From: Acidobacteriota bacterium
Lineage (GTDB): Bacteria > Acidobacteriota > Blastocatellia > Pyrinomonadales > Pyrinomonadaceae
Length of the DNA stretch: 48,464 bases
Reading direction: 5' to 3'
Assembly: GCA_029557535.1 (NCBI GenBank)
Contig: JAKQII010000116.1
Coordinates: 1 to 48,464 of the forward strand
Shown: in pieces, positions 1-48,464 of the stretch
How the letters are laid out: every line of letters starts with the position of its first letter
How positions within the stretch are numbered: position 1 is the first letter of the stretch
Notes under the pieces: generated by a model
The model's input: only the letters and a program-made list of their open reading frames with translations
Told to the model about the DNA's origin: nothing
Database searches by the model: none
Translations under genes and position numbers: made by a program

Positions 1-554
1 TGGAGGTCGCCTTTGAGATCGCCGCCGTTCAGCCAAATGATGTTTGGTTTCGATCTGAGCCTCTCGGCCAGGAATTTTGCATATGAAAGGGCTTGCGATT
101 CGCTGACGTGCCCGGTGTTGACGTTGCTTCCCCAGACCGGCACGAGCGCCGCGAACATTCCGCGTTTGGCGGCCTGATCGACGACCCAGTCGACGTGGTC
201 CCAGTAATCGTATTCTTCGGGTTTGCGGAAGTCGTCTCCAGGAGTGATGCGAGGTTTCGAGACATCCTGATCAATCAGCGCGCCGGCGCCGTAGGCGTTT
301 GTGGCGTTCTTCAGATCATGCAGAACCATGATCTGGACGACGTTGAAGCCCTGTCGCCGGCGTGTGTCGAGATAGGCGATCGTTTCCTCGCGCGTGCATT
401 TTTTCAACAAAAGCCACGCAGTGTCTCCGAGCCAAAAGAACGGCCTGCCGTTTTCCTGAAAGTACCGACCGTCCCGCGAAACCCTTAGTGACTGCGCCGC
501 GCCGCCGGCGTGCACGACGAGGACAAGAAGCGCCGCAAGTATCCTTACGTTCAT
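1..554 (-). CDS. Exported GH140-like (DUF4038) glycoside hydrolase, 5' part only
   Basis: The gene begins at ATG 554 and runs off the left edge, so about 184 residues are visible. An in-frame GTG at 563 would add three residues (VKK) and is a possible alternative start. Residues 1-21 form a Sec signal peptide ending in GGAAQS. The mature protein starts with the strand pair YFQENGRPFFWLGDTAWLL, then NVVQIMVLH, YDYWDHVDWVVDQAAKRGM and PNIIWLNGGD. This is the N-terminal TIM-barrel pattern of DUF4038/GH140 (apiosidase-like) enzymes. It is the last visible gene of a minus-strand run with the propeller and SIMPL genes, 43 nt downstream of the propeller stop. Substrate cannot be told from this part; the catalytic half lies outside the window. 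Confidence 0.72.
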   Translation of the reverse strand, partial: MNVRILAALLVLVVHAGGAAQSLRVSRDGRYFQENGRPFFWLGDTAWLLLKKCTREETIAYLDTRRRQGFNVVQIMVLHDLKNATNAYGAGALIDQDVSKPRITPGDDFRKPEEYDYWDHVDWVVDQAAKRGMFAALVPVWGSNVNTGHVSESQALSYAKFLAERLRSKPNIIWLNGGDLKGDL

Positions 555-580
555 TTTCTTCACGCGTATTTCGTCCGGTT

Positions 581-601
581 CGCCTTCCGTCTGCCGTCTA
601 C
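581..601 (-). repeat. 7-nt repeat, GTAGACG family, three units
   Basis: Read on the minus strand the units are GTAGACG, GCAGACG and GAAGGCG, in exact 7-nt register. The first unit contains the TAG stop of the propeller gene (598-600). The same GTAGACG unit recurs at 38500 and 42954, again on stop codons. Confidence 0.6.
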
Positions 602-2442
602 TTCTCGAACTTCCAGAAGTTTATCCCGCGGGCGGTATCGAAGAATCCCGAATCATCCAGACCCAACGCGTATTTGCCGTTTTTCGTCCAGCCGCAGGTG
701 CCGAGTCCGCTGTTCTCGACCAGCTTCGTCTTTTTGTCGAACTTAGCGTAAGCCGCGTCGTACAGGCTCTGAACCGAGTTTCCGGTCGACGCGTCGAACA
801 GAAACGTGACCTTGCCGCCCCAACGCATGATGTATTTGAAATCGCGACTCAGTTGCGCAAATTCGGTGTTGTACGACGTGTCTTCGGGTTCCCAAGCCTG
901 ACGGTCCGAGTTGCTCTGCGCCGAATGGAACTTCAGCGGGATGCGCGTCACGCGGCCGGTTTCGCGATTCCAAACATTGAAACTTCCCAGTTGAACCATG
1001 ACGATCAGCGAATCGTTGTTCGCGTATCCCATCGTTCCGTCAACGACCAACGGGATCGTCAGCGTGCGCTGGCCGGTCTTCATATCGTAAAACTCGGTCC
1101 GCGGTTCGCGCTGCTCGGCGTTGTTGACGCGTGCCACCGCGAGAACTCCCTTCGGTTCAATGAAAGCGGTCATGTAAAACCGCTCGTTTTTGTTCTCGCG
1201 GACGATCTCGTACAACGGCTTTGCGGGTTTTTCGAGGTCGTAGACCATCGCCTTGTCATCGTCGCGAACCACGACCATCTTCTTTTCCGGCGAATTGTCC
1301 GCGAGATAAACCGTGTCGCCGGGTTTTTCGGAGGCGAATTCGACCATCGGATCGGACGCGCCGGGCCGATAAACGCGAAGACGCTCCTTGCTCTGGACCA
1401 ACAGATATTCGCCCACGATAAGTCCTTTGTAATCAATGTCTTCATTCGGGAATTTACGGGCGACCTCGAACTTCGGCGAGCCGTTGCCGGCAATGTCGTA
1501 GACCACGATCCTGTCGTCTATCTTGACGACGATGTATCGCCGATCGACGATCTGTTTGATCGAGAGTCCTTTCTTCGGATCCTGCGACTTTATCTCGTAT
1601 TTTGGTCGTCCATCGCCTTCGATGTCCCAAACGAGAACCCGATCCTCACGTTTCGAAACGAGGTATTTCTCGTCCTCGCTCACCTCCGTTTCCTCGTAGA
1701 ACGATTTCGGCTGGAATCCCTCGGCCGTGTATTCGCGTTCGATCTTTCCGTCCCGGACGTTGCGAAGCGTCAGCATTCCGCCCTGCTTTTGATTCGGTCC
1801 GACCCAATCAATTTTCGTCTGCCCGGATCCGACGATGACCTTCGTCGCGTTGCGGATCGTTTGCTGGTATTTGAAGTCATCGACCGTGTACGTGTCTTTG
1901 CGTTCGAAACTGTCGCGGTCGAAACTCCCGAAACCAGCCATTTTGCCGGTAAAACCGAAAACGAGGATCTCGTTTCGGGTTTCGTCGAGGGCGACGTAAT
2001 CGATATCGACGTTCGGAAGGTCAAGCGTCTTTACCGTCTCGAGCGTCTTTAGATCGCGGATCACAGCCGATCGGATCTTGCCCTCGCCGATCTTCTCGCT
2101 CGTCATGATCCACTTTCCCCAAGGCTCGATGACCCAAGGTCGCCATTTCAGCGCTTTCGGAAGGCCGAGCAGAACGAACGATCCGAACCAGCCCGAAGGC
2201 GCGAACTGCTCGATCTGGTGCGTCACCGAATTGAGCAGTTTGGCGTTGTCAACGTCCCAGACCTGGATCGACTTTTGTCCGACGATCACGAGTTTCTTCT
2301 CGTCGTCGATGAATTCGTACGACGCGATCTTGTCCTCGCCTTTGACAAAGCCGAGCTTCGCATGGAACTTCAGAACATCGTCGGCCGCGTACATGTGCAC
2401 CGCCGCGAATAAAGCGAAAAGGACGGAAATCTTGAAGTTCAT
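598..2442 (-). CDS. Secreted beta-propeller (WD40-like) protein, 614 aa
   Basis: The protein starts with a short signal peptide (residues 1-20, ending in MYAA) and is otherwise made of repeating four-strand blocks of the kind seen in WD40/quinoprotein-like propellers. Examples are KSIQVWDVDNAKLLNSV near the N-terminus, then EDRVLVWDIEGDG, DRIVVYDIAGNG and DKAMVYDLEKPAKP, each about 40-70 residues apart. No catalytic motif is visible, so it is best seen as a periplasmic or surface binding/scaffold protein of unknown ligand. The stop codon of the upstream SIMPL gene lies 5 nt before its ATG, so the two are almost certainly co-transcribed. I do not recognise a named family. Confidence 0.7.
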   Translation of the reverse strand: MNFKISVLFALFAAVHMYAADDVLKFHAKLGFVKGEDKIASYEFIDDEKKLVIVGQKSIQVWDVDNAKLLNSVTHQIEQFAPSGWFGSFVLLGLPKALKWRPWVIEPWGKWIMTSEKIGEGKIRSAVIRDLKTLETVKTLDLPNVDIDYVALDETRNEILVFGFTGKMAGFGSFDRDSFERKDTYTVDDFKYQQTIRNATKVIVGSGQTKIDWVGPNQKQGGMLTLRNVRDGKIEREYTAEGFQPKSFYEETEVSEDEKYLVSKREDRVLVWDIEGDGRPKYEIKSQDPKKGLSIKQIVDRRYIVVKIDDRIVVYDIAGNGSPKFEVARKFPNEDIDYKGLIVGEYLLVQSKERLRVYRPGASDPMVEFASEKPGDTVYLADNSPEKKMVVVRDDDKAMVYDLEKPAKPLYEIVRENKNERFYMTAFIEPKGVLAVARVNNAEQREPRTEFYDMKTGQRTLTIPLVVDGTMGYANNDSLIVMVQLGSFNVWNRETGRVTRIPLKFHSAQSNSDRQAWEPEDTSYNTEFAQLSRDFKYIMRWGGKVTFLFDASTGNSVQSLYDAAYAKFDKKTKLVENSGLGTCGWTKNGKYALGLDDSGFFDTARGINFWKFEK

Positions 2443-2447
2443 CGGAT

Positions 2448-3155
2448 TTATTCGATCTCGAACCGGGCGAAGACCTCGTATCTCAGTTTGATCTGGGTGA
2501 TATTCAGGGAATCGTCGGTCGACTGATTGTCGCCTCCGCGAACGATATTCGAAGTCACGTTGACGTTGGCATAGATGTTCGGCCTGTAGGAACTGTTGTC
2601 GTTTTCCTCAACTTCGCGCACAAACACCGGCTTTCCGGACCGCTCGCCGATCGCCGCCAACAGATAGTCGGCCTTTGTTTTCGCTGCTTTGAGCGCTTCG
2701 ATCTTGGTCTCCTTTCTGAACTTCGCGAGTTCCGTGTGGGTCGAATCTATGAGGTCGAGTTTTGAGAGGTTTAATTTGTCGGCGAGATCCTGCAAACGGC
2801 CTATCTTGTTGATATCGTATATCTTGAGTCGATAGTCCTTCGATCCGAGCGTGTCTTTCAGCCGGCGCTGGCGGACGTAAACACTGGTCAGATCGTAGAT
2901 CGTCAGGTCTTTCTGGACATCGACGCCGATCGCCGCCAACTCGCGCTTGAGCGCCTCTTCCTGATCCTCGATCGTGATCTTCTTCTTGCCGTCGACCCGC
3001 TCGACGAGCGTGATCTTGAACGTGAATTCGTTCGGCGTGACGAAGGTCTCTGCCGAACCGGTGACTTCGATGACCCGCCGGCTGTCGGTAGTCGGCGTTT
3101 GGGCAAACATGGTTGACGCGAACAGCAGAATTACAAAAAATGACGCTTTTTTCAT
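2448..3155 (-). CDS. Exported SIMPL-domain (DUF541) protein
   Basis: A TTG 12 nt upstream is in frame, but ATG 3155 is preferred: it gives the signal peptide MKKASFFVILLFASTMFAQ and has a GAGG at 3162-3165, six nt upstream. After the signal the protein reads RRVIEVTGSAETFVTPNEF, the usual opening of SIMPL/DUF541 domains, and ends with a long beta strand (RYEVFARFEIE). The helix KIEALKAAKTKADYLLAAIG matches the conserved AxxxAxxKAxxLA helix of the family. SIMPL proteins are periplasmic or membrane-associated oligomers linked to stress tolerance; their exact activity is not settled. It heads a three-gene minus-strand run. A second, unrelated-looking SIMPL gene lies at 47029. Confidence 0.82.
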   Translation of the reverse strand: MKKASFFVILLFASTMFAQTPTTDSRRVIEVTGSAETFVTPNEFTFKITLVERVDGKKKITIEDQEEALKRELAAIGVDVQKDLTIYDLTSVYVRQRRLKDTLGSKDYRLKIYDINKIGRLQDLADKLNLSKLDLIDSTHTELAKFRKETKIEALKAAKTKADYLLAAIGERSGKPVFVREVEENDNSSYRPNIYANVNVTSNIVRGGDNQSTDDSLNITQIKLRYEVFARFEIE

Positions 3156-3207
3156 GGTAAACCTCAAGTTGGTTATTTTTTTTTAGAACGACGGATACGA
3201 ATTGTCC

Positions 3208-3429
3208 CTAGGTGCTTTCCTGGCGAGCCGTGCGCCATTTCCGCCATCTTTCAGGAATCGGCTTACCGCCGTTTTGTTCGCGGATTGCGAGAAGTTGATA
3301 GTACTGTTCCTGAAGCTGAACCAATCTCTTGACCTTTTCCAGGGGCGGAAGGGAACGCAAATAACTTCGGGAAATTCGTTTGCGTCTTTCAAGATCTTCA
3401 ACCGATTCTCGTCCCGGCCTATGGCTCAT
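3208..3429 (-). CDS. Small basic protein coupled to the nucleotidyltransferase, 73 aa
   Basis: The start codon ATG (3429) lies inside the end of the upstream nucleotidyltransferase gene, with an 11-nt overlap, so translation is coupled. The protein is strongly basic and helical: an N-terminal RRKRISRSYLRSLPP segment, a KVKRLVQLQEQYYQLL helix, then ENGGKPIPERWRKW. No signal peptide or membrane segment is present. I believe small proteins with this GG-PIPERW-type ending recur next to nucleotidyltransferase genes, but that is memory, not a search. It may be a partner or antidote of the enzyme; the role is inference. Confidence 0.6.
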   Translation of the reverse strand: MSHRPGRESVEDLERRKRISRSYLRSLPPLEKVKRLVQLQEQYYQLLAIREQNGGKPIPERWRKWRTARQEST

Positions 3430-3955
3430 CAGTCAGCCTCCATTTTTCCTTTTCCCATTTTTCGGATAAGCCAAATCGTTCAAGTATTCCCGCCAGCCTT
3501 TGTAGGTCCAAAATGTCGGCTTCCCAAAAAACAGCGATCTTCTGGTAGTCCTTGGCCCGTCCGGCCAGAAGCCACATCGCGATGAGGTGTTCACAACCGA
3601 TTACCGGGACGTCGAACTCGCCGATTTTCATGATGTCCGCGAGTTCGATGGCCTCCTTCCAAAGATCGTCGTGGCTCGCCTCTACAAATTGCACCAGCCA
3701 GCCGTGAATGTTGATAAATTCGTGATCAAACGAAAATCCGCGGTGCCGGGCGAAATCATGGACCTTCTCTAGCGAAAGTAAAACTGAATCCGGCTTCTCT
3801 TTGAGTAGAAAAAAGATGTCCAGATCGATGGTGGAAATGGGTTCGTTGTGAAGAGTCGCGGCGAAGGCGCCGCCAATCGCAAATTTCTCGATGATTCCAC
3901 CGGTTTTCATTTCCTCAAGAACCGAAATCACCTTTTCAAAATTTGCAGTGTTCAC
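3419..3955 (-). CDS. Small nucleotidyltransferase-fold protein (AbiEii/MenT-like)
   Basis: The 178-aa protein has the minimal polymerase-beta nucleotidyltransferase signature: FAIGGAFAATLH at residues 25-36, followed by STIDLDIFF at 41-49, i.e. the GG loop and the metal-binding DxD pair. A third acidic residue may come from the later DVPVIGCEHLIAMW segment. Its GTG start overlaps the nadE stop as GTGA (3952-3955), so it is translated from the nadE message, and it overlaps the next small gene by 11 nt. Proteins of this fold act as tRNA/protein-modifying toxins or antibiotic-modifying enzymes; which applies here is unknown. The coupling with a small basic partner suggests a two-protein module. 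Confidence 0.62.
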   Translation of the reverse strand: MNTANFEKVISVLEEMKTGGIIEKFAIGGAFAATLHNEPISTIDLDIFFLLKEKPDSVLLSLEKVHDFARHRGFSFDHEFINIHGWLVQFVEASHDDLWKEAIELADIMKIGEFDVPVIGCEHLIAMWLLAGRAKDYQKIAVFWEADILDLQRLAGILERFGLSEKWEKEKWRLTDEP

Positions 3956-5616
3956 TGCTGATTTCTCCTGTATTTGTGCGTAATTGGCCGGCGCCTTCCG
4001 ACGCCGATCGCGTTTTTCGAAATAATTATCGTGGGCGGCAGTTGTTGCCTTTTGAACTCGTTCGCCGGGTGCTCGACCTTGTTCAGGATCTCGAAGACGA
4101 GCTTCGGATCGTTTCCGCGCTCGATGATCTCAGACGGCGAAAGTTTCTGTTCAAAGTAAAGATGCAGGATCGGGTCCATGCGTTCGTAGGGCGGCAGGGA
4201 ATCGTCATCAAACTGATTCGGGGCAAGTTCGGCGCTCGGACGTTTTTCGATGATCTTCACCGGGATCAACTCGCGTCCGGCGCGTCGGTTGATGTGCCGC
4301 GCGACTTCCCAGACCTCGGTCTTGAGTACGTCGCCAAGCACCGCGAGACCGCCGTTCGTGTCTCCGTAAAGCGTGCAGTAGCCGACGGCGAGTTCCGATT
4401 TGTTTCCGGTCGAAAGCAGCAGCCGGCCCTCGGCGTTCGAGATCGCCATCAGGATCACGCCGCGCAGGCGCGACTGCATGTTCTCGGCCGCGAGGTTCTC
4501 TCCGCCCTTTCTCGGCTTCGAGAAACGGAGCTGATTGAGCAGCACTTCAAATGCTCCGGAAATCGGCTCGGTGCGCGATTCGCAGCCAAGATTTTGGACA
4601 AGTTCTTCCGAGTCCTTGATCGATCCTTCGGACGAAAACGGTGACGGCATCATCACGCACAGAACGTTCTCGGGCCCAAGCGCCTCGCTCGCGATCGCCG
4701 CGACGAGTGCCGAATCGATGCCGCCGCTCAATCCGATGACGGCCCTCTTGAAACGGTTCTTGCGGGCGTAGTCGCGGACGCCGAGCACGAGCGCGTCGAG
4801 GATGGCGTCGGTTTCATCGCCGGTGATGCCGCGCGCGTCGGGCTTGTGGACGTCGAGTTCGACCGATTCGACGAATTCTTCGAACGCGGTCGCCTGCAGG
4901 ATGATGTCGCCTTCCTCGTCGGCGATCAGGCTCGCGCCGTCGAAGACGATGCCGTCGTTGCCGCCGATCAGGTTGACGAACACGATCGGGACGCGCGCAG
5001 CCTTCGCGCGGTGAGCGACCATGTCGCAGCGAAGCTTTATCTTTCCTTTGTTGTACGGCGAAGCGTTGATCGAAACCAGAAGTTCGGCGCCCTGACGAAT
5101 TGCGTCTTCGGCCGGGTCGACATCGTAAAGCCTTTCTTTCCAAAAGGTCTCGTCGTTCCAGAAATCCTCGCAGACAACGACGCCGATCTTCGTTCCGTTG
5201 ATCTCGTAAAGCCGGTTCGGATGTTCGTTCGGCTCGAAATAGCGCGGATCGTCGAAGACGTCGTATTCGGGCAAAAGGGTCTTGTCGGTGAATCCGAGCA
5301 GTTCGCCGTCTTCGATAACGGCCGCGCAGTTGAACAGACGCCGGCCGTTTGGGTCCTCGTTCGGGCGGATCGTGCCGACGATCGCGGTGATGCCTTCGGT
5401 TGCCGGAATTATCGCCGCAAGGGGCTCAAGCGCGTGATCGATGATGTCTCGGTCCTGAAACCAGTCCTGCGACGTGTAGCCGTGGGTCACGACCTCGGGA
5501 AAGACGATGAGGTCGGAACCGTCGGACTTTGCCTTGTCGATCGCGTTCAGGATCTTCGAGACATTGCCTTCGATATCGCCGTTTGTCGTGTTGATCTGTG
5601 CGATTGTGACTTTCAT
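3952..5616 (-). CDS. nadE: Glutamine-dependent NAD+ synthetase
   Basis: The enzyme makes NAD+ from nicotinic acid adenine dinucleotide, ATP and glutamine in the cytoplasm. The open frame extends 70 codons further upstream (to 5826), but that stretch is non-homologous in character and runs into the divergent peroxiredoxin gene; MKVTIAQINTTNGD at 5616 is the normal family start (554 aa; ATG 5634 is a possible alternative). The N-terminal half is a nitrilase-type glutaminase with the nucleophile in VVVCEDFWND. The C-terminal half is the synthetase with the PP-loop IGLSGGIDSALVAAIA and STGNKSELAVGYCTLYGD. The stop overlaps the start of the nucleotidyltransferase gene, giving an odd three-gene operon. 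Confidence 0.95.
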   Translation of the reverse strand: MKVTIAQINTTNGDIEGNVSKILNAIDKAKSDGSDLIVFPEVVTHGYTSQDWFQDRDIIDHALEPLAAIIPATEGITAIVGTIRPNEDPNGRRLFNCAAVIEDGELLGFTDKTLLPEYDVFDDPRYFEPNEHPNRLYEINGTKIGVVVCEDFWNDETFWKERLYDVDPAEDAIRQGAELLVSINASPYNKGKIKLRCDMVAHRAKAARVPIVFVNLIGGNDGIVFDGASLIADEEGDIILQATAFEEFVESVELDVHKPDARGITGDETDAILDALVLGVRDYARKNRFKRAVIGLSGGIDSALVAAIASEALGPENVLCVMMPSPFSSEGSIKDSEELVQNLGCESRTEPISGAFEVLLNQLRFSKPRKGGENLAAENMQSRLRGVILMAISNAEGRLLLSTGNKSELAVGYCTLYGDTNGGLAVLGDVLKTEVWEVARHINRRAGRELIPVKIIEKRPSAELAPNQFDDDSLPPYERMDPILHLYFEQKLSPSEIIERGNDPKLVFEILNKVEHPANEFKRQQLPPTIIISKNAIGVGRRRPITHKYRRNQQ

Positions 5617-5713
5617 GCGGTCGGAAGCGGACATCTGCCAGTTTATTCGAGATAATTTTCCCAGACAAATGGAATGATCCGTGCAGTTTGCGGAATCTTG
5701 TCTCTGGAGGACT

Positions 5714-6295
5714 ATGCACAAATTCACCCGCACCCTGATCACAACGGCTTTCGCGCTGATCGCGTTCAGCGCCGGACTGTTCGCCCAGTCACGCGCCACA
5801 ACCGAACCGCTACGTATTGGTGACACCGCGCCCGATTTTGTTCTGACGGATCAGAACGGTAAACAAGTGACGCTGTCGGAAGCCGCCTCACCGGCCGTTC
5901 TCGTATTCTACCGGGGGTTTTGGTGACCGTTCTGTTTTCGGCAGTTGGCCGAACTCAGGACATTGCTTGGGGCAAATGAGAACGTGAAACTGTTCGCGTT
6001 GAGTATCGATCCGGTCGAGAGAAACAGGGAACTGGCGGCGCGGATCGCGAAGGACGGAAACGGGGAAGTGAACTATCCGATCCTGTCTGATCCGGGGCAC
6101 AAGACGATCGACGCGTACGGACTGTTCGATACGGACTATCTCGGCCAGGAATTCGAAGGGATCCCGCATCCGACGGTGATCGTTATTGACGCGGAGCGCA
6201 AGGTTCAGTGGATAAAGGTCGAGCCGAACTATAGAAAACGCCCTTCGAACGCCGAGATCAGGGCAGAGATTGACAAAATGAGGTCGAAGAAATGA
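5714..6295 (+). CDS. Exported peroxiredoxin-like selenoprotein (UxxC), read through UGA 5924-5926
   Basis: The frame is open from ATG 5714 to TGA 6293 except for one in-frame TGA at 5924-5926. Read as selenocysteine this gives 193 aa with Sec at residue 71 in the motif FYRGFW-U-PFC-FRQL, exactly where AhpC/TSA peroxiredoxin-like proteins carry WCPxC. The flanks are intact family sequence: IGDTAPDFVLTDQNGKQVTL before and LFALSIDPVERNRELA, GIPHPTVIVIDAERKVQW after. Residues 1-25 are a signal peptide, so it should reduce peroxides in the periplasm. A SECIS-like hairpin follows the UGA directly. GGAGG at 5706-5710 precedes the start, rather close (3 nt). A GTG at 5681 is a weaker start. Without recoding it would be a pseudogene, which the conserved flanks argue against. 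Confidence 0.88.
5929..5961 (+). promoter_or_regulatory. Bacterial SECIS element for UGA 5924
   Basis: Immediately 3' of the UGA the coding strand folds as a lower stem GTTCTG (5929-5934) with CAGGAC (5956-5961, one G-U pair), a 2x2 internal loop, and an upper stem TTCGGC (5937-5942) with GCCGAA (5948-5953) closed by the pentaloop AGTTG. The loop starts 17 nt after the last base of the UGA and has G at its second position. Both fit what is known of bacterial SECIS elements bound by SelB (G in the first two loop positions, about 16-37 nt from UGA). Confidence 0.82.
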
Positions 6296-6298
6296 AGA

Positions 6299-7045
6299 TC
6301 AGGCCGTTCCGTTCCGATCGGTCCGCTTGACCATCGTCAGACGGTTGCCCCGTTCGTTGTAGCTGACCTCATCCATGATGTTGTAAATGAACAGCACGCC
6401 GCGGCCGCTTGTCTTGAACAGGTTTTCTGGATTGAGCGGGTCAGGGATCTCGGCGACGTTGAAGCCTTCGCCCTCGTCCTCGATCGTGAAACGCGCCTCG
6501 TCGGACGAAACATCGGCAGTGATCCGCACGAGTTTGGCCGAATCGAATTTGTTGCCGTGCTTGACGGCGTTGACGAAAGCTTCGTCGAGCGCGATGAACA
6601 AATTCGATGTTTCAGGATTGATGACGCCGAGTTTCTCGACGCGCCGCATCAGGTAGGCGAGGATGTCGTGCATCAGCGAGATCACGCTCGGCACCTCAAA
6701 CTCGATCTTCTCGTGGATCGCCTGTACGGCCTCGATCTTGTCGACAACCTCGGCTTTGCAGTTGAGCGTCATCTCGATGCAGGCCTTGAGGTCCTCTTCG
6801 GTACAGTCGGAAGTGTCGAAACCCTGTACGCTGAGTTTGAATGCTTTGATCGCACTCCGGCTTTCGTCGTCGGATTCGCCGTCGAGATCCGAAATGAAAA
6901 GGTTGAACCTTTCGTGTTCGACGAGTTCGACCGCGTCTTCCCGATTATCGACGACCGTGACCGAGTGTCCGAATTCGGTGAACCTGCGCTGCAACAGACT
7001 CGCCAAATCGTCGTGGTCGTCAACAATTAAGATCTTTTTCTGCAT
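6299..7045 (-). CDS. Receiver-like domain fused to an anti-sigma-type HATPase
   Basis: Residues 1-75 look like a response-regulator receiver (KKILIVDDHDDLASLL, then FNLFISDLDG with the candidate phospho-Asp), but the domain seems cut short: the usual conserved Lys and Thr strands are replaced by a different helical segment at about 80-125. Residues 130-245 are a GHKL/HATPase of the RsbW/SpoIIAB kind, with N-box FIALDEAFVNAVKHGN, G1 DEGEGFN and G2 SGRGVLFIYN. Such proteins phosphorylate anti-anti-sigma (STAS) partners or bind sigma factors. No STAS, PP2C or sigma gene is nearby. It is convergent with the selenoprotein gene, with only 3 nt between the stops. Confidence 0.78.
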   Translation of the reverse strand: MQKKILIVDDHDDLASLLQRRFTEFGHSVTVVDNREDAVELVEHERFNLFISDLDGESDDESRSAIKAFKLSVQGFDTSDCTEEDLKACIEMTLNCKAEVVDKIEAVQAIHEKIEFEVPSVISLMHDILAYLMRRVEKLGVINPETSNLFIALDEAFVNAVKHGNKFDSAKLVRITADVSSDEARFTIEDEGEGFNVAEIPDPLNPENLFKTSGRGVLFIYNIMDEVSYNERGNRLTMVKRTDRNGTA

Positions 7046-7140
7046 CGTGTTACCGATTCACCAACTCCGCCGCAAAATTTACGCTAGAATAATTTTTTTT
7101 GTTGCAATCATAACCCAACCGTCAGGGAATTTCATACAAG

Positions 7141-7848
7141 ATGGATGAAAAACTCAGTCAATACTTTCGTCGGAATGATCTCTCGGGATATTCATTCCGC
7201 GAACGTTTGCTAATCAGATCCGCCGACATTCTGTTTTATTCCCTGATCAGATCGTTCGGAATGACGTACAGACCGGAATTGGTCGGTGAAGAAAATCTCA
7301 ACGACGTCGACCTCGACGCTCCCGCCATCGTCGCGGCATGGCACGAGCATATTTTTGCGGGGAGCTATGCGTTGCGCGGGCGAAACCTCGTTGTCATGGT
7401 GTCTCAGAGTTTTGACGGGGAATACATCGCACGTCTCGTACACCGCCTTGACTTTGGTACGGTTCGAGGTTCTTCGTCCCGAGGCGGAGTGACGGCGCTT
7501 GTTTCATTGGCCCGCGCAATCGACGACGGCCTATCTGTATTGCTCACGGTCGACGGTCCAAGGGGTCCGGCAAATGTTGCGAAAGGCGGCATTTGCGCAC
7601 TGGCGCAGAAGACCGGGGCGCCGATAATTCCGGTCGCCGTCGAGGCTTCGTCGTTTTGGCGAGTTGGCAGTTGGGACCGAATGCGAATCCCGAAACCGTT
7701 CGCGCGTCTCCGACAGATTTGCGGGAAGCCGATCCGTGTCGGACCGGCTGACGACATCAAAATTAAGCTCGCAGAACTCCAGGCCGCACTTGACGAACTC
7801 AACCAAGCTGGTAAATCATGGCGTGAAAGCCTTAAGTCTTCCCACTAA
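7141..7848 (+). CDS. DUF374-family lysophospholipid acyltransferase-like protein
   Basis: This 235-aa protein matches the DUF374 branch of the LPLAT fold. It has AIVAAWHEHIFAGSYAL (the H-containing block I near residues 61-77), FGTVRGSSSRGGVTAL, and TVDGPRGPANVAKGGI (the conserved DGPRGP block), followed by TGAPIIPVAVEASSFWRVGS and IPKPFARL. Members are membrane-bound acyltransferases often found with lipid A or envelope lipid genes; the precise substrate is not known. It stands alone, divergent from the receiver/HATPase gene across a 95-nt gap with an A/T-rich tract (7086-7105). Confidence 0.85.
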   Translation: MDEKLSQYFRRNDLSGYSFRERLLIRSADILFYSLIRSFGMTYRPELVGEENLNDVDLDAPAIVAAWHEHIFAGSYALRGRNLVVMVSQSFDGEYIARLVHRLDFGTVRGSSSRGGVTALVSLARAIDDGLSVLLTVDGPRGPANVAKGGICALAQKTGAPIIPVAVEASSFWRVGSWDRMRIPKPFARLRQICGKPIRVGPADDIKIKLAELQAALDELNQAGKSWRESLKSSH

Positions 7849-7927
7849 CAAATACGCCCCTAATCGAGTGACGACCGTCGCTCGTGGCCTGCGTTTCGGG
7901 TCAATCTAATTTTCAGGGAGAAGAGAA

Positions 7928-9523
7928 ATGTTCGAATCGATCATCAACAATGCTCGGGATAGCTTCGGCTTGGGCGACAAGGCAGGAAGCCTCGTTTCGT
8001 CGCTTTTGGGAATCATCGCGAATCCGGCAAACGGCGGGTTCGCGGGATTTGTGGAAAGATTCCGCGAAGCCGGATTGGGCGATGCCGTTGACTCTTGGAT
8101 CGGCGACGGCACGAATCAGCCGATCACCGACGAAGAGGTCGAGAAGGCGTTCGGAAGCGAGACAATCGACGAAATTGCCGACCAGACGGGCGTCGACCGG
8201 ACGTCAGCGCTCTCGGCGCTGGGAACCATAACGCCGCAGGTCGTCGATGTGCTGACACCGGACGCAAAACTGCCGGACGAAACAAGCTTGATGGAACGCA
8301 TCGGCGGATTCTTGTCGGAATTCGGAGGCTCCGTCGGCGCCGCTGTTCTTGGAGGACTGACCGCGGCCGGGGCAATCGCGGGTTCCGCCGCGGGCAAGGC
8401 CGGTGAGGTCGCCGGAGCCGCGGTGGATTCCGGAAAAGAAGCCGTCGGAAAAGGCGCCGAACTCGTCGGCGATGCCGCGGGCGCGACGGTTGACGCAGGC
8501 AAAAAGGTCGTCGGCGCGGTCGGCGACGCTTTGGACGGAAACACTGACGGCGGCGGAATCCTGAGATGGCTGTTCCCGCTCTTGATCCTCGTCGGACTCG
8601 TTATCCTCGGATTCTGGTTCTGCGGCAAATCGACGCCGATTCCGCCGGCAACGAACGCTTCAAAGATCAACGCAAATTCGACTCCGACTGCAAGATCGGT
8701 CGAATCGAGCTTTTCGATCGTCGCGAAGGACGGAAAGTACGTGGTCACCGGCGTCGTTCCGGACCAGAAAACGTTCGACGAGATCAGGTCCAAGCTCGAA
8801 GCGCAGTTCGGAGCCGGCAACTTGGACATCACCGGACTCAAACTGGATGCTTCGGCGAAACCGTTCGCCTCCGGCTGGTGGGACAATTTCCAGAAACTCC
8901 TTCCCGGCCTGAATGCTTGGAAGAACGGCACCTTGTCTTTCGCCGGCAACGCGATCACGGCGGCGTCGGGACTGCCTGCGGCAGCGCTCGAACAGCTCAA
9001 GTCGCTTTTTGCCGGATGGACGATGCCGGCAATCGGTTCCGGGGAAAAACGGTCGCTGACCGAGGTCTCGTTGCCCGACGGTACGAAATTGCAGGCCTAC
9101 CCGGGCGGGATCGAGGACCAGCTGATCAAGTTTATCGTTTCGGACGAATACAAGAACGGCACCGCCGAGTCGCTCAAGGACAAATGGTTCAGCTTCGACG
9201 ACCTTAACTTCAAGTTCGGCACGACCGAGCTCGCGCCGGAATCGAAGCGTCAGCTCGACAACATCGTCGCGATCCTGAAGGCCTTTCCGGACGTGAAGTT
9301 CAAGATCGGCGGATACACGGACAAGAAGGGCGACGACGCGGCGAACAAAAAACTTTCGGACGACCGTGCGAAGGCAGTCAAAGCCGCGCTCGGGAAAGCG
9401 GGCGTCGGCGCGCAGGTTCCCGAAGCCGAGGGCTATGGCGAACAGTTCGCGACTGTCGCTGAAACGGCGAGCGACGAAGAGCGCAAGGTCGACCGCAAAA
9501 CAGCGATCAGGCTCCTGAAGTAA
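7928..9523 (+). CDS. YidB-like/OmpA-domain membrane protein, 531 aa
   Basis: Domains in order: residues 1-115 resemble YidB/DUF937 (small helical repeats, EAGLGDAVDSWIGDG, QPITDEEVEKAFG); 130-205 is an alanine/glycine-rich segment with an eleven-residue-like rhythm (AGKAGEVAGAAVDSGKEAVG); 211-231 is one transmembrane helix; 260-350 contains a BON-like region (SFSIVAKDGKYVVTGVVPD); and 425-531 is an OmpA C-terminal peptidoglycan-binding domain (LNFKFGTTELAPES, IGGYTDKKGDDAANKKLSDDRA). The layout implies an inner-membrane anchor reaching the cell wall, with the YidB part in the cytoplasm. AGGGAGAAGAG lies just upstream of ATG 7928. Single gene; function unknown. Confidence 0.8.
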   Translation: MFESIINNARDSFGLGDKAGSLVSSLLGIIANPANGGFAGFVERFREAGLGDAVDSWIGDGTNQPITDEEVEKAFGSETIDEIADQTGVDRTSALSALGTITPQVVDVLTPDAKLPDETSLMERIGGFLSEFGGSVGAAVLGGLTAAGAIAGSAAGKAGEVAGAAVDSGKEAVGKGAELVGDAAGATVDAGKKVVGAVGDALDGNTDGGGILRWLFPLLILVGLVILGFWFCGKSTPIPPATNASKINANSTPTARSVESSFSIVAKDGKYVVTGVVPDQKTFDEIRSKLEAQFGAGNLDITGLKLDASAKPFASGWWDNFQKLLPGLNAWKNGTLSFAGNAITAASGLPAAALEQLKSLFAGWTMPAIGSGEKRSLTEVSLPDGTKLQAYPGGIEDQLIKFIVSDEYKNGTAESLKDKWFSFDDLNFKFGTTELAPESKRQLDNIVAILKAFPDVKFKIGGYTDKKGDDAANKKLSDDRAKAVKAALGKAGVGAQVPEAEGYGEQFATVAETASDEERKVDRKTAIRLLK

Positions 9524-9544
9524 GGCAATTGAAGAACTGTTTGA

Positions 9545-9611
9545 GCCGCGGATGACACGGATAGCGCGGATAAATCCTGATCGGACCGCGTCATCAGAGT
9601 CATTCGTGGCT
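9545..9611. repeat. Short-period (9-nt) intergenic repeat, CGGAT family
   Basis: CGGAT occurs at 9549, 9558 and 9567, exactly nine nt apart, followed by GTCATCAGA and GTCATTCGT units. It fills the gap between the convergent YidB-OmpA and heme A synthase genes. No T-tract hairpin was seen there. Confidence 0.55.
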
Positions 9612-9614
9612 TAC

Positions 9615-10547
9615 TCACTCCCGCGACAAGAAGTTCGCGGTGAGGATTACCAGCGAGATCCAGATGAGGTCGGCAAGCAGCAAATGGCCGACCTGCATTA
9701 CGATCGGCGCGAGCATCAGCAATGTCATCGATCCGAAGATGATCTGCACGATCAGCAGAATATTGACCGCATTCGACCACCACTCCACTCCGCCTGACCG
9801 CGGTGCGCGCCGCCTTAAGCTGAAGGACACAAATCCGAGATAGCCGGCGGCCAGTACCGAAACGATCGGGTGGATGATGCGCAGCCGAAGGAGGATGTTC
9901 GAACCTTCCGAAAAGTCCTTCGCGATTCCGTCCGCGAGCGTTTGCGACGGGAAGATAAGATTCGTCAGGGCGGCGATCGAACCCGACATCCCGATCAGAA
10001 GGAATGCCGCGACGCCGCCGAAGATGATGATTCTTGGTCGTCGTTCGGTTCTGAAAGAAAGCGATGGCCCGCCGCTCGCGAACCACGCGGTCAAGGTCAG
10101 AAAAGTCAGCAGCACGAGCGTCGTGATCAGGTGCGCGCCCATCCAGAACGGCCGCGCCGCGGTCAGCGTCTCGGCCGTATTTCCCGTCAGCACGAGTCCG
10201 GCACCGAGGAGCCCTTCGATAATCACCAAGACGAACGATCCGATCGCGGCCTTCATCACGCGGCCCGGTTCCCGGTCACGTCTCCATCGGACGATCGTCC
10301 AGACGAGCAGAATGATGAGTACGAGCCCGTCGAGCGCGCTTGTGATCCGGTGCGAGAATTCGATGATCGTCTTGAGCTGCGGCGCCGATGGAATAACCTC
10401 GCCGTGGCACGTCAGCCAGTGCTGACCGCATCCGTCTCCCGATTTTGAGGCTCTCAGGAAGACGCCCCAGAGAATGACGACGATGTTGTAGCCGAGCGTG
10501 AACCAAGCGTATTTCGCGAATCCAGAAAGTTTCGTTTCGGTTGCCAT
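9615..10547 (-). CDS. ctaA: Heme A synthase (COX15/CtaA family)
   Basis: The protein oxidises the heme O methyl group to make heme A for cytochrome oxidase. It has about eight transmembrane helices in two four-helix halves, with the expected heme/active-site histidines in IEFSHRITSALDGL, WMGAHLITTLVLL, RLRIIHPIVSVLA and VMQVGHLLLADLIW. The first loop has a cysteine pair in GDGCGQHWLTCHG, as in the Bacillus-type enzymes where the pair is functional. Length (310 aa) is normal. No oxidase or heme O synthase gene is adjacent. Confidence 0.93.
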   Translation of the reverse strand: MATETKLSGFAKYAWFTLGYNIVVILWGVFLRASKSGDGCGQHWLTCHGEVIPSAPQLKTIIEFSHRITSALDGLVLIILLVWTIVRWRRDREPGRVMKAAIGSFVLVIIEGLLGAGLVLTGNTAETLTAARPFWMGAHLITTLVLLTFLTLTAWFASGGPSLSFRTERRPRIIIFGGVAAFLLIGMSGSIAALTNLIFPSQTLADGIAKDFSEGSNILLRLRIIHPIVSVLAAGYLGFVSFSLRRRAPRSGGVEWWSNAVNILLIVQIIFGSMTLLMLAPIVMQVGHLLLADLIWISLVILTANFLSRE

Positions 10548-10600
10548 TTTGATAAAGTCGATTGCCTAGAATAACACCGCCGAAGGGCAATCCCGAAAAA

Positions 10601-11557
10601 ATGGAGATATTAGAATTCCTGAAGCCGCAACGAACGAAAGCACCGGTATTCGCAGTTTTCCTGTGCCTGATATCGCTTGCGGCGGTCGTACAGGCGAAAC
10701 CGTACGTCGTCGTTCTCGGAATCGGGCAGGACGCGGGCGTGCCGCAGATGGGCTGCGCCAGCAAGTTCTGCGATCAGGCGTGGAAGGATCCGGCGTTGAG
10801 ACGGCTTGTATCGTCGATCGCGCTCGTCGATCCTGAACGCCGATCGCGATGGATCTTCGACGCGACCCCGGATCTTCCCGAGCAATTCCAAAAACTCAAG
10901 GAGATCACGGGCGACAACACAAACCGCATCGACGGAATTTTCCTAACGCACGCGCACATCGGTCATTATACGGGCCTGATGTATCTCGGACGCGAATCGA
11001 TGAACTCCAATGGAGTCAAGGTTTACGCGATGCCGCGGATGAGATCGATGCTCGAAGCGAACGCGCCCTGGTCGCAACTGATTGCGATCAAAAACATTGC
11101 TTTGGAACCGCTTCAAGACGAGACGGCCGTGAATCTAGGCGGTTCGATCACGGTCGAGCCGTTTCTCGTTCCGCACCGCGATGAGTTCTCGGAAACCGTC
11201 GGATTTCGTATCCGTACAGGAGGGAAATCGCTGATCTTCATTCCCGACATCGACAAGTGGTCCAAATGGCCGAAAAAGCTCGAGGATGTGGTCCGCGAAA
11301 ACGATTTCGTTTTGGTCGACGGAACCTTTTTTGCCGACGGCGAGATCGCGCGGCCGATGAACGAGGTACCGCACCCGTTTGTTTCCGAGACCGTCGAATT
11401 ACTGAAGAGTATGCCCGCGAGTGAACGTTCGAAGGTCCGCTTCATTCACTTCAACCACAGCAATCCGCTCGTTCAGGGCGACCGGACGAAGATCCGCGAA
11501 TTGCGGAAAAAAGGTTTCGCGGCGGCCTACGAAGGGGAGCGGTTTCCGTTGGGATGA
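10601..11557 (+). CDS. Exported PqqB-like metallo-beta-lactamase-fold hydrolase
   Basis: The open frame begins at a TTG (10562), but ATG 10601 is the likelier start; residues up to about 32 then form a signal anchor (FLCLISLAAVVQA). The mature part opens with YVVVLGIGQDAGVPQMGC and has two cysteines (GCASKFC), like PqqB. It carries an intact metal motif THAHIGHYTGL, a later PHRDEF, FIPDID and HFNHSNP, so unlike many PqqB proteins the metal ligands appear complete. PQQ genes are absent here and PqqB itself is cytoplasmic, so a distinct exported hydrolase is more likely than PQQ biosynthesis. Its stop overlaps the tlyA start (ATGA). Confidence 0.72.
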   Translation: MEILEFLKPQRTKAPVFAVFLCLISLAAVVQAKPYVVVLGIGQDAGVPQMGCASKFCDQAWKDPALRRLVSSIALVDPERRSRWIFDATPDLPEQFQKLKEITGDNTNRIDGIFLTHAHIGHYTGLMYLGRESMNSNGVKVYAMPRMRSMLEANAPWSQLIAIKNIALEPLQDETAVNLGGSITVEPFLVPHRDEFSETVGFRIRTGGKSLIFIPDIDKWSKWPKKLEDVVRENDFVLVDGTFFADGEIARPMNEVPHPFVSETVELLKSMPASERSKVRFIHFNHSNPLVQGDRTKIRELRKKGFAAAYEGERFPLG

Positions 11558-12315
11558 AGCGCGAACGGATCGATAAATTGCTGGTCGAACTCGGATTCGC
11601 GGATTCCAGGACGAAGGCGCAGGCGCTCGTCATGTCGGGCGTCGTGGTTGTCAATGACAAGCGGGTCGACAAGGCGTCGCAGGAGTTCTCGCCGACCGAC
11701 CGGATCCGTATCAAGGGAAGTTCGGCCGAGACGAAATATGTCGGACGCGGCGGATTGAAGCTCGAAAAGGCGCTCGAGTATTTCGGCATCGATCCGACCG
11801 GTATTGCCTGTCTCGACATCGGCGCATCGACCGGCGGATTCACCGATTGCCTGCTTCAAAACGGTGCGGCGAAGGTCGTGACTGTCGATGTCGGAACGAA
11901 CCAGCTCGTCTGGAAACTCCGGACCGATCCGCGCGTCGAGGTCCGCGAGAACGTCAACGCGAGAAATCTGAAACCGGATGATTTTCAAATGAAATTCGGT
12001 TTGATCGTGATGGACGTCTCGTTCATCTCGGTGAAGAAGATCCTTCCGGCGCTCGTCCCGCTGCTCGATGAGAACGGCCGCATCGTCGTGCTGATCAAAC
12101 CGCAGTTCGAAGTAGGGAAAGGGGAGGTCGGCAAGGGCGGCATCGTTCGCGACGCCGAACTTCACGAAAAGGTCGTCCGCGAGGTCAACGCTTTCGCGGA
12201 TTCGATCGGTCTCAGCTGCGCCGCCACCATCGATTCGCCGATCCTCGGCGCCGACGGCAACCGCGAATTTCTTTCGCTTTACTCTACTTTCGCTTCTTCC
12301 CGAATCCCCACTTAA
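11554..12315 (+). CDS. tlyA: TlyA-family rRNA 2'-O-methyltransferase
   Basis: Residues 1-60 are an S4 RNA-binding domain (ERIDKLLVELGFADSRTKAQ, GVVVVNDKRVDK). Residues 70-245 are an FtsJ-type methyltransferase with the SAM loop CLDIGASTGGFTDCLLQ and catalytic motifs around LIVMDVSFISVKKILP and VLIKPQFEVGKGEVGKGG. TlyA 2'-O-methylates 16S/23S rRNA in actinobacteria and affects capreomycin sensitivity; related proteins are often annotated as hemolysins. The ATGA overlap couples it to the upstream hydrolase. Its 3' end overlaps the convergent DUF481 gene by 32 nt. Confidence 0.9.
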   Translation: MKRERIDKLLVELGFADSRTKAQALVMSGVVVVNDKRVDKASQEFSPTDRIRIKGSSAETKYVGRGGLKLEKALEYFGIDPTGIACLDIGASTGGFTDCLLQNGAAKVVTVDVGTNQLVWKLRTDPRVEVRENVNARNLKPDDFQMKFGLIVMDVSFISVKKILPALVPLLDENGRIVVLIKPQFEVGKGEVGKGGIVRDAELHEKVVREVNAFADSIGLSCAATIDSPILGADGNREFLSLYSTFASSRIPT

Positions 12316-13315
12316 GTCCCGTCGTGAATAGGAAATCGTTGCGTCTGACGTTGTTGAGCGGAAAACTGTTGAAACGGTCGGCGATCGTCACGAACATTCC
12401 GATTCGTTTGGTGACGTCGGCCGAGAGCGTCGCGTCGAGAACAAAACGGTAGCGACCCGTGTTGATCAGGCTCGGATAGATCGTGAAGCCCTGCTGGAAT
12501 TTGATCCGGTCGCTGAACTTGTGTTTGAGCGTGTTTCCAAAGAGCGCTTCGGCGATGGTCGTGTCGTTCGATCCGACGCGCCACGTTCGGTTCCACGCCG
12601 CTCCGGCGAGAAGATCGATCTCCGTCCGGTCGCGTTTCACGAGATGATCGCCGACCCCGGCTCCGAGCACCGATCGGAAGTTGAGTTTCTGCGGTTTGTC
12701 GCGCTCGAAGTCGTACGCGCCGAAGACAAACATCCGCTTTGAGAAATTGCGGTCGTAGCGGATACCGCCCCAAATCGCGTTCGACGTAGTGACGTTCGTA
12801 CCGGTGACTCGGTTTCGGTTCACGAGGCCTTTCAGGTACGCCGTCCATTTGTCTTGCACCGAAGTCCGTTCGGCGCGTACTCCGGCGCTGAACGTCGAAG
12901 TTCGCGAATTCCCGCTGGTATAGCTGAAACCGACGTTCGCGTTGCCTTCCCATCCGGACGCCGCCTTCCTGATAGGGCGGGGAAGGAAGCTTCTCCCGTT
13001 CTTTTCGGACGCAGCCGGCACGGCATCCGGATCCACCGCCTTGGGCGAGACCGCCGCCGGCGTGACGGGAACCTCGGCCGCTTTGCCCGGGGTCGCGGCC
13101 GCCGCCGTTTTCGCCTCATCGATCTTGACCGAAGCGACTTTGTCGGCAACGACGGTGACGGTGCCGGCGTAATCGGTTTCGATCTCGATCTTGCCGTCGG
13201 TCTGCGATATCACCTTGCCCGTTATCCGGTCGCCGTTCTTCAGTACGAGCTGATCCGCGTGGGCGGCGTTTGCCAACACGAGGAGCGCGGCAAGACAACA
13301 AAGGACGTTCTTCAT
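12284..13315 (-). CDS. DUF481 (YdiY-like) outer-membrane protein
   Basis: Residues 1-20 are a signal peptide. Residues 21-70 form an SH3-like small domain (LVLKNGDRITGKVISQTDGK). A linker rich in A/P/V follows (about 70-115). From 120 the DUF481 beta-barrel begins (WEGNANVGFSYTSGNSRT), with alternating strands to the C-terminus (TTGLKWGFGKK). DUF481 proteins are 8-12-strand outer-membrane barrels of unclear function, some induced by salt or acid. It is a single gene, convergent with tlyA with overlapping 3' ends. Confidence 0.85.
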   Translation of the reverse strand: MKNVLCCLAALLVLANAAHADQLVLKNGDRITGKVISQTDGKIEIETDYAGTVTVVADKVASVKIDEAKTAAAATPGKAAEVPVTPAAVSPKAVDPDAVPAASEKNGRSFLPRPIRKAASGWEGNANVGFSYTSGNSRTSTFSAGVRAERTSVQDKWTAYLKGLVNRNRVTGTNVTTSNAIWGGIRYDRNFSKRMFVFGAYDFERDKPQKLNFRSVLGAGVGDHLVKRDRTEIDLLAGAAWNRTWRVGSNDTTIAEALFGNTLKHKFSDRIKFQQGFTIYPSLINTGRYRFVLDATLSADVTKRIGMFVTIADRFNSFPLNNVRRNDFLFTTGLKWGFGKKRK

Positions 13316-13466
13316 CTCGATCTTCTCTCGGTTTTATTGCGTTGCGCGCAATGAACTGACAGCAGGGACAGCGGGGTCATTGGCAGCATGCGTTCAGATT
13401 GTAACGAATATTCGCGATTCGAGCGATTGCAGGTCGGTTATGGATCCGTTAATTTGATAACTTCGA

Positions 13467-13655
13467 ATGGCAAAAAGGGCCACCCAAACCAACGAATCAG
13501 AGCGCTCCGACCGATCGTTCGTCGAGGGCGTCGATTTCTACTTTGAGGACGGACTGATGGTGCTGACCGAGAAGTTCCTCCGGCGTCGCGGGCGGTGTTG
13601 CGACAACGGATGCCGGCACTGTCCGTATGACGGGAAGCGGGATACCGCGAAATGA
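13467..13655 (+). CDS. DUF5522-type cysteine-rich small protein
   Basis: A 62-aa protein with the pattern GVDFYFEDGLMVLTEKFL followed by RRGRCCDNGCRHCPYD, the usual DUF5522 form with clustered cysteines able to bind a metal or an Fe-S cluster. It has no signal peptide. It is convergent with arsR, whose stop lies 38 nt away. Function is unknown in the family; the link to the ars genes is by position only. Confidence 0.75.
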   Translation: MAKRATQTNESERSDRSFVEGVDFYFEDGLMVLTEKFLRRRGRCCDNGCRHCPYDGKRDTAK

Positions 13656-13692
13656 AAATAGCCCGAAGATCATTACCGGCCATTTTCCGCTC

Positions 13693-14205
<513 letters not shown>

Positions 14206-14239
14206 TGAGAAAAAACTATCACATCTCGGGAATTTTGTC

Positions 14240-14268
14240 TTGACAGTGGGGGATTTTCCAAATATATT
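14240..14268 (+). promoter_or_regulatory. Sigma70 promoter of the ars operon
   Basis: TTGACA at 14240-14245 is followed after exactly 17 nt by TATATT at 14263-14268, close to consensus. It points toward arsI (start 14325). The -10 box overlaps the left edge of the palindrome at 14264-14297. Confidence 0.8.
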
Positions 14269-14297
14269 CGCTTAAACATATATGTGAAAGCGTATAT
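14264..14297. promoter_or_regulatory. 34-bp palindromic operator, probable ArsR site
   Basis: Centred at 14280/14281 the two halves match as ATAT-CGCTT-(AA)-ACATA and the mirror TATGT-(GA)-AAGCG-ATAT; only the two-nt spacers and one base per arm break symmetry. ArsR-family proteins bind such AT-rich dyads, and the position over the -10 box fits direct repression. Confidence 0.72.
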
Positions 14298-14324
14298 GAA
14301 TAAATCAATCACGGAGCAAGTATT

Positions 14325-14753
14325 ATGAAAACACATCTTTCCATCAACGTTACCAGCATCACAAAGAGCGTCGAGTTCTACACGAAGATGTTCGCCGCCG
14401 AACCAGTGAAGATCAAGCCCGGCTACGCGAAATTCGACATCGCGAATCCGCCGCTCAATTTTACAATGAACGAATCGGTCGTGCCGAAGGGCGGATCACT
14501 GTCGCATCTCGGCCTGCAGGTCGGATCGTCAGACGACGTTACGGCGATCGGAAACCGCTGGAAGGAGAGCGGACTCGAGACGCTCGAGGAGATGAAGACC
14601 GACTGCTGCTACGCGCTGCAGGACAAGATCTGGGTGAGCGATCCGGACGGCAACCGCTGGGAGGTTTTCACGGTTCTCGCCAACACCGAAGGCAGTGATT
14701 CCAACTCGTGTTGCAGTCCGTCAGGGGAAGCGGTTAACATTTGCTCAAAGTGA
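14325..14753 (+). CDS. arsI: ArsI/CadI-type C-As lyase (VOC dioxygenase)
   Basis: This 142-aa vicinal-oxygen-chelate protein splits the carbon-arsenic bond of trivalent methyl- or aryl-arsenicals, using Fe(II) and O2. It has the defining vicinal cysteines Cys94-Cys95 in KTDCCYALQD and likely iron ligands His4, His61 (SLSHLGLQV) and Glu113 (DGNRWEVF). A second cysteine pair near the C-terminus (SCCSPSG) is common in the family and may hand over the arsenical. First gene of the induced ars operon; CGGAG lies at about 14312, ahead of the ATG. Confidence 0.92.
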   Translation: MKTHLSINVTSITKSVEFYTKMFAAEPVKIKPGYAKFDIANPPLNFTMNESVVPKGGSLSHLGLQVGSSDDVTAIGNRWKESGLETLEEMKTDCCYALQDKIWVSDPDGNRWEVFTVLANTEGSDSNSCCSPSGEAVNICSK

Positions 14754-14755
14754 TC

Positions 14756-14914
14756 TTCGACCTTCGACCTTGGTCCGTGGTCCTTTGTCATTCGTCATTT
14801 GTTGTTGAGGTGTCGGTCGAGCGACCCACGAAACGAAACAACGGACGGACCCGATTATTGCGGAGGACAAATGACGAATGACCACGGACGAAGGACAAAT
14901 GACCAATGACCAAA
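14756..14914. repeat. Paired inverted 7-nt repeat arms between arsI and the PLP gene
   Basis: Left arm 14756-14804 is seven consecutive 7-mers (TTCGACC twice, TTGGTCC, GTGGTCC, TTTGTCA, TTCGTCA, TTTGTTG). Right arm 14866-14914 is seven 7-mers (GACAAAT, GACGAAT, GACCACG, GACGAAG, GACAAAT, GACCAAT, GACCAAA). The right arm is close to the reverse complement of the left, so the transcript could form a long hairpin over the 61-nt centre. The last unit contains the ATG of the next gene. Confidence 0.75.
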
Positions 14915-16084
14915 CACAATTCATTCGAAACCCTTGCAGTTCACGCCGGCGAAGATCCCGATCAGTTCGCCGGCTCCGTTTCCGTTCCGATCTTCAACGC
15001 GTCCGTTTTTGCCTTTACCGACGCCGACGAGGCCGCGGCGATCCATAATTTCGAGAAACCCGGTTGGTTTTACGGACGGCTCGGAAATCCGACGCAGGAC
15101 GCGCTCGAAAGGGCGGTTTGCCAACTTGAAGGCGGCGAAAGCGCCCTGGCGTTCGCGTCGGGAATGGCGGCCGTCACGGGGGCGATCCTGACGGCGGTCA
15201 GGTCCGGCGATCACATTGTCGCGCCGGCGGCGCATTATTCGACGACCGGCAGTTTCCTCGAATTTCTCGAATCCGACTTTGGTGTCGCCGTCACGTACAT
15301 CGATCAGACCGATCCGGAAAACTACCGGGCGGCGATCCGTCCCGAAACGAAACTGCTTTACATCGAAACGCCGTCGAATCCGACGCTCAAGATCACCGAT
15401 CTCGAAGCGGTCGCGGCGATCGCCCGCGAGAACGGCCTGACCACGATCTGCGACAACACGTTCGCGACGCCGTTCAATCAAATGCCGCTCAAACACGGGA
15501 TCGATGTGGTTTTGCATTCGGCGACTAAGTATCTCGGCGGGCACAGCGATCTCACGGCCGGAATGATCGTCGGTGACAAGGACTTCGTCGAGAAAGCACG
15601 ACTGAAGACGACCAAGCTCTTCGGCGGCAACATCGCGCCGCAGACCGCCTGGCTCGTTCTGCGCGGTATCAGGACTCTTGCGCTCAGGATGGAACGCCAC
15701 AATTCGAACGCCCAGCGCGTCGCGGATTTTCTGGCCGAGCATCCGAGGGTCAAGGGCGTCAATTATCCGGGACTCGCTTCGCATCCGAATCATGACGTCG
15801 TGCGCCGGCAAATGCGAGGTTTTGGCGGAATGATCTCGTTCGACGTCGGCACAATCGATGCCGGAAAAGCGCTTCTGAACAATGTCAAACTCTGCACGCT
15901 GGCGACGTCGCTCGGCGGAGTCGAAACGATCATCCAGCATTCGGCCTCGATGACGCACGCGGGTCTCCCGCGCGAGGAACGACTGAAGGCGGGGATCACC
16001 GACGGCCTGATCCGGTTGTCCGTCGGGATCGAAAGCGCCGAGGATCTGATCGGCGATCTCGACCGCGCTTTACAAAACACTTGA
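14906..16084 (+). CDS. PLP-dependent trans-sulfuration enzyme in the ars operon
   Basis: A full-length (392 aa) Cys/Met-metabolism fold-type I enzyme of the cystathionine gamma-synthase/gamma-lyase/methionine gamma-lyase group. Visible are YGRLGNPTQDALE, the PLP region FASGMAAVTGA, ICDNTFATPF, and the Schiff-base lysine in LHSATKYLGGHSD. The substrate loop reads IVAPAAHYSTTGSF, with no cysteine at the position typical of methionine gamma-lyases. It could release or make thiols (homocysteine, cysteine, H2S) useful against arsenic; that is inference. The ATG lies within a 7-nt repeat array, so the start is less secure, but MTKHNSFETLAVHAG is a normal family N-terminus. It sits between arsI and acr3. 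Confidence 0.85.
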   Translation: MTKHNSFETLAVHAGEDPDQFAGSVSVPIFNASVFAFTDADEAAAIHNFEKPGWFYGRLGNPTQDALERAVCQLEGGESALAFASGMAAVTGAILTAVRSGDHIVAPAAHYSTTGSFLEFLESDFGVAVTYIDQTDPENYRAAIRPETKLLYIETPSNPTLKITDLEAVAAIARENGLTTICDNTFATPFNQMPLKHGIDVVLHSATKYLGGHSDLTAGMIVGDKDFVEKARLKTTKLFGGNIAPQTAWLVLRGIRTLALRMERHNSNAQRVADFLAEHPRVKGVNYPGLASHPNHDVVRRQMRGFGGMISFDVGTIDAGKALLNNVKLCTLATSLGGVETIIQHSASMTHAGLPREERLKAGITDGLIRLSVGIESAEDLIGDLDRALQNT

Positions 16085-16145
16085 ATTCGCTGTTCCCGAT
16101 TCGCTTTTTCCATAACCTAGGTTCATCATATCTGCAAAACAGAAT

Positions 16146-17201
16146 ATGAGCGGCGGCGATTGCAACCCAACCCAACGACTTTCTTTTCTTGACCGGTATC
16201 TGACCGTCTGGATCTTCGCCGCGATGGCGATCGGCGTCGGATTCGGACACTTTTTTCCCGATGTCGAGTCGCACATCAACTCGTTGCAGGTCGGCACGAC
16301 GAACATCCCGATCGCCGTCGGGCTGATCCTGATGATGTATCCGCCGCTGGCGAAGGTTAAATACGAGGAACTCGGTGAGGTTTTCCGCAATTATCGCGTT
16401 CTCGGACTTTCGCTCTTCCAGAACTGGCTCATCGGTCCGCTGCTGATGTTCGTCCTCGCGATCGTCTTTCTGCGTGATCAGCCCGAATACATGGCCGGGC
16501 TGATCATGATCGGGCTCGCACGGTGTATCGCGATGGTCATTGTCTGGAACGAACTGGCGCACGGCGATACGGAGTATGCGGCCGGGCTCGTCGCCTTCAA
16601 TTCCATTTTTCAGGTCTTTTTCTACAGCGTTTACGCCTGGATCTTTCTGACTGTACTTCCGCCGTATTTCGGGTTGTCCGGCAGCATCGTCGACGTCGGG
16701 ATCGCGACCATAGCGAAAAGCGTCTTTATCTATCTTGGTGTTCCGTTCATCGCCGGCTTCGTGACGCGGTACGTTTTGATCCGGATGAAGGGCGAGGAGT
16801 GGTACCGGACGAGATTCATCCCGAAGATCTCGCCGTTCACGCTCGTCGCGCTGCTGTTTACGATCGTTGTCATGTTCAGTCTGAAGGGAAACCTGATCGT
16901 CTCGCTCCCCCTTGACGTCGTGCGCATCGCGATCCCGCTGCTGATCTATTTCGTCGCGATGTTCCTGATCAGCTTCGCGCTCGGGAAGTTTGTCGGAGCC
17001 GATTATTCAAAGGCCGCGACATTATCGTTCACGGCGGCAAGCAACAATTTCGAACTCGCGATCGCGGTCGCGGTGGCCGTCTTCGGGCTCAATTCGGGCG
17101 CCGCATTTGCCGCGGTTATCGGTCCGCTGGTCGAGGTGCCGGCGTTGATCGGACTCGTGAACGTCTCGCTTTGGATCCGGGACAGGTATTTTGCTGTATG
17201 A
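16146..17201 (+). CDS. acr3: ACR3-type arsenite efflux permease
   Basis: A 351-aa, roughly ten-helix BASS-superfamily transporter that exports As(III). It has the conserved TM4 cysteine region [21 protein letters not shown] and the TM9 region [20 protein letters not shown], with the start of the core at [16 protein letters not shown]. It follows the PLP gene by 61 nt and overlaps arsC (ATGA), so efflux and arsenate reduction are produced together. Confidence 0.95.
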
Positions 17202-17617
17202 AAAGCGTACTCATTCTTTGCACCGGAAATTCGGCCCGCAGCCAGATGGCCGAAGGATTGCTCCGTTCGATGGCGGGCAACGGGTTCGAGGTCGAGAGCG
17301 CCGGTACGAAACCTTCGATCGTACGGAAAGAAGCGATCGCCGCTCTGGCCGAGGTCGGGATCGACATCTCCGATCATCGGTCCAAGTCCGTCGACGAATT
17401 CGCCGGACGCGACTTTGATTTCGTCCTCACCGTCTGCGACAACGCGCGCGAGAACTGTCCTTATTTCCCGGCCACGACGCGCACGATCCATCATTCGTTC
17501 GCCGATCCGGCGGACGCATCCGGCGATTTCGACGCGCGGCTGGCGGAATTCAAGCGGGTGCGCGATGAGATCAGGGATTACTTCGAGTCGGAGTTTTTGA
17601 CGATCCTTTCGAATTGA
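17198..17617 (+). CDS. arsC: Thioredoxin-type arsenate reductase
   Basis: LMW-phosphatase-fold ArsC, 139 aa from ATG 17198 (an upstream GTG-type extension to 17171 lies inside acr3 and is rejected). The P-loop is [16 protein letters not shown] with Cys8 as nucleophile. The two relay cysteines are in [14 protein letters not shown], as in the thioredoxin-coupled enzymes. Its ATG overlaps the acr3 TGA. The product As(III) is the substrate of the upstream Acr3. Confidence 0.94.
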
Positions 17618-17672
17618 AAAGATCAAACATGATTGCCGGATGGCTCTGAAGCGAGTAAAAGCAGAATTTCAG

Positions 17673-17700
17673 ATTCGCGTGGATTTGCGAAAATTCGCGG
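17673..17700. repeat. 10-nt repeat, ATTCGCG family
   Basis: ATTCGCG (17673), ATTTGCG (17683) and ATTCGCG (17693) lie ten nt apart and are followed by GGGCAG. The same core and the same GGGCAG end recur at 26355-26420. Confidence 0.5.
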
Positions 17701-17804
17701 GCAGTTTGTTCCGCCTCCAACCGACCACATAAATACAACAGGAACATAGAATCGATTGGAAACGACATTGTCAGAAGGACCCGGGTCACTCAAAGCCGTC
17801 AAAC

Positions 17805-17830
17805 GAAAAAGGCCGCCTTTTCAGACGGCC
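17805..17830 (-). terminator. Rho-independent terminator of the Clp-like ATPase gene
   Basis: On the minus strand GGCCGTC and GGCGGCC (one G-U pair) form a 7-bp stem around the loop TGAAAA, followed directly by TTTTT. It lies about 40 nt past the stop of the ATPase gene. Confidence 0.8.
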
Positions 17831-17831
17831 G

Positions 17832-17866
17832 ATCCCAAATCCCAAATCACAATTCCGAATTCCCAA
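17832..17866. repeat. 7-nt repeat array, ATCCCAA family
   Basis: Five 7-mers in register: ATCCCAA, ATCCCAA, ATCACAA, TTCCGAA, TTCCCAA. It fills the space between the 3' end of the ATPase gene (17872) and its terminator. Confidence 0.65.
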
Positions 17867-17871
17867 ATGGT

Positions 17872-19077
17872 TTATTCCTGATCGTTCGACTTATTGCCTT
17901 TTCCGCTGGCGGCCGCGTGCGCCTGCGGAAGCGGAAGTCCGACGGCATCGGAGATCTTTTCCGGTTCGTCATTGATCACGACATCATCCACATCGCTGAC
18001 GATCATCTTTCCGGACTGCTTCGCAAACGTCAGCTTGTCGCCGTCCGCGTCATAATCGACGATCACAACGTCGCCGGTCTCGACCTGTTCGGTTGCTACC
18101 AGATTCGAAAGCGGATACACGAGAAAACGTTCGATCGCGCGTTTCAGATGCCGCGCACCGTATTTGAGATCGATGCCTTCCTTGAGCAGGAATTCGCGCG
18201 CGCCCTCGGTGCAGTCGAAGACGAACTTTGTCCCCGCGGATTCGGTGATGCGCGACTGAACGTCGCGAAGCTCGATGTCAAGGATCTTCCGCAGATGATG
18301 TTCCTTCAGACTGCGGAACACGACGACCTTGTCGATCCGGTTCATGAATTCCGGCGAGAATTTGCGTTTTGCGGCCTCAAGCGCCGTGCGATAAATTTTT
18401 GTGTCGATCTCCGTATCTTCCGATCCTTTGCCGGTCTTTCCCGGCGCGAACCCGATCCCGCCGGAGATCATGTCGCTCATTTCGCGCGCGCCGAGGTTCG
18501 ACGTCATGATCACGATCGCCTTCGAAAAATCGACGCGGCGGTTGTCGCCGAGCGTCAGCGTCGCCTTGTCGAGTATTCCGAGAAGCAGCTGCCAAAGCGA
18601 ATCCGACGCCTTTTCGATCTCGTCAAACAGCACGAACGTCAGTTTCGTGTCGTCGGTGTGCGCCTTGTCGAGATTCTCCTGCGTCAGCATCGGCGAAGTT
18701 TCGCGGTGTCCGAGGTATCCCGGAGGCGAGCCGATCAGTTTGGCGATCTCGTGCGAATGCTGGAACTCGGCGCAATCAATTTTGACGACCGCGTGCGGTT
18801 CGCCGAAAAGGACCTCGGCCGCGGCTTCGACGACCCGCGTTTTGCCGGAACCCGTTGGTCCGAGGAACAGCATCGTCCCGATCGGACGCGTCGGATTGTT
18901 CATCCCGGCAAGATAGATCTGGAACAGCCCGCTCATCCGGCGGACGGCGCGTTCCTGACCGACGATCCGGTCCGACAGCATATCCTCAAAATCCTTTGCC
19001 CGAGGCGATTTTTGATCGGGATCGAGCAAAATCAACTTTTCCGTGGTTCTGTTCTTTTTCACCGATTCCTGCTTCAT
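17872..19077 (-). CDS. Single-AAA Clp/HSP100-like ATPase, 401 aa
   Basis: ATG 19077 is chosen over 19104 because GAGGAG lies 8 nt upstream (19086-19091). The protein has one AAA module of the ClpA/B D2 class: Walker A GPTGSGKT at residues 73-80, pore loop GYLG at about 120-123, Walker B FVLFDEIEKA, sensor-1 region IVIMTSNLG, an arginine-finger-like FMNRIDKVVVF, and a sensor-2 GARHLKRAIE in the D2-small domain. There is no ClpN domain and no first AAA ring, and no ClpP-docking loop is obvious. The C-terminus is a long acidic, low-complexity tail. Likely an unfoldase or disaggregase; partner unknown. A terminator follows. Confidence 0.82.
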   Translation of the reverse strand: MKQESVKKNRTTEKLILLDPDQKSPRAKDFEDMLSDRIVGQERAVRRMSGLFQIYLAGMNNPTRPIGTMLFLGPTGSGKTRVVEAAAEVLFGEPHAVVKIDCAEFQHSHEIAKLIGSPPGYLGHRETSPMLTQENLDKAHTDDTKLTFVLFDEIEKASDSLWQLLLGILDKATLTLGDNRRVDFSKAIVIMTSNLGAREMSDMISGGIGFAPGKTGKGSEDTEIDTKIYRTALEAAKRKFSPEFMNRIDKVVVFRSLKEHHLRKILDIELRDVQSRITESAGTKFVFDCTEGAREFLLKEGIDLKYGARHLKRAIERFLVYPLSNLVATEQVETGDVVIVDYDADGDKLTFAKQSGKMIVSDVDDVVINDEPEKISDAVGLPLPQAHAAASGKGNKSNDQE

Positions 19078-19332
19078 TTTTCTTTCTCCTCGCTGCACGT
19101 TCATCCGTCGCGATCCTGCTGCGATATAGACGTATTGTCAACGTGCAAATTTGCCGTTTCAGTTCGGCAAATCGTTGCTGTCATTGATGATTTCAAAAGA
19201 TTTTACGTTGGCTGTAACCGATCGTCGGGATGTGATCCCGGCTGCGCTTTCAAGGTTTGAAGAGCCGGTGACCGAGCAAATCCGCGGCTCCGACTAATGT
19301 TTTACACAAAATTCAGAGGGGATTCAAATGTC

Positions 19333-19450
19333 ATTTTCGATTTGCGATTTGCAATTTGCGATTGGATTCACCGGCGACCGCGTCCGAACGAATCAATCCC
19401 AACCCGATCGCAAATCGAAAATCGAAAATCGCAAATCGCAAATCGCAGAT
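19333..19450. repeat. Paired inverted 7-nt repeat arms, ATTTGCG family
   Basis: Left arm 19333-19367: ATTTTCG, ATTTGCG, ATTTGCA, ATTTGCG, ATTGGAT. Right arm 19409-19450: CGCAAAT, CGAAAAT twice, CGCAAAT twice, CGCAGAT. The arms are reverse complements and flank a 41-nt centre. The right arm ends six nt from the ino1 stop. The rest of the gap 19078-19332 is the 5' side of the ATPase gene and shows nothing else I can name. Confidence 0.72.
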
Positions 19451-19456
19451 TCCGCA

Positions 19457-20773
<1,317 letters not shown>

Positions 20774-20975
20774 CTCTTACAAGAACTTTCCCAACCATAC
20801 GATAGAATTCCTGACTCATGAATAACGGTCACTATGCGAACAGAATGATCCCGGAACAGACCATCAGTGAATCCACTCTCAATATAATCGAAACGGTTCG
20901 GATCATACGAATGCTGATTGACACTGCGAGCTTGATTCCGCTAGATCTACGATTTGTGGAACTGTTCGAAACGGC

Positions 20976-22910
20976 TCATAACCCAATGCGTTGCACCAAT
21001 CGCTGAAACCGTGGCTCTGATTTAATGCGGTCCGCCACCGGGGAGTGTTTCAAGTTAATGATCCATCGGTCACGCTCTTCAAAAGATTTTTCGAACCAAT
21101 CCAGAGCTTTCATCTTATTTCCGGTCTCCAGGTAAATTACAGCCCGCCAGATCGCCGGGACCGACTTGGGTATTCTCGGCTTGTCGATTTGCTCGACCCG
21201 CCTCTGCCACATCGCATCGGTCCCAAATTCGGCGATGATTTGACGCAGTTCCTCGGCTTCGGCCTCTTCGCCGAACAACTTCATCGTATTCAAGTAGGCG
21301 TTTGCGGACTCCAATTTCATCCCTTTTTGACCGAACGAAAACCACAGAAAGACATAGCCGTAAGCGAATCCGGAATCCATCGCAATCACCCGCTGCGATT
21401 GCTCGATAGAATTGTCAAATTGCCTTGTAATGAAAAAATAGGCAGCCATGTCGGTCTGGATTATCAATGACGTCGGATCAAGTTTCACCGCCTTCTCGAA
21501 CTCCGCCTTTGCCTCGTCGAAGCGTCCCATCGCGGTAAGGAACTCGCCATACCATTGGTGCGCCGTGGCGTAGTTCGGGTTCATTTCAATCGCGGTCTTA
21601 AATTCCCGTTCGGCGCCAACCCAATCCCAATCATGAAAGGCGAGTGCATACGCCAATGAGGTATGCGCTTCGGTCAACCGACCATCGATCGCAAGGGCTT
21701 TCATTGCAGCATCTTTTGCCTTGGCGATCTCTTCTCGCGGACCGATCGCCGAGTATTCAGCCAGGAGTTGATGAGAATCGGCGAGTCCTGCGTACGCAAG
21801 CGCAAAGTTCTCATCGAGTTCGAGCGCTTGCTCGTAGAAGCCGATGCTTTTCTTCAAATTCTCCGCGGTACGTTTGTTCCAAAAATATCTTCCCATCAAA
21901 TAGAACTGGTAGGCATCCGCGTTTTCGGTTGGGTGTCTGGAAACCAAATCGCGTTCGTAACGACTCAATTGAGGGGATAGAGATTTGACGGTTTTTTCGG
22001 CGATTGAGTTTTGGACCGCAAAAATATTCGTAAATTCCGTGTCGAATTGCTCCGCCCACAGTGAAGTGCCGTCGTCGGTGCTTATCAGCTGAACATTGAC
22101 GCGGATTCTATCGGCGCTTTGTTGAATATGGCCTTGTAGTACCGCATCGACCTGCAATTCCCGACCGATCCTGACGACGTCCGGTTTCAGATCAGCGTAT
22201 TTTGAAACGGCACTCGACGGGCGAACCGCGATCTCTCTGAGATTTGACAGGCGTGTGATCAGAGTGTCCGCCATCCCGAACTCAAGCATCGCGTTACGTT
22301 CACTCGCTCCGATCTGATAAAACGGCAAAACCGCAATTGACTTTATTTCCTTCGCCGGTTTGTTTTGCCATGTCCAGAAGACCAGGGCGCCGGCCAAAGC
22401 TCCCAAAACCAACAACATGATCCGCTCCGCTTTGAGTCGTTCGAACAGCGAGGCGCGTTGGATCGGATTATCGGCGGAAACAGTCGAAGCGACGTTATCT
22501 CGGACCGACGCAGTTGGGGTTTTGTCGTCCTCGGACGCGGCGTCAATCAAGAGGGACGAGGAAAGAATTTCGTCCTCAACCGAGCTGAAAACCGGGACAA
22601 CAAACCGATATCCGCTTTTGGGGACAGTTACGATGAACTTGTTTTCCGCCGTTTCACCCAAAACCTTTCGCAGATTTGAGATAATTCGGGTCAACGTCCC
22701 TTCTTCGACGAACGAATCGGCCCACAACTGATTCAGGAAATCTGCCTTCTTAATCAGATGACCGTCGCTTTCAACCAGGATAAGTAGTGCATCGAAGACC
22801 TTCGGCTGCAATGAAATCGGTTCGCCCTCACACAGCAACAAGCGTTCTTCTGGGATCAGCCGGAAGTTCCCGAACTCATAAAAACGTACTGCTAACTTAT
22901 GTGATATCAC
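20976..22910 (-). CDS. CadC-like regulator: winged helix, TM helix, TPR repeats
   Basis: Residues 10-105 are an OmpR/CadC-type DNA-binding winged helix (YEFGNFRLIPEERLLLCEG, GTLTRIISNLRKVLGE, IVTVPKSGYRFVVPV). One membrane helix lies at about 170-192 (IMLLVLGALAGALVFWTW). An outer region resembles the TolB-like N-terminal fold (IAVLPFYQIGASE), and TPR repeats fill about 345-600. The start is GTG. This architecture is abundant in Blastocatellia-type acidobacteria and is thought to let an outer-surface sensor act on the promoter without a histidine kinase. It is divergent from the giant SBBP gene, its most likely target, across a 152-nt gap. Confidence 0.85.
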   Translation of the reverse strand: MISHKLAVRFYEFGNFRLIPEERLLLCEGEPISLQPKVFDALLILVESDGHLIKKADFLNQLWADSFVEEGTLTRIISNLRKVLGETAENKFIVTVPKSGYRFVVPVFSSVEDEILSSSLLIDAASEDDKTPTASVRDNVASTVSADNPIQRASLFERLKAERIMLLVLGALAGALVFWTWQNKPAKEIKSIAVLPFYQIGASERNAMLEFGMADTLITRLSNLREIAVRPSSAVSKYADLKPDVVRIGRELQVDAVLQGHIQQSADRIRVNVQLISTDDGTSLWAEQFDTEFTNIFAVQNSIAEKTVKSLSPQLSRYERDLVSRHPTENADAYQFYLMGRYFWNKRTAENLKKSIGFYEQALELDENFALAYAGLADSHQLLAEYSAIGPREEIAKAKDAAMKALAIDGRLTEAHTSLAYALAFHDWDWVGAEREFKTAIEMNPNYATAHQWYGEFLTAMGRFDEAKAEFEKAVKLDPTSLIIQTDMAAYFFITRQFDNSIEQSQRVIAMDSGFAYGYVFLWFSFGQKGMKLESANAYLNTMKLFGEEAEAEELRQIIAEFGTDAMWQRRVEQIDKPRIPKSVPAIWRAVIYLETGNKMKALDWFEKSFEERDRWIINLKHSPVADRIKSEPRFQRLVQRIGL

Positions 22911-23047
22911 CGCTTTAACACCATACCCGAAAAAAATCCGAAAAATCTCAGAAGTTCATCAGGACTTTTCCGTCGTTGTCAGTTGATGATGCCTGCGTTG
23001 GGCCGACAGTTGTTGCCAAAGTGTCGAAAATTATAACACAGGAAAAC

Positions 23048-23053
23048 AGGAGG
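23048..23053 (+). promoter_or_regulatory. Shine-Dalgarno AGGAGG fixing the SBBP start
   Basis: A perfect AGGAGG nine nt before ATG 23063 shows that the start lies 29 codons inside the longest open frame (22976). Confidence 0.85.
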
Positions 23054-23062
23054 AAATTCACG

Positions 23063-26000
23063 ATGTCGACATTCACCAATTGTGTCAGCCGGGTCGTTAC
23101 GCCGATGCTTTTCGTATCGATACTTTCGGGTTCACCCTATAGCGAACGGAAGGTCGATGCTGCGAAGAACTCAAAGACGAACACATCTATCGTCGACAAA
23201 AAAATAACCGTGGGCGGAAATATCTTCTTCGAAGAAAACTGCGGGCAGTTTGACAAGCGGGTCAAGTACAAGGCCCAAGGGACCTCCGACTACACGCTGT
23301 TTCTGACAGACACCGGAGCGGTTTTCGTTCTCTTGGGTGCAGAAAACAACAAGATTCAGGTAGAAGGGAATCGGCCGTTTGCCGACGACCGCCAGGGATA
23401 CCGCACGGCGACGGCCGTTTTTATGCGGGTGGTTGGCGCCAACCCGTCATCCGATCTTCTTGGCCTCGATGTATTGCCGCACAAATCCAATCATTTCTCA
23501 GGCAGCAACCCGGACAACTGGTACGTGGGAGTTTCGAACTATGGGCGGGTTCAGACGCGAGGAATCTATCCGGGAATCGACGTACTCTGGAGCGGAGCGA
23601 TGGACGGAAGCGCGGTTTATGACTTCGTATTGAATTCGGGCGCGGAAACCGATCTGATCGAGCTTGAGATAGACGGAGCAGACGACGTTTCAGTGAACGG
23701 CTACGGCGATTTGGAAATCAAGACCAACTCCGGCGTTATCAGACAAAAGGCTCCGGGCCTGATCTATCGGACGGATAACATCGCATTTCGGGAACGAGGC
23801 CAGTTCGTCGTCCGGCGATCGGAAAACCGGCCTGAAATCGCAGCAAGATCGTTTCGTATCGGAATTGAACCATCGCCGTTCGACATCGGCCTAATCGAAA
23901 CCGTTGACGTCTTGCGGGATTTCGCGGCCCGCGAGACCGTGCGTACGCCGCACAGTCTCAGCAATCTTGCCTACTCGACTTTTATCGGCGGCAACAGCGG
24001 GGAGACCTTTCCGTATCTCGGAATCGCGGTCGACGGCGCCGGTGACGCGTATATCACCGGACAGACTTCGTCGATCAATTTTCCGTCGACGCCAGGAACG
24101 TTCGATCCGACGGCCGTTGGCGGCGGAATCGCAAGCGTTACTAAGGTCAGTGCCGATGGCTCATTTCTCGTTTATTCTACTTTTCTGCACGGAAGCACGA
24201 TTGCGTTGGGAACGGACATTGCCGTTGATTCATCCGGAAATGCTTATATTACGGGAGGCACATTCGGTCAGGCGTTTCCGGGCGCATCACATTTTCCGAC
24301 GACTCCCGGAGCGTACGATACCACTCATAATGGTTCACTGGACGTTTTCATAACTAAGCTGGACCCGAGGGGTTCAGCACTTGTTTATTCGACGTTTATC
24401 GGCGGAGGTTTGTTTGATTGGTCGTATGCGCTCACAATTGACTCAACCGGCAATGCCTATGTAACCGGTTTTACAGAGCCCTCCACCACCCCTTACCCAA
24501 CGACACCCGGTGCATTTGACGGTACTCACAATGGCAGTTCGGATGTTTTTGTCAGCAAGCTCAATGCCGCCGGTTCGGCGCTGGTATATTCGACGTTCTT
24601 AGGAGGTAGTCAGGGAGAGCAAGGGAATGATATCGCCGTCGATTCGGCCGGAAATGCCTACATTACAGGATTTACAAACAGCAATGTGCCGACGTTGGAA
24701 TTTCCGACGACCCCCGGCGCATTCGATACGACACACAACGGCAACAACGACGCTTTTCTTACGAAGATCAATCCGGGCGGAAGTTCGCTTCTCTATTCGA
24801 GTTTTCTGGGTTCCGGCGATGACGACAGAGGCCATGGGATCGCGGTCGACTCCTTGGGCAGCGCCTACGTTGTCGGCGAGACCCGGCTTGACGCGAATCC
24901 GTTCCCAACCACTTCGGGAGCCTTCGATGAAACGCATAATGGTGGTCAGGATGTCTTCTTAACAAAGTTCAACCCGACGGGAACGGCACTTTCTTACTCA
25001 ACGCTAATCGGTGGGGACGGTGACGATATCGGTAGCGATGTCGTCGTTGATCCAGCCGGAAGTGCATTCCTAACCGGTTACGGCAGTGAAGGATTTAATA
25101 CCCTCTTTCCAACAACTTCCGGCGCATACGACCAGACCTTCAACGGTTGGTTCGACGCCTTTGTTGTGGAGTTCAACGAAGCGGGCTCGGCACTCGATTA
25201 CTCGACCTACATTGGCGGCAGCGCACGAGATCGGGCGAATCGACTGGCAATCGACGCGTCCGGCAATGTATTCATCACTGGCGATACGGAGGACGGAACG
25301 ACCGATTTTCCGACAACGGTTGGAGCATTCGATACGACGATCAACAGCTCGGGCGTGGGGAATGGCGACTTCTTTATCAGTAAGTTGGGATCGCCAACCG
25401 TTTCCGCATCCGCGCCGATCTATGACTTCGACGGCGACGGGAGTTCCGACCTTGCGATCTTCAGGCCATCTAACCGGCAATGGTGGTTGTACAGATCGAC
25501 CGACGGGGTTATCGCGTACACATTCGGCAATTCCTCAGACGTTATCGCGCCGGCAGACTACACCGGCGACGGGAAGACCGACGTCGCGGTGTTCAGGCCC
25601 TCGAACGGCGAATGGTTTGTCCTGAGGAGCGACGATTCCACTTACTATTCATTTCCGTTCGGCACCTCATCCGATGTTCCGGTGCCTGCCGATTACGACG
25701 GAGACGGTAGCGCCGACGCGGCGGTTTTCAGGCCGTCGAGCGGAACCTGGTATGTTCGTAATTCCGGCGGCGGAACGACGATCCGGAATTTCGGGAACAG
25801 TACCGACAGGCCGGTGCCGTCCGATTACGATGGCGACGGCACAGCGGACATCGCGATATTCCGACCTTCGAACGGCCAATGGTGGATCGACCGGTCGAAC
25901 CTCGGATTGGTCGTTTACACGTTTGGAATCGGTACGGACAGGACGGTACCGGGCGATTTTACCGGAGACGGAAAAACAGATGTCGCGGTTTGGCGGCCTT

Positions 26001-26236
26001 CATCCGGAGAATGGTTCATCCAACGTTCGGAAGACTTCACTTATTACTCGCTTCCTTTCGGCATCTCAACCGATTTGCCGGTCGCCGGTGATTTTGACGG
26101 AGACGGCAAAATCGACCCGGCGGTCTTCCGACAATCCATTGGCACATGGTACGTTCAGCGCACGACCTCGGGGCTGCTCATTCAGTCTTTCGGCAGTCCC
26201 GGAGATATTCCAGTTCCAGGCGCCGGCGTCCGGTAG
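23063..26236 (+). CDS. Giant secreted SBBP / FG-GAP repeat protein, 1057 aa
   Basis: The N-terminus is a weak signal peptide (VTPMLFVSILSGSPYS). Residues 45-290 match the DUF7948-type domain that precedes SBBP repeats (FFEENCGQFDKRVKYKAQG, NNWYVGVSNYG-like strands). From about 305 to 785 come SBBP propeller repeats, each with YSTFIGG, a D-G-AYITG core and FPTTPGAFD. The last 270 residues are six FG-GAP/VCBS-like blocks with DGDG or TGDG calcium loops and AVFRPSNG. The six blocks form two copies of a three-block unit ending QWW, EWF, TWY. Likely cell-surface or released; role unknown. No sorting tail is visible at the C-terminus. Confidence 0.85.
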   Translation: MSTFTNCVSRVVTPMLFVSILSGSPYSERKVDAAKNSKTNTSIVDKKITVGGNIFFEENCGQFDKRVKYKAQGTSDYTLFLTDTGAVFVLLGAENNKIQVEGNRPFADDRQGYRTATAVFMRVVGANPSSDLLGLDVLPHKSNHFSGSNPDNWYVGVSNYGRVQTRGIYPGIDVLWSGAMDGSAVYDFVLNSGAETDLIELEIDGADDVSVNGYGDLEIKTNSGVIRQKAPGLIYRTDNIAFRERGQFVVRRSENRPEIAARSFRIGIEPSPFDIGLIETVDVLRDFAARETVRTPHSLSNLAYSTFIGGNSGETFPYLGIAVDGAGDAYITGQTSSINFPSTPGTFDPTAVGGGIASVTKVSADGSFLVYSTFLHGSTIALGTDIAVDSSGNAYITGGTFGQAFPGASHFPTTPGAYDTTHNGSLDVFITKLDPRGSALVYSTFIGGGLFDWSYALTIDSTGNAYVTGFTEPSTTPYPTTPGAFDGTHNGSSDVFVSKLNAAGSALVYSTFLGGSQGEQGNDIAVDSAGNAYITGFTNSNVPTLEFPTTPGAFDTTHNGNNDAFLTKINPGGSSLLYSSFLGSGDDDRGHGIAVDSLGSAYVVGETRLDANPFPTTSGAFDETHNGGQDVFLTKFNPTGTALSYSTLIGGDGDDIGSDVVVDPAGSAFLTGYGSEGFNTLFPTTSGAYDQTFNGWFDAFVVEFNEAGSALDYSTYIGGSARDRANRLAIDASGNVFITGDTEDGTTDFPTTVGAFDTTINSSGVGNGDFFISKLGSPTVSASAPIYDFDGDGSSDLAIFRPSNRQWWLYRSTDGVIAYTFGNSSDVIAPADYTGDGKTDVAVFRPSNGEWFVLRSDDSTYYSFPFGTSSDVPVPADYDGDGSADAAVFRPSSGTWYVRNSGGGTTIRNFGNSTDRPVPSDYDGDGTADIAIFRPSNGQWWIDRSNLGLVVYTFGIGTDRTVPGDFTGDGKTDVAVWRPSSGEWFIQRSEDFTYYSLPFGISTDLPVAGDFDGDGKIDPAVFRQSIGTWYVQRTTSGLLIQSFGSPGDIPVPGAGVR

Positions 26237-26354
26237 AGGCACTGGATTCGGTGCTTGGGGACGGCCCTTCGGTAGGGTTCTGAAAATTACAGCGAATCGC
26301 CTTATTATTCCTGAAAACGGAATCAACCCGGATTACGCATTGGAAGAAAATTTC

Positions 26355-26420
26355 TGCCCGCGAATCTGCGCGAATACGCGTAAATTCGGGTTGATTCGCG
26401 AGAATTCGTGGGCAGAAATC
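26355..26420. repeat. 10-nt repeat array with inverted ends
   Basis: CGCGAAT at 26359 and 26369, CGTAAAT at 26379, then ATTCG at 26384, 26394 and 26404, all ten nt apart. The block begins CTGCCCGCGAAT and ends ATTCGTGGGCAG, so the ends are inverted copies. It lies between the SBBP stop and the pseudogene. Confidence 0.55.
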
Positions 26421-26447
26421 TCTAACGCTTAATCCGGGATCAACTGT

Positions 26448-26745
26448 AGTCATCGTCGAAAAGGTCGAAAATCCGACGATCAAATACGTCGCACGTCTCA
26501 ACGCGGACGGTTCGTTCGATCGGGGTTTCGGCGGCAACGGCAATAAATCGGCGTAAGAGATCGAGCGGTTGCCTGACGGCAAAATACTTGTCCTGACGAC
26601 CGGGCTCAAACGGCTCGACGGCGAAGGAGCGATTGCCCCGACCTTTAGCCCAACAACGTCCGTCGACCGATTCTTCACTCTTGCGAACGGCAAGTTCATC
26701 CTCATCACCGTCGGAGTCCCCAGGCAACCGTTGCCGGGGATTCCG
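26448..26745 (+). pseudogene. Remnant of a delta-60-repeat (DUF5122) protein gene
   Basis: In one frame the DNA reads VIVEKVENPTIKYVARLNAD, GSFDRGFGGNG, then a TAA (26554-26556), then, still in frame, EIERLPDGKILVLTTGL and ANGKFILITVG. These are the typical blocks of delta-60 beta-propeller repeats (ARLNADGSxDxxFGxxG and QPDGKIL). There is no start codon, no upstream or downstream continuation and one internal stop, so this is a decayed fragment. The rest of the 640-nt gap after the SBBP gene holds the 10-nt array before it and the inverted repeat after it. Confidence 0.7.
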
Positions 26746-26825
26746 AGTCCCCGCGCCGACCTTTTCCATCCGCGCAACATTTGTAAGAATATCGTAAGAC
26801 CGCGACCCGAACCTCGGTCAATTTT

Positions 26826-26871
26826 GAAGTTTAGAACCTTAAAGTCTATTCTTTTAAGTTCTAAACGCTTC
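26826..26871. promoter_or_regulatory. Inverted repeat next to the elbD-like start codon
   Basis: GTTTAGAAC (26829-26837) and GTTCTAAAC (26858-26866) are perfect inverted copies 20 nt apart. Inner TTAAAG/CTTTTAA and outer GAA/TTC pairings extend it. It ends five nt before ATG 26876, where no Shine-Dalgarno is evident. It could be an operator or a 5'-leader hairpin. Confidence 0.6.
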
Positions 26872-26875
26872 ATTT

Positions 26876-29800
26876 ATGAAACTGTCACCAACCGAGATCT
26901 TCGAGGGCAAGAAGATATTCTTCATTGGCGGGACCGGCTTTGTCGGCAAGGTCACGCTCTCGATGCTCCTGAACAATTTTCCGAACGTCGCGCGCGTTTA
27001 CGCGACGGTGCGCGCGCGCGATGCCAATGAATCGCAAAACCGCTTTTGGCAGAGCATCGTGACGTCGCCGACCTTCGATCCGTTGCGCGAGAAGTACGGC
27101 GACGGTTTCGAGGATTTCATCCGCGAAAAGGTCGTGCCCGTCAACGGCGACGTCGGCAACGAATATCTCGGAATGCCCAAGGACGAAGCCCGCGAGATCA
27201 TGGCGGACACCGACATCATCATCAACGGTGCCGGCAACGTCACCTTCAACCCGCCGCTCGAATCCGCACTGCGGACGAACGTCGTCGGCTCGAACAACAT
27301 CATCAAGCTCGCGAGAATGATGGACCGGCCGACGCTGGTCCACGTCTCGACCTGCTTCGTCGCAGGAAAACGCAGCGGCGCAATCTGGGAGAATGAGCCG
27401 GTCGTCGGCTACTTTCCGCGCAAGAACGAGCTTGTCGGAACCACCTTCGACGTCAACAAGGAGATAGAGGATTGCGCCCGCCTGAGCGAGCAGGCACGGC
27501 AAGAAGCGGACGACGCGATGCAGATCGCGAAGTTCCGCGAACAGGCGCGGAAACGGTTCGAAGACGAAGGCCGCGACCCGGACGACGAATCGGAACTGAA
27601 ATCGGCGATCTTTCGCGAACGCAAGATGTGGATCCGCGAACGGACGACCGAGCTCGGCGCCGAACGCGCCGAATATTGGGGCTGGACGAACATTTACACC
27701 TATTCGAAGTCGCTGGCTGAGCAGATCATCGGGAGCCAGGACGACATCGTCAAGACGCTCGTCCGTCCGTCGATCGTCGAATCGTCGCAATCGTACCCGT
27801 TCCCGGGCTGGAACGAAGGCTTCACGACGACGGCGCCGCTGATCCTGATCGCACTCCGCGGCCAGCCGATCATCCCGGTGAACGAAAAGCTCGTGCTCGA
27901 CATTATCCCGGTCGACATGGTCGCCGGCGCGATTCTCGGCGCGGCTATGAACGCGCTCATCGACGACAATCCGCCGCTTGTTTTCCAGGCGTCGTCGGGC
28001 GATTCGAATCCGAACGACATGAAGCGCATCGTCGGCCTCGTCGGTCTCTACAAGCGACAGTATTACAAAGACAAGGACACCGGAAACAAGGTTCTCAACC
28101 GCATTGGATCGATGATCGAGACGTCACCCGTGCCGCAAAAGACCTACGAGCGCTATTCGGCCCCGATGCTCAACAGACTCGCGAAACGCGCCGACAAACT
28201 GCTCGACCGCGCCGCTCCGAACTGGGCCGGCGGACGGTTTTCGAACATCGTTTCCGATCTCAAGAAATCGGTTGCGGAATTTGAGCACACGACGCAGGAG
28301 ACGATCGACGCGTTCGAGATGTTCAAGCCGTTCATGATCGACAACGCGTACGAGTACCGATCCGACAACGTTCGCGCATTGATGAACGTGGTCAAGGATC
28401 GCGAAAAGGATCTTTTGCCGTGGTACCCGGAACGAATCGATTGGTACGACTACTGGCTGAACGTCCATTTTCCGGGCATGCGGAAATGGGTGTTGCCGAC
28501 GCTCGAAGAAGAACTCAAAAAGGTTGAAAAGCGGGCGCATACGTACAAGGACCTGCTCGATCTGTTCGAAACCGCCGTCAAGCGTTTCGCGACCCGCGTC
28601 GCGATGAAGATCGAGCGCGGCGGACGCAAGGAACAGTACACTTTTGAGGACGTCAACGAACTCACGCTGCGTGCGGCCGGATTTTTGGCTCATAACGGGA
28701 TAAAGGCTGGCGATCGCGTTATTCTTTTCTCCCACAATATGCCCGAGTGGGGACTGACGTACTTCGGAATTCTGAAGACGGGCGCGACGGCGATCCCGGT
28801 CGATCCCGCAAGCTCGGTCGACGAGATCGTCAATTTCACCCGTGCCGGCGAGGCGTCCGCGATCGTGATCTCACCGAAATTGGCAAACGAGAATCCGGAG
28901 CTCGCCGAGAAGCTCCGCGACGCGGGTCTTCCGGTGAACGTCTGGACGTTCGACGAGGTCTTCGAGATGCAGACCGAGCAAGAAGAGGCGCGCCGCAACG
29001 CGCTGCTTCCGAACAAGATCATCTCGAACACGGTTGCGTCGCTCATCTTCACCTCGGGTACGACCGGCACGCCGAAGGCGGTCATGCTCTCGCACAAGAA
29101 CTTCGTGAACATGATCTCGATGCTCTCGTCGGTGCTCGAAATGGACATCAGCGACGGCGTCCTGTCGGTCCTGCCGCTGCACCACACGTTCGAGTTTTCG
29201 GCCGGATTTCTGACGCCGTTTTCAAACGGAACTCAGATAACATATCTCGACGAGCTTTCCGCGGACGAACTGTCGCGGGCGATCGAAACCGGGCACGTGA
29301 CCGGCATGGTCGGCGTACCGGCGCTTTGGGAAATGCTGCACCGGCGGATCAAGACGCGGCTGCGAGAACGCGGCGACTGGCTCGCCGACATCGCCGACAA
29401 CATCATCGAGTTCAACGCGTGGCTGCGCGACAACACTCCGTTCAACTTCGGTCCGATCGTATTTTTCCCGATCCACCAGGGAATGGGCGGCCGCATGCGG
29501 TATCTGATCTCGGGCGGATCGGCGCTGAGCGAAAAGGTTCAGAAGGACCTTCACGGGCTCGGTTTCGACGTTCTCGAAGGTTACGGCCTGACCGAGTCGT
29601 CGCCTGTCCTGACGGTCGCCCGTCCCGGCGACAAACTGCTGCGCGGAAGCGTCGGCAAACCGCTGCCGGGCGTCGAGGTGAAGATCGACAACCCGGACGA
29701 GAACGGCGTCGGCGAGGTGCTCGCGCGCGGACAGAACGTCATGCTCGGGTACTACAAGAACGAGGAAGCGACCGACGCCGTGATCCAGGACCGCTGGCTC

Positions 29801-31291
29801 CGGACGGGCGATCTCGGACGGCTCGACGATGACGGCAACCTGTTCATCGTCGGCCGATCAAAGGACGTCATCATCGACTCGAACGGCAAGAACATCTATC
29901 CGGACGAGATCGAGGATCATTACGGCAAGTCGAAGTTTGTCAAGGAGTTATCCGTTGTTGGATTGCCCGACGACGATGGCGGCGAGAAGATCGCCGCGCT
30001 CGTCGTGCCGGATTACGAATTCGACATCGCGCTGACCCGCGCGGAGACAAACAAAAAGGTTGAAGAACATTTCCGCGAAGTTTCTGCCGGTCTGCCGTTC
30101 TTCAAACGCGTCAAGGTTCTGCACTTGACGCCGTTCGAACTTCCGCGCACCGCGACCCGCAAGGTCAAGCGGCCCGAAGTCGTCGAATTGCTTCAGAATC
30201 TTGAGGCCAAGTCGAAGAACAAAACGCGGATCGAGGCCGAAGCCAAGGGCGACGACACTGCGCTCTGGATCCGAAAGATCGTCGCGACGGTCTCGAACCG
30301 TCCGTTGTCGGATGTCGCGATCGGCGATAAACTTTCCGATCTCGGGTTCGACTCGCTGATGTTCGTCGAACTTCAGGCTGCCGTCGAAGACGCCGGCGGA
30401 CGGGTTATTTCGCCGGACACCCTCAACGAGGTCCAGACGGTCCGCGAGCTTCTGACGGCGGTTCAGCGCGTCGATAAATCCAAGAAACTTGTCGATGAAC
30501 CAAAACGCGAAGACGCGAAAGACGAGATTTTCGTTCCCTCGATCGTCCGGAAGATCGGCAACGAACTGATCGATTTTGCGCAGGAACGGCTATATGACAC
30601 GGTGCTCGAGACAAAGATCGACGGCAGCGTCAATGTTCCGCTCCACACGAACTTCATCGTCGCGCCGAACCACGCTTCGCACATCGACACGGGGCTCGTG
30701 AAGAAAGCTCTCGGAAAGGATGTCGCCGAACAGACGGTGGCGGTCGCGGCGGCCGATTACTGGTTCGATACGAAGTATAAACGGGCCTACATGAACAACT
30801 TCACGACGCTCGTCCCGATCGAACGCACCGGCAGTCTGCGCCAGTCGCTGCGGCACGTCACCGACATTCTCAACCAGGGCTACAACACGCTGATCTTTCC
30901 GGAAGGCACGCGCAGTCTCGACGGCGAAATCCACGAGTTCAAGCCGATCATCGGGTATCTCGCGCTGAACGAGAAGATCGGGATCCTCCCGATGTATCTC
31001 TGGGGAACCTACGAAGCGTTTCCGAAGGGCACGACGATCCCGAAAAAGGGAAGTATCGGTGCGACGATCGGCGCGAATATCGGACGTTTTCTTGAATATG
31101 ACGAACTCGCGGCGATGACGAAAGGCGTGCCGAACACCGAGGCCTACCGGCTGATCGCGGCCCGCGTCCAGCACGAGATCGAATGCATGCGCGACGGACG
31201 CCGCGACAAGTTCGATGTCGCCGCCGTCCGTAAGAAATGGAAGGCAGAGCGCCGGAAATCGCGCAAACATGAACCCGTGATCGACGAATAG
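26876..31291 (+). CDS. elbD: ElbD-like multidomain ether-lipid enzyme (reductase-ligase-carrier-acyltransferase)
   Basis: The 1471-aa protein has four modules in order. Residues 10-400: fatty-acyl-CoA reductase-like NAD(P)-binding domain (FFIGGTGFVGKVTLS; active-site YTYSKSLAEQ near 275). About 560-1110: AMP-forming acyl ligase (LIFTSGTTGTPKAVMLSH near 724; EGYGLTESSPV; RTGDLGRLDDDG). About 1125-1190: acyl carrier domain with the phosphopantetheine serine in DLGFDSLMFVE (near 1159). About 1210-1450: PlsC-type glycerolipid acyltransferase (APNHASHIDT near 1265, IFPEGTRSLDGE near 1340). This order is that of ElbD, the myxobacterial ether-lipid enzyme, with relatives reported in subdivision-4 acidobacteria making iso-diabolic ether lipids. 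Substrates here are inferred from that similarity. Confidence 0.82.
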   Translation: MKLSPTEIFEGKKIFFIGGTGFVGKVTLSMLLNNFPNVARVYATVRARDANESQNRFWQSIVTSPTFDPLREKYGDGFEDFIREKVVPVNGDVGNEYLGMPKDEAREIMADTDIIINGAGNVTFNPPLESALRTNVVGSNNIIKLARMMDRPTLVHVSTCFVAGKRSGAIWENEPVVGYFPRKNELVGTTFDVNKEIEDCARLSEQARQEADDAMQIAKFREQARKRFEDEGRDPDDESELKSAIFRERKMWIRERTTELGAERAEYWGWTNIYTYSKSLAEQIIGSQDDIVKTLVRPSIVESSQSYPFPGWNEGFTTTAPLILIALRGQPIIPVNEKLVLDIIPVDMVAGAILGAAMNALIDDNPPLVFQASSGDSNPNDMKRIVGLVGLYKRQYYKDKDTGNKVLNRIGSMIETSPVPQKTYERYSAPMLNRLAKRADKLLDRAAPNWAGGRFSNIVSDLKKSVAEFEHTTQETIDAFEMFKPFMIDNAYEYRSDNVRALMNVVKDREKDLLPWYPERIDWYDYWLNVHFPGMRKWVLPTLEEELKKVEKRAHTYKDLLDLFETAVKRFATRVAMKIERGGRKEQYTFEDVNELTLRAAGFLAHNGIKAGDRVILFSHNMPEWGLTYFGILKTGATAIPVDPASSVDEIVNFTRAGEASAIVISPKLANENPELAEKLRDAGLPVNVWTFDEVFEMQTEQEEARRNALLPNKIISNTVASLIFTSGTTGTPKAVMLSHKNFVNMISMLSSVLEMDISDGVLSVLPLHHTFEFSAGFLTPFSNGTQITYLDELSADELSRAIETGHVTGMVGVPALWEMLHRRIKTRLRERGDWLADIADNIIEFNAWLRDNTPFNFGPIVFFPIHQGMGGRMRYLISGGSALSEKVQKDLHGLGFDVLEGYGLTESSPVLTVARPGDKLLRGSVGKPLPGVEVKIDNPDENGVGEVLARGQNVMLGYYKNEEATDAVIQDRWLRTGDLGRLDDDGNLFIVGRSKDVIIDSNGKNIYPDEIEDHYGKSKFVKELSVVGLPDDDGGEKIAALVVPDYEFDIALTRAETNKKVEEHFREVSAGLPFFKRVKVLHLTPFELPRTATRKVKRPEVVELLQNLEAKSKNKTRIEAEAKGDDTALWIRKIVATVSNRPLSDVAIGDKLSDLGFDSLMFVELQAAVEDAGGRVISPDTLNEVQTVRELLTAVQRVDKSKKLVDEPKREDAKDEIFVPSIVRKIGNELIDFAQERLYDTVLETKIDGSVNVPLHTNFIVAPNHASHIDTGLVKKALGKDVAEQTVAVAAADYWFDTKYKRAYMNNFTTLVPIERTGSLRQSLRHVTDILNQGYNTLIFPEGTRSLDGEIHEFKPIIGYLALNEKIGILPMYLWGTYEAFPKGTTIPKKGSIGATIGANIGRFLEYDELAAMTKGVPNTEAYRLIAARVQHEIECMRDGRRDKFDVAAVRKKWKAERRKSRKHEPVIDE

Positions 31292-31294
31292 GAA

Positions 31295-32332
31295 ATGGGT
31301 GGGATTTGGGAACAGCGCTGGCATCCGCTTCGCGAGGAATGGGTGATCGTGGCCGCACACCGGCAGAATCGGCCGTGGAGCGGCGAGATGTCCGAGAACG
31401 ACGTGCGCTCCGGACCTTCGTACGATCCGGGATGTTATCTCTGTCCCGGGAATCCGCGCGTCGGCGGCGTCGTAAACGATAGATACGAAAGCGTTTTCGT
31501 TTTCGACAACGATCTCCCCTGCGTCGGTTCGGACGCGCCGACCGAGATCGAACCGGCACCCGGGATCTACAGGAACCGGCCCGCGACCGGCGTTGCGCGG
31601 GTCATCTGCTACGATCCGAATCACAGCCTGACGCTGCCCGAAATGCCGGTCGGAGCCGTTGAAAAGGTCGTCGCGACCTGGCGGGCGCAGTATCGCGAGC
31701 TTGGCGCGCTGCCCGAGGTCAACCACGTCCTGATCTTCGAGAACAAAGGCGAAGCGGTAGGCGTCTCGAACCCGCATCCGCACGGTCAGATCTATGCGAC
31801 GAATTTTGTTTTCAAGACGACCGAGATCGAGGTCGGGGCGAGCGATCGTTATTTTCGCGAGACCGGCCGCGGGCTTTTCGAGGACATAATCCGGAGTGAA
31901 ATGGATGACCAAAGGCGGATCATTTTCGAGAACGCAACCGCGATCGTTTTTATGCCGTATTTTGCCCGCTACGCCTACGAGGTGTTCATCGCGCCGAAAC
32001 GCCGGGTTCCGTCGATCGACAAACTGACCGACGCCGAGTCGGCGGATCTCGCCGAAGCACTGCACGCGATGACGATCAAGTTCGACAACCTCTGGCACAT
32101 GTCGTTCCCGTACGTCATGCCGCTTCGGAACGCGCCGACCGACGGCGGCGACTACGGTTTCTATCATTTCTACATTCAATTTCTTCCGCCGCTCCGTAAG
32201 CCCAATCTTTTGAAATATTTGGCTGGACCAGAGATCGGCGGCGGCAACTTTCTTTCGGACACTTCGCCCGAGGAGAAGGCGCGCGAACTGCAATCGCTGC
32301 CGCTCGTTCACTATAAGCAGGAGGCGCGATGA
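31295..32332 (+). CDS. galT: Galactose-1-phosphate uridylyltransferase
   Basis: This Leloir enzyme exchanges UDP between UDP-glucose and galactose 1-phosphate. The 345-aa HIT-superfamily protein has the catalytic HPHGQIYA motif, the zinc-type cysteines in [10 protein letters not shown], and the C-terminal [10 protein letters not shown] strand. It begins 3 nt after the elbD-like stop, so it may be co-transcribed with it. The stop overlaps the IMPase-like start (ATGA), making it first of a tight galT-IMPase-kinase-galE set. Confidence 0.92.
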
Positions 32333-33336
32333 AGTCCGCCGGCGAGTTCCTTCCGATCCTGAAACGGCTGCACGAAGTGATCCGCGACCACGTCGTCGCC
32401 GCCTGCGAGGGATCGGCGATCGAAGCACTGTCGGACGTCGCGCGCGAAGAGGAAGGCGACACGATCTACGCCGTCGATCGTGTCAGCGAAGAACTGCTCG
32501 TCGAGTTTTTCGAGCGCGAGATCGCGCCGCTGACATCGGTTGTGCTGATCGCGGAAGGCATCGATGGCGAAATAGCTTTTCCGCGCGGGGCCTCCGTAGC
32601 GGACGCGAGATGGCGCGTCATCGTCGATCCGATCGATGGGACGCGCGGGCTGATGTACCAGAAACGGCCGGCATGGATCCTCACCGGAGTCGCGCCGAAC
32701 CGCGGGCCTTCGACAAACCTGAAAGACATCGAGGCGGCGATCCAGACCGAGATCCCGCTCGTCAAACAGCATCTTTCGGACTGCCTGTGGGCAGTTTCGG
32801 GCGGCGGTGCGACGGGAGAACGGTACAACCGGATAACGGGCGCGACATCGGAACTCCGGTTCGAGCCGTCGAGAAGCGTGTCGATCGCGCATGGTTTCGC
32901 CTCGATCGCGAGATTTTTTCCGGGAACGGGCATCGAGGCCGCCGGAGTTTACGAAGAGGTCGTCCGCGGGGCGCTCGGACCGGTACGGGAAGGGAAGGCA
33001 CAGTGCTTTGAAGACCAGTACATCTCGAGCGCCGGCCAGCTTTTCGAACTGATGTGCGGGCACGACAGGTTTGTCGCGGATCTACGCCCGGTCTTCGAAA
33101 ATGCGGTGAACGCCCGCGGCTCGAAACTCGGTATCTGCAGTCATCCATACGATCTGTGCACCGAACTGATCGCCCGCGAGGCCGGTGTGATCGTGACGAA
33201 CGTGACCGGCGGACCGCTCGACGCGCCGCTCGCCGTTGAACCCGACGTCGCCTGGATCGGCTACGCGAACAACGGAGTTCGTGCCCAGATAGAGCCGCAC
33301 CTGATCCGCGCCCTTCGGCATCGAAACCTGCTCTGA
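32329..33336 (+). CDS. Inositol monophosphatase-family phosphatase
   Basis: A 335-aa IMPase-fold protein with the metal motif [17 protein letters not shown] and an upstream acidic segment ([11 protein letters not shown]) in place of the usual EE pair. The C-terminal [19 protein letters not shown] replaces the usual WD-G-A block. Length is greater than the typical 260-280 aa, with an insertion at about 110-170. It overlaps galT (ATGA) and the kinase (TGATG). Being inside the gal operon it may act on a sugar phosphate (galactose 1-phosphate is a known substrate of some IMPases); that is inference. Confidence 0.82.
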
Positions 33337-34751
33337 TGTTCAAGATCGTCCGCAATTCCAATGTTCACGAGGCCGACGCCGGGAATTTTGCGCAAAGCCT
33401 CTGCGCATCTGGCCATCCAATCTTTTCGGGCGGCAGTCCGATCTTCGTCGCCCGCGCGCCGGGCCGGCTCGACGTCATGGGCGGGATCGCCGATTACTCG
33501 GGCTCGAACGTACTTCAGATGACGATCGCCGAGGCCGCTCTCGCGGCGGCGCAGGTTCGCGACGACGGCGTGATCGAGATCGTCTCCGAACCCGAAGGCT
33601 GGGAGTTTTCGATGCCGGCCGCTGCGTTCTACGAGGACGGATTCCCGATCAATTATCCGGCCGCGCGGTCGGTGTTCGAGTCAGATTCGAAAGATCGTTG
33701 GGCGGCGTACGTCGCGGGAACGCTACTCGTGCTCGCGCGCGAGGAAGCGCTCAACATCACTCGCGGCGTGTCGGTCCTGATTCATTCGGAGGTGCCGCAG
33801 GGCAAGGGCGTGAGTTCGTCGGCGGCGCTCGAAGCGGCCTCGATGCGGGCCGTTCTCGCGGCGTTCAGCGTCGGTCTCGAACCGAGGCGGACCGCGATCC
33901 TCTGCCAGATGGTCGAGAACCTGATCGTCGGCGCGCCGTGCGGGATCATGGACCAGATGTCGGTGATCTGCGGCCGGAAGGGCGAGTTCATGTCGATGCT
34001 GTGCCAGCCGGCGGAACTCGGCCCGCCCGTCGCGATTCCGCGTTCGATCGCGTTCTGGGGCATCGATTCGGGGATCAGGCATTCGGTCGGCGGCGGCGAT
34101 TACGGTTCGGTCCGGACCGGCGCGTTCATGGGCTACCGGATCGCCGCCGAGATTGAGGGATTCGAGATCGCTGACCGTATCATCCGTGATCCGCACTGGA
34201 ACGGCTATCTCTGCAACATAGATCCGGGTGATTTCAGAAGCCGGATCGAACCGCATTTGCCGGCCGCGATTTCGGGAGCCGACTTTTTGGAGAATTACGG
34301 ATTCATCACTGACAGCGTGACATCGGTCGATCCCGATCGCGAATACGCCGTACATCATCCGACGGCGCACCCGGTTTACGAAAACGGTCGTGTCGGCGTC
34401 TTCGCCGAACTGATCGGGGCGATGGGGAAAAGCCCGCCGGCGGATCTTCTCGGCAGGCTGATGTACGCGTCGCACGAAAGCTATTCGCGCTGCGGGCTCG
34501 GATCCGACGGAACCGACCTGCTTGTCGAACTGGTGAAGAAACGGGCGGACATGGGGCTTTTCGGAGCAAAGATCACCGGCGGCGGAAGCGGCGGGACGGT
34601 TGCGGTCCTCGGCCGCCGCGACTCTTTCGACGCGGTTCTTGATGCCGCGGGCGAGTACGCCGAGCTCACTGGGCGCGATCCGTATGTTTTCAACGGAACG
34701 TCGTCCGGCGCAGCGGAATTCGGGTTGATCGAACTCTTGCCGGAGACTTGA
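33336..34751 (+). CDS. GHMP sugar kinase, ARA1/galactokinase type
   Basis: The 471-aa kinase starts with FVARAPGRLDVMGGIADYSGSN, which resembles the C-terminal kinase half of plant L-arabinokinase (ARA1) more than the GalK signature with GEHTDYN. The aspartate of IADYSG keeps the catalytic base. The ATP loop is PQGKGVSSSAALEAAS and the third motif ITGGGSGGTVAVL. With galT and galE beside it, galactose is the likeliest substrate, with arabinose possible. Its start overlaps the IMPase-like stop by one base. Confidence 0.85.
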   Translation: MFKIVRNSNVHEADAGNFAQSLCASGHPIFSGGSPIFVARAPGRLDVMGGIADYSGSNVLQMTIAEAALAAAQVRDDGVIEIVSEPEGWEFSMPAAAFYEDGFPINYPAARSVFESDSKDRWAAYVAGTLLVLAREEALNITRGVSVLIHSEVPQGKGVSSSAALEAASMRAVLAAFSVGLEPRRTAILCQMVENLIVGAPCGIMDQMSVICGRKGEFMSMLCQPAELGPPVAIPRSIAFWGIDSGIRHSVGGGDYGSVRTGAFMGYRIAAEIEGFEIADRIIRDPHWNGYLCNIDPGDFRSRIEPHLPAAISGADFLENYGFITDSVTSVDPDREYAVHHPTAHPVYENGRVGVFAELIGAMGKSPPADLLGRLMYASHESYSRCGLGSDGTDLLVELVKKRADMGLFGAKITGGGSGGTVAVLGRRDSFDAVLDAAGEYAELTGRDPYVFNGTSSGAAEFGLIELLPET

Positions 34752-34907
34752 TCGAGGCGTCAACGCGTCAGACAGTGATCAAACCGTTCCGGAGCTATTC
34801 TTCTATTCGGTTGAAATAGGCGGATTTGAAGTCCGAGTTCGGTATAGTGCATTATCCGTGTCATCAGCGTTGGTCCGCGGCTGATGCATATTCCGGGTTA
34901 AATCATT

Positions 34908-35897
34908 ATGGCAATACTTGTTACCGGCGGGGCGGGATACATCGGCAGCGCGACTGTCGAACTGCTACGCGATCGCGGCGAATCGCCGGTTGTTTTGGAT
35001 AATCTCGTTTACGGGCATCGAGCGGCGGTACCGGCGGACGTACCGTTTTACCAAGGCGACGTCGGTGATCGGGAACTTGTGACGTCGATCGTCACAAAGC
35101 ACAAGATCGACGCCTGCATTCATTTCGCCGCCTACGCATACGTCGGCGAATCGGTCAAAGATCCCTCCAAGTACTTTGAAAACAATACATTGCGGACCAA
35201 CGAGTTGCTCAATACGCTGCGCGAATGCGGCGTCAGGCGCTTCGTGTTTTCGTCGACATGCGCGACGTACGGCGATCCGGTCCGCATCCCGATCGACGAG
35301 TCGCACCCGCAAAAACCGGTCAATCCGTACGGCTGGTCGAAGTTCATGACCGAAAGAATCCTGGAGAGTTACGACACGGCGTATGGGCTCAAATTCGTCG
35401 CACTCCGGTATTTCAACGCCGCCGGCGCGACCGAACGCTGCGGCGAGCATCATGATCCCGAAACGCATTTGATCCCGAACGTGCTGAGCGCCGCGGACGG
35501 CGAGCTGCCGTTCGTTTCGGTTTTCGGTTCCGATTACGACACTCCCGACGGCACCTGCATCCGCGACTACATACACATCGAGGATCTTGCGAACGCCCAT
35601 TTTCTGGCGCTCGAGCACCTTCGCGGAGGCGGCGATTCTGAGAAGATCAATCTCGGGAACGGCGTCGGATTTTCGGTCCTCGAAGTGATTGAAACGGCCC
35701 GCGCGGTGACAGGACGAGAGATCGAAGCGAGAATGGAGCCGCGACGTGCGGGCGATCCGCCGTTGCTGATCGCGGACGCGACGAAGGCCCGTGAGGTGCT
35801 CGGATGGGTTCCGAAACACGCCGGACTGCGTTCGATCGTCGAATCTGCCTGGAACTGGCGCCTGGAGAATCCGAACGGCTACTCCGAGGAATTGTAG
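34908..35897 (+). CDS. galE: UDP-glucose 4-epimerase
   Basis: Extended SDR of 329 aa with [20 protein letters not shown], the serine/tyrosine/lysine triad in [12 protein letters not shown] and YGWSKFMTE, and RYFNAAGA, all typical of GalE. It completes the Leloir set, 156 nt after the kinase. The gap before it holds ATCCG/ATCAG units about 9 nt apart (34854-34877), one of the short-period repeat class, and no terminator. Confidence 0.93.
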
Positions 35898-35909
35898 GAT
35901 TACGTTGAG

Positions 35910-36225
35910 ACGCTCGCGCGACCGACACGGATTTTGCTGATTCCGCGGATTGGCGCCGATTGTTCAGATGCTGCTCAAACAAAATCGGCGAACATCCGTT
36001 GAATCCGTCTGATCCGCGTCGGGCGAAGCCGAGTCGCGAAAGTCCGTTGGAAAAGTATGAGAAACGTCGACACGCTCGCGCGACCGACACGGATTTTGCT
36101 GATTCCGCGGATTGGCGCCGATTGTTCAGATGCCGCTCAAACAAGATCGGCGAAAATCCGTTGAATCCGTCTGATCCGCGTCGGGCGAAGCCGTCGCGAG
36201 AGTCCCTTGGAAAAGTATGAGAAAC
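35910..36225 (+). repeat. Tandem duplication of about 160 nt, including a start codon
   Basis: Copy 1 (35910-36065) and copy 2 (36072-36225) are nearly identical, with a two-nt deletion and a few substitutions. Both end in GGAAAAGTATGAGAAAC. The ATG of copy 2 (36217) starts the GH92 gene; the ATG of copy 1 (36057) is a decapitated duplicate. Each copy carries 9-nt-period cores: CGGAT/CTGAT/CGGAT at 35928, 35937, 35946 and ATCCG at 35994, 36003, 36012. This fills the 319-nt gap after galE. Confidence 0.8.
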
Positions 36226-38517
36226 CTGCTCGCATCGATCGTCCTGATTTCAATCGCCGCAATCGCGAATTCCCAATCGCGACCGAACTATGTTCAGTAC
36301 GTAAATCCGTTGATCGGGACGCGCAAGATGGGCCACACTTACCCGGGCGCGACGGTGCCGTTCGGATCGGTCCAGCTTTCGCCGGATACCGACGAAGAGC
36401 CGTTCCTGATCGGCGGAAAATACAACAAGGAAACTTACCGATACTGCGCCGGTTATCAGTTTGACGACCCGACGATCGTCGGATTCTCGCACACTCATTT
36501 TTCAGGAACCGGACATTCCGACCTCGGTGACATCCTGATCATGCCGACCCAAGGCGTTCTGCAGCTCGAGCCGGGAAGCGCCGACGATCCGAAGTCCGGT
36601 TTTCGCTCGGCATTCTCGCACGGGAACGAGCGTGCCGAAGCAGACTATTACCGGGTCAAGCTCGAGGATGACGACATTCTCGCTGAAATGACGGCGACAA
36701 CGCGCGTCGGTTTTCACCGCTACACGTTCAATCGCACAGGGCCGCGCCACATCGTTCTCGACCTCAAGCACGGGATATACGATTACGACGGCAAGAACGT
36801 CAGGACGTTCGTCCGCGTCGAGAACGACCGTACGATCACCGGATTTCGCGAGACGACCGGCTGGGCGCGGACGCGCACGGTCTACTTCGCGCTCCAGTTC
36901 TCAAAGCCATTCGAATCATACGGTTACAAGGACTTTGATCCGTCGCCGTACCGCGGATTCTGGCGCAAGTTCGACCAGTCGAAGAACTTCCCGGAAATGA
37001 TCGGAAAGCAGGTCCGTGCGTACTTCGACTTCGACTCGGGCAACAAAGATCCGATCGAAGTCAAGGTCGCGTTGTCGCCGGTCTCCACCGCGGGAGCGCT
37101 CGCGAACATCAAAAGTGAGGCGCCGGGATGGGATTTCGAAGCGATAAAGCGTGCCGGACAGAAGGCATGGAACGACGAACTTGGGAAGATCGACGCGAAG
37201 ATCGACGATCCGAACGAAATGGTGAATTTCTATACCGCGATGTACCACGCGTTCCTTTCGCCGACCGTTTACATGGACGCTGACGGGCAATACAAGGGTC
37301 TCGATCAGAACAATCACAGGGCCGCCGGATTTACCAATTACACGACGTTCTCGCTGTGGGACACCTACCGCGCGCTCCATCCGTTCTTCAACATCGTTCA
37401 ACCGCGGCGCAACCGTGACATGATCCGTTCGATGATTGGGCATTACGATCAGAGCGTCCACAAAATGCTGCCCGTCTGGTCGCATTACGCGAACGAGAAC
37501 TGGTGCATGATCGGTTACCATTCGGTCTCGGTCGTCTCCGACGCGATCGTCAGCGGCAATCTCACGGGGCCGGAAGCGAACAAGGCGCTCGACGCGATGG
37601 CGCAAACCGCGCGGACAAAGTATTACGACGGTCTCGGCGACTACATGCGGATCGGCTACGTGCCGGTCGAGAACAATGGTTCGTCCGTTTCGAAGACGCT
37701 CGAATATGCGTATGACGACTACGCGATCGCGCAGGCGGCGAAAAAGCTCGGACGCAAGGACGTCGCCGATGAATTCGCCAAGCGCGCCGGAAACTGGCGG
37801 AACGTTTTCGATCCGTCTACCGGATTCATGCGGCCGAAAAGCGCGGACGGAAAATTCCTTGCCGAGTTCGATCCGATGAAAACCGAAGGTCAGGGTTTCA
37901 TCGAAGGCAACTCATGGAACTACAGTCTCTACGTCCCTCATGATCCGGCGGCGATGATCAAAATGATGGGCGGAAAATCGAAGTTCGCGGCGCATCTCGA
38001 CGAGCTTTTCAACATGCACCTTCCGGATGAATTTTTCGCCGAAACCGAGGACATCACGCGCGAGGGAATCATCGGCGGGTACGTTCACGGGAACGAGCCG
38101 TCGCACCACGTCGCGTATCTTTACAACTGGACGGACGCGCCGTGGAAAACGCAGGAGCGTGTCCGGATGATCTTGAAACATCAATACAAGGCGGCGCCGG
38201 ACGGTCTTGGCGGAAACGACGATTGCGGCCAGATGTCGGCGTGGTACTTGTTCACGGCGCTCGGATTTTATCCGGTCGCGCCGGGTTCGGGCGAGTATCA
38301 GCTCGGAAGCCCTGCGGTCAGCTCGGCGGTGATCCGATTGGAGAACGGGCGAACGCTGCGGATCGAGGCGGTAAATCAAAGCGATAAAAATGTTTACGTC
38401 GATCGCGTCGAGCTGAACGGCAAGCGCGTCGGCCGTACGTTCATTACCTATCCGGAGATCGCCGGCGGCGGGACGCTGAAGTTCTTTATGAGTTCGGCAG
38501 TAGACGGTAGACAATAG
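36217..38517 (+). CDS. Exported GH92 alpha-mannosidase
   Basis: The enzyme trims exo alpha-linked mannose (often alpha-1,2) from glycans, with a calcium ion and inversion. The 766-aa protein has a signal peptide (residues 1-19, ending NSQS), the N-terminal YVNPLIGTRKMGHTYPGATV, and the GH92 catalytic blocks GGYVHGNEPSHHVAYLYNW (acid Glu) and LGGNDDCGQMSAWYLFTALG (general base Asp pair). Length is normal. The 3' end runs into a 7-nt array that encodes the last residues (VDGRQ). The next gene is a GH47 mannosidase, so the pair likely degrades high-mannose glycans in the periplasm or medium. Confidence 0.93.
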   Translation: MRNLLASIVLISIAAIANSQSRPNYVQYVNPLIGTRKMGHTYPGATVPFGSVQLSPDTDEEPFLIGGKYNKETYRYCAGYQFDDPTIVGFSHTHFSGTGHSDLGDILIMPTQGVLQLEPGSADDPKSGFRSAFSHGNERAEADYYRVKLEDDDILAEMTATTRVGFHRYTFNRTGPRHIVLDLKHGIYDYDGKNVRTFVRVENDRTITGFRETTGWARTRTVYFALQFSKPFESYGYKDFDPSPYRGFWRKFDQSKNFPEMIGKQVRAYFDFDSGNKDPIEVKVALSPVSTAGALANIKSEAPGWDFEAIKRAGQKAWNDELGKIDAKIDDPNEMVNFYTAMYHAFLSPTVYMDADGQYKGLDQNNHRAAGFTNYTTFSLWDTYRALHPFFNIVQPRRNRDMIRSMIGHYDQSVHKMLPVWSHYANENWCMIGYHSVSVVSDAIVSGNLTGPEANKALDAMAQTARTKYYDGLGDYMRIGYVPVENNGSSVSKTLEYAYDDYAIAQAAKKLGRKDVADEFAKRAGNWRNVFDPSTGFMRPKSADGKFLAEFDPMKTEGQGFIEGNSWNYSLYVPHDPAAMIKMMGGKSKFAAHLDELFNMHLPDEFFAETEDITREGIIGGYVHGNEPSHHVAYLYNWTDAPWKTQERVRMILKHQYKAAPDGLGGNDDCGQMSAWYLFTALGFYPVAPGSGEYQLGSPAVSSAVIRLENGRTLRIEAVNQSDKNVYVDRVELNGKRVGRTFITYPEIAGGGTLKFFMSSAVDGRQ

Positions 38518-38534
38518 ACGGTAGACGGTACGGT
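38500..38534 (+). repeat. 7-nt repeat array, GTAGACG family, over the GH92 stop
   Basis: GTAGACG, GTAGACA, ATAGACG, GTAGACG and a decayed GTACGGT. The GH92 stop TAG (38515-38517) is inside the third unit. A single inverted unit CCGTCTA lies at 38555-38561. Confidence 0.68.
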
Positions 38535-38609
38535 CAAGAGCTGAAAACGGCGGGCCGTCTATGTGACCTCTGTGCCTATGTGGTGGGTTAAGGTAAGCAA
38601 TCAGTGAAT

Positions 38610-39962
38610 ATGAAAACAATCGTTCGTATCGTAGTCGTCACTATCTTTGCAGTTGCGTCGCAGGCGCAGCCGGGCGCGAAGATCGACCGCGCAAAAATGG
38701 CCGCCGAGGTCAAAGCCGAGTTTCTGCACGCCTGGAACGGCTACAAAAAGTACGCCTGGGGACACGACGATCTCAAGCCGATCTCGAAGTCATATCGCGA
38801 CTGGCACCCGCCCGAGACGGTTCTGATGACGGCCGTGGACTCGCTCGATTCGCTTTACCTTCTCGGCTTTAAGAAAGAGGCGGACGCCACGCGCAAGTAC
38901 ATCACCGCCAATCTGTCGTTCGACAAGGACATCGACGTTCAGAACTTCGAGATCACGATCCGCGTTCTCGGAGGTCTGATTTCCGGCTATCAGGCGTCGG
39001 GCGACAAGAAGCTGCTCGCGCTTGCCGACGATCTCGGCCGGCGATTGCTGCCCGTTTTCGATTCCCCGACCGGAATGCCGTACCGCTACGTCAATCTCAA
39101 GACGGGAAAGACGCGCGGCGAGATCTCGAACCCGGCCGAGACCGGAACGCTTCTGATCGAGTTCGGTGCGCTCTCGAAGCTCACGGAAAAGACCGTCTAT
39201 TATGAAAAAGCGAAGCGCGCGCTTGTCGAGACGTTCAATCGGCGCTCGAAGATCGGACTCGTCGGCCAGAACATCAACGTCGAGACCGGCGAATGGACGA
39301 ACACCGACAGCCACGTCAGCGGTGCGATCGACTCGTACTACGAATATCTTCTGAAATGCGCGATCCTCTTCGCCGACGCCGACTGCCGGAAGATGTGGGA
39401 AGAATCGATCGGACCGGTCAACAAATACCTCGCCGACGAGGTCAACGGCGAACTTTGGTACGGACACGCCGATATGAACACCGGCAAGCGCGGCGCGCGG
39501 ACCTTCGGCGCGCTCGACGCATTTTTCCCGGCGGTGCTCGCGCTCGGCGGAGATCTCGACCGCGCGAAACGGCTGCAGGATTCGGCCTTCAAGATGTGGA
39601 ATAAACACGGGATCGAGCCTGAAGAGTTCGACTATATAAAGGGCGAGGTCACCGACGGCGGTTATCCGCTGCGTCCCGAGATCATTGAGTCGACATACTA
39701 TCTGCTCAAATACACCGACGACGAGAAATACGCCGCGATGGGCATGACGATGTTCGACGATTTCAGGAAGTATTGCCGGACGGACGTCGCGTACGCCGGA
39801 ATCAAAGACGTTCGGACGATGGAAAAGACCGACTACATGCACAGCTTCGCGCTGGCCGAAACGCTCAAATACTTTTACCTGATCTTCGCGCCGCCGCAGA
39901 CGATCGATCTGAAAACAACGGTCTTCAACACCGAGGCGCATCCGATCAGGAAGCAGTGGTGA
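38610..39962 (+). CDS. Exported GH47 class I alpha-1,2-mannosidase
   Basis: ATG 38610 is preferred to GTG 38604. Residues 1-20 are a signal peptide ending SQAQ. The rest is the (alpha/alpha)7 barrel of GH47: EFLHAWNGYKKYAWGHDDL, DSLDSLYLLGFKKE, the acidic loop TNTDSHVSGAIDSYYEYL, YPLRPEIIESTYYLLKY, and the C-terminal calcium threonine in VFNTEAHPI. GH47 is the ER/Golgi mannosidase family of eukaryotes and is uncommon in bacteria. It is paired with GH92. Both would cut alpha-1,2-mannose. Confidence 0.93.
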   Translation: MKTIVRIVVVTIFAVASQAQPGAKIDRAKMAAEVKAEFLHAWNGYKKYAWGHDDLKPISKSYRDWHPPETVLMTAVDSLDSLYLLGFKKEADATRKYITANLSFDKDIDVQNFEITIRVLGGLISGYQASGDKKLLALADDLGRRLLPVFDSPTGMPYRYVNLKTGKTRGEISNPAETGTLLIEFGALSKLTEKTVYYEKAKRALVETFNRRSKIGLVGQNINVETGEWTNTDSHVSGAIDSYYEYLLKCAILFADADCRKMWEESIGPVNKYLADEVNGELWYGHADMNTGKRGARTFGALDAFFPAVLALGGDLDRAKRLQDSAFKMWNKHGIEPEEFDYIKGEVTDGGYPLRPEIIESTYYLLKYTDDEKYAAMGMTMFDDFRKYCRTDVAYAGIKDVRTMEKTDYMHSFALAETLKYFYLIFAPPQTIDLKTTVFNTEAHPIRKQW

Positions 39963-39979
39963 GCGGCGAGCTGTCAGTA
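39959..39979 (+). repeat. 7-nt repeat, GTGAGCG family, over the GH47 stop
   Basis: GTGAGCG, GCGAGCT, GTCAGTA; the GH47 stop TGA (39960-39962) is inside the first unit. The same GTGAGCG unit dominates the array at 42954. Confidence 0.45.
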
Positions 39980-39999
39980 CCGCCTGCGTCAGCGGGCGG
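39980..39999. other. Strong hairpin after GH47
   Basis: CCGCCTGC and GCGGGCGG (one G-U pair) form an 8-bp stem around GTCA. No T-tract follows, so it is not a standard terminator. It may aid mRNA 3'-end stability or be a repeat element. Downstream to 40134 I see only weak short-period sequence. Confidence 0.55.
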
Positions 40000-40134
40000 A
40001 CACCCAAGCGCTTCAGAGCCCGATTCGAACAGTACGATCTCACGCAAAGCCCGCAGAGATCGCCAGGGATGAAAACCAATTCGGCGCGATTTGCGTAAAA
40101 TGACCGAGAATCTGAATCCCATCCGGAAGATATT

Positions 40135-42957
40135 ATGAAATCAATCAAAATCTATTTCGTGGCACTGTGCGCGTTGATCGCGGTCGTTTCGGCTCCGGCG
40201 CAGAAGACGACATCGCAGCCGACGTTCAAGGTCCCGTTCGAAAAGTTTAACTTGCCGAACGGTCTTGAAGTGATCTTCCACATCGACCGGTCGGATCCGG
40301 TCGTCGCAGTCGCCTTGACGGCGCACGTCGGATCGGCCCGCGAAAAAGTCGGGCGGACCGGATTCGCGCACCTTTTCGAACATCTCTTGTTCCTCGAATC
40401 CGAGAATCTCGGCAAAGGCGGGCTCGACAAACTGTCCGCGCGTGTCGGCGGTTCGGGAGCAAACGGTTCGACGTCGCACGACCGGACGAACTACTTCCAG
40501 ACCGTTCCGAACGATGCGCTCGAGAAGATGCTCTGGGCCGAGGCCGACAAACTCGGCTGGTTCATCAACACGGTCACTGATCCGGTGCTGGCGAAAGAGA
40601 AACAGGTCGTCAAGAACGAGAAGCGCCAAAGCTACGATAATGCGCCGTACGGCCAGACTTCATACGTCATCGACCGCGCGCTTTATCCGGCCGATCATCC
40701 TTATCACTGGCAGGTCATCGGTTCGCTCGAAGATCTTCAGAACGCGACCCTTGCCGACGTCAAGGAGTTTTACCGGCGATGGTACGTACCGAACAACGTC
40801 ACGTTGACGGTCGCCGGCGATTTCGATCCCGTGCAGGCGAAAAAGTGGGTCGAAAAGTACTTTGGCGAGATCAAGCGCGGACCCGACGTCGAGCCGATGG
40901 CAAAGCGACCCGGAGTCGTCAAAGAAACTCAGAAGTATTTTCACGAGGACAACTTTGCGCGCGTCCCCGAACTGACATACACGTGGCCCGCGGTCGAGCA
41001 GTTCAATCCTGATTCTTACGCGCTCGAAATCCTTGCCCAGTATCTTTCGGAAGGGAAACGCGCGCCGTTCTACAAGGTTCTTGTCGAAAGCAAGAAGCTT
41101 GCGCCGAATGTGCGGATGCGGAACGACACATCGGAGCTTGCGGGCCAGTTCGAGATCTCGGTCCGCGCGTTTGACGGCGTAGATCTTGACAACGTCGCCG
41201 CGGCGATGAACGAGGCGTTCGCGATGTTCGAGAAGGACGGGATTTCCGAAAAGGATCTGAACCGGATCAAGGCCGGCCAGGAAACACAGTTCTACAGCGG
41301 CCTTTCGAGCGTGCTTGGGAAAGGATTCCAGCTCGCTCAATACAACATCTTCGCGGCCGATCCCGGGTTTGTTGAAAAGGACATCAAGAACATCCTCGCG
41401 GTGACGCCCGCGGACGTGACGCGCGTGTACGAGAAGTACATCAAGGGACGCAACTACATCGCGACGAGCTTCGTGCCGAAGGGAAAGTGGGATCTCGCGC
41501 TGGAAGGCTCCAAGAAGGCTGAGATCGTCGAGGAAAAGATCGTTCAGGGGGCCGACGAAGAGGTCGATCCGAACGTCAACGCGAAGTATGAGCGCACGCC
41601 GTCGTCGTTCGACCGAACCGTCGAACCGCCCTATGGAGCGGCGCCGAAAGTTGCGGTTCCGGCCGTTTGGCAGAACAGACTCGCGAACGGGATGCGGGTT
41701 TTCGGGATCGAATCAAACGAAGTCCCGCTCGTTACGTTTGAACTTTCGATCGACGGCGGGCAACTTCTTGACGATCCGAACAAGGTCGGCGTCGCAAATA
41801 TGCTCGCGCGGATGATGACGCAGGGGACAAAGAACCGGACGCCGGAAGAACTCGAGGAAGCGATCGCTCAGCTTGGGGCGTCGATCAACGTCAGCGCCGG
41901 CACCGACGAGATCCAGATCCGCGGAACGACGCTCGCAAAGAATTACGATGCGACGCTCGCGCTCGTCGGAGAGATCCTGCTTGAGCCACGGTGGGACGCG
42001 AAGGAGTTCGATCTCGTCAAGAAGAGCGTCGTCAACCAGATTCGCCAGCAGGCGGCGAACCCGAACGCGATCGCGGCGAATGAGTTCAGCGTTTTGATCT
42101 ACGGCAAGGACAATATCCGATCGCGGAACATTCTCGGGACGCCGGAGTCGGTCGCCGCGATCACGCTCGACGATCTAAAGTCGTTCTACGCGAAGAATTT
42201 GTCGCCTTCGGTCGCACGGATGCACATCGTCGGCGGAATCAGCAAGACGGCGACAATGAAGTCGCTCGGAAACCTCGCGAAACGATGGCCCGCGATGAAA
42301 GTGACGATTCCCGAGTATCCGACTCCGAAGCCGCCCGATTCGTCGAAGGTTTACTTCTACGACGTTCCCGACGCGAAACAGTCGGTTCTGCGATTCGGAT
42401 ATCCGGCGTTGGCGATCACCGATCCGGATTTCTATCCGGCGACCGCGATGAACTACATTCTCGGCGGCGGCGGATTTGCGTCGCAACTGACACAGCAGTT
42501 GCGCGAAGGAAAGGGCTATACGTACGGCATAAGTTCCGGCTTCATCGGGTCGACGGCACCGGGGCCGTTCATAATCGCGAGCGGCGTCCGGAGCAATGTC
42601 ACGCTGGAATCGGCGCAACTCGTCAAGTCGATTCTCGAGAACTACGGACCCGGATACACCGAAGCCGATCTCGACACTACAAAGGGGTTTCTGATCAAGA
42701 GCAACGCACGCGCGTTCGAAACATCCGCGGCGAAGCTGGGTATTCTGTCCAACATCAGCAAGTTCGGCTGGCGCGCGGATTACGTGAAAGAGCGCGAGGC
42801 GGTCGTCAAAGGATTGACCGTGGCCCGCATCCGCGAGCTTTCGGCGAAATATCTCAACGCTGGTAAAATGTACTGGCTCGTCGTCGGAGATGCGAAAACG
42901 CAGTTGCCGCGACTGAAAGAACTCGGATTCGGAGAGCCGATACTTTTGAACAAGTAG
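40135..42957 (+). CDS. Exported M16 (insulinase/pitrilysin) double-domain metallopeptidase
   Basis: A 940-aa zinc peptidase with a signal peptide (residues 1-22, SAPAQ) and two M16 pairs. The N-terminal half has the inverted zinc motif HLFEH (His79, Glu82, His83) with the distal acidic ligand in the EKQVVKNEKRQSYDN helix. The second half (from about residue 505) is the inactive partner, with PGPFIIASGV and YILGGGGFASQL at its end. Two-subunit M16 enzymes degrade peptides in a clamshell chamber. This one is likely periplasmic. The stop TAG falls in the first unit of a 7-nt array. Confidence 0.93.
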   Translation: MKSIKIYFVALCALIAVVSAPAQKTTSQPTFKVPFEKFNLPNGLEVIFHIDRSDPVVAVALTAHVGSAREKVGRTGFAHLFEHLLFLESENLGKGGLDKLSARVGGSGANGSTSHDRTNYFQTVPNDALEKMLWAEADKLGWFINTVTDPVLAKEKQVVKNEKRQSYDNAPYGQTSYVIDRALYPADHPYHWQVIGSLEDLQNATLADVKEFYRRWYVPNNVTLTVAGDFDPVQAKKWVEKYFGEIKRGPDVEPMAKRPGVVKETQKYFHEDNFARVPELTYTWPAVEQFNPDSYALEILAQYLSEGKRAPFYKVLVESKKLAPNVRMRNDTSELAGQFEISVRAFDGVDLDNVAAAMNEAFAMFEKDGISEKDLNRIKAGQETQFYSGLSSVLGKGFQLAQYNIFAADPGFVEKDIKNILAVTPADVTRVYEKYIKGRNYIATSFVPKGKWDLALEGSKKAEIVEEKIVQGADEEVDPNVNAKYERTPSSFDRTVEPPYGAAPKVAVPAVWQNRLANGMRVFGIESNEVPLVTFELSIDGGQLLDDPNKVGVANMLARMMTQGTKNRTPEELEEAIAQLGASINVSAGTDEIQIRGTTLAKNYDATLALVGEILLEPRWDAKEFDLVKKSVVNQIRQQAANPNAIAANEFSVLIYGKDNIRSRNILGTPESVAAITLDDLKSFYAKNLSPSVARMHIVGGISKTATMKSLGNLAKRWPAMKVTIPEYPTPKPPDSSKVYFYDVPDAKQSVLRFGYPALAITDPDFYPATAMNYILGGGGFASQLTQQLREGKGYTYGISSGFIGSTAPGPFIIASGVRSNVTLESAQLVKSILENYGPGYTEADLDTTKGFLIKSNARAFETSAAKLGILSNISKFGWRADYVKEREAVVKGLTVARIRELSAKYLNAGKMYWLVVGDAKTQLPRLKELGFGEPILLNK

Positions 42958-43129
42958 ACGGTGAGCGGTAAGCAGTGAGCGGTGAGCGGTAAGCGGTGAG
43001 CGGTAAGCGGTGAGCGGTAAACAGGAAGCGGTCGTTGTGTTGGGTGCGGTGACGCGGCCGGCGCAGATTTGACTGAGCTGCCAGAATCTTACAGTTCACG
43101 GCTCACAGCTTACAGCTCACCGCTCACAG
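42954..43129. repeat. Paired inverted 7-nt repeat arms, GTGAGCG/CTCACCG
   Basis: Left arm 42954-43130 region begins GTAGACG (containing the M16 stop), then GTGAGCG, GTAAGCA, GTGAGCG twice, GTAAGCG, GTGAGCG, GTAAGCG, GTGAGCG, GTAAACA, GGAAGCG (eleven units, ending 43030). Right arm 43088-43129: CTTACAG, TTCACGG, CTCACAG, CTTACAG, CTCACCG, CTCACAG, the inverse of the left. The next gene starts eight nt later. The 57-nt centre has no other feature. Confidence 0.8.
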
Positions 43130-43136
43130 AAAAACA

Positions 43137-44153
43137 ATGGCCAAGAAAATCGAAAAGAAGATACTGATCACCGGCGGAACCGGATTTCTCGGCGCGCATC
43201 TTGTTCATCAATTTATCGATGCCGGCGCGAAGAATCTTCGCGTTATGGCGTCGAGCGTTCCTGAGTGGATGACCGACGCCGGCGTCGAGCCGTTCGCGGG
43301 ATCGGTGACCAACAAAGATCATGTCGCGGCCGCGACGAAGAATTGCGAGGCGGTCTATCATCTCGCCGGCAAGGTGTCGTTTGCATACGACGGCGCCGCG
43401 CAGATGAACAAGATCCACGTGGAAGGCACGCGCATCCTCTGCGAAGCGGCCAAGGAAAATGGAGTGAAGAACTTCATCCTCGCGTCTTCAAGCGGAACGA
43501 GCGCGATCACCGACGACGGGGAAGTGACCGACGAGAATTTTCCGCAACCGCTCGAGATCCTCAGCAAGTGGCCGTATTACGCCTCGAAGTACTATCAGGA
43601 GCGGACGGCGATACACGCATTCAACGATCCCGGAGAGCGACTCGTGATCCTCAATCCGTCGCTGCTTCTTGGACCGGGCGACGAAAGGTTGAGTTCGACC
43701 AAGGTCGTTTTGGACTTCATGGCGCGCAAACTGCCGATCACGCCGTCTGGCGGACTGAATTTCGTCGACGCGCGTGACGCCGCAGATGCTTTCGTGAACG
43801 CGCTCGACAAGGGACGCCACCAGGAGCGGTATCTTCTCGGAGCGGTGAATTGGACGGTTCGTGAATTCTTCTCAAGGCTTGAACGGCTCACCGGAGTTTC
43901 GGCGCCGATGTTCAGCGTCCCGAAAAAGGTCGCGGTCGCCGGATCGAATCTTATCAATTCGTTTTACAAACAGTGGAACCGGGCCGCTCCGTTCGAGGCG
44001 TCCGAGGTCGAAATGGGCGAGTACTTTTGGTATTTCGATTCGTCAAAGGCCGTGGACGAACTCGGATTTTCCGCACGAGACCCGCAGGAAACCTTGCAGG
44101 AAACGATCAAGTACCTCCGCGAACACTTTCTCGGAGACGGAATTTTCGGTTAG
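43137..44153 (+). CDS. Extended SDR, NAD-dependent epimerase/dehydratase
   Basis: A 338-aa Rossmann enzyme with ILITGGTGFLGAHLVHQFI, VYHLAGKVSF, ILASSSGTSAI and the catalytic WPYYASKYYQER (Tyr and Lys), followed by NPSLLLGPGDERL. It resembles dihydroflavonol-4-reductase/hopanoid-HpnA-type SDRs. Substrate unknown. It is flanked by 7-nt arrays on both sides (42954-43129 and 44161-44188) and stands alone. Confidence 0.85.
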   Translation: MAKKIEKKILITGGTGFLGAHLVHQFIDAGAKNLRVMASSVPEWMTDAGVEPFAGSVTNKDHVAAATKNCEAVYHLAGKVSFAYDGAAQMNKIHVEGTRILCEAAKENGVKNFILASSSGTSAITDDGEVTDENFPQPLEILSKWPYYASKYYQERTAIHAFNDPGERLVILNPSLLLGPGDERLSSTKVVLDFMARKLPITPSGGLNFVDARDAADAFVNALDKGRHQERYLLGAVNWTVREFFSRLERLTGVSAPMFSVPKKVAVAGSNLINSFYKQWNRAAPFEASEVEMGEYFWYFDSSKAVDELGFSARDPQETLQETIKYLREHFLGDGIFG

Positions 44154-44160
44154 TCGGCAG

Positions 44161-44188
44161 ATTTGCAATTTTCGATTTGCAATTTGCG
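44161..44188. repeat. 7-nt repeat array, ATTTGCA family
   Basis: ATTTGCA, ATTTTCG, ATTTGCA, ATTTGCG in register, eight nt after the SDR stop (44151-44153). It is the same unit family as 19333-19450 and lies just left of the IS element. Confidence 0.65.
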
Positions 44189-44274
44189 ATCGCCTAATCA
44201 AGATGATTTTGTGCTTGCCTGATATAGGTTGACCGTTTTTTGAGTTTAATTTCAACTCAGAAAAGGAGCAACTG

Positions 44275-44703
44275 ATGGCAAATTTAGGTGAATTTGAAAA
44301 GCTGACGGTCAAGCAGAGGCAGAACAGACGATTCAGTGACGAGGTCAAGCGGAAGAAGGTAAGCGAGATCGAGCGGTGCATTACGACGGTCAGTGAGGTG
44401 AGCCGCGAATATCAGGTATCGCGGTCTGCAATATATGGCTGGATACGGCATTATTCACGGATGAGGAAGAAACAGGAACGGCTTGTGCTGGAGGGTCTGA
44501 GCGACACGCGAAAGATCAATGCGTTGAAGGAAAAGGTAAAAGAGCTGGAGCGCGTTGTCGGGCAGAAACAGTTGCAGATCGATTTCTTTGACAAGATGAT
44601 CGAGCTGGCGGAGGAGGAGTACGGCATTGACATCAAAAAAAAATGTTCCACAAAGTCCTCCGGTGGTTCTGGTCGAACCGGGAAAGGCACGGGTACAGAA
44701 TGA
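44275..44703 (+). CDS. IS3-family OrfA, helix-turn-helix part of the transposase
   Basis: 142 aa, with an HTH of the homeodomain-like type (EVSREYQVSRSAIYGWIRHY) and a leucine-zipper-like coiled coil (INALKEKVKELERVVGQKQ) that joins transposase subunits. Near its end it reads IDIKKKC over a run of nine A (44635-44643). OrfB lies in the -1 frame there, so a -1 slip would give the OrfAB transposase, as is usual in IS3. The last ~25 residues after the run (SSGGSGRTGKGTGTE) are the unshifted tail. It runs immediately ahead of the catalytic half and both lie inside the inverted repeats. Confidence 0.88.
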   Translation: MANLGEFEKLTVKQRQNRRFSDEVKRKKVSEIERCITTVSEVSREYQVSRSAIYGWIRHYSRMRKKQERLVLEGLSDTRKINALKEKVKELERVVGQKQLQIDFFDKMIELAEEEYGIDIKKKCSTKSSGGSGRTGKGTGTE

Positions 44704-45668
44704 ATCAGGTATTCCGGGCGATGGGGATCAGCAAGCAGGGGTTTCACCGGCATACGGAGCGGTATCTCGGGATGCTCGAGGAGCAGGAGCAGCTCCTGCC
44801 GGTGATCGCCGAGATCCGTCGCGATCATCCGCAGATGTCGGCCCGGGTGATGTACGGGATGATAATGCCGGCGCGCCTCGGCCGGGACCGGTTCGAGGAG
44901 TTCTGCTACTCGCACGGGCTGAAGATAGAGCGGAAAAGGGCATATCACCGGACGACCGATTCGCGCGGGGTGACGCGGTTCGACAATCTGCTCGCCGGAT
45001 TCGAGTTGACGGGTGTAAACCAGGTCTGGGTCAGCGACATAACCTACTACAGGATAGGCGAAAGGTTCTATTACCTGACCTTCATCATGGACCTCTTCTC
45101 GCGGCGCATCGTGGGCTACTCGGTCTCGGACAACCTGATGACCGAAAATACGACGCTGCCGGCACTTCGGATGGCGATCGCAGGGCGCCGGCCCGCTCCG
45201 GGCCTGGTCTTTCATTCGGACGGCGGCGGCCAGTACTACTGCAAGGAATTCCTGAGACTGACCCAAGCGTGTAAGATCAGAAACAGCATGTCGACGAGCG
45301 TCTATGAAAATCCGAATGCCGAACGCGTGAACGGGACCATCAAGAACGATTACGTCAAACACTACGCGCCGGAGAACTTCACCCAGCTGAAACGGATGAC
45401 GGCAAAGGCGGTCGACATGTACAACAACCACAGGCCGCACAAGGCATTGAACTCGTTAACCCCCAATGGCTTCGAAAGGCGGCAGGAACGAGTTTTCTTA
45501 GGCATGCAGGGTTCGGAAGTGATCGAAGAAAAGCCGGACATCCTGTGCCCGGCTTCGCGACAAATCACTTCGTCACCCGGAGATCTGTCCCTGGTGAGTT
45601 GCTCTCCAGCATTGCTCACTTCCGTTTCGATCTCCGTAACGAAGGTAACCGATATTTCGAGAAAGTGA
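44643..45668 (+). CDS. IS3-family OrfB, DDE transposase catalytic part
   Basis: Catalytic triad visible as VWVSDITYY (D), VFHSDGGGQYY (D) and SVYENPNAERVNG (E, 35 residues after the second D), with an HTH_21-type N-terminus (HPQMSARVMYGMIM). The ATG at 44643 is the last A of the slippery run, so OrfB can be made alone or as an OrfAB fusion. After the usual NNHRPHKALNSLTPNGFE end there is an extra ~70-residue tail, longer than in most IS3 transposases. It shows no motif. Confidence 0.9.
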   Translation: MFHKVLRWFWSNRERHGYRMNQVFRAMGISKQGFHRHTERYLGMLEEQEQLLPVIAEIRRDHPQMSARVMYGMIMPARLGRDRFEEFCYSHGLKIERKRAYHRTTDSRGVTRFDNLLAGFELTGVNQVWVSDITYYRIGERFYYLTFIMDLFSRRIVGYSVSDNLMTENTTLPALRMAIAGRRPAPGLVFHSDGGGQYYCKEFLRLTQACKIRNSMSTSVYENPNAERVNGTIKNDYVKHYAPENFTQLKRMTAKAVDMYNNHRPHKALNSLTPNGFERRQERVFLGMQGSEVIEEKPDILCPASRQITSSPGDLSLVSCSPALLTSVSISVTKVTDISRK

Positions 45669-45723
45669 AAAAAGGGTGTTTACAACGATCACAAAAACGG
45701 TCAACCCTATTCAGGCATGGACA

Positions 45724-45772
45724 CACTGACTACTGACCACTGACCACTGACCACTGACCACTGACCACTGAC
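45724..45772. repeat. 7-nt repeat array, CACTGAC family
   Basis: CACTGAC, TACTGAC, then five CACTGAC, seven units in perfect register. It starts six nt right of the IS end and stops four nt before the murQ ATG (45777). Confidence 0.82.
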
Positions 45773-45776
45773 AAAT

Positions 45777-46673
45777 ATGCTTCCCGTAACCGAACAGGAA
45801 AACGAAAACACGAAGAATATCGACGCAGTTGCGACCATCGACGCGCTGCGGATGATCAACGCCGAGGACAAGCTGGTCGCGCTTGCTGTCGAGAAGATAC
45901 TTCCCGAGATCGCGTCGGCGACCGACCGGATCGTCGGACGGATGAAGAACGGCGGACGATTGTTCTATGTCGGAACCGGAACGAGCGGACGCCTCGGAGT
46001 TCTCGATGCGAGCGAGATCCCGCCGACGTACGGCGTCTCGTACGACCTCGTCCAGGGAATCATTGCCGGCGGATACGACGCGCTGTACAAGGCGACCGAA
46101 GCGAGCGAGGACAACCGCGAGGCGGGACGAAAAGATCTCGAGGATCGCGGACTGAACGCGAACGACAGCGTCGTCGGGATCGCCGCTTCGGGACGGACGC
46201 CGTACACCATCGGCGCGCTCGCATTCGCCCGCGGGCTCGGCTGTTTCACGGCCTGCGTGACCTGCGTTCCCGATTCGCCGATCACGGAGGCGGCCGAATC
46301 GGCACTCGTCGCGGTCGTCGGCCCCGAGGCGATCACGGGATCGACGCGGATGAAGTCGGGAACGGCGCAGAAGATGATCCTCAACATGATCTCGACGACC
46401 GCGATGATCCGCCTCGGTTACGTCAAAGGCAACCGGATGACGAACGTCAAATCGTCGAACATCAAGCTCAAGGAACGATCCTTGCGGATCCTGATCGCCG
46501 AAACCGGGCTCGAGGAAACGGCCGCAGCCGAACTTCTCGGCCGCGCCGGCGACGATCTGCGCATCGCGATCGTCATGCACCGAACCGGATGTGCGGCCGA
46601 TCAAAGCCGCGACGCGCTCGCCGAAAACTCGTTTGTCATCGAATCGGCGGTCGAAGCCTTGCAGGATCGTTAG
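45777..46673 (+). CDS. murQ: N-acetylmuramic acid 6-phosphate etherase
   Basis: The enzyme removes lactate from MurNAc-6-phosphate to give GlcNAc-6-phosphate during cell-wall recycling. The 298-aa SIS-domain protein has LFYVGTGTSGRLGVLDASEI and GSTRMKSGTAQKMILNMI with the family's catalytic glutamates in TEASEDN and the DASE block. No kinase (AnmK/MurK) or transporter is next to it. Its leader is occupied by the CACTGAC array and no Shine-Dalgarno is visible, so translation may start poorly or from a leader made by the array. Confidence 0.94.
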   Translation: MLPVTEQENENTKNIDAVATIDALRMINAEDKLVALAVEKILPEIASATDRIVGRMKNGGRLFYVGTGTSGRLGVLDASEIPPTYGVSYDLVQGIIAGGYDALYKATEASEDNREAGRKDLEDRGLNANDSVVGIAASGRTPYTIGALAFARGLGCFTACVTCVPDSPITEAAESALVAVVGPEAITGSTRMKSGTAQKMILNMISTTAMIRLGYVKGNRMTNVKSSNIKLKERSLRILIAETGLEETAAAELLGRAGDDLRIAIVMHRTGCAADQSRDALAENSFVIESAVEALQDR

Positions 46674-47028
46674 GTCACTGGTGCAAATCACCCGCCGGAC
46701 GGCGCCGAACGGAGCGATTTTCCGCAGTGAGTCCTTTCAACCCGGATAAAGCATTAGCCGCTGATGAACGCGGATGACGCGGATAATCCATTAAGCCAGA
46801 TCCTGAAGAATTGCGATTCTGTCGCAATCGACGGCCTAATTTCATTCAGATCTACACTTTCTGCTCATATCCGCGTTATCTGCGTAATCCGCGGCTAAGT
46901 CGATCAACGGTGTTGAGGAACCGAGGTGTCTATTCCCCAAACTCGGCTCAGATATCTCCAAAGCCTAAGAAGAACAACGGCATGTCGTTTGCAGTCATGA
47001 TCGTGAATTCATCGATCGAGGTGTAAAT
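46674..47028. other. Intergenic gap with two short-period repeat blocks
   Basis: Near 46760-46785, CTGAT, CGGAT and CGGAT cores are spaced 10 and 9 nt apart. Near 46869-46896, ATCCG, ATCTG and ATCCG are exactly 9 nt apart and are roughly the inverse of the first block. GAGGTG at about 47018 serves the next gene. No gene, tRNA or terminator was recognised. Confidence 0.6.
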
Positions 47029-47766
47029 ATGTTCACCGAAAGAAGCAGCAATTGGGTCAACGCGGCGTTCGTTATCGCCGTCGGACTCGTACTCTCATCG
47101 TTCATTTTCGGGTGGTTCTTTGCCAAGTCACGGCGCGGCGACGATTCCGTGACGGTTACCGGTTCGGCCAAGAAACGAATCAAATCGGACCTTGTCGTCT
47201 GGTCGGCGGATGTATCGTATCAGGCATCGCAGATCGCCGACGCGTACACGAGGCTTTCAGGCGACATCCCGAAGGTCAGGCAGTATCTGATCTCGAAAGG
47301 CGTCGCCGAGAACCAGATCACGGTTTCGGCGATCACGACGACGACGCTTAAGCGAACCGATTCGAACGGCAACGAGACCGGTGAAATCACCGGTTATGTT
47401 CTGAAGCAGAGCCTTGAAGTGCGCTCGAATGAGGTCGAGAAGATCGCCGCGATCGCGCGGCAGGCGACCGAACTGATCAATCAGGGCGTGATGGTCGAGT
47501 CGTCGGCGCCGAAGTTTTATTTCACTGGGATCGGAGATCTGAAGGTCGAGATGCTTGGCGAGGCGGCGAGCGACGCAAAGGCGCGGGCGGTCAAGATCGC
47601 CTCGAGTACCGGAGATTCGATCGGCGCGGTGAAGAACGCGCGAATGGGCGTCATGCAGGTCACCGCGGCGGATTCGACCGATGTATCGGACTACGGAATC
47701 TACGACACGAGCACGATCGACAAGGACGTCACGGCGGTCGTCAACATCAGTTTCGCGGTCAACTGA
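47029..47766 (+). CDS. Membrane-anchored SIMPL-domain (DUF541) protein
   Basis: 245 aa with an N-terminal membrane anchor (residues 11-31, NAAFVIAVGLVLSSFIFGWFF), not a cleaved signal. The domain opens with VTVTGSAKKRIKSDLVVWSAD and has AASDAKARAVKIASSTGDSIG and a C-terminal DKDVTAVVNISFAVN strand. It is the second SIMPL protein in the window; the one at 2448 is exported and quite different in sequence. GAGGTG lies about 6 nt upstream of the ATG. Single gene; function unsettled in the family. Confidence 0.85.
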   Translation: MFTERSSNWVNAAFVIAVGLVLSSFIFGWFFAKSRRGDDSVTVTGSAKKRIKSDLVVWSADVSYQASQIADAYTRLSGDIPKVRQYLISKGVAENQITVSAITTTTLKRTDSNGNETGEITGYVLKQSLEVRSNEVEKIAAIARQATELINQGVMVESSAPKFYFTGIGDLKVEMLGEAASDAKARAVKIASSTGDSIGAVKNARMGVMQVTAADSTDVSDYGIYDTSTIDKDVTAVVNISFAVN

Positions 47767-47799
47767 GCTTGAATTCGAGAATCAAGGAACGTGTCGGAT

Positions 47800-47852
47800 C
47801 CCCGGCCTTGTTTCGCGCGCCCGGGGTTACCGCTCCGACGCCCCTTAGGGGC
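47800..47852. terminator. Two stem-loops after the SIMPL gene, possible terminator
   Basis: CCCCGG (47800-47805) pairs with CCGGGG (47821-47826), and GCCCC (47840-47844) with GGGGC (47848-47852) around TTA. ATTTTTG follows 12 nt later (47863), too far for a textbook terminator but suggestive. Confidence 0.4.
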
Positions 47853-47886
47853 TAAGTAAACGATTTTTGTCAACAGGATGAAAAAT

Positions 47887-48396
47887 CTACTTCTCAGAAT
47901 TGCTTGAGTTGATTACCGGAAACTCATTAACGTAGAAACACGGGAAATCCGTGAAATCCTCGAGATTGTCTTTGTTGTCTGATCTGATCCTTAGGTAATC
48001 GCTGATTCTTACCGGCCGCCTGAACCAACCATCACCATCGTTGAACGAGCCTTGTTTCACCCGGTTATTACAGTCTAGATCCTCGAACGGCTTGATTCTG
48101 ATCGTCAAGAACGTATTCAGTTCAGCATCGCTTAGGCCGCGCTTGAATACTTGATACTCAACATGAATATAACGTGGTTTTGCTCCCGAAGTGTCGTCAG
48201 CGATTCGGAAAATCCAGTACTCGACAGTTGTTCCAAAGCTGCCCTTAAAAACGCATTCTGCGGGACATCGAGATCGGGACTGCATCGCGACTATATTACC
48301 GGTGACCGTCTCGACCTTGGTAGCCGATTGAGCCAACAAACCAGTGACCGACGGAATCAAAACAGTTATCACAATGGCAAAAATTTTAAAACTCAT
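47887..48396 (-). CDS. Small exported protein of unknown function, 169 aa
   Basis: ATG 48396 is chosen because CTCCCC at 48406-48411 (GGGGAG on the coding strand) precedes it by nine nt; the frame is open further up to 48453. Residues 1-21 are a signal peptide (FAIVITVLIPSVTGLLAQ). The mature protein has four cysteines, two in RCPAECVF, one in DLDCNN and one in FPCFYV, suggesting disulfides. It has no recognisable domain and ends in polar SSNSEK. It faces away from the neighbour and its promoter lies at the window edge. Confidence 0.65.
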   Translation of the reverse strand: MSFKIFAIVITVLIPSVTGLLAQSATKVETVTGNIVAMQSRSRCPAECVFKGSFGTTVEYWIFRIADDTSGAKPRYIHVEYQVFKRGLSDAELNTFLTIRIKPFEDLDCNNRVKQGSFNDGDGWFRRPVRISDYLRIRSDNKDNLEDFTDFPCFYVNEFPVINSSNSEK

Positions 48397-48464
48397 TTTC
48401 AATTTCTCCCCAAGGTTTCTTTGGGTTCGCCACCACGCGGTCAATCGTTCCAACCGCGTTCGGG

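Follow-up and report, generated by a model that had tools for sequence, protein, structure and literature searches.

Evidence for an intact UxxC peroxiredoxin-like selenoprotein gene with a predicted export signal in a Pyrinomonadaceae genome

The Prx-like thiol:disulfide oxidoreductase selenoproteins, which correspond to 'Prx-like 1' of the GOS survey, are described in the accessible parts of the literature (PMC1088965, PMC2398784, PMC9312934, PMC13188914) as PF00578 proteins with a UxxC motif, a bSECIS element after the UGA, and Cys homologs. In addition, a 'Redoxin family protein' with UxxC and PF08534 appears in Table 1 of PMC13188914, and the bSECIS model quoted in the accessible part of that paper has a G in the first two positions of the apical loop, followed by a U. 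Of the paper titles retrieved, none was recognised as reporting an enzyme assay on a Prx-like selenoprotein with UxxC, and the literature searched yielded little on selenoproteins of the lineage studied here.

The window, i.e., the whole stretch of 48,464 nucleotides that was analysed, corresponds to contig C251 in an Acidobacteriota genome of 4.77 Mb (404 contigs, 98% complete). The protein encoded at 5714-6295 shares with the Prx-like thiol:disulfide oxidoreductases the PF00578 domain, a UxxC motif where Sec peroxiredoxins have TxxU, a bSECIS hairpin and Cys homologs; this likeness is one of features, the representative WP_010940744.1 having been compared solely by its description in those sources. 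With the Redoxin family protein, likewise known by its description in PMC13188914, it shares UxxC and a PF08534 match (75.5 bits), but PF00578 (AhpC-TSA) scores higher (95.1 bits over residues 35-166, gathering score 26). The Redoxin family protein may represent the very subfamily to which the window protein belongs. The gene is well supported as a further member of a selenoprotein class that has been described before. No NCBIfam model reached its cut-off on the window protein: PrxU (NF040737) gave 27 bits against a curated cut-off of 270, and the SelL-related redox protein (NF040769) gave 36 bits against 120; the ResA/TlpA profile, with a cut-off of 170 bits, gave 46. The AlphaFold model (mean pLDDT 78.1) has a peroxiredoxin fold, with Z of 23.7 to Bcp4 and 23.0 to AhpE.

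The features of the locus are listed in Table 1. The frame contains a single internal TGA, at codon 71, and with this TGA taken as a residue the translation reads ...LVFYRGFWUPFCFRQL..., giving the motif FYRGFW-U-PFC. As had been proposed from the sequence-only reading, ordinary gene calling splits the gene into two table-11 ORFs (5681-5926, 81 aa; 5945-6295, 116 aa), and the TGA lies inside an otherwise intact AhpC/TSA gene, with the PF00578 match running straight across it. By base composition alone, the chance of 122 open codons 3' of the TGA is approximately 0.003. The gene stands alone, with NAD synthase upstream and a response-regulator/HATPase protein downstream, both on the minus strand. 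Among the Sec-like TGAs listed for the window and judged by eye, only the one at 5924 combined a redox motif with a convincing gene. The export that had been suggested agrees with an N-terminus that, judged by eye, resembles a signal peptide; in several relatives of the UxxC gene, lipobox-like N-termini were observed instead of a Sec-type signal peptide.

Table 1. Coordinates of the features of the UxxC selenoprotein locus in the window
Feature	Position	Strand	Basis
Shine-Dalgarno-like GGAGG, 3 bases 5' of the ATG	5706..5710	+	sequence
Probable selenoprotein gene, 193 aa, Sec at position 71, AhpC/TSA (peroxiredoxin-like) fold, UxxC	5714..6295	+	frame read through TGA, homologs, fold
Predicted Sec-type signal peptide, approximately residues 1-24 (MHKFTRTLITTAFALIAFSAGLFA/QS)	5714..5785	+	sequence judged by eye
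UGA codon, predicted to be read as selenocysteine (U71)	5924..5926	+	Sec machinery, homologs, SECIS
bSECIS hairpin, GUUCUG-uu-UUCGGC-AGUUG-GCCGAA-cu-CAGGAC	5929..5961	+	folding, re-codings, covariation, TGA ranking
Cys74 codon; probable partner residue of U71, opposite the peroxidatic Cys in alignments with peroxiredoxins	5933..5935	+	alignments
Apical loop AGUUG, 16 nt from the UGA	5943..5947	+	folding; bSECIS model quoted in PMC13188914
True stop TGA, not Sec	6293..6295	+	homolog ends at about the same place; without comparable hairpin 3'

The hairpin, which comprises 33 bases and begins two bases 3' of the UGA, fits the quoted bSECIS model in both loop and spacing. When the peptide was re-coded synonymously 200 times, only 2 versions equalled it, and among the 1563 TGAs on both strands of the window it ranked 7th (2nd among the 447 with a G[GU] loop), compared with 222nd for the terminal TGA of the gene. 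In 20 TGA-bearing relatives, the upper stem was paired in 87.5% of cells, compared with 10-40% after sliding, and none of 500 shuffles reached the covariation score; in one relative (L067), A-U in place of the majority G-C represents a double change. The Leu codon in the loop is TTR in 14 of 19 TGA forms, compared with 85 of the 294 other Leu codons of the same genes (p = 1e-4), and more distant members keep the hairpin with different letters, e.g., CUCAGCUU-GGA-AAGCUGA. SECIS energy alone separated TGA forms from Cys forms weakly (Mann-Whitney p = 0.057), and L037, alone among the Cys forms, also scored well against synonymous re-codings. Near-copies of the hairpin sequence were observed in two other Cys forms, L053 and L056 (TTCGGCAGTTGGCGGAT and TTCGGCAATTGACCGAA), and are perhaps relics of a former Sec codon.

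A PF00578-type relative was found in all 145 related genomes, and a closer UxxC/CxxC member in approximately 40. Cys or Sec at position 71 in all close homologs had been named as supporting evidence, and the alignment bore this out: of 30 homologous loci, 21 carry TGA there and the remaining 9 a Cys codon (TGC or TGT). The 20 further stretches show U in UxxC (18), C (1) or a different TxxU protein (1, L082), and in relatives from dozens of genomes both flanks align, with U or C at the exact site. An exact short-peptide search of the genome contigs with the single protein returned distant relatives only, owing to the exact-match method, and plasmid homologs among the matches listed are less than 33% identical and were uninformative. 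TAA and TAG codons flagged inside some homologs proved, in the loci read, to be terminal stops rather than Sec codons.

Cys occupies the site in the two closest relatives, L036 from the same family and L037 from the same genus, indicating that the enzyme should also work with Cys. The tree, which is weak (13 of 27 inner branches open), intermingles Sec and Cys forms, and its best version has five changes. Compared with relatives, 39, 28 and 62% of codons of the window gene differ at positions 1, 2 and 3 downstream of the TGA, and 32, 26 and 68% upstream. The claim that both flanks are conserved in frame thus holds, with purifying selection on each side of the TGA.

The same genome contains a tRNA-Sec with a UCA anticodon (65.8 bits, gathering score 47), SelB (380.8 bits, whole model covered), SelA (527 bits) and SelD (353 bits), so that the SelA, SelB, SelC and SelD said to be required by the cell are all present. 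The SelD (L018) is itself a Sec form: its catalytic site contains an in-frame TGA (SCAG-U-VAK). Co-occurrence of the machinery with TGA forms is a weak test, since SelA passes its cut-off in 131 of the 145 related genomes and the set is too unbalanced. In one genome (G118), TGA-bearing relatives were observed with no real SelA match, and assembly gaps are probable there (480 contigs).

The PF00578 match, the SECIS hairpin, the Sec machinery and a site occupied exclusively by U or C agree on a UxxC peroxiredoxin-like selenoprotein, and we consider it very probable, leaving the substrate aside, that the locus is one intact selenoprotein gene with a UxxC centre. A decaying gene in which a Cys codon (TGC or TGT) had mutated to the nonsense codon TGA would account for a TGA one base away from the Cys codons and for closest relatives that are Cys forms. 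Signs of decay, to which the sequence-only reading had pointed as contrary evidence, were looked for, but both flanks proved intact and constrained, with dN/dS of approximately 0.13 against L037 downstream of the TGA; moreover, dozens of genomes have TGA at the same site, the conserved hairpin is mostly absent from the Cys forms, and the genome possesses the full Sec machinery, which makes a pseudogene highly improbable. Genome-wide reassignment of TGA to Trp or Gly, or a sequencing error, is still harder to credit: nothing in support of either was found. The gene terminates with a TGA of its own, at a point where the stop codon of homologs is TAA, TAG or TGA. The internal TGA turns up independently in further assemblies, and its counterpart in alignments is Cys rather than Trp or Gly. 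A pseudogene, a reassigned code and an assembly error were all rejected on the conserved TGA, the SECIS, the constraint and the terminal TGA.

The Sec had been placed exactly at the peroxidatic cysteine, and this part of the earlier reading is wrong: by three alignments, U71 corresponds to the Thr of TxxC and Cys74 to the peroxidatic position. HMMER alignment to solved structures matched FW-C-PF-C both to DF-T-PV-C in LsfA, a 1-Cys peroxiredoxin, and to WCPHC in a ResA variant; against AhpE and proteins of the PrxQ type, the family profile gave an equivalent placement. In direct alignment, U71 stands opposite the Thr of TPGC (Bcp-type) and of TGG-U (an Acidobacteriales TxxU protein), and Cys74 opposite the peroxidatic residue of both; U71 also aligned with the first (N-terminal) Cys of the thioredoxin/ResA CxxC. 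The PxxxTxxC motif of canonical peroxiredoxins is replaced by R67 at the P and U71 at the T, with the final C kept as Cys74. The catalytic Arg of peroxiredoxins is Pro in the window protein (HP vs HR). The position of U71 at the Thr and at the first Cys of ResA, that of Cys74 at the peroxidatic residue and the change of Arg to Pro together point to a thioredoxin-type UxxC centre on a peroxiredoxin fold. The protein therefore resembles PrxU (TxxU) in fold and selenoprotein nature but differs in that the Sec of PrxU occupies the peroxidatic position and the window Sec lies three residues earlier. ResA/TlpA thiol-disulfide oxidoreductases are alike in the first Cys of CxxC, whereas peroxiredoxin structures match the window protein better. 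ResA is an exported protein, which is comparable with the predicted export of the window protein.

On this basis, SelB and tRNA-Sec, brought in by the hairpin, would insert selenocysteine at UGA-71, and the terminal UGA would act as a normal stop. The mature protein would reside outside the cytoplasm and have an active site of the thioredoxin type set in a peroxiredoxin fold. The reactive nucleophile would be Sec71, which directly precedes helix 72-86; after its attack on the substrate, Cys74, a turn further along, would resolve it to a Sec71-Cys74 selenenylsulfide. An exported thiol reductant would then reduce this bond, and the enzyme would cycle between the selenol/thiol and selenenylsulfide states, as we infer from the positions of the two residues.

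Action outside the cytoplasm as a thiol:disulfide oxidoreductase is the most likely function, although we hold this with limited confidence. The same selenoprotein could instead be a thiol peroxidase in which Sec71, or Cys74 with Sec71 resolving, reduces peroxides, a serious but less probable alternative. It draws on the peroxiredoxin fold, on top structural matches that are peroxiredoxins throughout (PrxQ/Bcp, AhpE) and on Cys74, which every aligned member retains at the peroxidatic position. It is opposed by the replacement of the P and T of PxxxTxxC by R and U/C, by the Arg position, which in 18 aligned members is P, A or T and never Arg, and by the TxxU peroxiredoxin with the Arg kept that the genome already has. 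The particular form of an exported Sec/Cys peroxidase with a peroxidatic Cys74 and the Sec at the Thr position as a built-in resolving residue appears unlikely; if true, its chemistry would differ from that of both PrxU and ResA.

What looks like a pair of broken ORFs becomes one exported selenoenzyme that is probably functional. Many related genomes contain the UxxC gene together with its conserved SECIS, and it is named by none of the NCBIfam models. Close relatives that have retained the Sec machinery differ in whether they carry the Sec or the Cys form, and a TxxU peroxiredoxin is encoded in this genome as well; the clade therefore offers a good natural test of the benefit of Sec at two positions of one fold.

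This second exported-looking AhpC/TSA selenoprotein (L088, G000:C166:7783-8154, minus strand) has its Sec at the true peroxidatic position, with the motif FYVLAFTGG-U-TREL and the Arg kept, and is thus a TxxU peroxiredoxin; the same type was also observed in L082 (same genus) and in L021 (an Acidobacteriales MAG). In some relatives, two or three UxxC paralogs per genome were observed (L044, L065, L066 and L067, in genomes G017 and G066), some of them with lipobox-like N-termini.

Follow-up and report, generated by a model that had tools for sequence, protein, structure and literature searches.

The window, by which we mean the whole stretch of 48,464 nucleotides analysed here (contig JAKQII010000116.1 of the Acidobacteriota bacterium assembly GCA_029557535.1, family Pyrinomonadaceae), contains a stop-free ATG frame encoding a protein of 1471 amino acids, elbD, and further downstream the gene elbE (Table 1). 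Since the frame is conserved in relatives (51-88% identity), it is not a chance ORF. Nine genes of the same strand run from elbD to elbE, which lie 11.85 kb apart; the first of the intervening genes, galT (Pfam GalP_UDP_transf), begins 3 nt past the elbD stop, and this spacing had been given correctly in the earlier note. A second elbE-like gene (elbA) was not found in the window.

Table 1. Genes and domains of the elbD-elbE region (positions in the window)
Feature	Position	Strand	Evidence or remark
elbD, 1471-aa FAR-ACS-ACP-PlsC protein	26876..31291	+	Pfam, orthologues, elb clade in tree
Fatty acyl reductase domain NAD_binding_4	26927..27934	+	Pfam residues 18-353, E 8.9e-53
FAR C-terminal domain (Sterile/FAR_C)	28289..28495	+	Pfam residues 472-540, E 9.1e-8 (under the curated cut-off)
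Acyl ligase, AMP-binding and AMP-binding_C	28565..30163	+	Pfam AMP-binding residues 564-960, E 7.1e-76
Acyl carrier domain PP-binding	30266..30460	+	Pfam residues 1131-1195, E 2.8e-12
PlsC acyltransferase domain	30614..31000	+	Pfam Acyltransferase residues 1247-1375, E 4e-17
galT, inositol-monophosphatase-like gene, galK, galE	31295..35897	+	Intervening, close spacing
GH92, GH47 and M16-peptidase genes	36217..42957	+	Intervening between elbD and elbE
elbE, NAD-dependent SDR/epimerase-type, 338 aa	43137..44153	+	Conserved downstream partner of elbD

The architecture that had been read from the letters alone is borne out by Pfam, which finds the fatty acyl reductase, acyl ligase, carrier and PlsC acyltransferase modules in the claimed order. 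The reductase domain carries the Rossmann motif GGTGFVGK (residues 18-25) and the pair Y274-x3-K278, and it aligns with the fatty acyl-CoA reductase structure 7eoz (E 4.2e-52); the same alignment also covers the region of the Sterile/FAR_C match, which itself lies under the Pfam curated cut-off. The ligase domain contains TSGTTGTPK (726-734) and K1096 in motif A10, and Ser1160 of the carrier (codon at 30353) is serine in all 64 rows of the alignment. The PlsC domain, with which the PlsC structure 5kym aligns (E 4.9e-16), has the motifs NHASHID (1265-1271) and FPEGTRS (1341-1347). Active-site loss in the reductase or PlsC module was looked for in the motif columns of the alignment and is absent, all checked catalytic motifs of the four modules being intact. 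A 934-aa ACS-ACP-PlsC paralogue (G000 C26) has no FAR and was left out of consideration for that reason.

Orthologues of ElbD (at least 55% identity) are present in 56 of the 60 genomes of the host family, the other four giving no match, and ElbD is absent from 12 of the 13 genomes sampled from the class outside this family. Among 297 genomes of the phylum taken in a single draw, 33 had ElbD, 29 had ElbC and 25 had both (Fisher p 2e-25, without correction for kinship). In a quick tree of 64 chosen full-length homologues, with SH-aLRT as the only support measure and with L120 kept out due to assembly frameshifts that break its ElbD, the window protein groups with f1, f7 and f26, and this group joins the ElbDs of myxobacterial elb operons (SH-aLRT 100 in both cases). 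The earlier note's comparison with myxobacterial ElbD agrees with this placement; the window protein shows 46-49% identity to the nearest Myxococcota proteins, and its link to M. xanthus ElbD runs through one named MAG of the Myxococcales and other genomes of the Myxococcota. A protein of identical domain order is known from NRPS-like ether-lipid clusters of sponge symbionts belonging to Acidobacteriota and Poribacteria (PMC9426513), and one might suppose that the window ElbD belongs to that family, which occurs in other acidobacterial classes. We consider this extremely improbable: identity to those acidobacterial proteins is only 31-34%, the sponge-type acidobacterial, Poribacteria and Phycisphaerae ElbDs stand apart from the window and myxobacterial proteins in the tree (SH-aLRT 100), Pfam finds genes for a zinc alcohol dehydrogenase and for DAGK in the one cluster of that type examined, and elbE was shown by none of the six such clusters in the synteny set. 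On the grounds of phylogeny and domain content, the product of 26876-31291 is thus assigned as an elb-type ElbD, a predicted member of the ether lipid biosynthesis (elb) system.

The conserved neighbours of elbD in 31 relatives from the host family are elbB, elbC and elbE, arranged in the order elbB-elbC-elbD-elbE. Counting genes of the same strand within 8 kb, elbC precedes elbD in 29 of the 31 loci and elbB in 25, while elbE follows it in 26; many of the missing neighbours coincide with contig ends. An elbE homologue lies downstream of elbD in both f7/f26 loci, and among 20 Myxococcota loci elbB, elbC and elbE were found near elbD in 13, 14 and 19, respectively. These counts exclude L085, a paralogue at 30% identity; in the synteny group of other genomes, L236 is the same record as L106, so that one genome of the Myxococcota set is repeated there. 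The elb operon of M. xanthus (Lorenzen et al. 2014), as far as it is described in PMC9131029, has the same FAR-ACS-ACP-acyltransferase order in its ElbD and the same set of elbB (HAD), elbC, elbD and elbE (SDR). Unlike in that operon, no elbA was found in the window, and all four genes elbB, elbC, elbD and elbE, though present in this genome, are not adjacent: elbB and elbC lie on a contig other than that of elbD, and Leloir and glycosidase genes part elbD from elbE. In several close relatives, too, elbD and elbE have GH47 and M16 genes between them.

The junction of 3 nt with galT and the nine-gene run on one strand could be taken to mean that elbD has come to act together with the Leloir genes in a functional operon, for instance in making an ether glycolipid with galT, galK and galE providing the sugar. 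However, these genes occur within 8 kb of elbD in none of the 31 relatives, and within the genus a close galT orthologue is either absent or, in the sole case found outside this genome (G050, 67%), located on a contig other than that of its elbD; besides, closeness can give co-transcription without common function. We therefore regard such a joint function as very improbable and reject, on synteny, the coupling to the Leloir genes at which the earlier note had hinted. The link with galT looks like a lineage-specific rearrangement, because it is seen in none of the relatives, elbB and elbC are elsewhere and elbE is parted from elbD by the Leloir and glycosidase genes. Judged by gene order, the four intervening genes from galT to galE fall outside the conserved elb unit.

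The conserved unit also shows that the designation of ElbD as a single-polypeptide factory was too strong, since it comprises elbB, elbC, elbD and elbE, and three acidobacterial genomes carry a cluster elbB-elbC-FAR-elbE with a stand-alone reductase. As to ElbC, described as a protein of unknown function, our alignment indicates that the cofactor residues typical of nickel-pincer (LarA-type) enzymes are preserved in it. K205 (K184), H221 (H200) and H130 (H108), whose positions match the NPN-linking lysine, the Ni-ligand histidine and the catalytic histidine of LarA-like enzymes, are kept in 47 of 47 rows (47 of 58 loci, the others having been dropped for want of an open frame of sufficient length), and the position of His174 is occupied by Asn in 43 of the 47. 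ElbC scores 807.6 bits against the NCBIfam LarAH14/15/16 model (cut-off 740). R182 was ruled out as the pincer lysine, as it varies between R and K and the residue count on the LarA alignment gives K205. One could go further and suppose that the core of the system consists of the reductase, the LarA-like ElbC, the SDR and the HAD phosphatase rather than of the multidomain ElbD, in which case ElbC would carry the nickel-pincer cofactor and act on the glycerol unit by hydride or keto chemistry, thereby taking the place of the AGPS that is missing here; the ligase, carrier and PlsC domains of ElbD would then form an optional loading module, as the three stand-alone-reductase clusters suggest. We rate this version as rather unlikely.

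Other routes to ether lipids were sought in this 98% complete genome. The PlsA/Ger reductases of Clostridium and Thermotoga, which convert esters to ethers, likewise yield bacterial ether lipids, but they are unrelated to ElbD, and PF09989 (DUF2229; PlsA/Ger) has no match here, while the control search matched 4 of 14 genomes, one of the four being Thermotoga maritima. The mammalian FAR1/GNPAT/AGPS route combines FAR with DHAP/glycerol-phosphate acyltransferase chemistry, which is predicted for ElbD too, but it also includes AGPS, and no AGPS-like protein was recognised among the FAD-oxidase_C candidates of this genome. Both such proteins score best with GlcD-type NCBIfam models, and one of them, compared with solved structures, matches lactate/glycolate-type dehydrogenases far above AGPS; they look like glycolate/lactate-type dehydrogenases and were rejected as AGPS.

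FAR, ligase and acyltransferase activities suffice for esters of fatty alcohols, and none of the four ElbD domains is known to form an O-alkyl bond. It might thus be proposed that the products are not glycerol ethers but reduced lipids of another sort (fatty alcohols, aldehydes or wax-/alkyl-ester-type compounds), with PlsC acylating an unrelated alcohol; in Pontiella, moreover, ElbD homologues occur without detected ether lipids (PMC11868695). Against this proposal, which we hold to be unlikely, stand the orthology and gene order shared with the M. xanthus operon, where, according to PMC9131029, disruption of elbD strongly lowers ether lipids and disruption of elbE lowers them as well, and also the HAD phosphatase, the SDR partners and the DAGK-type lipid kinases of variant clusters, which point to glycerophospholipid intermediates. 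As PMC9131029 further describes, in vitro work on M. xanthus ElbD verified its ligase and carrier functions alone, and neither reductase nor acyltransferase activity was detected.

We consider it quite probable that the gene is the elbD of an elb ether-lipid system, and that ElbD together with ElbB, ElbC and ElbE yields an alkyl-ether glycerolipid. Counting against this reading are the in vitro results on M. xanthus ElbD, the Pontiella homologues, the four family genomes that gave no orthologue match and the scattered position of the four genes in this genome. For this organism, the reactions, the substrate and the end product are all inferred, and they may be pictured as follows. The ligase domain would adenylate a fatty acid, probably iso-C15, and load it onto ElbD's own carrier domain; the reductase domain would convert the thioester to an aldehyde or alcohol, and the PlsC domain would transfer an acyl chain to a glycerol-phosphate or DHAP-like acceptor. 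The remaining conversion to the alkyl-ether glycerolipid could then fall to ElbE (SDR), ElbC (LarA-like) and ElbB (HAD phosphatase). The connection of ElbD with iso-diabolic and other ether lipids, drawn in the earlier note, is in our opinion plausible.

The elb operon has already been published for several subdivision-4 genomes (PMC10087280), and the homologues reported by Sinninghe Damste et al. 2018, as cited in PMC10087280 and PMC11868695, share the phylum subdivision and the gene set with those described here; therefore, as far as these accounts go, a system of this kind has been reported before. What the present analysis adds is this genome, its dispersed arrangement of the set and the counts across the family. 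The question behind them is which enzymes produce the acidobacterial ether lipids, which are precursors or relatives of the brGDGTs that serve as climate proxies, and ElbC suggests a concrete candidate for the as yet unexplained formation of the ether bond. Within one subdivision-4 family the elb set is almost universal, while ElbD is mostly absent from the genomes sampled from other families of its class; together with the lack of PlsA/Ger or AGPS matches in this genome, such a distribution gives a clean presence/absence prediction for the lipids.

The elbD frame encodes a single protein of 1471 aa, and the order reductase, acyl ligase, carrier and PlsC acyltransferase, which the earlier note had read from the sequence, was borne out by Pfam matches (Table) and by alignments to solved structures: the fatty acyl-CoA reductase 7eoz matches the first 560 aa in two separate segments (E 4.2e-52), and the PlsC structure 5kym matches the C-terminal part (E 4.9e-16). 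Active-site columns were read from an alignment of 64 chosen full-length ElbD homologues. The reductase part has the Rossmann motif GGTGFVGK and the YxxxK pair Y274/K278 (64/64 rows at both positions); the ligase has TSGTTGTPK, YGLTES, TGD and K1096, a lysine in 56/56 elb-clade rows. In contrast, this final lysine is not generally conserved in the eight relatives of the sponge type (a distant NRPS-like ElbD family). The carrier serine S1160 and the PlsC residues H1266, D1271, F-P-E-G 1341-1344 and R1346 are each present in all 64 rows. Loss of an active site, the outcome regarded as damaging to this reading, was looked for and is absent.

Features of the elb locus and of related loci
Feature	Location	Strand	Remark
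elbD	window 26876-31291	+
NAD_binding_4	ElbD residues 18-353		Pfam
Sterile	ElbD residues 472-540		Pfam, weak match
AMP-binding and its C domain	ElbD residues 564-960 (AMP-binding)		Pfam
PP-binding	ElbD residues 1131-1195		Pfam
Acyltransferase	ElbD residues 1247-1375		Pfam
galT, inositol-monophosphatase-like gene, galK, galE, GH92, GH47, M16 peptidase	between elbD and elbE	+ (all)
GH92 and GH47 glycosidase genes	window 36217-39962	+	adjoining each other
elbE	window 43137-44153	+
IS3-type transposase pair	window 44275-45668		HTH_Tnp_1, rve
elbC, source genome	L083:129-1730		contig C280; LarA superfamily
Compact elbB-elbC-FAR-elbE clusters	L248:5847-10871, L249:5525-10773, L250:672-5773		three acidobacterial families
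Locus of a distant ElbD	L252:3833-12621		another acidobacterial family
Second, ElbD-like protein	L254:2907-5711		source genome, contig C26

The phylogeny proposed as a check (a quick IQ-TREE run on 64 rows under LG+G4, with SH-aLRT as the sole support measure and flags on some long branches) places the protein in the elb clade, within the clade of its own family, f1, which is joined with sequences of families f7 and f26 at SH-aLRT 100. A Blastocatellia MAG whose ElbD is 82% identical to that of the window also falls inside the family clade, which assigns the window to this class (subdivision 4, SD4). Nearest to this assemblage, inside the elb clade, are three Myxococcota and one Pseudomonadota MAG (100), the nearest Myxococcota copies being 46-49% identical to the window protein. 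Sponge-type sequences (acidobacterial, poribacterial and from Phycisphaerae) split off at 100; such a family of Acidobacteriota and Poribacteria is described in PMC9426513.

Within f1, which may be Pyrinomonadaceae, an orthologue (>=55% identity) was found in 56 of 60 sampled genomes; the other four, G003, G020, G038 and G046, gave weaker, partial matches, G020 being listed as 91% complete and the other three below 90%. One full-length frame is present in 42 of the 60, most others being cut at contig ends. In a draw of 297 genomes from the phylum (E <= 1e-150) 33 matched, 19 of them from f1 and 12 distant (31-34% identity to the window ElbD). Elsewhere in the class 1 of 13 listed genomes matched (f7, 53%), and f26 gave one match (51%); the class members without a match in this draw include three two-contig, 3.7-Mb genomes (g33).

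The surroundings of elbD, as much as 20 kb if the contig was long enough, were searched with the window genes and the source genome's elbB and elbC. Among 31 family genomes, elbC (29) and elbB (25) lie upstream and elbE (26) downstream, in every case on the elbD strand and no more than 8 kb away; both elbC misses (L061, L090) have less than 1.8 kb of contig on the upstream side, and two genomes (L067, L068) have no elbE in the 7 kb downstream. The order B-C-D-E recurs at both f7/f26 loci, and in a 20-genome set (mostly Myxococcota, plus a Bradymonadaceae and a Deltaproteobacteria MAG) the counts are 13 for elbB, 14 for elbC and 19 for elbE. No elbA-like second copy was found nearby; at nine loci that were spot-checked, the elbE query gave one match each. 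The M. xanthus operon is described as elbB (HAD protein), elbC (unknown function), elbD and elbE (NAD-dependent epimerase/dehydratase; PMC9131029), and the conserved neighbourhood of elbD in the relatives is this operon. The linkage to the Leloir genes suggested earlier stands only as the junction in the window, where galT does begin 3 nt past the elbD stop; it is not conserved, galT, galK and galE being near elbD in 0 of the 31 genomes.

In the source genome the locus is broken up: elbB and elbC lie together on a 4.4-kb contig, elbC about 130 nt from its end, and elbD and elbE are 11.85 kb apart. Relatives also carry GH47 (10/31) and/or the M16 gene (10/31) downstream of elbD, which suggests that GH92 and the Leloir genes are the more recent arrivals. 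Among four genomes of the genus, a close galT is found, besides the source genome, only in G050 (67%), on contig C136 with elbD on C27; the remaining ones have homologues at 41-43% only. An IS3-type transposase pair starts 121 nt past elbE and is a possible agent of the rearrangement.

ElbC was found in 29 of the 297 genomes, 25 of which also have ElbD (Fisher p 2e-25, kinship not corrected for); it is present in 21/21 genomes with a close ElbD and in 0/12 class genomes without ElbD, while the eight ElbD-only genomes all have the distant type. Four genomes have ElbC only. In three of them (G150, G184, G240; three families) the gene order is elbB-elbC-FAR-elbE with a DAGK/YegS-type kinase gene next in line, and a stand-alone reductase of ~500 aa holds the place of ElbD; the fourth, G284, showed ElbC only, on a 5-kb contig. 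The stand-alone reductases fall inside the elb FAR group (enclosing fork 95, trio 100), and no ligase or PlsC match was found near them in the 12-17.5 kb fetched. Because these clusters have a reductase without the other modules, the conserved core is, judging from gene content, predicted to be reductase, ElbB, ElbC and ElbE, from whose cluster the ligase-carrier-PlsC part can be absent. At a distant ElbD locus (L252), ElbD is preceded by a DAGK-type kinase gene and followed by an ElbB-like gene, a zinc alcohol dehydrogenase gene and elbC; elbE is lacking there.

ElbC of the source genome passes the threshold set for the NCBIfam model NF052592 ('NPN-dependent hydroxyacid isomerase, LarAH14/15/16'), and solved LarA-type enzymes align to it. 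Counted on lactate racemase chain 8ezf_B, K205, H221, H130 and D88 correspond to K184, H200, H108 and D72 and are each kept in 47/47 rows, so that by alignment the pincer lysine, the nickel histidine and one catalytic histidine are all retained. The second catalytic histidine (H174 position) is Asn in 43/47 rows, and the R75 position is mostly Leu. This is the single-histidine LarA-type pattern of PMC12611868, where the function of such proteins is called uncharacterised. LarC (PF01969) is present in the source genome; none of the literature matches listed links ElbC or ether lipids to LarA or the nickel-pincer cofactor. What speaks against ElbC being essential is that six of the 20 loci of the Myxococcota-dominated set show no elbC in the fetched stretch, although at least one of them has little upstream sequence.

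As to other ether-lipid routes, the source genome (98% complete) has no PF09989 match for PlsA/Ger; a control search gave matches in 4 of 14 genomes, Thermotoga maritima included. Its two FAD-oxidase_C proteins were rejected as AGPS, both being best at GlcD-type models; for one, lactate/glycolate-type dehydrogenases are the best solved structures, AGPS being much weaker. The source genome also encodes a second, ElbD-like protein of 934 aa (ACS-ACP-PlsC) with no reductase, resembling FAR-less ElbD homologues mentioned in the literature.

The mammalian route runs through FAR1, GNPAT and AGPS, followed by a ketone reductase. By analogy, ElbD would activate the fatty acid and also contribute reductase and acyltransferase functions, ElbE would act as reductase and ElbB as phosphatase. 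The AGPS slot stays empty in the elb set, and ElbC is the sole enzyme left without a role; we speculate that it might fill this slot.

Several SD4 genomes have homologues of the entire operon (PMC10087280, citing Sinninghe Damste 2018), and according to PMC11868695 only some do and the role of the proteins is not conclusively shown; in the SD4 isolate Pyrinomonas methylaliphatogenes ~40% or more of the lipids are membrane-spanning and ether lipids (PMC4644332). Since the operon has thus been reported from SD4, the elbD of the window is a new member of a kind already known, and what makes the finding valuable is the correction of its neighbourhood, its distribution across the family, and what was seen of the modules and of ElbC.
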